A DNA stretch of 64,000 nucleotides from Sacculina carcini (lineage: Eukaryota; Arthropoda; Thecostraca; Sacculinidae). A model generated the notes under the pieces. It made no database searches and was not told the origin of the DNA. It saw only the letters and a program-made list of their open reading frames with translations. The position numbers and the translations under genes are program-made. How positions within the stretch are numbered: the stretch's first letter is position 1; the number at the start of each line of letters is the position of its first letter. Shown here one piece after another: positions 1 to 64,000 of this stretch. The DNA is taken from assembly GCA_916048095.2 (NCBI GenBank), contig OU696577.1, positions 8,986,940-9,050,939 on the forward strand. The letters run 5' to 3'.

Positions 1-69
1 GAAATAAGGCTACAAACCACTCATGTAAATGTATGTCTCTCTGTATGTGTACGTGACCTGTGTACATAT

Positions 70-920
70 ATGTGTGTGCCTTCCTTTCCTTCTAGGCATT
101 CTCACTACAATCGTTGTTTCTCTATCTTAGGACCTCGTATCTACAATAGGCTTTCTCCCTCAATACGCTCAATCAAATCTCTATCTCTTTTCAAAAAACA
201 TACTAAAAATTTCTTTCTCACTAAGTCTTATTACTGTCTTAATAATATTGTATATATTAGTACTGAATATAAGGTCTGATTGTTTCCTAATTCTGTCTTC
301 TATGTGTATGTGCTTCATGCGTGTGTTTTCTGTTCTTGTGTCTGTATGTTTCTCCATTGTATGCTGTATGTGTGTTGTTGTGTTGAGCTCTGTTATCTGT
401 GTTTGTGTGTCTGTTGTGTTGTGTTCTCTGTCTATTTGTTTGAGTGTATGTCTTTGTGTGTCTGCTATGTTGTGTTTTCTGGTTTGTATTTGTGTGTCCA
501 TTTTGTTGTGATTTGTCAATCTGAGTGTATGTCGTTGTATGCCTGTTGTGTTGTCTTAATGTGTTGTATGTTGTGTTGTCTTCTGTGCTGTATGTCGGCT
601 TTGCTATCTTATTCAATATGTATGTGTGTATGCGTGTGCATTTTTGTGTTTTTGAGTATGTAAACGTGAGTGTATGTTCGTGATTGTGCGTATATGTACT
701 TGTCTATATGTCTGTTATATGTCTGTTTTGTGTGTGTGTATGGGTGTATGTATGTAGGTGAGTGTGTGTGTTCGTGATTGTGTATGTGTATGACTCTTGT
801 GCTTGTGTGTGTGTGTGTGTGTGTGTGTTGTGTGTGTGTGTGTGAGTGTGTGTGTGAGCGCTTTTGAGACCCTCGGGTGAAAAGCGCGATATAAATGTCT
901 TAATGTAATGTAATGTAATG
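70..920 (+). mobile_element. LINE 3' end fragment (5'-truncated)
   Basis: The translation from about 85 to 279 contains FSILGPRIYNRLSPSIR followed by a SLSLFKK-type stretch. This is the usual C-terminal end of non-LTR retrotransposon reverse transcriptases (F-S-x-x-G-P-R-x-[WY]-N-x-L-P). A long TG-rich 3' UTR follows, then a GCGC-stem tail and a short (TAATG)n repeat at 898-920, which is how many invertebrate LINE 3' ends finish. Only the end of the element is in the window. It lies upstream of, or in an intron of, the WAP gene. The clade cannot be assigned from this piece. Confidence 0.6.
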
Positions 921-932
921 TATGTGTGTGTA

Positions 933-963
<31 letters not shown>

Positions 964-967
964 TCAG

Positions 968-1195
968 GTGGGGAACGTCCTGGTGTGTGTCCTGTGAATG
1001 ACATTATCTCGACGTGTGAGATCAAACGAGACGCATGCAGCTCAGACACACAGTGTCTTACAGGACAAAAATGCTGCTCAAGAGGATGCGGTCGCACATG
1101 CGTGTCTGTCTGTACGCAGGCATGCAAGCGCCCTCAACAATGCAAAATAGCTCCGTGCCAGGGGTATCACTGTCTGCTGCAACAACGTGCTCAAT
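968..1195 (+). CDS. WAP-domain secreted protein, internal exon
   Basis: The exon encodes one WAP four-disulfide-core domain (RPGVCPVNDI, then C-x6-C-x5-C-x5-CC-x3-C-x3-C), then a second cysteine module C-x4-C-x4-C-x8-C near CKIAPCQGYHC. WAP domains are usually serine-protease inhibitor or antimicrobial modules of secreted proteins. The acceptor is TGTTCAG at 961-967 after a (TG)n tract and leaves phase 1. I place the donor at GTGGTA (1196), also phase 1, because the next bases belong to an interspersed repeat. The longer open frame past 1196 is repeat sequence, not protein. The 3' limit is the least certain part. Upstream exons with the signal peptide are outside the window or not recognised. 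Confidence 0.6.
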
Positions 1196-1204
1196 GTGGT
1201 ACGC

Positions 1205-1398
1205 CAAATCGCGATCAGTCATGTGTTGTGTCATGCATTCTGGGGAGGTGGACCTCTCTAATACGCCTTCCGTCCTTGTGGCGTCATAGCGTGGAGAGGG
1301 TTGGTTCTGCGGTGGCAGCGAGCTGCACGGGACACACCTGTGTGTGTTCATAAGCTTCGACTTCTTCCCGTGTAGCAGCTGTCACTTAGAACCTTTAA
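1205..1398 (+). repeat. SINE-like interspersed repeat, copy 1
   Basis: This intronic stretch matches the reverse complement of 50,868-51,070 along most of its length, sharing for example GTGGAGAGGGT and GGTGGCAGCGAGCTGCACGGG (with small changes). The array copy is bounded by a short target duplication, so this is a mobile repeat and not part of the WAP exon. No clear pol III boxes were found, so calling it a SINE is only an inference from size. Confidence 0.55.
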
Positions 1399-1603
1399 AA
1401 AACAACCTTTGAAATGCTATGAACACGCCTGTTATCAATTTTATTTATAGGGATTTATTTCCTAAAACACGCTATTAAACCCTCAATTGTGCGTTCTCAA
1501 TGAAATTCGTCTCCGTATATCACTACATTGAATTACAACGAATTCACAACCGGAAAAGCAATGTAATTCGTCATGAGTGTTCTTGTGTGTGTGTGTGTGA
1601 CAG

Positions 1604-2175
1604 TGTGTGAGCAGGGTGAAGCCCCGCCTAGCTGCGCCTCTGTGCAGTGTGAGCAAGGAGAGCGGTGTGTGCTTGTGCCTGTGGTGTGTGTTCGAGCTCC
1701 GTGTCCGCCGCTGCCTCAATGCGTGCGCAATCGATGTGCCTCCGTCCGCTGCCCGGGAGGAACTGTGTGTCAACTGCGCCCGCAACAGGGTGGTCAAGTG
1801 GGCGTGGCCTGTGTGCCACGCGCTAAGCCCCGCCCCGGATTCTGCCCGCCCCCACAGCAAGTGTCACAAGCCAACGTCAACCAATGTGAGTTGGACAACG
1901 ACTGCGCCGGTCAGGGACTGTTGTGTTGCCCGGGGGCATCACGTGGAGGTCGCAACTGTACAAGCCCCGCCCACCCCAGTCCGTGCGCGTGCGACAAGTG
2001 CGCAGACCGAGCGCCCCAGGCGGGCACGTGTGTGGTGAGGGATGGCCGTGGAGTGTGTGCGGATCGAGTCTGCACACCGGGAGATTTTTTCTGTCGCGTG
2101 GGAAAACAACACTATTGCGACGACAGCGGCCATTTGATTAACACGGAACTTCCCGCTCCAACAGAATGTCTGTGA
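1604..2175 (+). CDS. WAP-domain secreted protein, terminal exon
   Basis: About 190 residues, cysteine-rich, ending at TGA 2173-2175. In order: two antistasin-like short cysteine modules (CASVQCEQGERC... and CASVRCPGGTVC...), a WAP domain (RPGFCPPPQQV ... CELDNDCAGQGLLCC), and a Cys-rich tail (CACDKCADRA ... FFCRVGKQHYC). The acceptor is GTGTGACAG ending at 1603 after a (TG)n tract, phase 1, matching the phase-1 start of the previous exon, so the exons can be joined in frame. The composition suggests a multi-domain secreted protease inhibitor. GC content is much higher than in the surrounding repeats, as expected for a real coding exon. No known gene name can be given. Confidence 0.7.
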
Positions 2176-2362
2176 CGAGGTTGAGCGCGCGGCGGGTCAA
2201 CCGCAACCTACACCCATATGTGTCCACAAAATTGACAATATTACAAGTAACTGTGCCTACATAACGAAGATATTTGAAGAACTTAGCAACGTTCTTGAAT
2301 ATTATTTCATTATATTTTAGATTAGCCACTAGAAATGGAGGTTAGACGAATTCTGATGGATA

Positions 2363-2368
2363 AATAAA
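2363..2368 (+). promoter_or_regulatory. Poly(A) signal of the WAP gene
   Basis: AATAAA lies 188 bases after the stop codon and is followed by a CA-rich stretch. It is the first canonical signal downstream, so the 3' UTR is probably about 200 bases. Confidence 0.55.
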
Positions 2369-2489
2369 ACACACACACATATTTGACCTGTTCTGTCCGA
2401 CTTTTACTTTCCCACTTGGAAACCCTCGCATTATCCACCAGTTATGGGAATTTCCCACACAGGTGACTGACCACTGTTCTGAAGCCTAC

Positions 2490-2640
2490 AAATGTAGATC
2501 AATTAATCAAGGAATCAAATCAAATCATCAAGGAATCAAACCTTGGAACCAATTAGCAAGTCCAATCAAAATGTCCCAATCGATGTCAGCTTTCAAGAAA
2601 ATAGTAAGAACACAATATATTCAAACTTATGATTGATACA
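2490..2640 (+). mobile_element. LINE 3' terminal remnant
   Basis: A short translated stretch (GIKPWNQLAS ... MSAFKKIVR) matches the usual last residues of LINE reverse-transcriptase proteins (G-I-K-x-W-N-x-L-P ... F-K-K). It is small and decayed, with no tail. The call is weak and rests on this pattern only. Confidence 0.35.
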
Positions 2641-2719
2641 CATGTTGCTTATGCGTATGGGAACATCTTAACAGTGTGGCATGATGAGAAACCTTTCGTT
2701 TTTATTATTAGTTGTATAT

Positions 2720-4037
2720 ATTACTACAATTAAAACCCGCCCGTTGTGCGGAGGAATTCATAAAATGATATTAATATTTATAAATATTGATATTCATAAA
2801 GAATATTCCAAATAAAAAAAGACAAATGAAAACTCATAAGTGTCTTACTCAATAGAAAAGTCTAAGTGTGAATATTTTTATTTATTTTGACATAATATTT
2901 TCCCTCAACCCGCGTCATATATAAACCCACCCATTGTGTGGAATAATTCCGAACACAAACACGTAACAAATAATGAAAATTCTACCATGTCAACCCGCCC
3001 GTCGTGCGATACAGTTCATACTATTAAATTTGTATTCAATTCATAAGAGAAAAGGAATATGAATTAAAAAGAGTGGAGTCACCCATAGAAAAGTCTATAT
3101 TTCTATATTTTCATATTTATTTTCACAAAATGCTAAAATTTTCAGTTTGCCTAAACCGCCTCATATTTATACATGCCCGGCGTGCTCAATAATTCAGAAC
3201 TCAGACACGAAACAATGAAAAATGACTACACTTTTCATCATAATGCTTCCAAAATATTTTTATAACGTAACATCACCGTCTATCATTGAAACCCGCCAGT
3301 TGTGCGGATCAATTCATAAAATTTAATTCACATTTAATTCATAAACATATTGCAATTTAAAAAAGAAAACAGATATACTCATTAAAATCTAAATTGAAAA
3401 GTCTAAATTTAATTATTTTTATTTTTATTTTGACAACACATTTTCCTTTAACCCGCCTCATATTTAAACCCGCCCGTCGTGCTGAACAATTAATATAATA
3501 AAATGCATATTCAATCCATAAAATAAACTGAAAACAAATTAAAAAGCAAAAAATTTAACCTGTAAATACGTTCAGCAATAAAAACTCTAAATGTGAATAT
3601 TTTAATTTCAAATTTGACAAAATATTATGCTTTAATTCACCTCATATTTAAACCTACCCGTCGTGCGGAATAATTCAGAAGACTAACACGTTCAAAACAA
3701 GGAAAATTCTAGCATGTAAAACCGCCCGTCGTGCGGAACAATTCATACTATTAAATTTGTATTCAATTAATAAGAGAAATGGAATATGAATTATAAAAGA
3801 AAAGAGTAAACCCATAAAAAGTATAAATTTCTATATTTTTGTATTTATTTTGACAAAATAGTTTGCTTAAACCGTCTCATATATAAATCTGCCCGTCGTG
3901 CTGAATAATTCAGAACTCAGACACGAAACAATGAAAAATGACCAAACTTTTTCATCATAATGTTTCCAAAATATATTTATAACTTAACATCACCATCTAG
4001 CATTGAAACCCGCCTGTTGTACTTAACAAATATTTTA
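2720..4037 (+). repeat. Field of CCCGCCCG-motif repeats
   Basis: AT-rich DNA punctuated by near-copies of AACCCGCCCGTYGTGCGG followed by AAYAATTCAKAA. Copies begin near 2736, 2993, 3294, 3464, 3653, 3718, 3888 and 4008. Between motifs, blocks such as a TTTATTTTGACAAAATA-type stretch and CTCATATTTAAACC recur in the same order. The block order recurs at 9.4-10.0, 14.2-15.8 and 16.5-16.9 kb and in every unit of the large array. No coding capacity is seen. The family is not one I can name. Confidence 0.7.
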
Positions 4038-4206
4038 TAAATTAAGTAGACGTGCAGCATTGTCTGGCCACAAACCAGATCCAAAGCTGCATACGCCCAA
4101 TTCGGCCTTGATATCCTAAACCAACTACACATTATGGACAGATTACATAAGAGGGTAAAGAAGAAGCAAAATGATGAAATAATTTGGGACCAGAAGATAC
4201 ACATAG
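4038..4206 (+). repeat. Array module A, left piece (split by the BEL element)
   Basis: Starts ATTAAGTAGACGTGCAGC and matches the first about 170 bases of every unit of the 32-60 kb array. It breaks at CATAG where the BEL element begins and resumes after 9345, so the module was whole before that insertion. Here it follows the CCCGCCCG field directly, with no mariner, which may be the older arrangement of the modules. Confidence 0.75.
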
Positions 4207-4728
4207 TGTTACACCCACAGAAATTATTTATCATCTTAATTTTCGTTAGAATTTAGCTGTACGTTGTTTTGTTTGTTCATATATACCAACGGCATTGTTG
4301 CAACGTTGAGATGGCATACACCAACGGCAGCGCCGCTTGGCGTATTTCCTTTTCACTGTTTGAACCGTGGAGAGCTAACACCTGAGAGTTATACCTTCGA
4401 GAATTTGTGAGATATAGGAGATCCTAGAGAATTCGTGAGATATTGGAGATCCTAGAGAATTTGTGGGATATTGACATCCTAGAGAACGCCAGAAATCGTG
4501 AGTTGTCTGATTTTATGTGTTTGATTTGTCTCGTTTGTTATGTGATTTGTCTCGTTTGTGGATATTTACTAATATGGGTTTAATTTGAGGTTTGTCTAGG
4601 CTTAATCGAGGTTCCACCTTTTGTTCAATTTCAGTTTGGACCAACAACAACAACAACAACAAGAACGATCACGAAACAATGCCAAGTTGTGTACCAAGTC
4701 TGGTGTTTTTTATTCAACGCACAAGGGG
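4207..4728 (+). repeat. BEL/Pao upstream LTR
   Basis: 522 bases, starting TGTTACACCCACAG. Contains two copies of a 21-base GATTTGTCTCGTTTGTTATG-type repeat where the downstream LTR has three. This accounts for the whole length difference. Confidence 0.8.
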
Positions 4729-7700
4729 TGCGCCACAGTCCAAAGATTTGGCTACGAATCTTTCCGTTTTCACTCCGAAATTGGTTGACGATTTGTGTAC
4801 TGGATTTTTGTATTCATAGCACCGGTTGATATTGTCAGAATTTAGTTTTTGTCATTGAGGTTTATTTTTGTTGTGTTGATCTCGATTATGGCTTAGGTAC
4901 AGTTTACAATACGGGGTTTGTAGCTGTTGAGTATTTATATACGTACGGTAGTTTATTTCGTTTTGTGCATCATGATGAGTGACCGTGGGTAGTCCTATAT
5001 TTTCGATCCAGGCCATCATGGCTGATGCAAACCAATTATTACACCCAGACGATGCCGATATGATAGAGATTAGGTCTCACGTTTCCGGGTCTTCCTGCGG
5101 CAGTCAGAATTCTACATCGTCCATGCTAGAGAGAATGGCAAAAATGGCTAGATTGAAGACTGAAAGGGAATATAAACGACGAGAATTCGAAAAGCAGATT
5201 GAGATACATGAAAGGAACATGGAGTTGGAAGATTTAAAAATCGAGGGTGAAATGAAGGCGACTATGGCAGAGTTGAGCGTGTTGGGATCGCAGCATGGTT
5301 CAAACGCTAGTATATCTGGACCCATACCCGAAGCAGTCCCTTCAGGGCAGAACGCCGATTCATCACCGATCGGGCATCGATGTTTACCGGTTATGTCAAC
5401 TGAGCCAGTGGATCGACCCTCGATCCAGCTTAATGAGGAGAATGGGGTGTCCTCAGTAGCCTCGGTCTTGGATAGGCTGGCTGATCTGCTGACAGACAAG
5501 CACAGCAAGACTTGACTGCCTCCTCAAGAACCAGATGTTTTCAGTGGAGATCCTCTCCAATTTGTCATTTGGATGCAATCGTTTGAGACCTTTGTAGAAT
5601 CCCGCGTCCCGGAATGTGACTGTTTGTATTATTTAAAGAGATATACCTCTGGTGAAGCCCTGGACGCCGTTAAAGGGTTTCTTTCGGTGAGAACAGGATA
5701 TCCTTATAGGAGGGCCAAGGCGATTCTCCAGGACAGGTATGGGGACCAACTCACCACTTTCAATATTCTAAGGAACAAACTATATCAGTGGCCTGCTGTA
5801 GCGGCCCATGATGGCAAGGCGCTGGCCAAATTTTCCGATTTTTTACAGTACTGTCTCAGTCTATCATTTGCCGTACCGGCGCTGCGGTATCTAGATGACC
5901 CCCGAGAGAACCAGCGATTACTGCGAAAGCTTCCTGATAACATTGTTCAGAAGTGGGCAGTGGTGGTAGATGATTGGCGAATCTCTTCCCAAAATTCACA
6001 AAAGGGTCACATGTATCCCTCCTTTCACCAGTTTTGTGAGTTCTTGCAGACAGAAGTCCGACTTGCTTGTGATCCGATAACTTCGTTGCAGGCTGTCAAA
6101 ATCAGGGACCTAAACGGCAAGTCAGAGAAAATCAGACGTGAGCCGGTCAGAGAGAACCATACAAGTCGCGTGAGCTGGTACACACAAGCTGATAGCAAAG
6201 ATGAGAGTAAGTGCAACATTTGTAATGGGGCTCATTCGACCAAAAGGTGTACACTGTTGTTGGAAACTGATGTAACTAAGTGTCATACTTTGATTCGAAA
6301 TAGAAACCTGTGTATGATATGTCTGAAGAGCGGGCACTACGCTAAAGAGTGCAAATCCAATGACAAGTGTAGCAAATGCGGTGGAGCACACGCCTTTGTA
6401 CTGCATTTCGATAGAGATTCCAGCAAATGTACATGTTGTGATCAGCAGCACTACATTCTGAAATGTACACGCTTCAAGAATATGTCGATTAAAGAGAGAT
6501 GGAATGTAGTGAAATCGAAGGGACTTTGTTCGATCTGTTTTTCGTACGGCCACAAGGGCGAGAGCTGTTCAAAGGATTTCTCATGTCCTGTAGATGGCTG
6601 TGGTAAAGCTCATAGTCAATATCTACACTTGCCAACAAAGAATACTGAGCAGTCTCAACTTGAAACTATTCCGAAAGTGTCAACTAGGTCTAGTCATTTC
6701 GCATCTAGTCAGAATATGAAGTTAGCTCTGCCGATTGTTCCTGTCAGAGTCAGATGTGGTGGTTCGTTAAGATACATTGATACGTATGCTCTGCTAGACT
6801 CAGGCTCAAATTCCACATATTGCAGTGAGAGTTTGTGTGAGAGGTTGGGAGCATCGGGCTCTAGCCATCGTATAGTGCTCACAACGATTGCTGAAGCAAA
6901 CGTTTCGCTCGATGTCAAGGTCACTTCATTGTCTATTACCGATGTTCACGATACCATGGATAGTTACAATATTCCACAGGTGACGGTGCGTCCAACACTC
7001 AATATAGATTTGTCAGGGTTGGCCACTAGGTTCGATGTGAAGAAATGGTCACATATAAGAGACATTGAGCTTCCAGAGGTCCAGGTTGGGTATGTTGAAT
7101 TGCTCATTGGTCAGGATTGCTCTGATCTATTCATACCTAAGGAGACCAGGGTAGGCAAACCAGGAGAACCATTCGCTATTCACACCACATTGGGCTGCGC
7201 GGTGAATGGACCGGTCGAGTATTCATTTCCACTTCGTAGATCCTCATATTTCGTACCAAATATGCCGCTCAATAGAGATATGACCATTTTATGGGATCTT
7301 GAAGGGTCCGCGACAGAATCCGTTGGGTTATCGGTGAACGACAGAAGGGTTTTGCAGATGTGGGAAAGCTCCAGTATGATTGATGATGGTCATTATAGTA
7401 TCAAGATTCCATTCAAATCCGAATCACCGTCGCTACCCAACAACCGTGCTTTAACCGAAAGGCGTTTGATATCTTTGGGGAAACGTTTAGAAAAGGACAA
7501 CGACATGAAACTCAAGTATACCGATGAAATAGATAAGATTATTGAAAAGGGATATGCCGAACGAGTACCTGAGTTGGAACTGAGCAGAGATGATGGGAAG
7601 GTGTGGTACCTGCCACATCATGCTGTCATCAATCCGAGGAAACCTGTTGAAGTCAGAATTGTTTTCGATTGCGCTGCGGCGTTCGGTAGATGTTCCTTGA

Positions 7701-8800
7701 ATTATTATGTGCACCAAGGTCCTGATTTGGCGAATAAGCTCATAGGTGTGCTACTGCGTTTTCGTGAAGGAGCGATAGCATTCAGTGCTGATATAGAGGC
7801 GATGTTTCACCAGGTGAAAGTACCAGTTGAAGATAGAGATGTTTTCAGGTTTTTATGGTTCCAAGGGAACGATACCAGCAGCTCAATTGTAGAATTGCGG
7901 ATGACTTGGTTCGATCTCTTATGGTGAGGACAGCTGCGGGTACTTATCGGAGGCCAATTACGAAATTGTGTATATTAGAAGGTGCTGTATGAATATGATT
8001 TCCCATTGATACCACTGTGTTGTATGAGTTTATGTACATTTGTCTGTGCGCTAGCGTCATTCATCGTTATTGCCTGCCTGAATTTTAACCTGTGTTGTAT
8101 TGTCCGATTCCAATTGATTGGTCGGTGGTCGAAACTGTGAGGCGTGTCGCGTGCGTGCTTTTCATATGAATATATGTTCATGTCTGCGCGCCTACCTGTA
8201 TTGTATGATTGTTTTGTAAGCATGCTGATATCTGGTGCTTGCATGTATGATGTAATTTGGATGGTCGAATTGTGTGTGATTAACTAGCGCCATCTATAGT
8301 CTACTACTGAGCAGGTTTACGCCGATAGGTGGCTATATTCGTTTGTCGTCGTATTGTTTCATTCACTAATCGACGTGTGTTGAACTTCTTGTTTGTGTTT
8401 GCGCGCGCATGTTATACAATGACCTGTCATGCCAATTTGTCAACTTGATACTGCGCTCAGTGAACATGTGCATATGCTGAATGTTCATTGAATGTTTTCT
8501 GTATAGCAATCAGTTAATTGGTCGATGTTTGTTTCACTTTGTCATTATTTGTTTTGAGTGTTTTGAGTGTATACTCAGTATGTCCGTAATGTTCGTTTGT
8601 CCTGTGATGGTCGTTTAATCTTGTTCGCGGGAAATGTTGTGCATTGATATTGCTCGTTCTTCTCGGTACACTACACGAGTGTAGTATGCTTTGGTTGGGT
8701 TTGCTAGTGTATTTTGTATTGTTCGTTTATATATCCGTGAGTTGCATCGAAACCTAAGGGTGTAACGATAATGGAAGTGCTGTTCGCACGGCGGGCGGGG

Positions 8801-9343
8801 TGTTACACCCACAGAAATTATTTATCATCTTAATTTTCGTTAGAATTTAGCTGTACGTTGTTTTGTTTGTTCATATATACCAACGGCATTGTTGCAACGT
8901 TGAGATTGTATACAACAACGGCAGCGCCGCTTGGCGTATTTCCTTTTCACTGTTTGAACCGTGGAGAGCTAACACCTGAGAGTTATACCTTAGAGAATTT
9001 GTGAGATATTGGAGATCCTAGAGAATTCGTGAGATATTGGAGATCCTAGAGAATTTGTGGGATATTGACATCCTAGAGAACGCCAGAAATCGTGAGTTGT
9101 CTGATTTTATGTGTTTGATTTGTCTCGTTTGTTATATGATTTGTCTCGTTTGTTATGTGATTTGTCTCGTTTGTGGATATTTACTAATATGGGTTTAATT
9201 TGAGGTTTGTCTAGGTTTAATCGAGGTTCCACCTTTTGTTCAATTTCAGTTCGGACCAACAACAACAACAACAACAAGAACGATCACGAAACAATACCAA
9301 GTTGTGTACCAAGTCTGGTGTTTTTTATTCAACGCACAAGGGG
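8801..9343 (+). repeat. BEL/Pao downstream LTR
   Basis: 543 bases, starting TGTTACACCCACAG, preceded by a G-rich purine tract (GGCGGGCGGGG). Followed by the second copy of the CATAG target duplication and the rest of array module A. Confidence 0.8.
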
Positions 9344-9345
9344 CA

Positions 9346-10030
9346 CATATAGCAATAAGTTATAATGATTTTATTGTCTAGTACCTCACACACAAACTCA
9401 ACCCGACACAAACTCAACCCCTAGTTAGTGATCATTTCTTGACGTAACCTAACCTAAATGTCTAGCATATAAACCCGCCCGTTGTGGATCGTGTCGATCC
9501 GTTCTGGATCTTGAAGACAAATCCGTTAGTTTTGTATAAGAATGCATTCTACACGGTGAAATTGAACGTTTTATTGTCTATAGTTGCTGTCTGTGGGACA
9601 TATTTATTTAATAAAAATGATCCATCGCTTATTTTACGTTTGAAACCACTGATCTATATCATTGAGCCCGCGCAGTTATTTTAGCCTCATATTCAAGCAT
9701 ACAATGATACATGAAATTCATATTCAATCTATAAAATAAAATGAATACAAATTTAAAAGTCAAAAATTTAACCTGTAAATATGCTAACCAATAGAAACGT
9801 CTAAATATGAATATTTTCATTTTAATTTGGACAAAATATCCCTCGATCCGCCTCATATATGAACCTGCCCGTCGTGCGGAATAATTCAGAACACAAACAC
9901 GTAACAAACAATGAAATTCTTGCAAGTAAACCCGCCCGTCGTGCGGAACAATTCATACTATTAAATTTGTATTCAATTCATAAGAGAAATAGAATATGAA
10001 TTAAAAAAGAAAAGAGTGTAGTGTACCTCT
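9346..10030 (+). repeat. Array modules A/B, right piece
   Basis: Continues module A after the BEL element and then gives module B: the CCCGCCCG motif near 9472, the block that carries an incidental 66-codon open frame, then the AT-rich CCCGCCCG blocks. It matches the start of each array unit at 32-60 kb. This is therefore a solo copy outside the array, lacking the mariner module. Confidence 0.7.
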
Positions 10031-10083
10031 CGGTTTAGTTCCTGTGGAACCAAGACACTACCAAACATAATGAATATATATTG

Positions 10084-10124
<41 letters not shown>

Positions 10125-10775
10125 ATGAGCAGAACACGCAGAACAGTTGCACTTGCCAGATTCGTTACAAAATTGTCAACACACCCATTTATATAATATA
10201 CAGCACATGATGTCATATATAATTCTGTGAAGATGTACAGTATATATGTGTGTGTATGTATCTGTTTTTATTGATATTTGTGTGCGTGTGTGTAGTGTAC
10301 GTGTGTGTTGTCCGCATGTTTGTTTCCCTAAGCAGTAAATCATGATTATCATCATCATGTTTTTCTTGCTTTTAATGCTGGATTTTCACCATTGGTGGCT
10401 TAAGTAAGACATTTGAAATTCATGTGTTGAGTTTTGTATTCATTCGAGCATACACAATACTGGCAGAATGAAGCACATAATGGTCAAACACTCCCTGTTT
10501 TTCACTTCCAATATGGCGGCGTTTGATTCAGCGGCAGGAAAATTGTGTGTGTGTTTGTGCATGTCTCGTGCTGTTTTGTTACAAGCGCCTCGACTTGACA
10601 ATAATCCACCAGTTGCTAAACTAAACATCACTCTCTTTCTCAAGCTAACACAACATTGAAAACAGAAATAAAGTAATTGGTCAGAAAGAGAGGTAAAAAT
10701 ATACAAACAAGAGAAGAAAAAATTTTGCTGTTAAATCTCTAATAGAACAGCACCTTTAATTAAACTTTACTCTTA
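10031..10775. other. Non-coding stretch with a (TA)n tract
   Basis: Contains a (TA)n microsatellite at about 10,087-10,122 and a TG-rich stretch around 10,240-10,320. The small open frames at 10.44-10.7 kb have no recognisable domain. I see no gene here. Confidence 0.5.
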
Positions 10776-11495
10776 TCCAATTCGGCCCGAAGTGCCGAAT
10801 TGATGGTATTTTTGCCCTATACTGATTGCAAATCTTCTAAATGTCTGTTTGTACCCTATCTCCTCCTAAACCACTGGACCGATTTTGATGAAACCTGGTC
10901 CCTAGGAGTAAAATGGATGCAAGAAGGTCATAGGCTAGGTTTTGTTGCATATAAACATATAAACCAGCATATAAACCCGTGTGTGTGTGCACAAACGAGT
11001 TTTTCACATTTTGGGGATTTCATGCTACGGGTTTGAGGAAAACTGCTCAACAGAATTGACAGTTTTTTATATCCACAGATTGGAAATTTTGTCTTCTACA
11101 AGATGGTATATTTTTAAAATATGTAGTGCCAACATTCCAAAAGATATAACCGTTTATTCAAGACCATTTCATTTCCACCGACGACTGATAGATTTAACAC
11201 AGCGATCAATGGAGACAATGGCGAATCCAGGAATTTTGCAGGGGGGCTTAGCTTCTCTGAAAAACGTTTTTAAAAATGTCCTTCACATGCAATGTTTTCC
11301 CCTAATTTTGATATATAATCTAAGAAACATTTTCAACAAGCTATTATAAAATATTTAGCCCCACTATAAATATTTACTTCATCCGTCTATGATCTCTCGC
11401 TGCTGCGAAATCAACATCAGAGTTCATGTGCAAAGCGCATGACGTATTCGCTAGAGCGCTAGCGTCAAGGACAAAATCTAGCTAAAAATCTAAAA
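10776..11495 (-). repeat. Hairpin-ended repeat R1, solo copy
   Basis: One end is a palindrome (AATTCGGCCCGAAGTGCCGAAT) and the other contains CTAGAGCGCTAGCG. In between lie one copy of the module that is tandemly repeated in the array (GTTTCATCAAAATCGGTCCA on the minus strand) and a long non-coding segment. The same sequence, reverse-complemented, forms the middle of every array unit and also occurs near 59.7-60.5 kb. No protein is encoded. The hairpins at both ends would suit a rolling-circle or foldback element, but no enzyme supports either class. Confidence 0.6.
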
Positions 11496-11719
11496 TATAA
11501 AAAATTTCATAAAAAACATTAGTGTGAGGTTTATTGATGTGGAATGAAATTTGTTGGTTTTGTTCGTTTTTTGGCAAATTGTGTTGAAACCGTTTGGCAG
11601 CGCTGAAAAAGCGAAGCAGAAATCGTCTTCAGTTTTTGGCGCGGTAATCAACGTGTGTTCACTTGTAGTTTAAGTTTGGGGTCAACGTTCGATTAATTAT
11701 AATCAACTGTCATTTTTAT

Positions 11720-11753
11720 TATATAAAAAACTCAAATAACTGAATGTTCATTC
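11720..11753 (+). promoter_or_regulatory. Core promoter: TATA box plus initiator
   Basis: TATATAAA starts at 11,720 and an initiator TCATTC lies at 11,748-11,753, placing the likely start A at 11,750, 30 bases from the TATA. This spacing is the metazoan norm. It sits just upstream of a short exon with a perfect splice donor. Confidence 0.5.
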
Positions 11754-11798
11754 GACAACGCTCTGCAGAAAAGCTTTCCACGACGACGCGAGCTACAG
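11750..11798 (+). other. Non-coding first exon of the 54-residue gene
   Basis: About 49 bases from the initiator to GAGCTACAG followed by GTGAGT at 11,799. There is no ATG in it. The next acceptor that leads to a good start codon is at 13,288, giving an intron of about 1.49 kb that holds two SINE copies. This exon is inferred from signals only. Confidence 0.45.
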
Positions 11799-12404
11799 GT
11801 GAGTCGATAATTCTTACAATTTCCGAATTTCTTGTCACTAACTTCATCTCCACATTGCACTTGCGACTTTTTCGCTAACTTAGTATACTTGTTTTGGTCT
11901 CTTGGTTTGCACTGATTGATTTTTCTTGTTTTATTTTGTTCAATTCTGGTTTTCCTATAATTTTGGTTGTGGTTTTAATATTTCGGTTTCATTTTTACGT
12001 CTTGGTGGTTGATGTTTCTTGTGTTCAATGTTCGGTGTGTTCCGTGTTTTCTCGCTAATTCGGTTTCTTGTGTCAGTCTTTTGGGTTTCAATGTTCTTGG
12101 CACAATATTTGCTTGTATTATGTTGGTTCATTTTCTGCTCGGAGCTTACTGGAAATTTTTAGTTGGTATTTGTCAATTTATTGGCGTATTTTTGCGCTAC
12201 GCTGGCTTGTGCTACTCGTATATTGATTCGGATTTTCCCCTTACGTTTTATAAGACGTGGGTTTCATAGAGGTTACGATGATGTCAACTTGTCACTGTAA
12301 TCTAATTCATTTACTTTTTCTTAATGCCAATACTAGTTCAATCGAATGACTAGATGTTAAGAATATATTTGATATGGCACTCAAGGATGCGCATGCGCGC
12401 TAAG

Positions 12405-12567
12405 CTCCCCTAGTAGCCAATGCGTTGAACTTACGTGTTAGAGGTTCGTGTCTGCACCCGGGCTCGTTAAAACATCACTTGTGTCTACCGGAAGTTTTTT
12501 GTAGATGGGCAAACAGCGGTGCAGATCGTATAGCCCCTAATAGCCAAGCTGGCGCTTAATACACCAT
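12405..12567 (+). mobile_element. tRNA-derived SINE, copy 1 (decayed)
   Basis: Shares with copy 2 the order tRNA-like head (AGCCAATGCGTTGAACTTA, GAGGTTCG), then GTCTACCGG, AGATGGGCA and a CGCTTAA end. The B box is damaged. Lies in intron 1 of the 54-residue gene. Confidence 0.5.
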
Positions 12568-12859
12568 AATAATTCGTCTACGCCGGCATTTCTATAGATA
12601 AAGCACTTGTGCGGCTATATTCCTGGCACTTTTAAGCTTATCAGGAATTATGTTCGAGTCTAGGTGAGAGTCATGAGACTCTGAGTCTGATAGTCCTCGA
12701 GAGTCTGAAAGTCAGCGATACAGTTGGGCGGTTAGCGGGGCGTGCCATATAATCCCCGCAGGCTGATATATATTGTCAACATGAACATGCAACAAGTGCA
12801 GTAATATTTTATATTTATGTTTTATATTCTGACTCGTTCTCATGGAGGTTTTTACCGTC

Positions 12860-13055
12860 TTTAGTCCTTAAGTAGTTGAGTGGCTAAGGCGCTGAACTTA
12901 TGTTTCAGAGGTTCGCGGTTCGATTCCTGGTCTGGGTTTATTCACCAATATCTTTGTTTGAGTCTACCGGCGATTATCCAGCCGGAGATGGGCACACAGT
13001 GGGGCGTTCCGTATAGTCTAAGCATGCAGGTGCGCGCTTAAAACGCCAATATATC
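12860..13055 (+). mobile_element. tRNA-derived SINE, copy 2
   Basis: The head resembles a tRNA of the Ser/Leu kind: A box TAGTTGAGTGG at about 12,873, and a perfect B box GGTTCGATTCC at 12,917-12,927. The tRNA-unrelated body contains GTCTACCGGCG and GAGATGGGCA and is shared with copy 1. It is not a functional tRNA gene because no acceptor stem closes. Confidence 0.65.
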
Positions 13056-13319
13056 CATATTTTACTAATGGTGAATATAAAGCTTCTTGTTTCTGTCATT
13101 TTATTTTTCATATATTTTATCGCTTGTTAAATCCTTGTTTATTAATTGCTTATCAATTGTTAATTGCCTTAGGATGTTGGATTTTAATACATATAAATTG
13201 AATTAATTGAAGTTATGTATATCTTCAAATATAATTTGTATATTCAATGCATGTTTTTTGGCTGTTTCGCTTTTTCGTTGTGTTTCAGGCTGTCATTGCC
13301 CACTCGTCGCACTGCCGCC

Positions 13320-13391
13320 ATGTGTCAACATCAAGACACCTTCAACTTGAACTTATTTGAAGCTGACGAAGCGTTTTCTCGATGTGCAAGT
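13320..13391 (+). CDS. Novel 54-residue protein, first coding exon
   Basis: The exon runs from 13,289 (acceptor GTGTTTCAG) to 13,391 (donor GTGAGT). The start codon is in a perfect Kozak context (GCCGCCATGT). It encodes 24 residues, MCQHQDTFNLNLFEADEAF and then SRCAS, and ends in phase 0. The next exon begins in phase 0, so the two join cleanly. The protein is short and acidic and has no signal peptide or membrane segment. I do not recognise a family. It could also be an upstream part of a longer isoform. Confidence 0.5.
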
Positions 13392-13558
13392 GTGAGTTTC
13401 TACCGGTTAATGTTTGTAAGTGTGTGAGCGTATGTGTGTCTGTATAGTGTTATGTAGAATGCGTATGTTTCATGTATTTTATCATGTATGTTTATTCGTT
13501 TGAATGCCCATGCGAGTGTATGACATATTCAATAATGGTACGTATTTGTGTGTGACAG

Positions 13559-13651
13559 GTTAGCGAGGAGTCTGATAGCGAAATACAGTCGATGTGCTAC
13601 TGGAGTCAAGTGAGGACAGATATGTACCTCAGCGATTTTTTAGATAAGTAG
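13559..13651 (+). CDS. Novel 54-residue protein, last coding exon
   Basis: Begins after acceptor TGTGACAG (13,558), phase 0, and encodes 30 residues: VSEESDSEIQSMCYWSQV followed by RTDMYLSDFLDK, then TAG. The Ser/Glu/Asp run after an Arg-Cys-Ala-Ser stretch gives possible casein-kinase-type sites. The intron between the two coding exons is about 167 bases. The absence of any transposon similarity in the exons, together with the promoter and Kozak signals, favours a host gene. No poly(A) signal was clearly seen downstream. Confidence 0.5.
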   Translation, partial: VSEESDSEIQSMCYWSQVRTDMYLSDFLDK

Positions 13652-13724
13652 AGGCACAATCACGCACACACGTTAACACGCTCACATGTTCACGCATTTG
13701 TGCACATGCTCACACACATGCACA

Positions 13725-13976
13725 TGTATACTTTCCCCGTCCAATGGTTCCTCGTTTAATTGGTTCACTATGCGGTGCAAACGGAACGGTGCGTGGTGGT
13801 ACAACTCACTTCGGTGGAATCCATCCAATCGTTCTGTGATCGCTGTTTAGTGTATACTTTCCCCGTCCAATGGTCCCTCGTTTAATTGGTTCACTATGCG
13901 GTGCAAACGGATCGGTGCGTGGTGGTACAACTCACTTCGGTGAAATCCATCCAATCGTTCTGTGATCGCTGTTTAG
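13725..13976 (+). repeat. 126-base tandem duplication
   Basis: Two copies, each starting TGTATACTTTCCCCGTCC, that differ at only a few positions. A third copy begins at 13,977 but breaks down into short TGTTTAGTGTATACT repeats. Confidence 0.85.
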
Positions 13977-14024
13977 TGTATACTTTAGTGTTTAGTGTAT
14001 ACTTGGTTTTATTAGTGTTTAGTG

Positions 14025-14243
14025 CAGTGTTTCTCAACCTTTTTGGCCCACTGTGCCAAATTGGAACATTTTAGACTGAGTGTGCCGCACCCTCCGGACA
14101 TTTGTCTAAAAAAGGTCATCAACTTTTGTCTCGAGACTTTTGTCTATAACAGTGTTTCTCATCGTTTTATTATCTTTTGTCACATACAAACATTTTTACA
14201 TGGCAGTGTACCACACCATGTCAGTGTATTATATATATATACT
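14025..14243 (+). mobile_element. hAT-type non-autonomous element fragments
   Basis: Starts CAGTGTTTCTCAACCTTTTT, the familiar terminal sequence of many hAT transposons, with a second related end CAGTGTTTCTCATCG at 14,151. No transposase is present. Confidence 0.5.
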
Positions 14244-15830
14244 AGCATTAAAACCCGCCCGTTGTGCGGAAGAATTCATAAAAATATTGCAAATTAAAAA
14301 TAAATAAGGCAAACTCATAAAAACCTTAATCAATTAAAAAGTCTAAATTTCATTATTTTTAATTTACATTTTGACAAAATATTTTCACTCAGCCCGCCTC
14401 ATATTTAAACCCGGCCGACGTGCGGAATAATTCAGAACTCGAACACCATCCGTTCTGGTTCTTGAAGTCAAATCCATTAGTTTTGTATATGAATTCATTC
14501 TACACGGTGAAATTGAACGTTTTATTGCTGCCCGCGGGACATTTTTATTTCATAAAAATGAGCCATCGCTTCGTTTGCGTTTGAAGCCCCTGATCATTGA
14601 ACCAGCGAACCATGAACCAGCGCAATTATGTCACCTCATATTCAAGCATACATACACAGACAGACAGATAATTTCTTCTTTATGTATATATATAGCATTA
14701 AAACCGCATTAAAACCCGCCCGTTGTGCGGAACAATTCATAAAAATATTGCAAATTAAAAATAAATAAGGCAAACTCATGAAGACCTTAATCAATTAAAA
14801 AGTCTAAATTTCATTATTTTTAATTTTATTTTGACAAAATATTTTCACTCAACCCGCCTCATATTTAAACCCGCCCGACGTGAGGAAAAATTCAGAACTC
14901 GAACACCATCCGTTCTGGTTTTTGAAGTCAAATCCATTAGTTTTGTATATGAATTCATTCTATACGGTGAAATTGAACGTTTTATTGCTGCCCGCGGGAC
15001 ATTTTTATTTCATAAAAATGAGCCATCGCTTCGTTTGCGTTTGAAGCCCCTGATAATTGAACCAGCGAACCATGAGCCAGCGCAATTATGTCACCTCATA
15101 TTCAAGCATACATACACAGACAGACAGATAATTTCTTCTTTATGTATATATATAGCATTAAAACCCGCCAGTTGTGCGGAGCAATTCATAACATGAAATT
15201 CATATTCAATTCATAAAAAATATGGAAAAATAAAAATGAAATAGTGAAATAGTACACTCATAAAAATATTAATCAATTGAAAATTATAAGTTTAATTATT
15301 TTTATTTCGACACAATATTTCCCCTCAGTCCGCCTGAGTCATTTTTAAACCCGCCCGTCGTGCTGAATAATTCAGAACTCGAACACGATCCGTTCTGCAT
15401 CTTGAAGTCAAATCCATTGGTTTTGTGTATGGATTAATTCTACAGGGTAAATTGAACGTTCTATTGTCTATAGTTGCTGCCCGCGGAACATTTTTATTTA
15501 AAAAAAAAACACTTTTTTTAAATGAGCCATTTGAAAAAATGATCTAAAAACACTTTTTTAAACCCACCCGTCGTGCGGAACAATTCATACAATAAAATTC
15601 ATATCAAATCCATAAAATATAATGAATACAAATTGAAAAGCAAAAAATGTAACCTATAAATATCTTAACCAATAGAAAAGTCTAAATGTGAATATTTTTG
15701 TTCTTATTTTGACAAATATTATCCCTCAACCCGCCTGATATATAAATCTGCCCGTCGTGTGGTATAATTCAGAACACAAACACGAAACAAACAATGAAAG
15801 ATGATGAAATCTTTTCATCAGACTGTTTCC
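14244..15830 (+). repeat. Tandem full-length copies of the CCCGCCCG element
   Basis: Two copies of about 457 bases in direct tandem (14,244-14,697 and 14,698-15,155), each from AGCATTAAAACCCGCCCG to CAGACAGACAGATAATTTC and a TATATATA end, followed by one or two decayed copies to about 15.8 kb. These are the clearest whole copies of the family and show its natural ends. The block between 14.44 and 14.65 kb is homologous to the 66-codon block of the array but with its frame closed, so that frame is incidental. Confidence 0.75.
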
Positions 15831-17049
15831 AAACTATATTTATTACTTAACATCATTCCCCAATATCATTTGCTTAAGTACTATTTCACTTTTACCGCTA
15901 TAATATTTATTGTTAAAATTTATATATTTTCCGCTATCATTAAAACCCAATATAACCTGAGTCAAACCTACCCAACCCAACCCAACCATTCAATCTTGAC
16001 CGCTCTCAGCCTAGTCTGAGGTGATTTAACTTATTAGTTTGTGATCACAAAATATACTGATGCGATCATAATTTGTAATCAGAAGACTGAGATTATCTAC
16101 CCCAGGGGTCCCAAACACGCGGCCCACCAATACTTTTCTCTCAACCCGCCAATATAGTATCGGGACCAAACTGTAAGGTAGCTAAATTCACATTTGTTGC
16201 ATAATGCGATATAATTTTACACCATTATCATATTATCTCATAATTCCCGGTTAATGCTTCCACTAATGCATCATATTCATACAGTTGTTATTTTTTGGAT
16301 TACATCGATAATGCAGCCCTTGATATTACAGCCGATATTATATTATGCAATCTATATTCTGCTACGTATTATTCCTAATACATATATCATCAGATCGCAA
16401 AATATATTTAAAGGTTCACATCATTCTCCAAAATCATTTGCTTAAGAGCTATTCTACTTTTATCGCTAGAATATTTACTGCTAGCAAAATATCATATACC
16501 TCGCTATCATTTAAACCCACTCTTTATAGATACATTTAATTCGCCCGTCGTGCGGAACAGTTCATAAAATATAATTAATATTCAATTCATAAAAAATTAG
16601 TGCAAATTGAAAAAGAAAAACAAACCCACAGGAAAGTTATAGCTAATCTAAAAGTCTAAATGTGAAATTTATGTTTCAATTTAGAAAACATGTTTTTCCA
16701 CAACACTATCAAAACAATGCAACCTTCTGTCATCTCTATAATTCCAGGTTAATGCTTCCGCTAAAACAGCATAAGTTGGCATTACATGATATTGCAACCC
16801 ATATCCCTATGCAACTTATGCTTATGCAACTTGAAATTAAACCAATTAAATTACACAGTTAAATTCAGTAGTTTACTTTGTTCCCAATAGCATTTTACCC
16901 GCCCGTCGTGCGGAACGTTATTGAGGACAATAAAGCCTTTATATTCAGTAGAGTGTAGCATTAATTAAACTGTACGCAATAAAACCACACCATCCATGCT
17001 TGGAGATAATATGATGCATTCTTAATTGTGATTGGGCTTCAGTGAAATT
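15831..17049. other. AT-rich intergenic DNA with hAT end and CCCGCCCG motifs
   Basis: A hAT-like terminus CAGGGGTCCCAAACACGCGG lies at 16,103, and CCCGCCCG motifs occur near 16,540 and 16,897. No credible coding region is seen. Confidence 0.5.
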
Positions 17050-18725
17050 TAATCGGTGTATATTCCTGTGTAATCGCAAGTGCGCATAATAGCTGTCAAA
17101 TTGGCAATATGTCCTTTTGACTTTACACCGCCGTAACTTCCTTCAGATACCCTTTGGAAAATTACAAATTATACCGTATTGTAGAAGAAAAGATTTCTAG
17201 AACGATGGTATAATTTATTTTTATGTGTAACAAATAGTTACTGAGAAATAGTAGAAAAATGAATTAATTTTAGTCGCCCGGTGTTCAAGTGTAATTTTGG
17301 ATGTATTTGAGAATTTTGCCAATTTTACACGTTTTTTGTATCATTTGTGGGTATAAATTATAGCTTATCTTGTAGAACACAAAATTCTCTACACAGTAGT
17401 ATATTCCTGTGTAATCGCAAGTGCGTAAATTGTGATTGGACTTCAGTGAAATTTAATCAGTGTATATTCATGTGTAATCGCAAGTACGCATAATAGCTGT
17501 CAAATTGGCAACATGACATTTTGACTTTACACCGGCGTAACTTCCTTCAGATACACTTTGGAAAATTAATAATTATACCGTACTGTAGGAAACAAAATTT
17601 CTAGCACGATGGTATAATTAATTTTAATGTATGACAAATAGTGCCTGAGAAATGGGTATAAAAATGAATAAATTGTAGTCACCCGGTGTTCAAGTGTAAT
17701 TTTGGATGTATTTGAGAATTTTGCCAATTTTACACGTTTTTTGTATCATTTGTGGGTATAAATTACACCTTTTCTTGTAGAACACAAAATTCTCTACACA
17801 GTAGTATATTCCTGTGTAATCGCAAGTGCGCATAATAGCTGTCAAATTGGCAATATGTCCTTTTGACTTTACACCGCCGTCACTTCCTTCAGATACACTT
17901 TGGAAAATTAAGAATTATACCGCATTTTAAAAAATACAATTTCCAGCACGATGATATAATTTATTTTAATGTGTGACAAATAGTTCCTGAGAAATAGGTA
18001 GAAAAATGAATTAATTTAGGCGCCCGGTGATCAATTTTAATTTTGGATGTATTTGACAATTTTGCCAATTTTACACATTTTTTGTATCATTTGTGGGTAT
18101 AAATTATAACTTTTCTTGTAGAACACAAAATTATCTACACAATAGTATAAATTTTATAGCTGTACCATTGCTGGTTTATGAGGAATAGATAGGGGAATAT
18201 TTACCAAAACATTCACGGTTTCCAGTGCTAATTTTGCATTTTTGACTTTGTCATTTTGACTTCACACCGCCGTAACTTTTTTTTAATACACTTTGGAAAA
18301 TTAAAAATTATACCGTGTTGTAGCAAACAAAATTCCCAGCATGATGGTATTATTTATTTAGTTGTGTGATAATTAGTTTTTGATACATAGAGAAAAAAGT
18401 ATAGAAAATCGGACGCGTGGAGTATAAATATAATTTTGAATATAGATTGAAATTTTGTCATGTTTACATCTTTTATGTTCTATTTTTGGATATGAATTAT
18501 AACCTATCTTGTAGAACAGAAAATTCTCTACACAGTGGTATAATCTGTTTGGCTGTACCATTTCTGGTTTATGAGGAGTAGATGGCAGAGCATTGACCAC
18601 AATTTTCGCATTTTTCAGGGTTCATTTTGTCTTTTCACCGCTATAACTTTTTTTAATTTCATTTTTTAAATTTAAAATTTAATCTAAAGTGTAGACAAGA
18701 AAATTTCCAACGTGATGGTATAAAT
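17050..18725 (+). repeat. Tandem repeat, about 345-400 base period, 4-5 copies
   Basis: The block CTGTGTAATCGCAAGTGCG ... TTTGACTTTACACCGCCGT ... TTTGGATGTATTTGA ... TCTTGTAGAACACAAAATTC recurs starting near 17,058, 17,459 and 17,806, with two more diverged copies from about 18,230 and 18,610. Divergence increases rightwards. No coding capacity is seen. Confidence 0.8.
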
Positions 18726-18788
18726 TGTTAGCGGGTAGGCTGAGTGGTGGCCGAATAATAGCTGATAGAAAATGGACCAAGGAGGGTC

Positions 18789-18954
<166 letters not shown>

Positions 18955-18958
18955 TTAC

Positions 18959-19490
18959 TAGCGACAAGTTCCGCACTTCGTGCGGTTATGGTCGCTAGTA
19001 GATCCGCACTACGTGCGTCTCGAAAATAACAAGTGTAACCACATATAATTCAATAAGTAGTGTAGGCATATAAAATTCAAGTGTTCATACTCACATTGAG
19101 TCGGATACGCGCTTCAACTATTAGTGCTAAAGGCACGCGAATATTGGTATTATGGTTCTGGTATGTTTAACCAGCCTGCGACAGAATCGCCGTCTGATCA
19201 TCAAAATGTTGCACAATCCGTGTGCACGACATTATATAAGTTCGCATCGCACATACAGACGCACACGCATACAAACACTGGCTGCACACGTGTTCGTTCA
19301 TAGAATTTCGGCACACGGACACACATACCAATACAAAATGCAAAACGGTATCGTGTGTGCAATTCCTGGGAAGAATTGCAAAATTATGCAAGAACAGTTC
19401 GCAGAAAAGATAGCGACAAGCGTGAAGCGACAAGTTCCGCACTTCGTGCGGTTATGGTCGCTAGTAGATCCGCACTACGTGCGTCTCGTA
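18959..19490 (+). mobile_element. Unclassified element with hairpin-bearing direct end repeats
   Basis: The same about 62-base sequence (GCGACAAGTTCCGCACTTCG ... CCGCACTACGTGCGTCTCG) stands at 18,961-19,022 and 19,428-19,489 in direct orientation. Each copy folds: an outer stem AGCGAC/GTCGCT around an inner stem CCGCAC/GTGCGG, then a second small stem CCGCACTACGTGCG. The about 405 bases between are non-coding. Direct ends with hairpins are unusual for DNA transposons. It could equally be a local duplication. Confidence 0.45.
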
Positions 19491-19876
19491 GCTTCGTTTG
19501 TAGTATAGTCATTTGGGGCAAATGGCGATTTGGTTATTTTGGGGGTAAAAAATGATTTTGACCTTAGGAGAGTTGAAATCGCTATGTACGAGAAATGAGT
19601 GGATAAACTATTAGATCATTCGTTTGCGGTCATTTCAGTGTATGAATCGTCTTTCTACGTTAAAAAATGAATGTGTGACACAATTTCTCCCAAAACCTTT
19701 CAAAACATGTTGCACAAAACATTTGCAATGTTTCAGAAAATTTGTCATAATTCACCACATGGACAAATTTTGGGGGCAATTCGGGATCGCTTCAAGAAAC
19801 TGGGGCAATTGGCTATAGCTATCTCTTCCATAGCATTTATATGCAAGTATTAAAGACACCACATCATTCTGAAAGT

Positions 19877-19959
19877 GGGGCATATTACGATCGGTGTGGG
19901 GGTAATTGACGATCAGTGTAGCGATCGTCAATTGCCCCTGACCGATCGTAATATGCCCC
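19877..19959. repeat. Long palindrome
   Basis: An inverted repeat of about 38-base arms (GGGGCATATTACGATCGGT ... ACCGATCGTAATATGCCCC) with a few mismatches. The inner arms end in GATCGTCAATTGCCCC, a variant of the motif of the surrounding pogo-like element. Confidence 0.8.
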
Positions 19960-20670
19960 ATCCCCGATTTCTATTTACCCCTATAGCGATCGTCAATTGC
20001 CCCGTGGTGCACCACGTGCGACGACGTCTTGCATTACTTCGAGGAAATGTACTTCGCGGAGCCCACCAGGAGCCATAGTCGACTAGAATACCGCGGCGGT
20101 CATGCAAACAACTTCACTTGGCTTGCATAGAGACTGTCCTACACTCCAGAGGACGTGGTGCGACCCCCTCACAAAAAAGAGGAGAGTCATTCCCATGAGC
20201 TGTAATAACTGATGAGAATTGCCACCAAAAGATTGCAGAGATGAACAAGTCTAAGACAAGACCTCGCAAGTAGGGAGCTCCTACTCAAACTGAGAAGTCT
20301 AGCAAGGAATAACCAAAGAAAAAGGCAAAAGTGAAAAAGAGAAAGTCGAAAGGGGATGATGAGGACTCGGAATCAACAGTGTCGCAATAACTGAAGCAAA
20401 TACATACAGTGATTTATCTCTGGAAGACCTGCTGAGAGATGGCATTGAAACCATGCTATAACGGAAGACAACACTTCTTTTCGTAGAGTGTATTATGTAT
20501 CAGCCTTAAGGCCAGGCTAAGTAAGCTAGCATTGTAATGTGAGCTAGTTCATCTTTGTTTTTCGTTTGAATATATTTAGTTGATAATTTATGTCTTTATC
20601 TATCATCTAGAATGCCAAATTACCTTCAAATTAACGAATTACGGATCGATTGTTAATTACCCTACGAAAA

Positions 20671-20701
20671 TCGTCATTTACCCCACTGGGGTAAATGACG
20701 A
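20671..20701. repeat. Perfect 14-base stem hairpin
   Basis: TCGTCATTTACCCC and its exact reverse complement are separated by three bases. The sequence is again a variant of the terminal motif of the enclosing element. Confidence 0.85.
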
Positions 20702-20882
20702 TCGCACCACTAAATTCGATCTGTATTTGAAAAAACAAATTTTTTAAAAGCTTTCAATACGGGGATAGAAGCACAGTGTACCAACACACTATGTGGTACT
20801 TGGTATGTTTTGCTATCGTCATTAGTATAAGCTCTGGTTAGATGTTAATGAAAACGATCGTCATTTGCCCCGAATGACTATA

Positions 20883-22129
20883 TTGTAAGTGATGCGGTCG
20901 CCTTGAGTTTTGTCTGGGATAGCAATGCAAATATGATGATAATGCACTTGAAGCAAATGTTGCACAATCCGAATGTTGGTTTTTGCATCGGAGTATGCAA
21001 TTGTTTTGATTCAATCGTTTTGATATTGTTCTAAAAAGTGCTGACGGTTTTTGTCTGGGTTAATGTGCAGTGGTTTTACCTTTTCAGTGTTCACGACCTT
21101 TTAAAAACAGGAGTTTTTCCACAAAATACGGTGTAACAGGGAACATTTCATTTCATTCCGGTGAACATTCGTTGATATATTCGTAAATTTGCTTTCGGAA
21201 AATAATTTTTCGCGGTAAACATATAAAACAGACAGTTATAGAATCCGCTGTAAAATACGTTTTATATGAGCTCTTTTGGGAACATAAAGGACTCGGTGGA
21301 CGTTCTGACGCGGCGGGGAAATTTCTAACGCGCCACTGTGTGATCTAGTATTTAAGCACGTATTATTGCAATTTTGTTGATGTGGTTCGATTATAACGTA
21401 ATTCATCATATTGCAAATGCTGCCGCACGGGCAGAGTAGCACCGTCACTCTTATCTGAGAGATGTCGATCGTCTGGTGCGAGTCGGGTGGCCATTCTACG
21501 GTAACGTTAACATTGAGCGTCCAGAGGCTGAATGCTGGCAGCAAAATTACTTTTTCGTTACGATACAATGCATTTTACACAAATGATTTTTTAAATATGT
21601 GCGTGAATATACTCATCCCCTTGTAACCACTCACGTATGTGTTTGACCACCCCGGTTATGAACCCCTGTACTATAGCGCTGATAAATTCATTAGTCACAT
21701 CTAAGCAATTAATTCAAGGGATTATTCGAAACAATTAGACGAGTTTGAATCGTTTAGTCACCCAATGCTATGTCCTGTCAATGCTAGCTTGGTCTAAATG
21801 TGATTCGTTGGACTGGATGTCGGCGATGGTCAAGACGAATTGCATTATGTCTATCTCATATATGAGAGATAGTATTTTTATGCCGGCATTTCAGTCTGGC
21901 TAAGTGAAATTGGAATAACATTGGCCCTGCTCATGAGGAATATACGGCGAGTTATAGATAAGAGGACAAAAAGAAGAATTAGAGGCCGTTTTCCCTTACA
22001 ATGACTTAATTCGGATACCTGTTTTTTGAGGTCCCATGACTGTTAAATCAGTATTGTCCCAAGGAACGTATTCTTAATCCTGGCTGTTGTGCATCACAAG
22101 GAAATGGTCGAAGTCTGTTGTTGTTTTTT
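20883..22129. other. No recognisable gene
   Basis: Mixed sequence with no repeat family I can name. A 110-codon open frame on the minus strand (21,236-21,568) has no recognisable motif and no supporting signals. I see nothing firm here. Confidence 0.4.
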
Positions 22130-22316
22130 TCAGCATAAAGCAATTCGGTGTTTATCTTCCCCGTTATATTTTTGTCCTTGCTAGCTCTTGTTTTCTTCTT
22201 TCTGAGCTCCCGTTTTGATGTAATTATTATCTTGTATCTCTATATTTCATGTTTATCGCGCCTTTGTTGATTAGTGCGCTATATCAAATACACGCTTGTT
22301 GTTGTTGTTGAAGAAC
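22130..22316 (+). mobile_element. LINE 3' UTR and tail remnant
   Basis: Ends in GCGCTATATCAAATACACGC and then (TTG)n, the same kind of end as the LINE at 49.5-50.46 kb (GCGCTATATTAAATACATG plus (TTG)n). It is therefore a 5'-truncated copy of that family. No coding part remains. Confidence 0.6.
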
Positions 22317-22561
22317 GTAATACCTGCTGCGACGATGAAAGACAGCGAAGTGACTGCTAAAGCAGTGTTTTGGTGCTATTGAGTTATTTTGTGCATGTCA
22401 CGAGCTGACATAATACGCATATACTCAAAAATGATCATATCCCTGAATTAACCTAAATCCGTATAGTGCAACTGTTGGTAGCCATGGCAAGCGGAGTGAA
22501 AAACCAGCTGCACGGAGTGTTGCACACGGCCACCGCGATTGCGCAAGAATTCACTAATTAG

Positions 22562-22666
22562 TCGCCTTTAGCAAGGCGTAAAATTGCGGAATTCGTTGAC
22601 AAAATTGGCCTTTATAAAGGCGCATATGAGGTGTAATCGCTAAACGAGTGCGCCTTCAAAAAGGCG
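22562..22666. repeat. Three small hairpins at exact 44-base spacing
   Basis: Stems CGCCTT/AAGGCG (22,563-22,578), palindrome GCCTTTATAAAGGC (22,608-22,621) and CGCCTT/AAGGCG (22,651-22,666). Their centres fall at 22,570.5, 22,614.5 and 22,658.5. The sequence between them is not obviously repeated. Function unknown. Confidence 0.65.
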
Positions 22667-22861
22667 TGAAGAGATGCTATGGATACGTTACAGTGCAGAA
22701 AAAGCAGCTGGGTTTTTCCAGTGTATTAGCAAGTACAGCGTAGACTGGCAAAACAGCACAGCGAAATAACATTAAACACAAGGCGAGTATTGCAGAGGAG
22801 CAGCTGGAGATGTGCTTGCAGTTTTGCTGGAGAGAGTGGCGAGTGCGCAGGAACAATGATT

Positions 22862-22965
22862 TCACTCAGCCCCCTTATATAGCCCAGCTCACTCACCTTA
22901 TATAGCTCAGCCTTACTCAGCCCCACTCAGCCCCCTTTCTGCGCCCCCTTATATAGCCCGATGAT
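22862..22965 (-). promoter_or_regulatory. Tandem TATA-like boxes
   Basis: Three copies of CTATATAAGG (minus strand) near 22,873, 22,897 and 22,948 lie within a short tandem repeat of CACTCAGCCCCCTTATATAG. TATATAAG is a good TATA box. No convincing downstream gene follows on the minus strand, and the boxes may be just a repeat. Confidence 0.3.
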
Positions 22966-23037
22966 TCATGCCGTTGTCGGAGCGCGCCGGAAGTGTGTCC
23001 GACAACCACATAAACTCGAGCTGATATTGGTCTAAAC

Positions 23038-25290
23038 CAGGGGTCACCAAACTACGGCCCGCGGGCCGAATCCGGCCCGCGACGTCAGTTCACCAGGCCC
23101 GACGGTGAACTGACGTCCTTCCTCGGCTCGTGGTAGCTTCGCCTACGCTCTGACGTCACCATGGTTCCCATGGCTACACACACAAACACGCATCTTTCCC
23201 ACCCCTAGATGAGTCCGGCTGTCAACACAGGTCCGACGCTCCAGTAATATTTACTTCTTTTTGCCTGTCATCCATTTTATATGTATGTAACAAGGATTTC
23301 TTTGTTTGACAGTGATAGGTAAGTGGACTACAAGTGGGATTAGAGGTCATAAAGTAACAAACAAAGTATAATAATGCTATAGAAGCCTCGTGTTATTCAC
23401 CTTACCATATTATGTGATATATTCTATTACTAAATGTACCTATAAGCTTTATATGTACCTTTGGTGAGCCGTAGCTTCACCAGTGCACAGTGTGGCAAAT
23501 TGTTCACAATGAATTTTTGCCACACTGTGCAGTGACCCCTGAATCTTCTGCTATACTTATGTTTCAATAGGGTATTAATTATGTTTCTAATTCAATTTCT
23601 TTTTCATTTTCATATCCCGTTTTCTTCATCCTTCATTATGGCTTCTAAGGAAAGAAAAGTGGACGCCGAGTGTCACGTTTTCAATGAAGAATGGGGAGTA
23701 AAGTACTTCTTTGTGGAAACAAAGGATCAGAAAGCTAGTTGCGTGATATGTAGCGAAAGTGCTGCCGTTTTGAAAGAGTACAATATTTGGCGTCACTATG
23801 AAACAAAACATCTATCAACATATTCAAAGTTTTCTGGAAAGTTACGCTCTGAGAAATATGAGTCCATTAAACGTGGTTTAGAAACTCAAAGAAACGTCTT
23901 CACGAGAAAGTTTGTTGAAAATTAATCTGTCACTCGTACAAGTTACAAAATAGTGCATAAGATGGCAGTCCGAGGAAAGCCGTTCACTGATGGCAACTTC
24001 GTCAAAGCGTGTATGATGGAAGCAGCAAATGACTTGTGTCCTGAGAAAGCCGAATTTTTTGGAAGTATTAGCCTTTCGACAATTTCATTTGTGCGGAGAA
24101 CAGAAGAACTTGGAGAGAATATAGAGCTACAGACACGTGAGAAAGCTAGGAACTTCTTGTGGTATTCTCTGGCGCTGGGTGAGTCAACTGATATCTCGAG
24201 TACGTCACAACTTCTCGTGTTCATTCGTGGTGTCAATTTGGACTTTCAGATAACAGAAGAGTTGGCATCCGTTTGCAGCATGCATGGAACAACAACTGGA
24301 AAATAAATTTTCATGGAAGTGCAGAAAACTTTGCAAGACTATAACCTTCAGTGGAATCAGCTTCGAGATGTTGCAGTTGATGGAGGTAAAACATGGCTGG
24401 AGGGAGTAAGGTTCTGGTGAGGCAGATCAGGACTCAGTAGGAAGATCTTCAAATTCCAGGCGCTCTGTTCATACACTGCATCATACATCAGCAAGCACTC
24501 TGTGGGAAAGCCTTAGATATTTCTTGTGTACTGAAACCAGTCGTTTCTGCTGTGAACTTCATTCGGGGACATTCACTCAATCACCGTCAGTTCCAGGCTT
24601 TCTTGAAGAAATTCATTCTGATTTCTGTGACTTGCCTTATTACACAGCAGTGAGATGGCTCAGCTGTGGTAAAGTCATGTTTCGTTTTTACAAGCTCCGA
24701 AGCGAAATAGATGTTTTTCTCACTGAAAAAGATAGAGCCGATCCACAGCTGTCAGATCCTATCTGGCTGTCAAAGTTGTCTTTTTTGGTCGACATCACAT
24801 CCCACATGAATGAACTGAACTTGAAACTTCAGGGAAAGGATAACCTCATCTGTGATCTCTACAGAATCATCGAAGGATTTCGGAGAAAGCTGTCATTGTT
24901 TGAAGCACAACTGGAAGGAGAAAACTTCTCTCATTTTCACTGTTTCAGATAGTTTTGCGCTTCAATCGCTGAAGATGTCAACCTCGATTTTCCAAAAAAG
25001 ATTATTCGTGACTTGAAGAAGCATTTTTTGGAGAGATTTTCAGATCTCGACAGAACTGAGTGACATTCTTCTGTTGCAGAATCCGTTTGATTGTAACCTT
25101 GATGAAGTACCAGTTGAACTACAGTTGGAGCTCATTGATTTGCAAGCAAATGACTGGTTGAAAGAGAAGCACAGAGAAGGAAAACTTGTCGAATTTTACC
25201 GCTGCTTACCTGATCCTGAGTTTCCGAAATTGAAGAAATTTGCCGCTGGTATGCCATCAGTATTTGGAACAACTTATGTCTGTGAGTTGT
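23038..25290 (+). mobile_element. hAT (Charlie-like) DNA transposon, decayed and 3'-truncated
   Basis: The left end is CAGGGGTCACCAAACTACGG followed by CCCGCGGGCC, a typical hAT terminus, with a G/C-rich subterminal region. About 600 bases of leader precede the transposase relic. No matching right terminus is seen. The sequence changes to unrelated DNA immediately after the STYVCE-type motif of the transposase, near 25,290. Confidence 0.75.
23638..25289 (+). pseudogene. hAT transposase pseudogene (GTF2IRD2/ZBED5-like)
   Basis: Starts MASKERKVDAECHVF with a good match to the N-terminus of the transposase family that gave rise to GTF2IRD2-like host genes. A BED-like zinc finger follows (C-x2-C in ASCVICSES, then H-x4-H in RHYETKH), then the segment GKPFTDGNFVKACM, SLALGESTDIS (family S-L-A-x-D-E-S; the catalytic Asp reads Gly here) and STSQLLVFIRGV. 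The C-terminal hAT dimerisation region begins with NPFDCNLDEVP. At least three interruptions split it (stop after residue 96, stop after 24,306, frame change near 24.4-24.5 and 24.95 kb), and it ends before the last part of the dimerisation domain. Clearly dead. Confidence 0.8.
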
Positions 25291-25703
25291 AACGCACAGA
25301 TATACACGTACACACTGACCGCAGATTCCTTATGCCTGCGGCAAGCGGCCTGCCTATGGCCAGCACACAGACACACAGACACATAGACACACGTACACAT
25401 TCGCACATATATGCATATGCATATGAATTGATGACTGCTACAGCCATCTAGTGGTCCAGCGGTCAAACTATGCAATCGCAATGTTAATACAGCACATCAC
25501 AGTGTGTTATTCAATGAATTAAATACTGAACAAAGTTTTTCCATATACAATCCATGATTTTAGTGTTTTTGTAAAGTTAATTTTGAAGTAAATTCAATAA
25601 GGAAAATATGTAGAATCGATTTTGAACAATTAGACTCGATTCTGTGGATCGGCAAGCAGAATCGTGAGAATCGATTTTAGAATCGATGTTCGCCCACCCC
25701 TAC
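25291..25703. other. Non-coding DNA with a hAT-type right end
   Basis: AATCGATTTTAGAATCGATG and then CCCACCCCTA (ending near 25,703) resembles the right end of small hAT MITEs. No partner end was found nearby. Nothing else is recognised. Confidence 0.35.
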
Positions 25704-26211
25704 CCGGTGGAAGTGGTGACAGTTGGAGTAGTGGTGGTTATATTATCCGGCACAGTAGCAGCGACCGTGCTCAGCACAGTGATCGCCGCTGTGATGCACA
25801 CACACACATACACACACACACACACACATACACAAACACACAAATTTTGTATATATCTTCTAAAAAACATTTTCAACAAACCAATATAAAATATTTAGCC
25901 CCAATATAAATATATACTTCATCCGCCTATGATTTCTCGCTGATGCGAAATCAACATCAGAGTTTATGTGCAAAGCGCATGACGTATTCGCTAGAGCGCT
26001 AGCGTTCAGGACAAAATCTAGCTAAAAATCTAAAATAAAAACATTCATATTTAGACTTTTCTATTGGTTAATAGTTGTTATGGGTTTACTTTTTTCTATT
26101 TAAATTTTTATTTGTTTTCTTCTATGAATTCAATATTTATTTTATTTATATAATATTTGTTAGGCACAACGGGCGGGTTTCAATGCTAGATGGTGATGAT
26201 AAGTTATATAT
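25704..26211 (-). repeat. Copy of the 60.6-61.2 kb segment
   Basis: From GGAAGTGGTGACAGTTGG to TAGATGGTGATGATAAG, this matches 60,632-61,182 almost base for base. It includes a (CA)n tract, the R1 end with GCTAGAGCGCTAGCG, and the CCCGCCCG motif in reverse. The two copies part company at 26,212, where a LINE fragment starts here and another array module starts there. Confidence 0.8.
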
Positions 26212-26680
26212 ACTATCTATAGTACTATCGCCTTCTAGCGATTCTTCCCTTCCTCTTTCTATTTCAGCGCAATTTCCCTGCCGCTCTTCCATCTCTTCCC
26301 TCTACTGTTCCTCACTTCCCTCACCTCAACCTAGTCCACATTTTAACTCTAAGTATCTTTCAATTGGATTTCTCAACATCAGATCGGCTCGAAATAAAAC
26401 GACTCACATATCCCACCTCTTTGCCTCACATAATATGTCTATTCTCTGTCTTGCCGAAACCTGGCTCCTTGATTCTGATATTTCCTCATTCTCTGCTAAC
26501 TTACCTTCCTGTTCTTCATTCCTACACAAATCGCGCGACAGTTCTAAGTCTTCGGGTGGCGGGGTAGGTTGTCTATTCTCCAAAGGTCTCTCCATTTCGT
26601 CCCTTTCCAATCTGGTTTCTTCTCCCACCTCATTCGAATTCCTAGCTCTCACCCTCTCGGTCCCCTCTTCTTTCCCCTCG
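26212..26680 (+). mobile_element. LINE endonuclease fragment
   Basis: The open translation contains SIGFLNIRSARNKTTHI, LCLAETWL and a GGGVGCLF stretch. These match the N-terminal motifs of the apurinic endonuclease domain of LINEs (N-I-R-S, E-T-W-L). It stops abruptly near 26,680 and continues directly into a Ty3/gypsy fragment. Confidence 0.65.
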
Positions 26681-27345
26681 TGTTGGGACTTGATGGCATT
26701 ATGGCTCTGGGAGGCGTATCAATAGATAAAGACAGGAGGCTGGCTTTCGGGGATCCAAGTCAAGGGAAAATGGGCCAAGATGATGTGGCAGCAGCAGTTG
26801 TGGACAAACCAAATATTGAAGAAAAGGATTTTGCCGCAACCTGCAACCCTGCTGATAATGCCTGGAGTGTGAGGTGGAAGTGGTCAGAACATCCCGCTGT
26901 TCTGACGAACAGTATTCCGGAGTATAAAATATCACCACGGGATCGTGAAGAGTACGACGCGGAACTGCAGATGTGGATCGATGAGGGCTGGTTGGTAGAG
27001 CATGATGAGAAGAAGCATGGGTCGGTGAAAGACTTGATACCACTGATGGCAGTCAATCAAGAAAACAAACGAAAGGTGAGGCCGGTCATGGACTTCCGGC
27101 AACTGAACCAATTCATTGAACTCCATACAGCGGATGCGGATATGTGCCAACAAAAGATGCGCGACTGGAGGAGAATGGGTGAGAGCATAGCGCTGCTGGA
27201 TCTCAAAAAAGCTTACCTACAGGTGCAGGTCGAACCACAGCTCTGGAGATACCAGACAGTCATGATTCAAAGGAAGCGTTATTGCCTTACCCGTTTGGGA
27301 TTCGGTCTCAGTGTGGCACCTCTGATAATGAAATCGATTGTCGAC
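26681..27345 (+). mobile_element. Ty3/gypsy fragment (fossil)
   Basis: Nearly identical to 63,506-64,000 and continuing beyond the part of that copy which is in the window. It covers the end of the protease region and the first part of reverse transcriptase (KVRPVMDFRQLN, ALLDLKKAYLQV). A fragment only, with no LTRs. High similarity to the 62.4-64 kb element indicates a recent common source. Confidence 0.8.
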
Positions 27346-27373
27346 TACGTGCTGTTCTACGTGTTTCTTGTTC

Positions 27374-27506
27374 TTTTTTTATTTTTCGTGCTTACATTCA
27401 AATACAAAAACCTAAATCAAAACCCCAAGCAAATCTTGTACCTAAAACTGGAGCTTTTTTCATCTTATACAGGGTGACCCAAAAAACGGGCCCCGTGTAC
27501 ACTTTT
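27374..27506 (+). repeat. Inverted piece of array unit with mariner end
   Basis: AAACCTAAATC ... GTACCTAAAACTGGAGC ... ATACAGGGTGACCC ... GGGCCCCGTGTACAC is the reverse complement of the stretch just outside and inside the mariner end of each array unit. It resumes at about 32,230 (AAGTGATATATCCTATATTT) and runs to the micro-exon copy at 32,280. The LINE lies between the two pieces. Confidence 0.8.
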
Positions 27507-27929
27507 TTTTCTTTTTTTTTAAGAAGAAAGTTTATTTCACACTCGAACCAGAACAAGAAGAACATCACACAAAAAAAACAGTTGCAAAAATGATATTTTC
27601 AGGGTGTAAGGAAGAATTCTGTCTCAACCACTGAATTAATTTATAATAATTCTAAATCATGCAACTAGGAACAATTGTGAAGTAAAGAAAAGAAAAAGTC
27701 GTCGTTTCAATTTTTGGTCAACCAAAACAAAAGTAGATCAATACAGATCAAATTAATAAAAATTAATAACAAAAAATAATAAAAATAAGGAGATGATGAG
27801 CCGAGGAAATGAACCGAGCCAAGTACACGTGATATTTTCACAATCAACTATGAACATTAGTGCTATCAGCTATCATTACCATCAACATTGTCAACATTGT
27901 CACCATCAACCAGATCACTGAGTCACTAA

Positions 27930-30923
27930 TCAGTAATTGTCCATAATCAGCTTGTTCGTAACTTGTTTGAGTTTACGTTTAGAAGGAGGAACATTCACGA
28001 GAGACGGAATATTTTTGGCAACTATCTGATTCCAGTACTTGGGTGCCTTGATAAACATGCAATGTTCTTCATAATTGTTATTTACTCTTAGCTCCTCAAA
28101 ATGATGTTTTTCTCTTAGGTTTCTTGTATTGAGTCTCAAAATAAAATTGTGAGAAATACATGGGGGAAGTGAATTGGTTAAAAAACTATGCATTAAAACC
28201 ATACAGTTTGATTTGACGAGATCACGAAATTTTTGTACCTTATATTTTTTAAAAATTGGGCTTGTATGTGAACCATATGGAGCCATGTCGATAATCCTCA
28301 TGATTCTCTTTTGCGCAACAATTAAGGGATTGTAATGGGTAGGATACACCAATGCCCAATTTAAATTACAATACGATAAGAAAGGTTGAATTAAGGCATT
28401 GTATAATAAAAGCGCGTGTTCAGAGGTTAAAAACTTACGAGCCTTCGAAATAATTCCAATGTGCCTGTTAATTATTGAAGTTGTATACTTGATATGAGCA
28501 CGGAATTTGAGGTCATTATCCAACATCACCCCCAGATATTTCACCACTGGCGAGTGATCAATTCGAGCATTGTCAATTGATATGCTTAAATCACTCAGGT
28601 CATTTTTGGTGAAATTATATATTTGATATTTCGTCTTAGAAGTGTTTAACCGTAGTTTATTTGCTTTGAACCAATCTGATATGTTACTTAAAAGATTGTT
28701 GGCTTTACTCGTCAATTCATCTTGTGTAGAGGCTGAGATAAAAACAGCAGTGTCGTCAGCAAACATTAAAAATTGCGATGAAGTGCTACATTTAAAAAGG
28801 TCATTAACATAGATTAAAAACAGTAATGGTCCCAAAATTGAACCCTGAGGTACTCCCATTTTGACTTCTTTTGTACTTGAACAACAACCATTAAAATCAA
28901 GAAATTGCAGGCGATTTGACAGGAATGCCTTGAGAAGCTTTATTGTTGAATCGGCCAAGTTGTAGAAGCGGAGTTTGTCCAGCAGGATAGCGTGATCTAC
29001 ACAATCAAAAGCTTTTTTTATGTCAAGGAAAATTGTAAGCGCGATTGAGTTAGAACCACGTGCTTTGTTAATTAGTTGAGTTAAAAGACCGATTGGCATG
29101 TATGTAGATCGTTGTTTTCTTAAACCAAATTGAAAGTCAAATAGAAGATCATGTGTAGTAAAAAAATCCATGAGTTGATTATATAAAATTCTCTCTAGTA
29201 CTTTAGACATAGGCGTTAAAATTGATATAGGTCTGTAGTTAATAAAGTTTTGCTTGTTACCTTGATTGAAAATTGGAATAACACGCGCAATTTTGAAAGA
29301 ACTCGGAAAGCATGATTGTGTGATACATAAGTTAATCATGTGTGTAATTTCGGTGAGGAATGACGAGGCAATTAGTTTTAGAATTTCACCTGTGAGACCG
29401 TCATGTGCGCTCTTGCCACTCTTCAGTTGAGTTATTATGGAGTGTACGACAAGATTTGAAATAGTTTGAAACACGAATTTGTTGCTTTCACACGTCTTTA
29501 AATGATCGAGAAACATCCTATGGTGTACGTTGGTAAGCGGCATATTTCTTGCTATATTAAGATTAACGTTAGTAAAATACATGTTGGATTCTTCAGCAAT
29601 GTCTGTTGGGGTTTCATGTAAAACATCATTGTGAATAAAACAGGACGGTAAAATCTCCTTTCGTTTTTTCACGTTAGTTATGGTTAGTAATGTGTTCCAC
29701 ATCATTCGTTTATTGCATTGATGACGTTCTAGTTGCTCAAGGTAGTATTTCTGTTTTGCCAATTGTATTTCGCTTTTTAATCTATTGCGAAATTTTTTAA
29801 ATATTTGAAAGTCTTCTTTTTTAACTTTCTTGACGTATTTGAGATGTAATTTGTTTTTTAGATTGATGTCTGCTAAGAGTTTTTTGTCAATCCACGGCTG
29901 TTGAGGCTGTTTCCTCAGATTCTTTTTAGTATTTGATAATTTGTCGATTTGAGTTACACATGTTTGTAGTAGGAAGTTGGCAAATTCTTCGGCTTCTGAT
30001 ATCTCATATAACTTGTCCATCTCAACTCTGACTTGTTGTATTAATTTGTCAGCATGTTTAAAATTGAATAATCTTCTATTTTGATGCAATGTTGTGGGTG
30101 AAACAGTATTGTACGTCAGAGTGCAAAAAGTTGGCAGGTGATCACTGATATCATGTGTTATTATGCCACTGGAAGAGACTAGAGACGCGTTGTTGATGAA
30201 TATGTTGTCGATCAGAGTGGAACATGTCTGTGTTATACGAGTCGGCTTATTGATTGTTGGGTAGAATCCTTTAGAAGCCATGAGATCAATAAAATCTGTT
30301 TGCGAATTATCCAAGATATCAATGTTAAAATCACCGCCAATAACTACTAGTTTATCATTAAACAATGTGTCAAAATGTGATGTGTCTAAAAAATTCATAA
30401 AAAAGGAAGACTGATAAGAGGGAGACCTGTAAACGGAGATAAAAACTATATTTCTTTTATTTGGGTTAAACAGCTCAATAGTAACTGCCTGAAATGAAAT
30501 CTCTGTGCCACTTGAGTACTTGTCACTGACCATGTAATTATATTTTTTGCTCACATAAATAGCAGATCCTTTACCCCTCGTTCTTTCTTTTTCCGGCGAA
30601 GCGGTCACTAAATCATAGTCATCAATCTGGAAAAATTTAGATGAACAGTCATCAATCCAAGTCTCTGATAATAGGATAATATCAAACATTATTGAACTGG
30701 AGAGTAAGTATTTCAGTTTTTCAAAGTTTTGCTTCAGCGATCTTATATTGACTTGCAATATGGCCAACTCCAATGAGTTTTTCACAATGGTGGAAGGAAT
30801 CTTGTATGTGCATTGTTCATATATCTTTTTGTCACCGAGATCCAAATGTTGTGTGAAAAAATTACTTTCGGGCTCCAGTTCTATCCCCAGCTCATCATCC
30901 AAATAATTCATACTAATGATCAC
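27930..30923 (-). CDS. LINE ORF2: endonuclease-reverse transcriptase
   Basis: 997 residues, one uninterrupted frame. N-terminal AP-endonuclease domain (residues about 50-270): LQVNIRSL, LLSETWI, SVYRSPS, GGDFNIDI and SDHLPTF. Reverse transcriptase (about 500-800): KSAHDGLTGEILK, NYRPISIL, FLDIKKAFDCVDH, GVPQGSILGPLLF and the catalytic FADDTAVF. The C-terminal region ends in the usual LINE tail. No RNase H domain is seen. It would nick target DNA and prime reverse transcription from the element's own RNA. Domain order and motifs fit the jockey/CR1 group, but the exact clade needs a tree. Confidence 0.85.
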   Translation of the reverse strand: MIISMNYLDDELGIELEPESNFFTQHLDLGDKKIYEQCTYKIPSTIVKNSLELAILQVNIRSLKQNFEKLKYLLSSSIMFDIILLSETWIDDCSSKFFQIDDYDLVTASPEKERTRGKGSAIYVSKKYNYMVSDKYSSGTEISFQAVTIELFNPNKRNIVFISVYRSPSYQSSFFMNFLDTSHFDTLFNDKLVVIGGDFNIDILDNSQTDFIDLMASKGFYPTINKPTRITQTCSTLIDNIFINNASLVSSSGIITHDISDHLPTFCTLTYNTVSPTTLHQNRRLFNFKHADKLIQQVRVEMDKLYEISEAEEFANFLLQTCVTQIDKLSNTKKNLRKQPQQPWIDKKLLADINLKNKLHLKYVKKVKKEDFQIFKKFRNRLKSEIQLAKQKYYLEQLERHQCNKRMMWNTLLTITNVKKRKEILPSCFIHNDVLHETPTDIAEESNMYFTNVNLNIARNMPLTNVHHRMFLDHLKTCESNKFVFQTISNLVVHSIITQLKSGKSAHDGLTGEILKLIASSFLTEITHMINLCITQSCFPSSFKIARVIPIFNQGNKQNFINYRPISILTPMSKVLERILYNQLMDFFTTHDLLFDFQFGLRKQRSTYMPIGLLTQLINKARGSNSIALTIFLDIKKAFDCVDHAILLDKLRFYNLADSTIKLLKAFLSNRLQFLDFNGCCSSTKEVKMGVPQGSILGPLLFLIYVNDLFKCSTSSQFLMFADDTAVFISASTQDELTSKANNLLSNISDWFKANKLRLNTSKTKYQIYNFTKNDLSDLSISIDNARIDHSPVVKYLGVMLDNDLKFRAHIKYTTSIINRHIGIISKARKFLTSEHALLLYNALIQPFLSYCNLNWALVYPTHYNPLIVAQKRIMRIIDMAPYGSHTSPIFKKYKVQKFRDLVKSNCMVLMHSFLTNSLPPCISHNFILRLNTRNLREKHHFEELRVNNNYEEHCMFIKAPKYWNQIVAKNIPSLVNVPPSKRKLKQVTNKLIMDNY

Positions 30924-31313
30924 AAAAAAGCAAACAATAAGCCCAGGAATAAATATTAAAAAAATAGATGGATGAATTACAATGAAAAAAAGAAAATATC
31001 AGTCTATAGAAAAAAATAAAAAACACAGAATGAAAATTTCACGTATAGTTAGAACAAAAACAAGAGTTGCGATGTGGGTGCACAAACATTCCACCGGTCA
31101 GCGGCGAATAGGTGAGTGAAGCGAAAAAAAAGAACACATTTTCAAGTATATACAGACAATTGGCATACAATACGTAAACAACAATACAACTAGGTTAAGA
31201 TTACAGGACGTAAACAAACGCACGACAATACGACGTCAAGGCAAGTGTGTACACTCACTGTGTGGCAGGTGTGACCTGTGTGAGGTGAGGTATATTGGTT
31301 GTAGCTAGTTGAA

Positions 31314-32120
31314 CTACCGCCTGTTTGATTGACTGAATCTGGTGTTGGGTCGGTTCACTTTGTTTGTCGTGGTTGTAACATTGCGGCTGACATTTTTCCA
31401 CTCAGCCGTGCGTTCTGCCTGACACAACTGAATAGAATCTGTTTCTTCGGTCATTGCTCCGGCTGGTCCAGTGTGGCGAAGGACATCATCCATTGATAAT
31501 ACCGTAACAGCACGGGCGTATTCAGTTACTCGAATTTTCACCAATCCCATGTCAATCCATACCGCGTGAATTTTTCCAGCTCTTCTCATTTGCCTCAAGT
31601 CATACATCAGCTTGCTGTTTTTTCTCGTCAAATGATCGTTAACAAATATGGGCCCAGAGCGATTTCCAGCGGTGTCCGCAGCCGCCTTCAACAATGTCCG
31701 GGCCCTGTAAAACTCATTTCGCTTTCTGAGTTTTTCAAAGCAGATCAGGAGTGGTCTGGATTTGCCTGTGACAGGTTTGCCAATTCGGTGTACCGATTCC
31801 ACGTCATCAGCGCATATGTCCACCTTCATTCTCTTGGCAACATATTGCAGGAGCTTGTTGGCATCTTCAGATTTCTCTTCCATCAGGCCTGAGATGCAAA
31901 GATTTTTTCGCCTGGAGTGCTGTTCAATACTGTCGATTCTGTCCAGTGCAGAGTTCAGATCTTCTTTCAGGATCGCAATCTCATGCTCTTTTGCCTGCAC
32001 TGCCTCTGCGACTGCAGCTTTCACAGCAGGCTCGACAATCTTCTGCCTAATCATATTGAGTAGCTCATCATTTGATAAACACTCTTTCATGGCCTCCATC
32101 ATTTCTGCTGCATACGCCAT
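31314..32120 (-). CDS. LINE ORF1: RNA-binding protein
   Basis: 268 residues, open, 390 bases upstream of ORF2 on the same strand. The N-terminal half is a coiled coil (KEHEIAILKEDLNSALDRI, heptad pattern). It is followed by an RRM-like core (NLCISGL ... KSRPLLICF) and a basic C-terminal domain, the layout of L1-type ORF1 proteins that coat the element RNA. No CCHC knuckle is seen. The start ATG at 32,120 is about 110 bases inside the 5' end of the element. Confidence 0.75.
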   Translation of the reverse strand: MAYAAEMMEAMKECLSNDELLNMIRQKIVEPAVKAAVAEAVQAKEHEIAILKEDLNSALDRIDSIEQHSRRKNLCISGLMEEKSEDANKLLQYVAKRMKVDICADDVESVHRIGKPVTGKSRPLLICFEKLRKRNEFYRARTLLKAAADTAGNRSGPIFVNDHLTRKNSKLMYDLRQMRRAGKIHAVWIDMGLVKIRVTEYARAVTVLSMDDVLRHTGPAGAMTEETDSIQLCQAERTAEWKNVSRNVTTTTNKVNRPNTRFSQSNRR

Positions 32121-32279
32121 TGCCGCACCGGCTCACTGTCTACTGGAGTTTAGCGAAACTTAATGACACACTACGAGCACCACGAAACACGTCCTTACAC
32201 GCCGAGCACAAAACACAGACTGACCTGTGTGATAAGTGATATATCCTATATTTATTCACCGATTGCCCTTGTTTTACAG

Positions 32280-32300
32280 AAAATGAGACAACCAACGACC
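32280..32300 (+). CDS. Seventh micro-exon copy, in inverted orientation
   Basis: Preceded by the same acceptor tract as the array exons (GATTGCCCTTGTTTTACAG) and 21 bases long, with 19 of 21 identical to the micro-exon at 34,934-34,954. In the same phase it reads NETTND. The donor is missing: after the 21st base the sequence jumps to AATTAAGTAG, the start of an array unit. Re-inverting about 27.36-32.30 kb would restore the normal order of modules, so this looks like an array exon caught at an inversion breakpoint. Probably not spliced as it stands. Confidence 0.5.
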
Positions 32301-33592
32301 AATTAAGTAGACGTGCAGCTTTGTCTGGCCACAAACCAGATCCAAAGCTGCATACCCCCAATTCGGCCTTGATATCCTAAACCAACTACACATTATGGAC
32401 AGATTACATAAGAGGGTAAAGAAGAAGCAAAATGATGAAATAATTTGGGACCAGAAGATACACATAGCAATAAGTTATAATGCTTTTATTGTCTAGTACC
32501 TCACACACAAACTCAACCCGACACAAACTCAACCCCTAGTTAGTGATCATTTCTTGACGTAACCTAACCTAAATGTCTAGCATATAAACCCGCCCGTTGT
32601 GGATCGTGTCGATCCGTTCTGGATCTTGAAGACAAATCCGTTAGTTTTGTATAAGAATGCATTCTACACGGTGAAATTGAACGTTTTATTGTCTATAGTT
32701 GCTGTCTGCGGGATATATTTATTTAATAAAAATGATCCATCGCTTATTTTACGTTTGAAACCACTGATCTATATCATTGAGCCCGCGCAGTTATTTTAGC
32801 CTCATATTCAAGCGTACAATGATACATGAATTTCATATACAATCTATAAAATAAAATGATTACAAATTTAAAAGTAAAAAATTTAACCTGTAAATATGCT
32901 AACCAATAGAAATGTCTAAATGTGAATATTTTCATTTTAATTTGGACAAAATATCCCTCGATCCGTCTCATATATGAACCTGCCTGTCGTAAAAATGTCC
33001 TTCACATGCAATGTATTTATTTTAGATTTTTAGCTAGATTTTGTCCTGAACGCTAGCGCTCTAGCGAATACTTCACGCGCTTTGCACATAAACTCTGATG
33101 TTGATTTCGCAGCAGCGAGAACTCATAGGCGGATGTAGTAAATATTTATAGTGGGGCTAAATATTTTATAATTGCTTGTTAAAAAGTTTTCTTTAGAAGA
33201 TATATCAAAATTATTGGAAAACATTGCATGTGAAGGATATTTTTAAGAACGTTTTTCAAGGAAGCTAAGCCCCCCTACAAAATTCTTGGATACGCCATTG
33301 TCTCCATTGATCGCTGTGTTAAATCTATCAGTCGTCGGTGGAAATGAAATGGTCTTGAATAAACGGTTATATCTTTTGAAATGTTGGCAATACATATTTG
33401 AAAAATATATCATCTTGTAGAAGACAAAATTTCCAATCTGTGGATATAAAAAACTGTCAATTCTGTTGAGCAGTTTTCCTCAAACCCGTGGCATAATATC
33501 CCCAAAATGTGAAAAACTCGTTTGTGCACACACACACAGACAGAATAACGTTTTGATTATTATCGGGTTTATATGCTGGTTTATATGTTTAC

Positions 33593-34115
33593 CTAGCCTA
33601 TGTTAACCTAGCCTATGGCCTTCTTGCATCCATTTTAACCCTAGGGCCCAAGTTTCATCAAAATCGGTCCAGTGGTTTAGGAGGAGATAGGGTAAACAGA
33701 CACAAATGACCTAAATGACCCTAAAAATTACCTCGGAGGTCAACAAAACCTAGCCTATGACCTTCTTGCATCCATTTTACCTCTAGGGACCAAGTTTCAT
33801 CAAAATCGGTCCAGTGGTTTAGGAGATAGGATAAACAGACACAAAGGACCTCAATGACCTTAAAAATTACCTCGGAGGTCAACAAAACCTAGCCTATGAC
33901 CTTCTTGCATCCATTTTACCTCTAGGGACCAAGTTTCATCAAAATCGGTCCAGTGGTTTAGGAGATAGGATAAACAGACACAAATGACCTCAATGACCTT
34001 GAAAATGACCTCGAATGTAAAAAAACTAGCCTATGGCCTTCTTGCATCCATTCTACCCCTAGAGACCAAGTTTCATCAAAATCGGTCCAGTGGTTTAGGA
34101 GGAGATACGAAACAA
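33593..34115. repeat. 140-base tandem repeats, unit 1 (4 copies)
   Basis: Copies begin CCTAGCCTATGRCCTTCTTG and contain AAGTTTCATCAAAATCGGTC. They alternate between two subtypes (AGGAGGAGATAGGG and AGGAGATAGGATAAAC endings). Confidence 0.85.
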
Positions 34116-34210
34116 ACAGACATTTAGAAAATTTGCAATCAGTGCATGGCAAAAAAATACCACCGATTCGGCCCTTCGGGCCGAATTGGATTAGGCCCTT
34201 CGAGCCGAAT

Positions 34211-35036
34211 TGGATAAATCAAATTGGATTAGTGCCTGCATTTGAGACAACCCTGTGGTCTCTAGCGTCTTCAAATGAAGAACAATGAGTGAGAAGTTTC
34301 CAACTATGAAGGCCAGATCTACTTGAAGCTGAGGATCCTGAATGATAATTTGCACCTCCTGCGCTGGTACAACTTTGTCTTAATCGAATCAATTTAACTG
34401 ACAGAGGGGAGAATTTGCGTTGGATTGTTATACAATATGGGAGACTTAGGTCCGGGCTATGGGGTGCCCACTCAAAATCAGTCTTGAGACTGATCCCTCG
34501 GCCTCCGAAGTTCTCTTTCAGCCAATCTCGGGTCTGCAGCGTCTGTATTCTGTATGGGTAAGCCCTGATATGGTTCACCAGCACTCTCCTTCAAGTCTCA
34601 CGGGAAATACCGAGGGACTGACTTCGCTTACGCACAGATCGCTCGGACTCTGCTGGAGAGACTCTCTCACACTTTCGATCAGCTCGGCTGTTCGCTTCTT
34701 GGGTTGTCCCGAGTGGCTTGGACGGTTCTCACTGGCATCATTGAGGTTCTACACGGTCCATACTTCTCGAAGTGGTCCACCCAGTTCTGAATTCTGCTTT
34801 TGGATGGAGCCTTTTCACATGCGAACTGACGCATGAAACTGTTTTGGGTTTTCTTAAACGAACCTATCTTGTAGTAAAATTTAACACAGTGTATGCATTG
34901 TTTCAGCTCCCACTGAGGTCTTGGTGTACTCACGGTCGGTGGTTGTCTCATTTCCTGTAAAACAAGGGCAATCGGTGAATAAATATAGGATATATCACTT
35001 AAAGTGTACACGGGGCCCGTGTTCATGGGTCACCCT
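34211..35036 (-). mobile_element. Internally deleted mariner, unit 1
   Basis: The outer end is TACAGGGTGACCC (minus strand) next to TA, the target of Tc1/mariner elements. The minus strand encodes a DUF4817-type N-terminus (VSTPRPQWELKQ, VKFYYKIGSFKKTQNSF, APSKSRIQNWVDHFEKYG), then a second helix-turn-helix region and AYPYRIQTLQ. It jumps straight to the C-terminal DDE segment (NFGGRGIS ... APHSPDLS), so the catalytic middle is gone. The opposite terminus is absent. The same deletion is in all six units. The 21-base micro-exon sits at the point where the transposase would start. Confidence 0.75.
34934..34954 (-). CDS. Micro-exon F (21 bases), reads NETTTD
   Basis: Bounded on the minus strand by acceptor GATTGCCCTTGTTTTACAG and donor GTGAGTACACC. 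Phase 1: the first two bases complete a Gly codon with the last base of the previous micro-exon, then Asn-Glu-Thr-Thr-Thr-Asp, then one base C. N-E-T is an N-glycosylation sequon. This is the most different of the six exons and the closest to the inverted copy at 32,280. Confidence 0.55.
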
Positions 35037-36462
35037 GTATAAGATGAAAAAAAGCTCCAGTTTTAGGTACAAAATTTGCTAGGGGTTACGATTTAGGTTT
35101 TTAAACCATAAAAACACGAATTTTAGGTGAACACTGTTGTGTTTTCTCGTTGAATAAAACACTGTATAATTAAGTAGACGTGCAGCATTGTCTGGCCACA
35201 AACCAGATCCAAAGCTGCATACCCCCAATTCGGCCTTGATATCCTAAACCAACTACACATTGTGGACAGGTTACATAAGAGGGTAAAGAAGAAGCAAAAT
35301 GATGAAATAATTTGGGACCAGAAGATACACATAGCAATAAGTTATAATGCTATAATTGTCTAGTACCTCACACACAAACTCAACCCGACACAAACTCAAC
35401 CCCTAGTTAGTGATCATTTCTTGACGTAACCTAACCTAAATGTCTAGCATATAAACCCGCCCGTTGTGGATCGTGTCGATCCGTTCTGGATCTTGAAGAC
35501 AAATCCGTTAGTTTTGTATAAGAATGCATTCTACACGGTGAAATTGAACGTCTTATTGTCTATAGTTGCTGTCTGCGGGACATATTTATTTCATAAAAGT
35601 GATCCATCGCTTATTTTACGTTTGAAACCACTGATCTATATCATTGAGCCCGCGCAGTTATTTTAGCCTCATATTCAAGCATACAATGATACATGAATTT
35701 CATATACAATCTATAAAATAAAATGATTACAAATTTAAAAGTAAAAAATTTAACCTGTAAATATGCTAACCAATAGAAATGTCTAAATATGAATATTTTC
35801 ATTTTAATTTGGACAAAATATCCCTCGATCCGTCTCATATATGAACCTGCCTGTCGTAAAAATGTCCTTCACATGCAATGTATTCATTTTAGATTTTTAG
35901 CTAGATTTTGTCCTGAACGCTAGCGCTCTAGCGAATACTTCACGCGCTTTGCACATAAACTCTGATGTTGATTTCGCAGCAGCGAGAAATCATAGGCGGA
36001 TGTAGTAAATATTTATAGTGGGGCTAAATATTTTATAATTGCTTGTTAAAAAGTTTTTTTAGAAGATATATCAAAATTATTGGAAAACATTGCATGTGAA
36101 GGATATTTTTAAGAACGTTTTTCAAGGAAGCTAAGCCCCCTACAAAATTCCTGGATACGCCATTGTCTCCATTGATCGCTGTGTTAAATCTATCAGTCGT
36201 CGGTGAAAATGAAATGGTCTTGAATAAACGGTTATATCTTTTGAAATGTTGGCAATACATATTTGAAAAATATATCATCTTGTAGAAGACAAAATTTCCA
36301 ATCTGTGGATATAAAAAACTGTCAATTCTGTTGAGCAGTTTTCCTCAAACCCGTGGCATAATATCCCCAAAATGTGAAAAACTCGTTTGTGCACACACAC
36401 ACACACACAGACAGAATAACGTTTTGATTATTATCGGGTTTATATGCTGGTTTATATGTTTA

Positions 36463-36985
36463 CCTAGCCTATGTTAACCTAGCCTATGGCCTTCTTGCAT
36501 CCATTTTAATCCTAGGGCCCAAGCTTCATCAATATCGGTCCAGTGGTTTAGGAGATAGGATAAACAGACACAAATGACCTCAATGACCTTGAAAATGACC
36601 CCGAATGTAAAAAAACCTAGCCTATGGCCTTCTTGCATCCATTTTACCCCTAGAGACCAAGTTTCATCAAAATCGGTCCAGTGGTTTAGGAGGAGATAGG
36701 GTAAACAGACACAAATGACCTAAATGACCTTAAAAATTACCTCGGAGGTCAACAAAACCTAGCCTATGACCTTCTTGCATCCATTTTACATCTAGGGCCC
36801 AAGTTTCATCAAAATCGGTCCAGTGGTTTAGGGAATAGGATAAACAGACACAAATGACCTCAATGACCTTGAAAATGACCTCGAATGTCAAAAAACTAGC
36901 CTATGGCCTTCTTGCATCCATTCTACCCCTAGAGACCAAGTTTCATCAAAATCGGTCCAGTGGTTTAGGAGGAGATACGAAACAA
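36463..36985. repeat. 140-base tandem repeats, unit 2 (4 copies)
   Basis: Same repeat as in unit 1, four copies, starting near 36,479, 36,617, 36,757 and 36,896. Confidence 0.85.
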
Positions 36986-37082
36986 ACAGACATTTAGAAA
37001 ATTTGCAATCAGTGCATGGCAAAAAAATACCATCGATTCGGCCCTTCGGGCCGAATTGGATTAGGCCCTTCGAGACGAATTG

Positions 37083-37905
37083 GATAAATCAAATTGGATC
37101 AGTGCCTGCATTTGAGACAACCCTGTGGTCCCTAGCGTCTTCAAATGAAGAACAATGAATGAGAAGTTTCCAACTATGAAGGCCAGATCTACTTGAAGCT
37201 GAGGATCCTGAATGATAATTTGCACTTTCTGCGCTGGTACAACTTTGTCTTAATCGAATCAATTAAACTGACAGAGGGGAGAATTTGCGTTGGATTGTTA
37301 TACAATATGGGGGACTTAAGTCCGGGCTATGGGGTGCCCACTCAAAATCAGTCTTGAGACTGATCCCTCGGCCTCCGAAGTTCTCTTTCAGCCAATCTCG
37401 GGTCTGCAGCGTCTGTATTCTGTATGGGTAAGCCCTGATATCGTTCACCAGCACTCTCCTTCAAGTCTCACGGGAAATACCGAGGGACTGACTTCGCTTA
37501 CGCACAGATCGCTCGGACTCTGCTGGAGAGACTCTCTCACGCTTTCGATCAGCTCGGCTGTTCGCTTCTTGGGTTGTCCCGAGTGGCTTGGACGGTTCTC
37601 ACTGGCATCATTGAGGTTCTACACGGTCCATACTTCTCGAAGTGGTCCACCCCGTTCTGAATTCTGCTTTTGGATGGAGCCTTTTCACATGCGAACTGAC
37701 GCATGAAACTGTTTTGGGTTTTCTTAAACGAACCTATCTTGTAGTAAAATTTAACACTGTGTGCTTTGTTTCTGCTCCCACTGAGGTCTTGGTGTACTCA
37801 CCGTAGTATCTTATGTAATAAGCTGTAAAACAAGGGCAATCGGTGAATAAATATAGGATATATCACTTAAAGTGTACACGGGGCCCGTGTTTTTGGGTCA
37901 CCCTG
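37083..37905 (-). mobile_element. Internally deleted mariner, unit 2
   Basis: Same structure and same internal deletion as in unit 1, with mariner end TACAGGGTGACCC next to TA. The transposase N-terminal frame here has extra lesions and is not open through the DUF4817 segment. Confidence 0.7.
37802..37822 (-). CDS. Micro-exon E (21 bases), reads YYIRYY
   Basis: Exactly between TTTTACAG and GTGAGT on the minus strand. Phase 1: junction Ala with the previous exon, then Tyr-Tyr-Ile-Arg-Tyr-Tyr, ending in G that begins the Gly codon shared with exon F. The frame that reads through the transposase has a stop here, the phase-1 frame does not. Confidence 0.6.
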
Positions 37906-39871
37906 TATAAGATGAAAAAAAGCTCCAGTTTTAGGTACAAAATTTGCTAGGGGTTACGATTTAGGTTTCAAGCCATAAAAACACGAATTTTAGGTGAAAA
38001 CTGTTGTGTTTTCTCGTTGAATAAAACACTGTATAATTAAGTAGACGTGCAGCATTGTCTGGCCACAAACCAGATCCAAAGCTGCATACCCCCAATTCGG
38101 CCTTGATATCCTAAACCAACTACACATTATGGACAGATTACATAAGAGGGTAAAGAAGAAGCAAAATGATGAAATAATTTGGGACCAGAAGATACACATA
38201 GCAATAAGTTATAATGCTTTTATTGTCTAGTACCTCACACACAAACTCAACCCGACACAAACTCGACCCCTAGTTAGTGATCATTTCTTGACGTAACCTA
38301 ACCTAAATGTTTAGCATCTAAACCCGCCCGTTGTGGATCGTGTCGATCCGTTCTGGATCTTGAAGACAAATCCGTTAGTTTTGTATAAGAATGCATTCTA
38401 CACGGTGAAATTGAACGTTAAATTGTCTATAGTTGCTGTCTGCGGGATATATTTATATAATGAAAATGATCCATCGCTTATTTTACGTTTGAAACCACTG
38501 ATCTATATCATTGAGCCCGCGCAGTTATTTTAGCCTCATATTCAAGCATACAATGATACATGAATTTCATATTCAATCAATAAAATAAAATGATTACAAA
38601 TTTAAAAGTAAAAAATTTAACCTGTAAATATGCTAACCAATAGAAATGTCTAAATGTGAATATTTTCATTTTAATTTGGACAAAATATCCCTCGATCCGC
38701 CTCATATATGAACCTGCCCGTCGTGCGGAATAATTCAGAACACAAACACGTAACAAACAATGAAATTCTAGCAAGTACACCCGCCCGTCATGCGGAACAA
38801 TTCATACTATTAAATTTGTATTCAATTCATAAGAGAAATGGAATATGAATTAAAAAAGAAAAGAGTAAACCCATAAAAAGTATAAATTTCTATATTTTTA
38901 TATTTATTTTGACAAAATAGTTTGCTTAAACCGTCTCATATTTAAACCTGCCCGTCGTGCTGAATAATTCAGAACTCAGACACGAAACAATGAAAAATGA
39001 CCAAACTTTTTCATCATAATGTTTCCAAAGTATATTTATAACTTAACATCACCATCTAGCATTGAAACCCGCCCGTTGTGACTAACAAATATTATATAAA
39101 TATAATAAATATTGAATTCATAAAAAATAAATATTGAATTCATAAAAAATAAATATTGAATTCATAAAAGAAAACAAATACAAATTTAAATATAAAAAAG
39201 TAAACCCATAACAACTATTAACCAATAGAAAAGTCTAAATATGAATGTTTTTATTTAAGATTTTTAGCTAGATTTTTGTCCTGAACGCTAGCGCTCTAGC
39301 GAATACGTCATGCGCTTTGCACATAAACTCTGATGTTGATTTCGCAGCAGCGAGAGATCATAGACGGATGAAGTAAATATTTATAGTGGGGCTAAATATT
39401 TTATAATGGCTTATTTTATAATGGCTTGTTGGCTTGATGTTTATTAGATGATATATCAAAATTAGGGGAGAACATTGAATGTGAAGGACATTTTTAAAAA
39501 CGTATTTCAAAGAGGCTAAGCCCCCCTGCAAAATTCCTGGATCCGCCATTGTCTCCATTGATCGCTGTGTTAAATCTATCAGTCGTCGGTGGAAATGAAA
39601 TGGTCTTGAATAAACGGTTATATCTTTTGTAATTTTGGCACTATATATTTGAAAAATATATCATCTTGTAGAAGACATAATTTCCAATCTGTGGATATAA
39701 AAAACTGTCAATTCTGTTGAGCAGTTTTCCTCAAACCCGTGGCATAAAATCCCCAAAATGTGAAAAACTAGTTTGTGCACACACACACAGACAGAATAAC
39801 GTTTTGATTATTATCGGGTTTATATGCTGGTTTATATATATATATATTTATATATATATATATATATATAT

Positions 39872-40255
39872 GCAACAAAACCTAGCCTATGACCTTCTTG
39901 CATCCATTTTACCCCTAGGGCCCAAGTTTCATCAAAATCGGTCCAGTGGTTTAGGAGGAGATAGGGTAAACAGACACAAAAGACCTAAATGACCTTAAAA
40001 ATTACCTCGGAGGTCAACAAAACCTAGCTTATGACCTTCTGGCATCCATTTTACCTCTAGGGACCAAGTTTCATCAAAATCGGTCCAGTGGTTTAGGAGA
40101 TAGGATAAACAGACACAAATGACCTCAATGACCTTGAAAATGACCTCGAATGTCAAAAAAACCTAGCCTATGACCTTCTTGCATCCATTTTACCTCTAGG
40201 GACCAAGTTTCATCAAAATCGGTCCAGTGGTTTAGGAGGAGATACGAAACAAACA
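39872..40255. repeat. 140-base tandem repeats, unit 3 (3 copies)
   Basis: Three copies, starting near 39,888, 40,020 and 40,163, preceded by a (TA)n tract at about 39,835-39,870. Confidence 0.85.
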
Positions 40256-40350
40256 GACATTTACAAAAATTTGCAATCAGTGCATGGCAAAAAATACCAT
40301 CGATTAGGCCCTTCGGGTCGAATTGGATTAGGCCCTTCGAGCCGAATTGG

Positions 40351-41173
40351 ATAAATCAAATTGGATTAGTGCCTGCATTTGAGACAACCCTGTGGTCTCT
40401 AGCGTCTTCAAATGAAGAACAATGAATGAGAAGTTTCCAACTATGAAGGCCAGATCTACTTGAAGCTGAGGATCCTGAATGATTATTTGCACTTCCTGCG
40501 CTGGTACAACTTTGTCTTAATCGAATCAATTAAACTGACAGAGGGGAGAATTTGCGTTGGATTGTTATACAATATGGGGGACTTAAGTCCGGGCTATGGG
40601 GTGCCCACTCAAAATCAGTCTTGAGACTGATCCCTCGGCCTCCGAAGTTCTCTTTCAGCCAATCTCGGGTCTGCAGCGTCTGTATTCTGTATGGGTAAGC
40701 CCTGATATCGTTCACCAGCACTCTCCTTCAAGTCTCACGGTAAATACCGAGGGACTGACTTCGCTTACGCACAGATCGTTCGGACTCTGCTGGGGAGACT
40801 CTCTCACACTTTCGATCAGCTCGGCTGTTCGCTTCTTGGGTTGTCCCGAGTGGTTTGGACGGTTCTCACTGGCATCATTGAGGTTCTACACGGTCCATAC
40901 TTCTCGAAGTGGTCCACCCAGTTCTGAATTCTGCTTTTGGATGGAGCCTTTTCACATGCGAACTGACGCATGAAACTGTTTTGGGTTTTCTTGAACGAAC
41001 CTATCTTGTAGTAAAATTTAACACACTGTGTGCTTTGTTTCTGCTCCCACTGAGGTCTTGGTGTACTCACCGTCGTCGTTTAAGTAATAATCTGTAAAAC
41101 AAGGGCATCGATTAATAAATATAGGATATATCACTTAAAGTGTACACGGGGCCCGTGTTTTTGGGTCACCCTG
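40351..41173 (-). mobile_element. Internally deleted mariner, unit 3
   Basis: Same deletion derivative as in unit 1, with a few changes in the 5' leader next to the micro-exon (AGGGCATCGATTAATAAA). Confidence 0.7.
41071..41091 (-). CDS. Micro-exon D (21 bases), reads YYLNDD
   Basis: Between TTTTACAG and GTGAGT on the minus strand. Phase 1: junction Asp, then Tyr-Tyr-Leu-Asn-Asp-Asp, ending in G (shared Ala codon with exon E). It has a stop in the transposase frame and is open in the shared exon frame. Confidence 0.6.
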
Positions 41174-43054
41174 TATAAGATGAAAAAAGCTCCAGTTTTA
41201 GGTACAAAATTTGCTAGGGGTTACGATTTAGGTTTCAAGCCATAAAAACACGAATTTTAGGTGAAAACTGTTGTGTTTTCTCGTTGAATAAAACACTGTA
41301 TAATTAAGTAGACGTGCAGCATTGTCTGGCCACAAACCAGATCCAAAGCTGCATACCCCCAATTTGGCCTTGATATCCTAAGCCAACTACACATTATGGA
41401 CAGATTACATAAGAGGGTAAAGAAGAAGCTAAATGATGAAATAATTTGTGACCAGAAGATACACATAGCAATAAGTTATAATGCTTTTATTGTCTAGTAC
41501 CTCACACACAAACTCAACCCGACACAAACTCAACCCCTAGTTAGTGATCATTTCTTGACGTAACCTAACCTAAATGTTTAGCATCTAAAACCGCCCGTTG
41601 TGGATCGTGTCGATCCGTTCTGGATCTTGAAGACAAATCCGTTAGTTTTGTATAAGAATGCATTCTACACGGTGAAATTGAACGTTTTATTGTCTATAGT
41701 TGCTGTCTGCGGGATATATTTATTTAATAAAAATGATCCATCGCTTATTTTACGTTTGAAACCACTGATCTATATCATTGAGCCCGCGCAGTTATTTTAG
41801 CCTCATATTCAAGCGTACAATGATACATGAATTTCATATACAATCTATAAAATAAAATGATTACAGATTTAAAAGTAAAAAATTTAACCTGTAAATATGC
41901 TAACCAATAGAAATGTCTAAATGTGAATATTTTCATTTTAATTTGGACAAAATATCCCTCAACCCGCCTCATATATGAACCTGCCCGTCGTGCGGAATAA
42001 TACAGAACACAAACACGTAACAAACAATGAAATTATAGCAAGTAAACCCGCCCGTCATGCGGAACAATTCATACTATTAAATTTGTATTCAATTCATAAG
42101 AGAAATGGAATATGAATTAAAAAAGAAAAGAGTAAACCCATAAAAAGTATAAATTTCTATATTTTTATATTTATTTTGACAAAATAGTTTGCTTAAACCG
42201 TCTCATATTTAAACCTGCCCGTCGTGCTGAATAATTCAGAACTCAGACACGAAACAATGAAAAATGACCAAACTTTTTCATCATAATGTTTCCAAAGTAT
42301 ATTTATAACTTAACATCACCATCTAGCATTGAAGCCCGCCCGTTGTGCCTAACAAATATTATATAAATATAATAAATATTGAATCCATAAAAGAAAACAA
42401 ATACAAATTTAAATAGAAAAAAGTAAACCCATAACAACTATTAACCAATAGAAAAGTCTAAATATGAATGTTTTTATTTAAGATTTTTAGCTAGATTTTG
42501 TCCTGTACGCTAGCGCTCTAGGGAATACGTCATGCGCTTTGCAAATAAACTCTGATGTTGATTTCGCAGCAGCGAGAGATCATAGACGGATGAAGTAAAT
42601 ATTTATAGTGGGGCTAAATATTTTATAATGCCTTGTTGAAAATGTTTCTTAGATGATATATCAAAATTAGGGGAAAACATTGCATGTGAAGGACATTTTT
42701 AAAAACGTATTTCAGAGAGGCTAAGCCCCCCTGCGAAATTCCTGGATCCGCCATTGTCTCCATTGATCGCTGTGTTAAATCTATCAGTCGTCGGTGGAAA
42801 TGAAATGGTCTTGAATAAATGATTATATCTTTTGTAATGTTGGCACTACATATTTGAAAAATATATCTTCTTGTAGAAGACATAATTTCCAATCTGTGGA
42901 TATAAAAAACTGTCAATTCTGTTGAGCAGTTTTCCTCAAAGCCGTGGCATAAAATCCCCAAAATGTGAAAAACTAGTTTGTGCACACACACACAGACAGA
43001 ATAACGTTTTGATTATTATCGGGTTTATATGCTGGTATATATGTATATATGCAA

Positions 43055-43985
43055 CAAAACCTAGCCTATGACCTTCTTGCATCCATTTCACCCCTAGGGC
43101 CCAAGTTTCATCAAAATCGGTCCAGTGGTTTAGGAGGAGATAGGGTAAACAGACACAAATGACCTAAATGACCTTAAAAATTACCTCGGAGGTCAACAAA
43201 ACCTAGCCTATGACCTTCTTGCATCCATTTTACCTCTAGAGACCAAGTTTCATCAAAATCGGTCCAGTGGTTTAGGATATAGGATAAGCAGACACAAATG
43301 ACCTAAATGACCTTGAAAATGACCTCGAATGTCAAAAAAAACCTAGCCTATGGCCTTCTTGCATCCATTTTAACCCTAGGGCCCAAGTTTCATCAAAATC
43401 GGTCCAGTGGTTTAGGAGGAGATAGGGTAAACAGACACAAATGACCTAAATGACCTTAAAAATTACCTCGGAGGTCAACAAAACCTAGCCTATGACCTTC
43501 TTGCATCCATTTTACATCTAGGGACCAAGTTTCATCAAAATCGGTCCAGTGGTTTAGGATATAGGATAAGCAGACACAAATGACCTCAATGACCTTGAAA
43601 ATGACCTCGAATGTCAAAAAACCTAGCCTATGGCCTTCTTGCATCCATTTTAACCCTAGGGCCCAAGTTTCATCAAAATCGGTCCAGTGGTTTAGGAGGA
43701 GATAGGGTAAACAGACACAAATGACCTAAATGACCTTAAAAATTACCTCGGAGGTCAACAAAACCTAGCCTATGACCTTCTTGCATCCATTTTACATCTA
43801 GGGACCAAGTTTCATCAAAATCGGTCCAGTGGTTTAGGAGATAGGATAAACAGACACAAATGACCTCAATGACCTTGAAAATGACCTCGAATGTAAAAAA
43901 ACCTAGCCTATGGCCTTCTTGCATCCATTCTACCCCTAGAGACCAAGTTTCATCAAAATCGGTCCAGTGGTTTAGGAGGAGATAC
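43055..43985. repeat. 140-base tandem repeats, unit 4 (7 copies)
   Basis: The longest tract: seven copies near 43,059, 43,200, 43,345, 43,485, 43,621, 43,761 and 43,905. A dimer of the two subtypes repeats with a period of about 276 bases, so the last expansion step copied pairs. Confidence 0.85.
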
Positions 43986-44090
43986 GAAGCAAACAGACAT
44001 TTAGAAAATTTGCAATCAGTGCATGGCAAAAAAATACTATAGATTCGGCCCTTCGGGCCGAATTGGATTAGGCCCTTCGAGCCGAATTGG

Positions 44091-44914
44091 ATAAATCAAA
44101 TTGGATTAGTGCCTGCATTTGAGACAACCCTGTGGTCTCTAGCGTCTTCAAATGAAGAACAATGAATGAGAAGTTTCCAACTATGAAGGCCAGATCTACT
44201 TGAAGCTGAGGATCCTGAATGATAATTTGCACTTCCTGCGCTGGTACAACTTTGTCTTAATCGAATCAATTAAGCTGACAGAGGGCAGAATTTGCGTTGG
44301 ATTGTTATACAATATGGGGGACTTAGGTCCGGGCTATGGGGTGCCCACTCAAAATCAATCTTGAGACTGATCCCTCGGCCTCCGAAGTTCTCTTTCAGCC
44401 AATCTCGGGTCTGCAGCGTCTGTATTATGTATGGGTAAGCCCTGATATCGTTCACCAGCACTCTCCTTCAAGTCTCACGGGAAATACCGAGGGACTGACT
44501 TCGCTTACGCACAGATCGTTCGGACTCTGCTGGCGAGACTCTCTCACACTTTCGATCAGCACGGCTGTTCGCTTCTTGGGTTGTCCCGAGTGGCTTGGAC
44601 GGTTCTCACTGGCATCATTGATGTTCTACACGGTCCATACTTCTCGAAGTGGTCCACCCAGTTCTGAATTCTGCTTTTGGATGGAGCCTTTTCACATGCG
44701 AACTGACGCATGAAACTGTTTTGGGTTTTCTTAAACGAACCTATCTTGTAGTAAAATTTAACACAGTGTATGCTTTGTTTCTGCTCCCACTGAGGTCTTG
44801 GTGTACTCACCTTCTTCGCCTGAGTAATCATCTGTAAAACAAGGGCAATCGGTGAATAAATATAGGATATATCACTTAAAGTGTACACGGGGCCCGTGTT
44901 TTTGGGTCACCCTG
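44091..44914 (-). mobile_element. Internally deleted mariner, unit 4
   Basis: Same derivative as in unit 1, with the mariner end next to TA and the DUF4817-type N-terminus readable for about 100 residues. Confidence 0.75.
44811..44831 (-). CDS. Micro-exon C (21 bases), reads DYSGEE
   Basis: Between TTTTACAG and GTGAGT on the minus strand. Phase 1: junction Asp, then Asp-Tyr-Ser-Gly-Glu-Glu, ending in G (shared Asp codon with exon D). A Tyr among acidic residues is the usual setting for tyrosine sulfation. Confidence 0.6.
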
Positions 44915-45941
44915 TATAAGATGAAAAAAGCTCCAGTTTTAGGTACAAAATTTGCTAGGGGTTACGATTTAGGTTTTTAAACCATAAAAACACGAATTTT
45001 AGGTGAAAACTGTTGTGTTTTCTCGTTGAATAAAACACTGTATAATTAAGTAGACGTGCAGCATTGTCTGGCCACAAACCAGATCCAAAGCTGCATACCC
45101 CCAATTCGGCCTTGATATCCTAAACCAACTACACATTATGGACAGATTACATAAGAGGGTAAAGAAGAAGCAAAATGATGAAATAATTTGGGACCAGAAG
45201 ATACACATAGCAATAAGTTATAATGCTTTTATTGTCTAGTACCTCACACACAAACTCAACCCGAAACAAACTCAACCCCTAGTTAATGATCATTTCTTGA
45301 CGTAACCTAACCTAAATGTTTAGCATCTAAACCCGCCCGTTGTGGATCGTGTCGATCCGTTCTGGATCTTGAAGACAAATCCGTTAGTTTTGTATAAGAA
45401 TGCATTCTACACGGTGAAATTGAACGTTTTATTGTCTATAGTTGCTGTCTGCGGGATATATTTATTTAATAAAAATGATCCATCGCTTATTTTACGTTTG
45501 AAACCACTGATCTATATCATTGAGCCCGCGCAGTTATTTTAGCCTCATATTCAAGCGTACAATGATACATGAATTTCATATACAATCTATAAAATAAAAT
45601 GATTACAGATTTAAAAGTAAAAAATTTAACCTGTAAATATGCTAACCAATAGAAATGTCTAAATGTGAATATTTTCATTTTAATTTGGACAAAATATCCC
45701 TCCAACCGCCTCATATATGAACCTGCCCGTCGTGCGGAATAATTCAGAACACAAACACGTAACAAACAATGAAATTCTAGCAAGTAAACCCGCCCGTCAT
45801 GCGGAACAATTCATACTATTAAATTTGTATTCAATTCATAAGATAAATGGAATATGAATTAAAAAAGAAAAGAGTAAACCCCTAAGAAGTATAAATTTCT
45901 ATATTTATATATATTTTTTGACAAAATAGTTTGCTTAAACC

Positions 45942-46745
45942 TGTAACATTTTTGTTCATCAGTCGTCACAATTCTAGTGAAGCAGACCTCTTAATGTTGT
46001 GCGCCGCGATAACGCTTGATGTCCGATTCCAAACAGTAGTTTTGTTGAAACAATGTATTTCGTCGTGATATTGAAGGTTGCAGTTCTTAACTCTATCGTC
46101 CTAACGTTATATTCAATGTTCTATCCTATCTGTTCTGCCTGTATCTGCTAGTCTGTCTCTCCTGTCTGTCTTCCTATCTGTTCTCTTGTTCTCCATACTG
46201 CCGCTGCTCTTCTATTCCTATCTCCATACTGCCGCTGCTCTTCTATCTCTATATCCATCCTCTCTATCCCATATCTCGACTGCCGCTGCTCGTCTATTCC
46301 TATATCCATCCTCTCTATCCCCCGAATGGTGAAAACAATGTGCTTATATAGTGCCAACTAGCGCCGCTTCCCAGCTCCAAGCGGCGTACGGCCTCATTAG
46401 TTACGGACCGCAAGGTCACCACAATGCAGCACGCCCATAGTCTTACACACTGGTGTGTGTAATATATGCGTGTGCACGTGCTGCCCTGCTGTCTCTTGAT
46501 GTCTTGCAGTTGTGTGTGTGTGTGCCTACGTGTGTGCAACCAATGCTGTGTTCTGTATGCTGACCTATTCTGGTGATGTATGTGTTTATGTGTGTGTGCG
46601 CGTGCAACCACTACTTTCTATTCTACCATCTATCCTATGCTATATCTAATACACAACATGCAATATACAATGTTCCAAAACAGACGATTACAAAAATAAG
46701 AATATAAGATATATATAACACCGCAAAATATAAAACATTGTTACA
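45942..46745. mobile_element. Solo LTR (fossil)
   Basis: 804 bases starting TGTAACA and ending TGTTACA (TG...CA ends), with a 5-base target duplication AAACC on both sides, in block B of unit 5 only. A TATA-like TTATATAG lies inside. No coding region. The size, ends and duplication fit a solo LTR of an LTR retrotransposon. The family is unknown. Confidence 0.65.
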
Positions 46746-47809
46746 AAACCGTCTCATATTTAAACCTGCCCGTCGTGCTGATAATTCAGAACTCAGACAC
46801 GAAACAATGAAAAATGACCAAACTTTTTCATTATAATGTTTCCAAAGTATATTTATAACTTAACATCACCATCTAGCATTGAAACCCGCCCGTTGTGCCT
46901 AACAAATATTATATGAATAAAATAAATATAGAATTCATAAAAGAAAACCAATACAAATTTAATAGAAAAAAGTAAACCCATAACAACTATTAACCAATAG
47001 AAAAGTCTAAATATGAATGTTTATATTTTAGATTTTTAGCTAGATTTTGATAAATAGAACCTAACAAATATTATAGCATTGAAACCCGCCCGTTGTGCCT
47101 AACAAATATTATATAAATAGAATAAATATTGAATTCATAAAAGAAAATAAATATTGAATTCATAAAAGAGAATAAATATTGAATTCATAAAAGAAAATAA
47201 ATATTGAATTCATAAAAGAAAACAAATACAAATTTAAATATAAAAAAGTAAACTCATAACAACTATTAACCAATAGAAAAGTCTAAATATGAATGTGTAT
47301 ATTTAAGATTTTTAGCTAGATTTTGTCCTGAACGCTAGCGCTCTAGCGAATACGTCATGCGCTTTGCACATAAATTCTGATGTTGATTTCGCAGCAGCGA
47401 GAGATCATAGACGGATGAAGTAAATATTTATAGTGGGGCTAAATATTTTATAATGTCTTATTTTATAATGGCTTGTTGGCTTGATGTTTCTTAGATGATA
47501 TATCAAAATTAGGGGAAATTTTGCATTGTATTGCATTGCATTGCATGTGAAGGACATTTTTGAAAACGTATTTCAGAGAGGCAAAGCCCCCTGCAAAATT
47601 CCTGGATCCGCCATTGTCTCCATTGATCGCTGTGTTAAATCTATCAGTCGTCGGTGGAAATGAAATGGTCTTGAATAAACGCTTATATCTTTCAGAATGT
47701 TGGCACTACATATTTGAAAAATATATCATCTTGTAGAAGACATAATTTCCAATCTGTGGATATAAAAAACTGTCAATTCTGTTGAGCAGTTTTCCTCAAA
47801 CCCGTGGCA

Positions 47810-48130
47810 AGTTTCATCAAAATCGGTCCTGTGGTTTAGGAGGAGATAGGGTAAACAGACACAAATGACCTAAATGACCTTAAAAATTACCTCGGAGGTC
47901 AACAAAACCTAGCCTATGACCTTCTTGCATCCATTTTACCTCTAGGGACCAAGTTTCATCAAAATCGGTCCAGTGGTTTAGGAGATAGGATAAACAGACG
48001 CAAATGACCTCAATGACCTTGAAAATGACCTCGAATGTCAAAAAAACCTAGCCTATGGCCTTCTTGCATCCATTCTACCCCTAGAGACCACGTTTCATCA
48101 AAATCGGTCCAGTGGTTTAGGAGGAGATAC
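47810..48130. repeat. 140-base tandem repeats, unit 5 (about 2.5 copies)
   Basis: A partial copy near 47,806 runs directly from R1 sequence, followed by two full copies near 47,907 and 48,047. Confidence 0.8.
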
Positions 48131-48210
48131 GAAACAAACAGACATTTAGAAAATTTGCAATCAGTGCATGGCAAAAAAATACCATCGATTAGGCCCTTCG
48201 AGCCGAATTG

Positions 48211-49035
48211 GATCAATCAAATTGGATTAGTGCCTGCATTTGAGACAACCCTGTGGTCTCTAGCGTCTTCAAATGAAGAACAATGAATGAGAAGTTTCCA
48301 ACTATGAAGGCCAGATCTACTTGAAGCTGAGGATCCTGAATGATAATTTGCACTTCCTGCGCTGGTACAACTTTGTCTTAATCGAATCAATTAAACTGAC
48401 AGAGGGGAGAATTTGCGTTGGATTGTTATACAATATGGGGGACTTAAGTCCGGGCTATGGGGTGCCCACTCAAAATCAGTCTTGAGACTGATCCCTCGGC
48501 CTCCGAAGTTCTCTTTCAGCCAATCTCGGGTCTGCAGCGTCTGTATTCTGTATAGGTAAGTCCTGATATCGTTCACCAGCACTCTCCTTCAAGTCTCACG
48601 GGAAATACCGAGGGACTGACTTCGCTTACGCACAGATCGTTCGGACTCTGCTGGCGAGACTCTCTCACACTTTCGATCAGCACGGCTGTTCGCTTCTTGG
48701 GTTGTCCCGAGTGGCTTGGACGGTTCTCACTGGCATCATTGATGTTCTAGACGGTCCATACTTCTCGAAGTGGTCCACCCAGTTCTGAATTCTGCTTTTG
48801 GATGGAGCCTTTTCACATGCGAACTGACGCATGAAACTGTTTTGGGTTTTCTTAAACGAACCTATCTTGTAGTAAAATTTAACACAGTGTATGCTTTGTT
48901 TCAGCTCCCACTGAGGTCTTGGTGTACTCACCATGGTCGTATTCGTAACCTCCTGTAAAACAAGGGCAATCGGTGAATAAATATAGGATATATCACTTAA
49001 AGTGTACACGGGGCCCGTGTTTTTGGGTCACCCTG
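48211..49035 (-). mobile_element. Internally deleted mariner, unit 5
   Basis: Same derivative as in unit 1. Here the last three bases of the micro-exon plus the next bases read ACCATGGTGAGT, so the transposase frame begins M-V-S-T-P-R-P-Q-W-E in a Kozak context. This suggests the ancestral transposase start lay exactly at the exon/donor border. Confidence 0.75.
48932..48952 (-). CDS. Micro-exon B (21 bases), reads GYEYDH
   Basis: Between TTTTACAG and GTGAGT on the minus strand. Phase 1: junction Gly, then Gly-Tyr-Glu-Tyr-Asp-His, ending in G (shared Asp codon with exon C). Only 8 of 21 bases match micro-exon F, while the flanking intron sequences are almost identical. Confidence 0.6.
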
Positions 49036-49470
49036 TATAAGATGAAAAAAAGCTCCAGTTTTAGGTACAAAATTTGCTAGGGGTTACGATTTAGGTTTCA
49101 AGCCATAAAACACGAATTTTAGGTGAAAACTGTTGTGTTTTCTCGTTGGATAAAACACTGTATAATTAAGTAGACGTGCAGCATTGTCTGGCCACAAACC
49201 AGATCCAAGGCTGCATACCCCCAATTCGGCCTTGATATCCTAAACCAACTACACATTATGGACAGATCACATAAGAGGGTAAAGAAGAAGCAGTATGATG
49301 AAATAATTTAGGACCAGAAGATACACATAGCAATAAGTTATAATGTTTTTATTGTCTTGTACCTCACACACAAACTCAACCCGACACAAACTCAACCCCT
49401 AGTTAGTGACCATTTCTTGACGTAACCTAACCTAAATGTCTAGCATATAAACCCGCCCGTTGTGGATCGT

Positions 49471-50435
49471 GTCGATCAAAATTGACGATCAAAATGTCTA
49501 TCAAAATTATCTCATAATCTGCTCTCTAAGTTATTTTGCGACATCACATCCTGGGCATCTTCCCGCCAACTCATCATCAACCATTCTAAAACTGAATACA
49601 TGGTCTTCCATTCTCCAAGAATCTCTCCCCCGTCTCTCTCTGTCTCCCTATCTGCTTGTGTTCGTAATCTTGGCGTCTACTTCGATCCCTCTCTGTCATT
49701 TGCCAACAATTTCGCGCATATATCGCGATCCTGCAGGCTCATTCTCAGACAACTCTGTCCCATCCGTGCTTACATCGACACTAACTCGGCCATTACTCTC
49801 ATCAAATCCTCAATTTTCCCTCGTCTGGACTATTGTAACTCTTTGTTTCTTCACGCCTCATCTAAATCTATTCGCTCCCTACGAATGTTATTGAACCAAT
49901 CATGTCGCTTTGTCTTCCGTCTTCCTCCGCGCACGCCAACTTCTCCCTACCTACATAAACTTGGCTGCCTTCCTGTTCAGGCTCGGATCAACTATAAACT
50001 GTGCCGTCTTATCTTTAAAATTATCCTCTCAGCCTCCTCTCCTTCTTACCTTCGCTCTCTACTATCTGAACCTCAACACTCAGGTCGTCGTCTTCACTCT
50101 CTTCACTGTCCTCGAGCAGTTTTGGAGTCGCCTTGGTCGGCCAAATCTTTCTACTTCTTTGCTCCTCGTCTCTATAACTCCTTGCCTTCTCGTATCCGGT
50201 CGTCCCCTTCACTTCGATCCTTTCTTCTGCTCTGCATGCACATCTTCTTGTGTCTACCTCTCCCTGTTGAATGGGTTCGTGTTTTGATTTTGTATATACG
50301 CCTGTTAAACCTTGTTTATCATGCTCTTAGCTATACTGATATTTGTTTCATTTATTTCATGAACATACATACTATATTATTTTTTATCTCATCCTGTCAT
50401 CGCACCATTGTATATTTGGCGCTATATTAAATACA

Positions 50436-50466
<31 letters not shown>
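49471..50466 (+). mobile_element. LINE 3' end inserted in unit 6
   Basis: 5'-truncated LINE copy of about 1 kb. It encodes the C-terminal part of a LINE reverse transcriptase (IFPRLDYCNSLF, RPP-type RLPPRTPTSPYLHKLG, LPVQARINYKLC, FFAPRLYNSLPSRIR) and ends in GCGCTATATTAAATACATG with a (TTG)n tail. It interrupts block B only in unit 6, so it came after the array formed. The family differs from the full-length LINE at 27.5-32.2 kb and matches the tail at 22.3 kb. Confidence 0.8.
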
Positions 50467-50860
50467 CTGGATTTTGAAGACAAATCCGTTAGGTTTGTAT
50501 AAGAATGCATTCTACGCGGTGAAATTGAACGTTTTATTGTCTATAGTTGCTGTCTGCGGGACATATTTATTTAATAAAAATGATCCATCGCTTATTTTAC
50601 GTTTGAAACCACTGATCTATATCATTGAGCCCGCGCAGTTATTTTAGCCTCATATTCAAGCATACAATGATACATGAATTTCATATTCAATCTATAAAAT
50701 AGAATGAATACAAATTTAAAAGTAAAAAATTTAACCTGTAAATATGCTAACCAATAGAAATGTCTAAATGTGAATATTTTCATTTTAATTTGGACAAAAT
50801 ATCCCTCGATCCGCCTCATATATGAACCTGCCCGTCGTGCGGAATAATTCAGAACACAAG

Positions 50861-51127
50861 GTTAAGGTTAAATGCCTAAGTGGCAGCTGCTACACGGGAA
50901 GAAGCCGAAGCTTATGAACACACAGGCGTGGCCCGTGCAGCTCGCTGCCACCGCAGAACCGACCCTCTCCACGCTATGGCGCCACAAGGACGTAAGACGT
51001 ATTAGAGAGGGCCACCCCCCAGAATGCATGGCACAACTCATGACTGATATCTGGTACCATTTACTGCTGGGTTGACAGGGGCTGTGGGATTGTAGAATTC
51101 GCCCAATGAAATTCTGCTCCGCCGGGT
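50861..51127 (-). mobile_element. SINE-like interspersed repeat, copy 2
   Basis: 267 bases inserted in block B of unit 6, with target duplication ACAA. The ends are GGTTAAGGTTAA and CCGCCGGGTT on the + strand. It matches 1,205-1,398 in reverse. The strand is set only relative to that copy. Confidence 0.6.
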
Positions 51128-51478
51128 TACAAACACGTAACAAACAATGGAATTCTAGCAAGTAAACCCGCCCGTCATGCGGAACAATTCATACTATTAA
51201 ATTTGTATTCAATTCATAAGAGAAATGGAATATGAATTAAAAAAGAAAAGAGTAAACCCATAAAAAGTATATATTTCTATATTTATATATTTATTTTGAC
51301 AAAATAGTTTGCTTAAACCGTCTCATATTTAAACCTGCCCGTCGTGCTGAATAATTCAGAACTCAGACACGAAACAATGAAAAATGACCAAACTTTTTCA
51401 TTATAATGTTTCCAAAGTATATTTATAACTTAACATCACCATCTAGCATTGAAACCCGCCCGTTGTGCCTAACAAATC

Positions 51479-51689
51479 AAAATTGATGTTCACTCACGCA
51501 CCCGGTATAATTATAAATATTATGTAAATGAATCACTTCATCGGGCACAATCAATATATTTTTAGTACGAACGTTTTCGCCTAACGGCTTCTTCAGGTAC
51601 TGAAATTCATTCAAATTAACGACCAAATTGCACAATTATATAGCAGACAATAAAAAACACATGCATCATAACAATTGAGTGACTCTAGT
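51479..51689 (-). mobile_element. Possible Penelope-type remnant with hammerhead-like core
   Basis: 211 bases that interrupt AACAAAT/ATTATATAAAT of unit 6. On the minus strand at about 51,566-51,600 it has CTGAAGA, a stem AGCC-GTTA-GGC, then GAAAA. This is the CUGANGA ... GAAA core of hammerhead ribozymes found in the terminal repeats of Penelope-like elements. Helix III looks imperfect. No protein is encoded. Confidence 0.4.
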
Positions 51690-52399
51690 ATTATATAAAT
51701 AAAATAAATATTGAATTCATAAAAGAAAACAAACACAAATTTAAATAGAAAAAAGTAAACCCATAACAACTATTAACCAATAGAAAAGTCTAAATATGAA
51801 TGTTTATATTTTAGATTTTAGCTAGATTTTGTCCTGAACGCTAGCGCTCTAGCGAATACTTCATGCGCTTTGCACATAAACTCTGATGTTGATTTCGCAG
51901 TAGCGAGAGATCATAGAGGGATGAAGTAAATACTTATAGTGGGGCTAAATATTTTATAATGGCTTATTTTATAATGGCTTGTTGGCTTGATGTTTCTTAG
52001 ATGATATATCAAAATTAGGGGAAAACATTGCATGTGAAGGACATTTTTAAAAACGTATTTCAGAGAGGCTAAGCCCCCCTGCAAAATTCCTGGATCCGCC
52101 ATTGTCTCCATTGATCGCTGTGTTAAATCTATCAGTCGTCGGTGGAAATGAAATGGTCTTGAATAAACGCTTATATCTTTTGGAATGTTGGCACTACATA
52201 TTTGAAAATTATATCATCTTGTAGAAGACATCATTTCCAATCTGTGGATATAAAAAACTGTCAATTCTGTTGAGCAGATTTCCTCAAACCCGTGGCATAA
52301 AATCCCCAAAATGTGAAAAACTAGTTTGTGCACACACACACAGGCAGAATAACGTTTTGATTATTATCGGGTTTATATGCTGGTTTATATGTATATATG

Positions 52400-53050
52400 C
52401 AACAAAACCTAGCCTATGACCTTCTTGCATCCATTTTACCCCTAGGGCCCAAGTTTCATCAAAATCGGTCCAGTGGTTTAGGAGGAGATAGGGTAAACAG
52501 ACACAAATGACCTAAATGACCTTAAAAATTACCTCGGAGGTCAACAAAACCTAGCCTGTGACCTTCTTGCATCCATTTTACCTCGAGGGACCAAGTTTCA
52601 TCAAAATCGGTCCAGTGGTTTAGGAGATAGGATAAACAGACACAAATGACATCAATGACCTTGAAAATGACATCGAATGTCAAAAAAACCTAGCCTATGG
52701 CCTTCTTGCATCCATTTTAACCCTAGGGCCCAAGTTTCATCAAAATCGCTCCAGTGGTTTAGGAGGAGATAGGGTAAACAGACACAAATGACCTAAATGA
52801 CCTTAAAAATTACCTCGGAGGTCACCAAAACCTAGCCTATGACCTTCTTGCATCCATTTTACCTCTAGGGACCAAGTTTCATCAAAATCGGTCCAGTGGT
52901 TTAGGAGATAGGATAAACAGACGCAAATGACCTCAATGACCTTGAAAATGACCTCGAATGTCAAAAAAAACCTAGCCTATGGCCTTCTTGCATCCATTCT
53001 ACCCCTAGAGACCAAGTTTCATCAAAATCGGTCCAGTGGTTTAGGAGGAG
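52400..53050. repeat. 140-base tandem repeats, unit 6 (5 copies)
   Basis: Five copies near 52,407, 52,548, 52,687, 52,829 and 52,971, again alternating between two subtypes. Confidence 0.85.
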
Positions 53051-53159
53051 ATACGAAACAAACAGACATTTAGAAAATTTGCAATCAGTGCATGGCAAAA
53101 AAATACCATCGATTAGGCCCTTCGGGCCGAATTGGATTAGGCCCTTCGAGCCGAATTGG

Positions 53160-53983
53160 ATAAATCAAATTGGATTAGTGCCTGCATTTGAGACAACCCT
53201 GTGGTCTCTAGCATCTTCAAATGAAGAACAATGAATGAGAAGTTTCCAACTATGAAGGCCAGATCTACTTGAAGCTGAGGATCCTGAATGATAATTTGCA
53301 CTTTCCGCGCTGGTACAACTTTGTCTTAATCGAATCAATTAAACTGACAGAGGGCAGAATTTGCGTTGGATTGTTATACAATATGGGGGACTTAGGTCCG
53401 GGCTATGGGGTGCCCACTCAAAATCAATCTTGAAACTGATCCCTCGGCCTCCGAAGTTCTCTTTCAGCCAATCTCGGGTCTGCAGCGTCTGTATTCTGTA
53501 TAGGTAAGTCCTGATATCGTTCACCAGCACTCTCCTTCAAGTCTCACGGGAAATACCGAGGGACTGACTTCGCTTACGCACAGATCGTTCGGACTCTGCT
53601 GGCGAGACTCTCTCACACTTTCGACCAGCTCGGCTGTTCGCTTCTTGGGTTGTCCCGAGTGGCTTGGACGGTTCTCACTGGCATCATTGATGTTCTACAC
53701 GGTCCATACTTCTCGAAGTGGTCCACCCAGTTCTGAATTCTGCTTTTGGATGGAGCCTTTTCACATGCGAACTGACGCATGAAACTGTTTTGGGTTTTCT
53801 TAAACGAACCTATCTTGTAGTAAAATTTAACACAGTGTATGCTTTGTTTTAGCTCCCACTGAGGTCTTGGTGTACTCACCGTAGTAGTCTGGGTCATAAT
53901 CTGTAAAACAAGGGCAATCGGTGAATAAATATAGGATATATCACTTAAAGTGTACACGGGGCCCGTGTTTTTGGGTCACCCTG
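53160..53983 (-). mobile_element. Internally deleted mariner, unit 6
   Basis: Same derivative as in unit 1. The DUF4817 frame is readable for about 110 residues, through NPRSEQPSWSKV. Confidence 0.75.
53880..53900 (-). CDS. Micro-exon A (21 bases), reads YDPDYY
   Basis: Between TTTTACAG and GTGAGT on the minus strand. Phase 1: the first two bases AT complete a codon from an upstream exon outside the array, then Tyr-Asp-Pro-Asp-Tyr-Tyr, ending in G (shared Gly codon with exon B). It is the most 5' micro-exon visible. Upstream exons were not found in 54-64 kb. Confidence 0.6.
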
Positions 53984-55108
53984 TATAAGATGAAAAAAGC
54001 TCCAGTTTTAGGTACAAAATTTGCTAGGGGTTACGATTTAGGTTTCAAGCCATAAAAACACGAATTTTAGGTGAAAACTGTTGTGTTTTCTCGTTGAATA
54101 AAACACCGTATAATTAAGTAGACGTGCAGCATTGTCTGGCCACAAACCAGATCCAAAGCTGCATACCCCCAATTCGGCCTTGATATCCTAAACCAACTAC
54201 ACAGTATGGACAGATTACATAAGAGGGTAAAGAAGAAGCAGAATGATGAAAAAATTTGGGACCAGAAGATACACATAGCAATAAGTTATAATGCTTTTAT
54301 TGTCTAGTACCTCACACACAAACTCAACCCGACACAAACTCAACCCCTAGTTAGTGATCATTTCTTGACGTAACCTAACCTAAATGTTTAGCATCTAAAC
54401 CCGCCCGTTGTGGATCGTGTCGATCCGTTCTGGATCTTGAAGACAAATCCGTTAGTTTTGTATAAGAATGCATTCTACACGGTGAAATTGAACGTTTTAT
54501 TGTCTATAGCTGCTGTCTGCGGGATATATTTATTTAATAAAAATGATCCATCGCTTATTTTACGTTTGAAACCACTGATCTATATCATTGAGCCCGCGCA
54601 GTTATTTTAGCCTCATATTCAAGCATACAATGATACATGAATTTCATATTCAATCAATAAAATAAAATGATTACAAATTTAAAAGTAAAAAATTTAACCA
54701 GTAAATATGCTAACCAATAGAAATGTCTAAATGTGAATATTTTCATTTTAATTTGGACAAAATATCCCTCGATCCGCCTCATATATGAACCTGCCCGTCG
54801 TGCGGAATAATTCAGAACACAAACACGTAACAAACAATGAAATTCTAGCAAGTAAACCCGCCCGTCATGCGGAACAATTCATACTATTAAATTTGTATTC
54901 AATTCATAAGAGAAATGGAATATGAATTAAAAAAGAAAAGAGTACACCCATAAAAAGTATAAATTTCTATATTTTTATATTTATTTTGACAAAATAGTTT
55001 GCTTAAACCGTCTCATATTTAAACCTGCCCGTCGTGCTAAATAATTCAGAACTCAGACACGAAACAATGAAAAATGACCAAACTTTTTCATCATAATGTT
55101 TCCAAAGT

Positions 55109-55469
55109 TGAGGTTTTAAGATGTATTAGATGACCGAATACGAATGAGGTTGAACAATGTGATGAGACAGAAAACAAACAATTAATACAATAAAAACTTC
55201 ACCTGCAAATTCTCACAATTCAACAGCTCAAAGCGCTCCACGCTCGCAACAATAACCGATCCACGCTCACGCCACACACTCCACCACCGCACTGCCCCAT
55301 TACTTCTACTCGCACCTCTAAGTCCCGCCCATTGATCACATACATATAATCAGCTAACACACTGGTAACGCCATCTAACGACAATATACACAAACAACGT
55401 GTCTCCTCATCACTCTATACATAAACACAAATAGTCATATAAACAAAGCGTCTACACGGCAAAACCACA
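55109..55469 (-). repeat. Ty3/gypsy LTR (downstream copy)
   Basis: 361 bases, from TGAGGTTTTAAGATG to GGCAAAACCACA on the + strand. AAAGT precedes it at 55,104-55,108. Confidence 0.9.
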
Positions 55470-58400
55470 CCTCCCCTTGATCTAAAGATCACTACGCCGT
55501 GTAGTCGCTCATCCCCTCAGGAGCCCGCCTTTCTCTTCCGGACCGACGAGGAAGTCGACCACTTCCCGGCTCATGGTCAACCTGTTCACCTCCGACACCT
55601 TGATCTTCGTCTTCAATTTCGCCGATCGACTCAACAACAACAGGACGTATATCAAAAATATGACGTGGAATGCCATCAACCGACACATTATTCCGCGAAT
55701 GAACACCAGTCACGGTACCCCTGTTCCATTGTGAAGTGCACCGTCCGTCCGCCGGCTTCACCCATACTTCTTCACCAATTTCCACCGAACATCTCTCTTG
55801 GTTGCTCTCTGATGTAGTCTCTATGCATGGATGCCGCCACTCATAGTTATGCACATTACGATGAGGAATAGACGTGGGCTCCACACCAGCTCTGGGTGAC
55901 ACATTGTACCAAAACACGGCCGTTGTTGGTGGTACCTGTGCTCTCTCAGCAAGCGCTTTTATGGTGCGGTGATGGCGCTCGACGATACCATTGCCGCTTG
56001 GGCGGTATGCAGCGCGATAAAATGGCATGATTTTCCACCGTCTCATCAGCTGCTGCATTTGTTGAGACCGAAACACACTGCTATTGTCCATGAGTAATTC
56101 ACATACGGGTCCTCTCTCACGAAACACTTCATCAATATTCTTGCAAACCTGTTCAGCTGTGTCATTACGAAGTTTACGCCAGACTGCGAACCTGCCAAGA
56201 CCGCAATCCACCATAGACAAATATTCACGGCCACGATAGTGTGTCACATCAATTGCCAATCTTCGCCAAGGCTCACTTAGGTTCAGATGGCCTGGTGTAT
56301 GAACCGCGGGTGCTGGGTCGATTGATTGGCATCGCTGACACCCTCGCACAACCCGCCGGACAACCTCTCGCGATACAGTGGGATCCACCTGTCGTGCCAA
56401 GAATAATGTGCGGTCAACTCACATGTGATGCATGTTGTGCATTTCTCTCACGTCGTTCACAGATATCATACACACATTCAATTTATCTTCAGGACAGCGC
56501 AACGTATTTCTCGACCGCACCGCCGGCAATCCTAGCCACTGCTTTTTAACGCGAGTTAGTATGTCCGCTTTATTTGCTGTCGTTGGAACACTGGTCACAC
56601 TAACTCTCAATCCCAGCTCCGAAATCAAGTCACTCAGTATACCTAACCGTCGTTTCACGAGGATTTCGGCTGCACCCTTGGTCTTAACTCTTCTTTCTTT
56701 AGTCAACAGTATACCGACCCATACAGCTACTGTAGCGGAATCTGTCCGAATCTCAATTTCCTCGAGCTTCCATTTCGCTGCCAGATTCACTCCTTTCAAC
56801 ACAGCTTCTAATTCTGCAACATTGATGTGATGCACATCTTCCTTCTTCCTCTACCACGATGCGTCCTCGACAATATTTCCGTCAATTTCTATCGCTGCAC
56901 CAATGGCAAGCATGCTGGCGTCACATCACACAATACCGTCATTAGTTTTTCGAACATGCCATGTTCCCCCCACTGGGTCATTCGCTGTCACCCTCTCAAC
57001 CATATCTTTTGTCAAACGCAACACGTTATCCCCTACAACATCATCCCACTGGACACAATCAGCATGACGCTTGAGGTAGCTGCAAGCGGGCCTCAGCCAT
57101 CCGGCGACGGGGTAGTGGCCGATCAACTTGCCACAAAGTGAGAACAATTGGCGTTTCGTCATATCGTCCGGTACGGCAGGTACTACGTTCCCTCTGCGGT
57201 ACATCAAATGCCCCTGCTCGCTCTTTTGCAGTTGCAACCCAAGAACAGCACTTTGCTCAATCGGCACCGGTTCTTTGGCTTTCAGCCCATACTTGGCTAG
57301 ATGGTCAACTACCGCTGCACCTGACACTATCGACTCTTGCACAACGATATCGTCTATGTACGAATCCGTTGCTTTTTCAACCATTGACGCTTGCTGTAGG
57401 ACCGTACGCACAATTCGGGTCATGGCTTTAGGCGCAGAACACAGCCCAAACCCCATTCTAGTCAGACAGTATATATTTCCATCATATTTCACTAATTGGT
57501 GTTTCCACAATTTTTATGCTACGTGAACCTGGAGGTACGCAGCCTTCAAATCCACGATCGATACTGGTCCTTCTATACGTCTCCATTCTCTTAACTTTTC
57601 CCCGCATACATCAATAAAATCATCCCCAGTGTGACTGTGCAGAAAAGAGTTAAGCTCGCGGAAGTCCAATACTGGCCTAACTTTGTTCTTGGTAGGTTGA
57701 ACGACCGCTAGCAATGGCAATACACCCACATTTTGCGTACCCGTCCAAGGCACCAAAATCTTCTCGTCAACCCACCTACGCACCTCGGCATCAAATTCTT
57801 CCCTCACAGCATCATCAAGTGTCCTCTCGTAACAACCAATTTTCTTTGTTAGTACCGGATTCTGCAACTTCGTTAACCATTCGATTTCCCACCTTTCACC
57901 ATCAAACGACGCGCGAAAATCTGGATCCTCGATGCTCAGATTTCGCGGACCATCAATTCTACTGTTTTTCTCACGCACATTTGGTACTGGCACGCTGTCA
58001 CACTTCATCTCCATTGCACAACATGACTGTTGTCCGAATCGAACAGATTTCTCACTCACAGTCACTCCACCCAAATGATTGATCAAATCCATTCCAACCA
58101 CAATATCAATTTTGCTAACAAGCTCATCAACCACTATGGCCTTCACTTTCACATATTCATTCTGTACTCCCACTGTTATCCACGCTTCACCTCTACACTG
58201 CACTTGTCTACCATCAAACGCGAGCATCACACATTCACCGTCAATATATTTTACAAAGCTCGTTTTTACGACCACAGCTGAACAACCAGTATCAATCAAT
58301 GCCTTCGCCTTCATCTCATCTATCGTTACGTCAATAATTGGCAGGCCTGACGATTGCGCCATTATTGGCTCATTGGAGTGACTGCTGGCGCACAAGCCAC

Positions 58401-59117
58401 CCCAATCAAGTTTTCCGACTTGCATTCAAATGACTTGTGTCCGTCTTTTCCGCACCGATAACACACGATTGGTTTACGTTTGCTACAGTAGCGTGCCATG
58501 TGAGGCCCTCCACACACGAAGCATCGTCCGGTGAATCTTCGCGGAGCAGCATTATCTCGCAGCTGTGATTCCATGCTCCCACTGACCGCGTCACCGGCGG
58601 CCACCACATTCACGGCTCTATTAGCAGCCAACACACGGGCATGGGCAATCAGCTCGCTGGTCGTCATCTTTAAAACATTTGGTAAACGCTGAAGCGTGAC
58701 TCTGATGTCGGCAGGAAAACCATTCACAAACGCGAGTCTCGTTGCATGCTCAACACCTGCATTATCGAAACTGGCCAGTCCAGCCAACCTTCTGATCTCA
58801 TTGGCATATACATCAACAGATTCGCCACTCCATCTTTTCTCACACAACTTTCTATGCGCCGTGAACGCATCATCCGTGAATAATCCAATCAGCATTTGCT
58901 GAATCTGATCAGCATTGTCCTGGGCCTCCTTAGACAGCTCTAAATATAGCGCTAACGCATCCCCCTCAAGATACAGCGGAATGAAACTGGCTAGGTCAGA
59001 TACACCTTGCAGCTTTGCTACCAACGTTGCTTTCTTTAACCACGCCACAACATCTCCATCGCCGGCAAGCGCCCTGATCATATCGTGAGATATTTTTGCC
59101 ATTATGGCCGGTTAGCT

Positions 59118-59478
59118 TGAGGTTTTAAGATGTATTAGATGACCGAATACGAATGAGGTTGAACAATGCGATGAGACAGAAAACAAACAATTAATACAAT
59201 AAGAACTTCACCTGCAAATTCTCACAATTCAACAGCTCAAAGCGCTCCACGCTCGCAACAATAACCGCTCCACGCTCACGCCACACACTCCACCACCGCA
59301 CTGCCCCATTACTTCTCCTCGCACCTCTAAGTCCCGCCCATTGATCACATACATATAATCAGCTAACACACTCGTAACGCCATCTAACGACAATATACAC
59401 AAACAACGTGTCTCCTCATCACTCTATACATAAACACAAATAGTCATATAAACAAAGCGTCTACACGGCAAAATCACA
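59118..59478 (-). repeat. Ty3/gypsy LTR (upstream copy)
   Basis: 361 bases, from TGAGGTTTTAAGATG to GGCAAAATCACA on the + strand. AAAGT follows at 59,479-59,483 and the interrupted array unit resumes. Confidence 0.9.
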
Positions 59479-60480
59479 AAAGTATATTTATAACTTAACA
59501 TCACCATCTAGCATTGAAACCCGCCCGTTGTGCCTAACAAATATTATATAAATAGAATAAATATTGAATTCATAAAAGAAAATAAATATTGAATTCATAA
59601 AAGAAAACAAATACAAATTTAAATAGAAAAAAGTAAACTCATAACAACTATTAACCAATAGAAAAGTCTAAATATGAATGTGTATATTTAAGATTTTTAG
59701 CTAGATTTTGTCCTGAACGCTAGCGCTCTAGCGAATACGTCATGGGCTTTGCACATAAACTCTGATGTTGATTTCGCAGCAGCGAGAGATCATAGAGGGA
59801 TGAAGTAAATATTTATAGTGGGGCTAAATATTTTATAATGGCTTATTTTATAATGGCTTGTTGGCTTGATGTTTATTAGATGATATATCAAAATTAGGGG
59901 AAATTTTGCATTGTATTGCATTGCATTGCATGTGAAGGACATTTTTGAAAACGTATTTCAGAGAGGCAAAGCCCCCTGCAAAATTCCTGGATCCGCCATT
60001 GTCTCCATTGATCGCTGTGTTAAATCTATCAGTCGTCGGTGGAAATGAAATGGTCTTTAATAAACGGTTATATCTTTCAGAATGTTGGCACTACATATTT
60101 GAAAAATATATCATCTTGTAGAAGACATAATTTCCAATCTGTGGATATAAAAAACTGTCAATTCTGTTGAGCAGTTTTCCTCAAGCCCGTGGCATAAAAT
60201 CCCCAAAATGTGAAAAACTCGTTTGTGCACATACACACACAGACAGAATAACGTTTTGATTATTATCGGGTTTATATGCTGGTTTATATGTTTATATGCA
60301 ACAAAACCTAGCCTATGACCTTCTTGCATCCATTTTACCTCTAGGGACCAAGTTTCATCAAAATCGGTCCAGTGGTTTAGGAGGAGATAGGGTACAAACA
60401 GACATTTAGAAAATTCGCAATCAGTATAGGGCAAAAAAATACAATCAATTAGGCCCTTCGGACCTGATTGGATCAAACTA

Positions 60481-60727
60481 AAAGACACGAAATTAACACA
60501 CGATGACTACAACAAGCAGATGAGAAAACAGGAAACAAAATGATAGAGACAGAGATAGAGAAAGGGCGTGGGAAACAGACAGAGAGAGTGAGGAGTGTCG
60601 GTGTGCTGACTTTGATCCGGAGCACTGGTGGTAGTGGTGACAGTTGGAGTAGTGGTGGTGTTATTATCCCGCGCAGTAGCAGCGACCGTGCTCGGCACAG
60701 TGCTCGTCGCTGTGATGCACACACACA

Positions 60728-60782
<55 letters not shown>

Positions 60783-60830
60783 AAACACATACACACATAC
60801 ACAAACACACAAATTTTGTATATATCTTCT
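60481..60830. other. Non-coding spacer with (CA)n tract
   Basis: Unique-looking sequence, then a segment shared with 25,704-25,860, with a (CA)n microsatellite at about 60,719-60,812. The long Cys/Val frames here are microsatellite artefacts. Confidence 0.7.
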
Positions 60831-61900
60831 AAAAACATTTTCAACAAACCAATATAAAATATTTAGCCCCAATATAAATATATACTTCATCCGCCTATGA
60901 TTTCTCGCTGCTGCGAAATCAACATCAGAGTTTATGTGCAAAGCGCATGACGTATTCGCTAGGGCGCTAGCGTTCAGGACAAAATCTAGCTAAAAATCTA
61001 AAATAAAAACATTCATATTTAGACTTTTCTATTGGTTAATAGTTGTTATGGGTTTACTTTTTTCTATTTAAATTTGTATTTATTTTCTTTTATGAATTCA
61101 ATATTTATTTTATTTATATAATATTTGTTAGGCACAACGGGCGGGTTTCAATGCTAGATGGTGATGATAAGTTATATATATACTTTGGAAACATTATGAT
61201 GAAAAAGTTTGGTCATTTTTCATTGTTTCGTGTCTGAGTTCTGAATTATTCAGCACGACGGGCAGGTTTAAATATGAGACGGTTTAAGCAAACTATTTTG
61301 TCAAAATAAATATAAAAATATGGAAATTTATACTTTTTATGGGTTTACTCTTTTCTTTTTTAATTCATATTCCATTTCTCTTATGAATTGAATACAAATT
61401 TAATAGTGTGAATTGTTCCGCATGACGGGCGGGTTTACTTGCTAGAATTTCATTGTTTGTTACGTGTTTGTGTTCTGAATTATTCCGCACGACGGGCAGG
61501 TTCATATATGAGGCGGATGGAGGGATATTTTGTCCAAATTAAAATGAAAATATTCACATTTAGACATTTCTATTGGTTAGCATATTTACAGGTTAAATTT
61601 TTTACTTTTAAATTTGTAATCATTTTATTTTATAGATTGAATATGAAATTCATGTATCATTGTATGCTTGAATATGAGGCTAAAATAACAGCGCGGGCTC
61701 AATGATATAAATCAGTGGTTTCAAACGTAAAATAAGCGATGGATCATTTTTATTAAATAAATATATCCCGCAGACAGCAACTATAGACAATAAAACGTTC
61801 AATTTCACCGTGTAGAATGCATTCTTATACAAAACTAACGGATTTGTCTTCAAGATCCAGAACGGATCGACACGATCCACAACGGGCGGGTTTATATGCT
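60831..61900 (-). repeat. Inverted copy of array modules R1 and B
   Basis: Reads as the reverse complement of the R1 end plus the whole of block B, including the 66-codon frame (61,680-61,880, minus) and the CCCGCCCG motif near 61,884. Together with 54.4-55.1 plus 59.5-60.0 kb it forms a large inverted repeat that closes the array. Confidence 0.85.
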
Positions 61901-62019
61901 GTGAATGTATGTATATTTATAGTTGTATATGTGAGTATGCACGTATGAGTGTTTGCATTAGTAAGTGTACGCATGCGCGAGTGTGTGAGTGTATGTGTCT
62001 GTGTGGGTTTCATGGTTCG

Positions 62020-62059
<40 letters not shown>

Positions 62060-62415
62060 TGTGTGCGCGCGCGAGTGTGTGTATTTGTACGCATAAGCTG
62101 ACCTGTTAGGACTTGGGGATGGGGATGGGTTGTGTGCGCGAGTGTGCTTAGGCGTGTATGTGCGGGTTTGTATGTATGTGTGCGAGTGATTGTTCGTGGT
62201 GTGAATGAACTTTGGAGGCGGTGTGTGTGGCGGTTTGTCGTGGCTCGGACGTGGAGAGTTTCTGTGGGTTATTTTGGTGTTTTGGCGTGTCGGCTTTCGA
62301 CAGAGGTTTTCGCGTGCGTTGTGTTCTGGATTATTTGGTCTTTTTCTTCTTTGCTGATTTTTCCACATCATTATTTTGTGTGTCATTTAATACATCGTCT
62401 TTTCTAATTCGCCTC
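61901..62415. other. TG-rich DNA upstream of the last Ty3/gypsy element
   Basis: Contains a (GT)n microsatellite at about 62,022-62,057 and low-complexity TGTG-rich sequence. An LTR may lie here, but its partner is outside the window, so none can be defined. Confidence 0.4.
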
Positions 62416-64000
62416 ATGGAGGGCCGTGCAGTAGAAGAAAAACGACAAGCTATTTCGGCTGCTGCGGTCCTTGATGTGCGCCTGGTGCCGGAGTATGACG
62501 GTACAACAGATCCTTCCAACTGGCTAAGCAGAGTCAAGAGAATGTGTCGTCTGCATGGAGTCAGCAATGTGGCGCAAGTGGCCGGGATGCGCCTCGCAGG
62601 AGACGCCTACTCAGTGGTTGATGGACTCTCAGACACAGATCAGCTGAATATGGGCAAAGTCGAGGAGGCTCTACAAACTGCATTCGGAACTGACGCTTTT
62701 GCAGCCTACGACAAGCTTGCGACTCGGAGGCTGTCGGATGGTGAATGTGTGGACGTATTATTGGCAGATCTTCAGAGATTGGGAGCAAGGTGCAAGATAA
62801 CCGATCCGGTGGCAATTAAATGCGCATTTGTGAGAGCACTGCCACAGCATGTGAGACATGCTCTACGAGCAAATGCCTAGCTAGACGACATGTCAACACC
62901 AGATGTCGTTAGTAGAGCGAGGGTTGTCTTGGCAGAGAGTAGCGTGGCCACAACAAACCACTTGGACTGTTTGGAGAGAAATGACGCTAACAAAACTACT
63001 GGCATGGCTGTTTCTGCACCTACCTTGAGCAATTCATACGTGGATCGTTTTGTAAGGTGCTACGTGTGCGGTAAACGTGGTCATATTGCTCGCACATGCT
63101 CCCAGCGTGTCAGACGTGATGGTGTTGACAGGGGTCGTCAATTGACTTGTTTTAAGTGCGGTCAGATTGGTCACATCAGTTCAGTCTGTCCGGAAAACGA
63201 GCAAGGAGAGGGGGCTTCGGTGCCAGTCTCTTCTCCTCGACCATATCGGCGCCATTAATTATCGATGTGCGTGTCAATGGCGAGACCTGTCGAGCGCTAG
63301 TGGACACTGGATGCTCCAGGAGTTTGGTGAACAAGAGACTTTGCAGCCGTGGAATAAATTGGAAGAAATTACGTCTTGAGACTATTAGTGGGGACATAAT
63401 GTTCTGTGACGGTACCAGCTTAGTCCTGGTCTGTGTTGAGGATCGGCGGTTTTCTGTGAACGCTATTGTGGTAGAGTATCGGCCGGTTGGAGTGGATTTC
63501 GTGTTGGGACTTGATGGCATTATGGCTCTGGGAGGCGTATCAATAGATAAAGACAGGAGGCTGGCCTTCGGGGATCCAAGTCAAGGGAAAATGGGCCAAG
63601 ATGATGTGGCAGCAGCAGTTGTGGACAAACCAAATATTGAAGAAAAGGATTTTGCCGCAACCTGCAACCCTGCTGATAATGCCTGGAGTGTGAGGTGGAA
63701 GTGGTCAGAACATCCCGCTGTTCTGAAGAACAGTATTCCGAAGTATAAAATATCACCACGGGATCGTGAAGAGTACGACGCGGAACTGCAGATGTGGATC
63801 GATGAGGGCTGGCTGGTAGAGCATGATGAGAAGAAGCATGGGTCGGTGAAAGGCTTGATACCACTGATGGCACTCAATCAAGAAAACAAACGAAAGGTGA
63901 GGCCGGTCATGGACTTCCGGCAACTGAACCAATTCATTGAACTCCATACAGCGGATGCGGATATGTGCCAGCAAAAGATGCGCGACTGGAGGAGAATGGG
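62416..64000 (+). mobile_element. Ty3/gypsy retroelement, cut by the window edge (fossil)
   Basis: Parts in order: gag (62.4-62.9 kb), two CCHC zinc knuckles (CYVCGKRGHIARTC and CFKCGQIGHISSVC, near 63.06-63.2 kb), aspartic protease (LVDTGCSRS, about 63.3 kb) and the start of reverse transcriptase (KVRPVMDFRQLN, near 63.9 kb). It belongs to the same broad group as the 55-59 kb element but is a different family. It is nearly identical to the fragment at 26,681-27,345. Broken, about three breaks in the visible part. LTRs not seen. Confidence 0.75.

Follow-up and report, generated by a model that had tools for sequence, protein, structure and literature searches.

A tandem array of candidate 21-base micro-exons in the start region of a Tc1/mariner-like transposon

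Introduction

Micro-exon genes of the schistosome type are built mostly of very small symmetric coding exons, and they combine a secreted product with variable exon inclusion. Aphid bicycle genes, as portrayed in one account, possess many micro-exons of one phase, almost all of the internal exons being in phase 2, and are under strong positive selection (PMC9168663). For the schistosome genes (MEGs), the material given in PMC4350168 describes rapidly changing proteins, symmetric exons of very small size, and an enrichment of transposable elements in the genes. Exonization of transposable elements, Alu and others, is described in PMC1852406 as the creation of a new exon from splice signals that lie inside the transposon, while tandem exon duplications appear in the description of PMC9013439 as arrays of homologous, equal-length, symmetric exons.

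The locus described here, which lies in a 64,000-nucleotide stretch of DNA (hereafter the window), resembles the schistosome MEGs in its tiny symmetric exons, candidates read from sequence alone, and in its fast change, but differs from them in that exon and splice signals would lie within the start region of a single transposon, that the 21-base segments (slots) are all of the same length in near-identical units, and that the organism, with two Pollicipes hits, is probably a crustacean. The link to the schistosome genes is only an analogy. Unlike the internal exons of bicycle genes, the slots are not in phase 2; they are open in phase 1 only, measure 21 bases, and sit in transposon sequence, and none of their heptads contains cysteine. 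As in exonization, the candidate exons and their splice signals are found within transposon sequence, but here the candidate exon has been copied in tandem and afterwards rewritten, apparently by diversifying selection, and it would be read in a frame other than that of the transposase. In comparison with tandem exon duplications, slots 1–5 differ mutually at 6–12 of 21 bases while the surrounding sequence is about 95–97% alike.

Results

Positions of the slots and structure of the array

A sequence-only reading of the window had proposed a minus-strand micro-exon gene with six 21-base exons, and a coordinate check across the window found all of them at the positions given:

53880..53900, minus strand: slot e1, diversified, phase-1 reading YDPDYY
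48932..48952, minus strand: slot e2, diversified, phase-1 reading GYEYDH
44811..44831, minus strand: slot e3, diversified, reading DYSGEE, with a near-copy in the match C9:9287078-9287198 (L003) that has one difference
41071..41091, minus strand: slot e4, diversified, phase-1 reading YYLNDD
37802..37822, minus strand: slot e5, diversified, phase-1 reading YYIRYY
34934..34954, minus strand: slot e6, native-type transposase start, ATG AGA CAA CCA CCG ACC GTG AGT...

The peptides had been read correctly, including NETTTD for segment 6 and the junction residues G, D, D, A, and G, and the spacing between the segments (2,847–4,927 bases) agrees with the introns of 2.85–4.93 kb proposed earlier. Every segment is preceded by CCCTTGTTTTACAG and directly followed by GTGAGTACACCAAGACC, with the tract further up slightly altered in segment 4 (ATTAATCGATGCCC), and GTGAGTACACC has six occurrences in the window, all of them on the minus strand. 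The segments belong to a larger repeat:

32301..55108, minus strand: tandem array of composite units with one slot each, several of them lengthened (self-alignment)
32233..32300, plus strand: inverted transposon 5'-end fragment with the native-type slot AAAATGAGACAACCAACGACC, left border of the array
43052..43984, strand not given: 139–142 bp satellite within a unit
33605-34101, 39873-40238, 47808-48123, and 52400-53053: further stretches of the 139–142 bp satellite

According to self-alignment, the shortest period of the composite unit is about 2.87 kb, and each unit holds a transposon fragment, the satellite, and other modules, so the introns had rightly been described as made of mariner and satellite sequence. 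Rfam gave no match at gathering cut-offs, and a tRNA scan with the bacterial code gave none.

A transposon supplies the flanks

The common flanks of the six slots are one Tc1/mariner-like family (DUF4817; TIR CAGGGTGACCC; TA at the edge), in which the terminal inverted repeat, the TA target, and the transposase HTH are all found; the DUF4817 match in the flank transposase has an E value of 6.4e-18. The parts next to slot e1 are as follows:

53901..53983, minus strand: transposon left end, TIR CAGGGTGACCC to TTTTACAG, 83 bp ahead of slot e1 and recurring before each slot
53613..53879, minus strand: 5' coding part of the transposase with HTH DUF4817, whose beginning, GTG AGT ACA CC (V S T P), is the supposed donor

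The left TIR lies 82–83 bp ahead of each of the six window slots, with a flank ending in TA. When further copies were surveyed (40 of 60 candidates scored, 30 of the 40 listed loci examined) and one mismatch was allowed, 28 of 30 loci had the left TIR 81–83 bp ahead of the slot, with the flank ending in TA, and 9 of 30 had the right TIR, with the flank beginning with TA. Each of the 13 examined copies located outside the C9 cluster carries the transposase start, with its ATG, in the slot and AG before it; GTGAGT follows the slot in 12 of them, L025 having TTGAGT. The native-type slot also persists in six units of the C9 cluster, and slot e6 is of the same type as L018 and five other cluster copies.

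The acceptor and donor shared by all six segments, which had been taken as evidence for exons, are indeed present at each of them, but TTTTACAG is the 5'UTR of the transposon and GTGAGTACACC encodes the VSTP of its transposase; being transposon sequence, they provide no independent evidence for splicing. Segment 6 is not counted as an exon because it is the native transposase start, just as in the 13 copies outside the cluster, and an equal standing with the other five was rejected for that reason. Segment 6 is the transposon's own start and probably no exon.

Divergence is confined to the slots

Within the shared region from -520 to +1140, where 21-base windows were used only if they had 70% or more of the comparisons, slot divergence (0.46) forms a single sharp peak, the other windows (n=1,584) averaging 0.022 and reaching at most 0.107, and the changed stretch is bounded exactly by AG and GT. 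A flank tree, constructed without slots 1–5 of array B because they duplicate those of array A, places the diversified units in one clade (support 81) among native units; a likelihood test did not reject a single diversified clade, but the best tree already contains that clade. The flank rate in this clade and its stem, 0.064 substitutions per site, predicts 1.3 changes per 21 bp, against at least 25 distinct changes in the slot, and the probability of at least 22 slot changes at the flank rate is P = 1.6e-19. With the native branches counted as well, the slot requires 40 parsimony steps over the entire flank tree. Among the native cluster slots, five of six are identical and the sixth differs by 2 (1.1 expected). 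All 11 diversified slots, five of which are array B duplicates, end in G, and all 19 native ones end in C. Between e3 and the e3-like slot at 9287078, 1 of 21 bases differs while the flanks are 4.5% apart, which indicates that the branch to this copy (array C) was not accelerated.

The idea that the exons are old and that conversion homogenised their introns was considered and rejected. The 50 bases upstream of the slot are as alike as more distant ones (1.3% versus 1.8% different); the 50 bases downstream differ more than those further away (4.2% versus 2.1%), yet ten times less than the slot.

Reading frame and composition of the slots

In line with the sequence-only reading, segments 1–5 together with one further copy are free of stops in phase 1 and have two stops in each of the other frames; segment 6 is likewise open in phase 1. 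About 1.2 of 25 changes are silent in the phase-1 frame (null 5.3, P 0.013), compared with 7.5 and 7.6 of 25 in the other two. A best-of-three-frames test with a related null gave P 0.04–0.08; the frame test lends modest support to phase 1. A frame-blind column permutation of six slots gave the weak result of P 0.15. Tyr occupies 12 of the 30 phase-1 codons (null mean 0.9, maximum 9 in 3,000 runs). A scan for short phase-1 exons over 264 kb, of which 5,000 bases are read as N, returned seven minus-strand matches, which fall without exception on six of these slots, and none on the plus strand; its thresholds (two or more Tyr and no less than 60% Y/D/E/N/G) were chosen after the slots had been seen, and e3 fails them. 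Change between AG and GT, few silent changes in phase 1, absence of stops, richness in Tyr, and the terminal G support the coding-like character of slots 1–5. These five therefore behave as the symmetric phase-1 coding micro-exons that had been proposed, whereas the sixth probably does not belong with them.

Local hypermutation without selection, or a conflict at the DNA level such as escape from silencing, would agree with the location of the change at the transposase start codon and with the 7.5 of 25 changes that are silent in the transposase frame (5.4 under the null; P 0.15 for at least that many). Such a process seems very improbable because the native slots of the same region change little and stops occur in the transposase frame of slots 4 and 5, and it would explain neither the match of the edges to AG and GT nor the Tyr enrichment and the donor G.

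A different origin of the slots, in which unrelated 21-base Tyr/Asp coding pieces supplanted the transposon start, for example when an older host micro-exon gene took part in exchange or template switching at the splice borders, is doubtful. It would fit the absence of intermediate slot states among the 30 examined loci and the moderate likeness of slots 1–5 to the native slot (45–53 of 105 cells, depending on the native version; column-shuffle P 0.001–0.02), a shift of +21 scoring the same as the cluster-native slot (45 versus 45). However, slot length is equal in every copy compared, the flanks up to the slot edge belong to one young clade, and third phase-1 bases match the common native transposon slot at 27 of 35 positions, or at only 22 of 35 with the cluster-native slot as ancestor, against 6 of 35 for first bases. 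Replacement exactly at both splice borders would also need a special process.

Gene ends, host gene, and relatives

The 5' and 3' exons that the sequence-only reading expected outside the array did not emerge. About 70 kb upstream of the array held no convincing first exon, nor did the upstream stretch searched yield a convincing exon that combines a signal peptide and a phase-1 donor; the five candidate rows comprise three from WAP exons and two from a single ATG, the latter pair lying antisense to a retroelement-like open frame. The WAP gene is not supported as the host of the array in the window, since its in-window exons are on the plus strand and the WAP copy on the strand of the array has its end some 66 kb upstream of slot 1. 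Reading segment 6 through its donor as a terminal exon gives a stop after 17 residues, but no AATAAA or ATTAAA occurs within 1.9 kb after the segment, the first being 1.9 kb off, and this candidate was rejected. Protein homologues of the joined Tyr/Asp-rich heptads were not found by a search of limited sensitivity, in which a candidate has to share three 5-residue words and be of similar length.

The array might be the relic of a once-real micro-exon array, now dead and lacking a working first or last exon, in a heavily rearranged, retroelement-filled, and duplicated region. The outcome of the exon searches agrees with this, as do the richness of the region in near-identical duplications and retroelement-like frames, the identity of slots 1–5 between arrays A and B, and the background rate of the e3-like copy in array C. 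A relic is nonetheless unlikely, given that all ten borders of slots 1–5 retain AG and GT and that all five are open in phase 1.

Discussion

The reading that we prefer, with a probability of roughly 0.6, is that slots 1–5 are micro-exons born from a transposon, tandemly duplicated and placed under diversifying selection, five exons rather than six; they would be transcribed, spliced, and functional, and would have changed base by base. The supposed course of events begins with a Tc1/mariner-like transposon that is truncated and forms part of a larger composite repeat. On the two sides of its start codon, 21 bases apart, it happened to carry a stretch of 5'UTR resembling an acceptor (...CCCTTGTTTTACAG) and transposase codons resembling a donor (GTGAGT...). 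The bases between them might have become, in one lineage of the tandemly duplicated composite, a symmetric phase-1 micro-exon read out of the transposase frame, and duplication of the unit would then have yielded five copies. Diversifying selection would have rewritten their peptides toward Tyr and acidic residues, with the flanking introns staying about as alike as they are now (95–97%). Since gain or skipping of a symmetric 21-base exon leaves the frame intact, the product would be modular, variable, acidic, and Tyr-rich, and one may speculate that it is secreted and sulphated.

In a wider and more tentative sense, the locus may exemplify a route to hypervariable arrays, in which the start-codon region of a transposon is exonized off-frame, copied with its unit, and rewritten as 7-residue exons some 20-fold faster than the adjoining introns, and it may represent a young micro-exon effector gene in a barnacle, possibly a parasitic one. 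The finding bears on the open question of how micro-exon genes originate. Since native and rewritten 21-base slots adjoin in one locus with near-identical flanks, the birth, multiplication, and diversification of micro-exons could be read there directly, and such a reading would be testable with ordinary RNA and population data.

Results

All six minus-strand 21-base segments that the sequence-only reading had proposed as equal micro-exons (e1 at 53880..53900 down to e6 at 34934..34954) were found exactly at the claimed places, each between the same borders, ...CCCTTGTTTTACAG before and GTGAGTACACCAAGACC after (6/6). Their opening in one frame only also held: for segments 1-5 and an e3-like copy, the proposed phase-1 frame contains no stop and the other frames two each. 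The equality of the six did not survive, as segment 6 (GAAATGAGACAACCACCGACC) is a native slot, that is, the transposase start of a Tc1/mariner-like transposon. The shared acceptor and donor are indeed present, but their sequence is that of the transposon 5'UTR and of transposase codons for V-S-T-P. This assignment follows from the transposase start in the slot, the TIR and a DUF4817 match (E 6.4e-18) for the open frame surrounding slot 1. A query of 121 bases over slot 1 against the 264-Mb, 43-contig genome (60 candidates, 40 scored) gave at least 40 matching places, 17 within 286 kb of contig OU696577.1 (C9) and 23 on other contigs, and 30 loci were compared, namely every locus of the C9 cluster (17) and 13 of the 23 elsewhere. 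ATG occupies slot positions 4-6 in 13/13 copies outside the cluster, where the flanks run on as versions of the transposase start MAESTTVSTPRPQWELKQ in 12 copies and as MRQPPTVSTPRPQ in one (L018). The TIR CAGGGTGACCC lies 81-83 bases ahead of the slot, with TA at the edge, in 28/30 loci; right transposon ends were found at 9/30, and full lengths at 8 were 923-950 or 1,361-1,367 bases. The sequence of segment 6 is common to four other C9 units, and one further C9 unit is 2 bases apart from it, as is L018 on contig C6. Not native but diversified are the slots of segments 1-5, the array B duplicates of these, and the e3-like copy, one base off e3, at C9:9287078.

Units and retroelement-like frames around the window's tandem array (array A)
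C9:9239595-9258367, array B, second copy, all six slots identical to those of array A
C9:9282761 (native slot) and C9:9287078 (e3-like slot), array C, shorter third copy
C9:9056824, 9173704 and 9307510, single native units, among the matches listed
window 5516-7927, +, retroelement-like open frame, DUF1759 match
window 27930-30998, -, retroelement-like open frame of 1,022 residues, reverse transcriptase and endonuclease
window 55492-59111, -, retroelement-like frames, LTR-like by eye only; the tested frame, 57514-58425, without Pfam match

The most downstream unit seen in each of arrays A, B and C is native. The left border of array A is an inverted transposon 5' end fragment with a native-type slot (window 32233-32300, +), and a tandem-repeat finder placed a 139-142 bp satellite, in 2.3 to 6.6 copies, at five array places within window 33605-53053. 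Outside the array lie retroelement-like frames, satellites and duplications at 96.7-99.8% identity. Window 28119-46261 and 14227-18884 are duplicated elsewhere within 264 kb of C9 at 97-99% identity, one duplicate copy being interrupted by an inserted retroelement-like stretch. At window 919-2175 (+) stand two exons of a WAP-type, Cys-rich protein, whose two database matches (for 1567-2172) are both from Pollicipes pollicipes, at 56% and 54% identity; the second exon shares 56% identity with a 'prespore protein Dp87-like' of Pollicipes. Among WAP copies within 200 kb on C9, some are 98-100% identical, one is 58% and one partial. Stretch L037 holds a secreted-looking open frame (6259-6783, -) whose start resembles a signal peptide and which includes a Cys-rich module that we take to resemble VWC.

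Within the 1,660-base region that surrounds the slot and is common to all six units, mean pairwise divergence in the slot was 0.460, against a 21-base window mean of 0.022 and a maximum elsewhere of 0.107 (1,584 windows); in a wider scan other windows reached 0.289, those listed lying beyond homology edges. The 50 bases before the slot differ by 1.3% and the 50 after by 4.2%. A tree was built from the flanks of 13 units, excluding the slot itself and omitting slots 1-5 of array B, which are duplicates. In it all six diversified units fall into a single clade (support 81), set among native units. This clade and its stem carry 0.064 substitutions per site, at which rate 21 bases should have gained 1.3 changes; the diversified slots show at least 25 distinct column changes. 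Over the whole flank tree, native branches included, the slot took 40 parsimony steps, 22 at first, 9 at second and 9 at third positions of the phase-1 frame. Cluster-native slots had two places changed, in 1/6 copies (expected 1.1). The e3-like copy differs from e3 by one base while their flanks are 4.5% apart, and its branch is therefore not accelerated.

With the cluster-native slot as ancestor, the phase-1 frame has 1.2 silent changes out of 25 (null expectation 5.3, P 0.013), and the other two frames have 7.5 and 7.6. A wider native set again gave 1.2/25 (null 4.8); with the silent-change threshold set at 1.0 and 1.5, P was 0.014 and 0.030 for the phase-1 frame, and 0.041 and 0.078 when the best of the three frames was taken. 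Codon 3 reads CCA, GAA, TCA, TTA and ATA, five amino acids with a single third base, the native one. Tyr occupies 12/30 codons (null mean 0.9, maximum 9 over 3,000 runs). The final slot base, donor -1, is G in 11/11 diversified and C in 19/19 native slots; splicing favours G at this position, and the diversified slots agree with that preference. A scan of 264 kb (5,000 bases read N) for Tyr/acid-rich phase-1 short exons, with thresholds chosen after the slots were seen, gave seven minus-strand matches at six places, every one a slot of arrays A and B, and none on the plus strand; e3 and e6 fall short of the thresholds.

Other results weigh against diversifying micro-exons derived from the native slot, as does the e3-like branch. 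A frame-blind permutation of the six slots gave P 0.15. Read in the transposase frame, the changes look partly silent, but slots 4 and 5 then contain stops. No convincing first exon that encodes a signal peptide and ends in a phase-1 donor was found upstream of the array, and a protein search of limited sensitivity turned up no relative. Diversified and native slots are alike in 45-53 of 105 cells, depending on the native version (column-shuffle P 0.001-0.02), and a +21 shift scores equal to the cluster-native slot in this comparison. Third bases agree with the common native slot in 27/35 cells and with the cluster-native slot in 22/35. Descent of the diversified slots from the native slot by single changes is, on these alignments, only moderately supported.

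Discussion

The likeliest account is that a stretch of transposon already furnished with splice signals came into use as a phase-1 micro-exon in a gene neither of whose ends was found. Multiplication of its unit then most likely brought it to five copies, and diversifying selection most likely rewrote these toward Tyr and acidic residues. Micro-exon genes of schistosomes resemble the slots in their tiny symmetric exons, fast change and enrichment in transposons (PMC4350168). Aphid bicycle genes also have micro-exons under positive selection, but theirs are in phase 2 and the slots in phase 1 (PMC9168663). Among the matches listed from the open-licence literature, none by title concerned transposon-born micro-exon arrays. 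The slots are predicted to be spliced and expressed in S. carcini, and their product may act as a variable secreted or sulphated acidic peptide.
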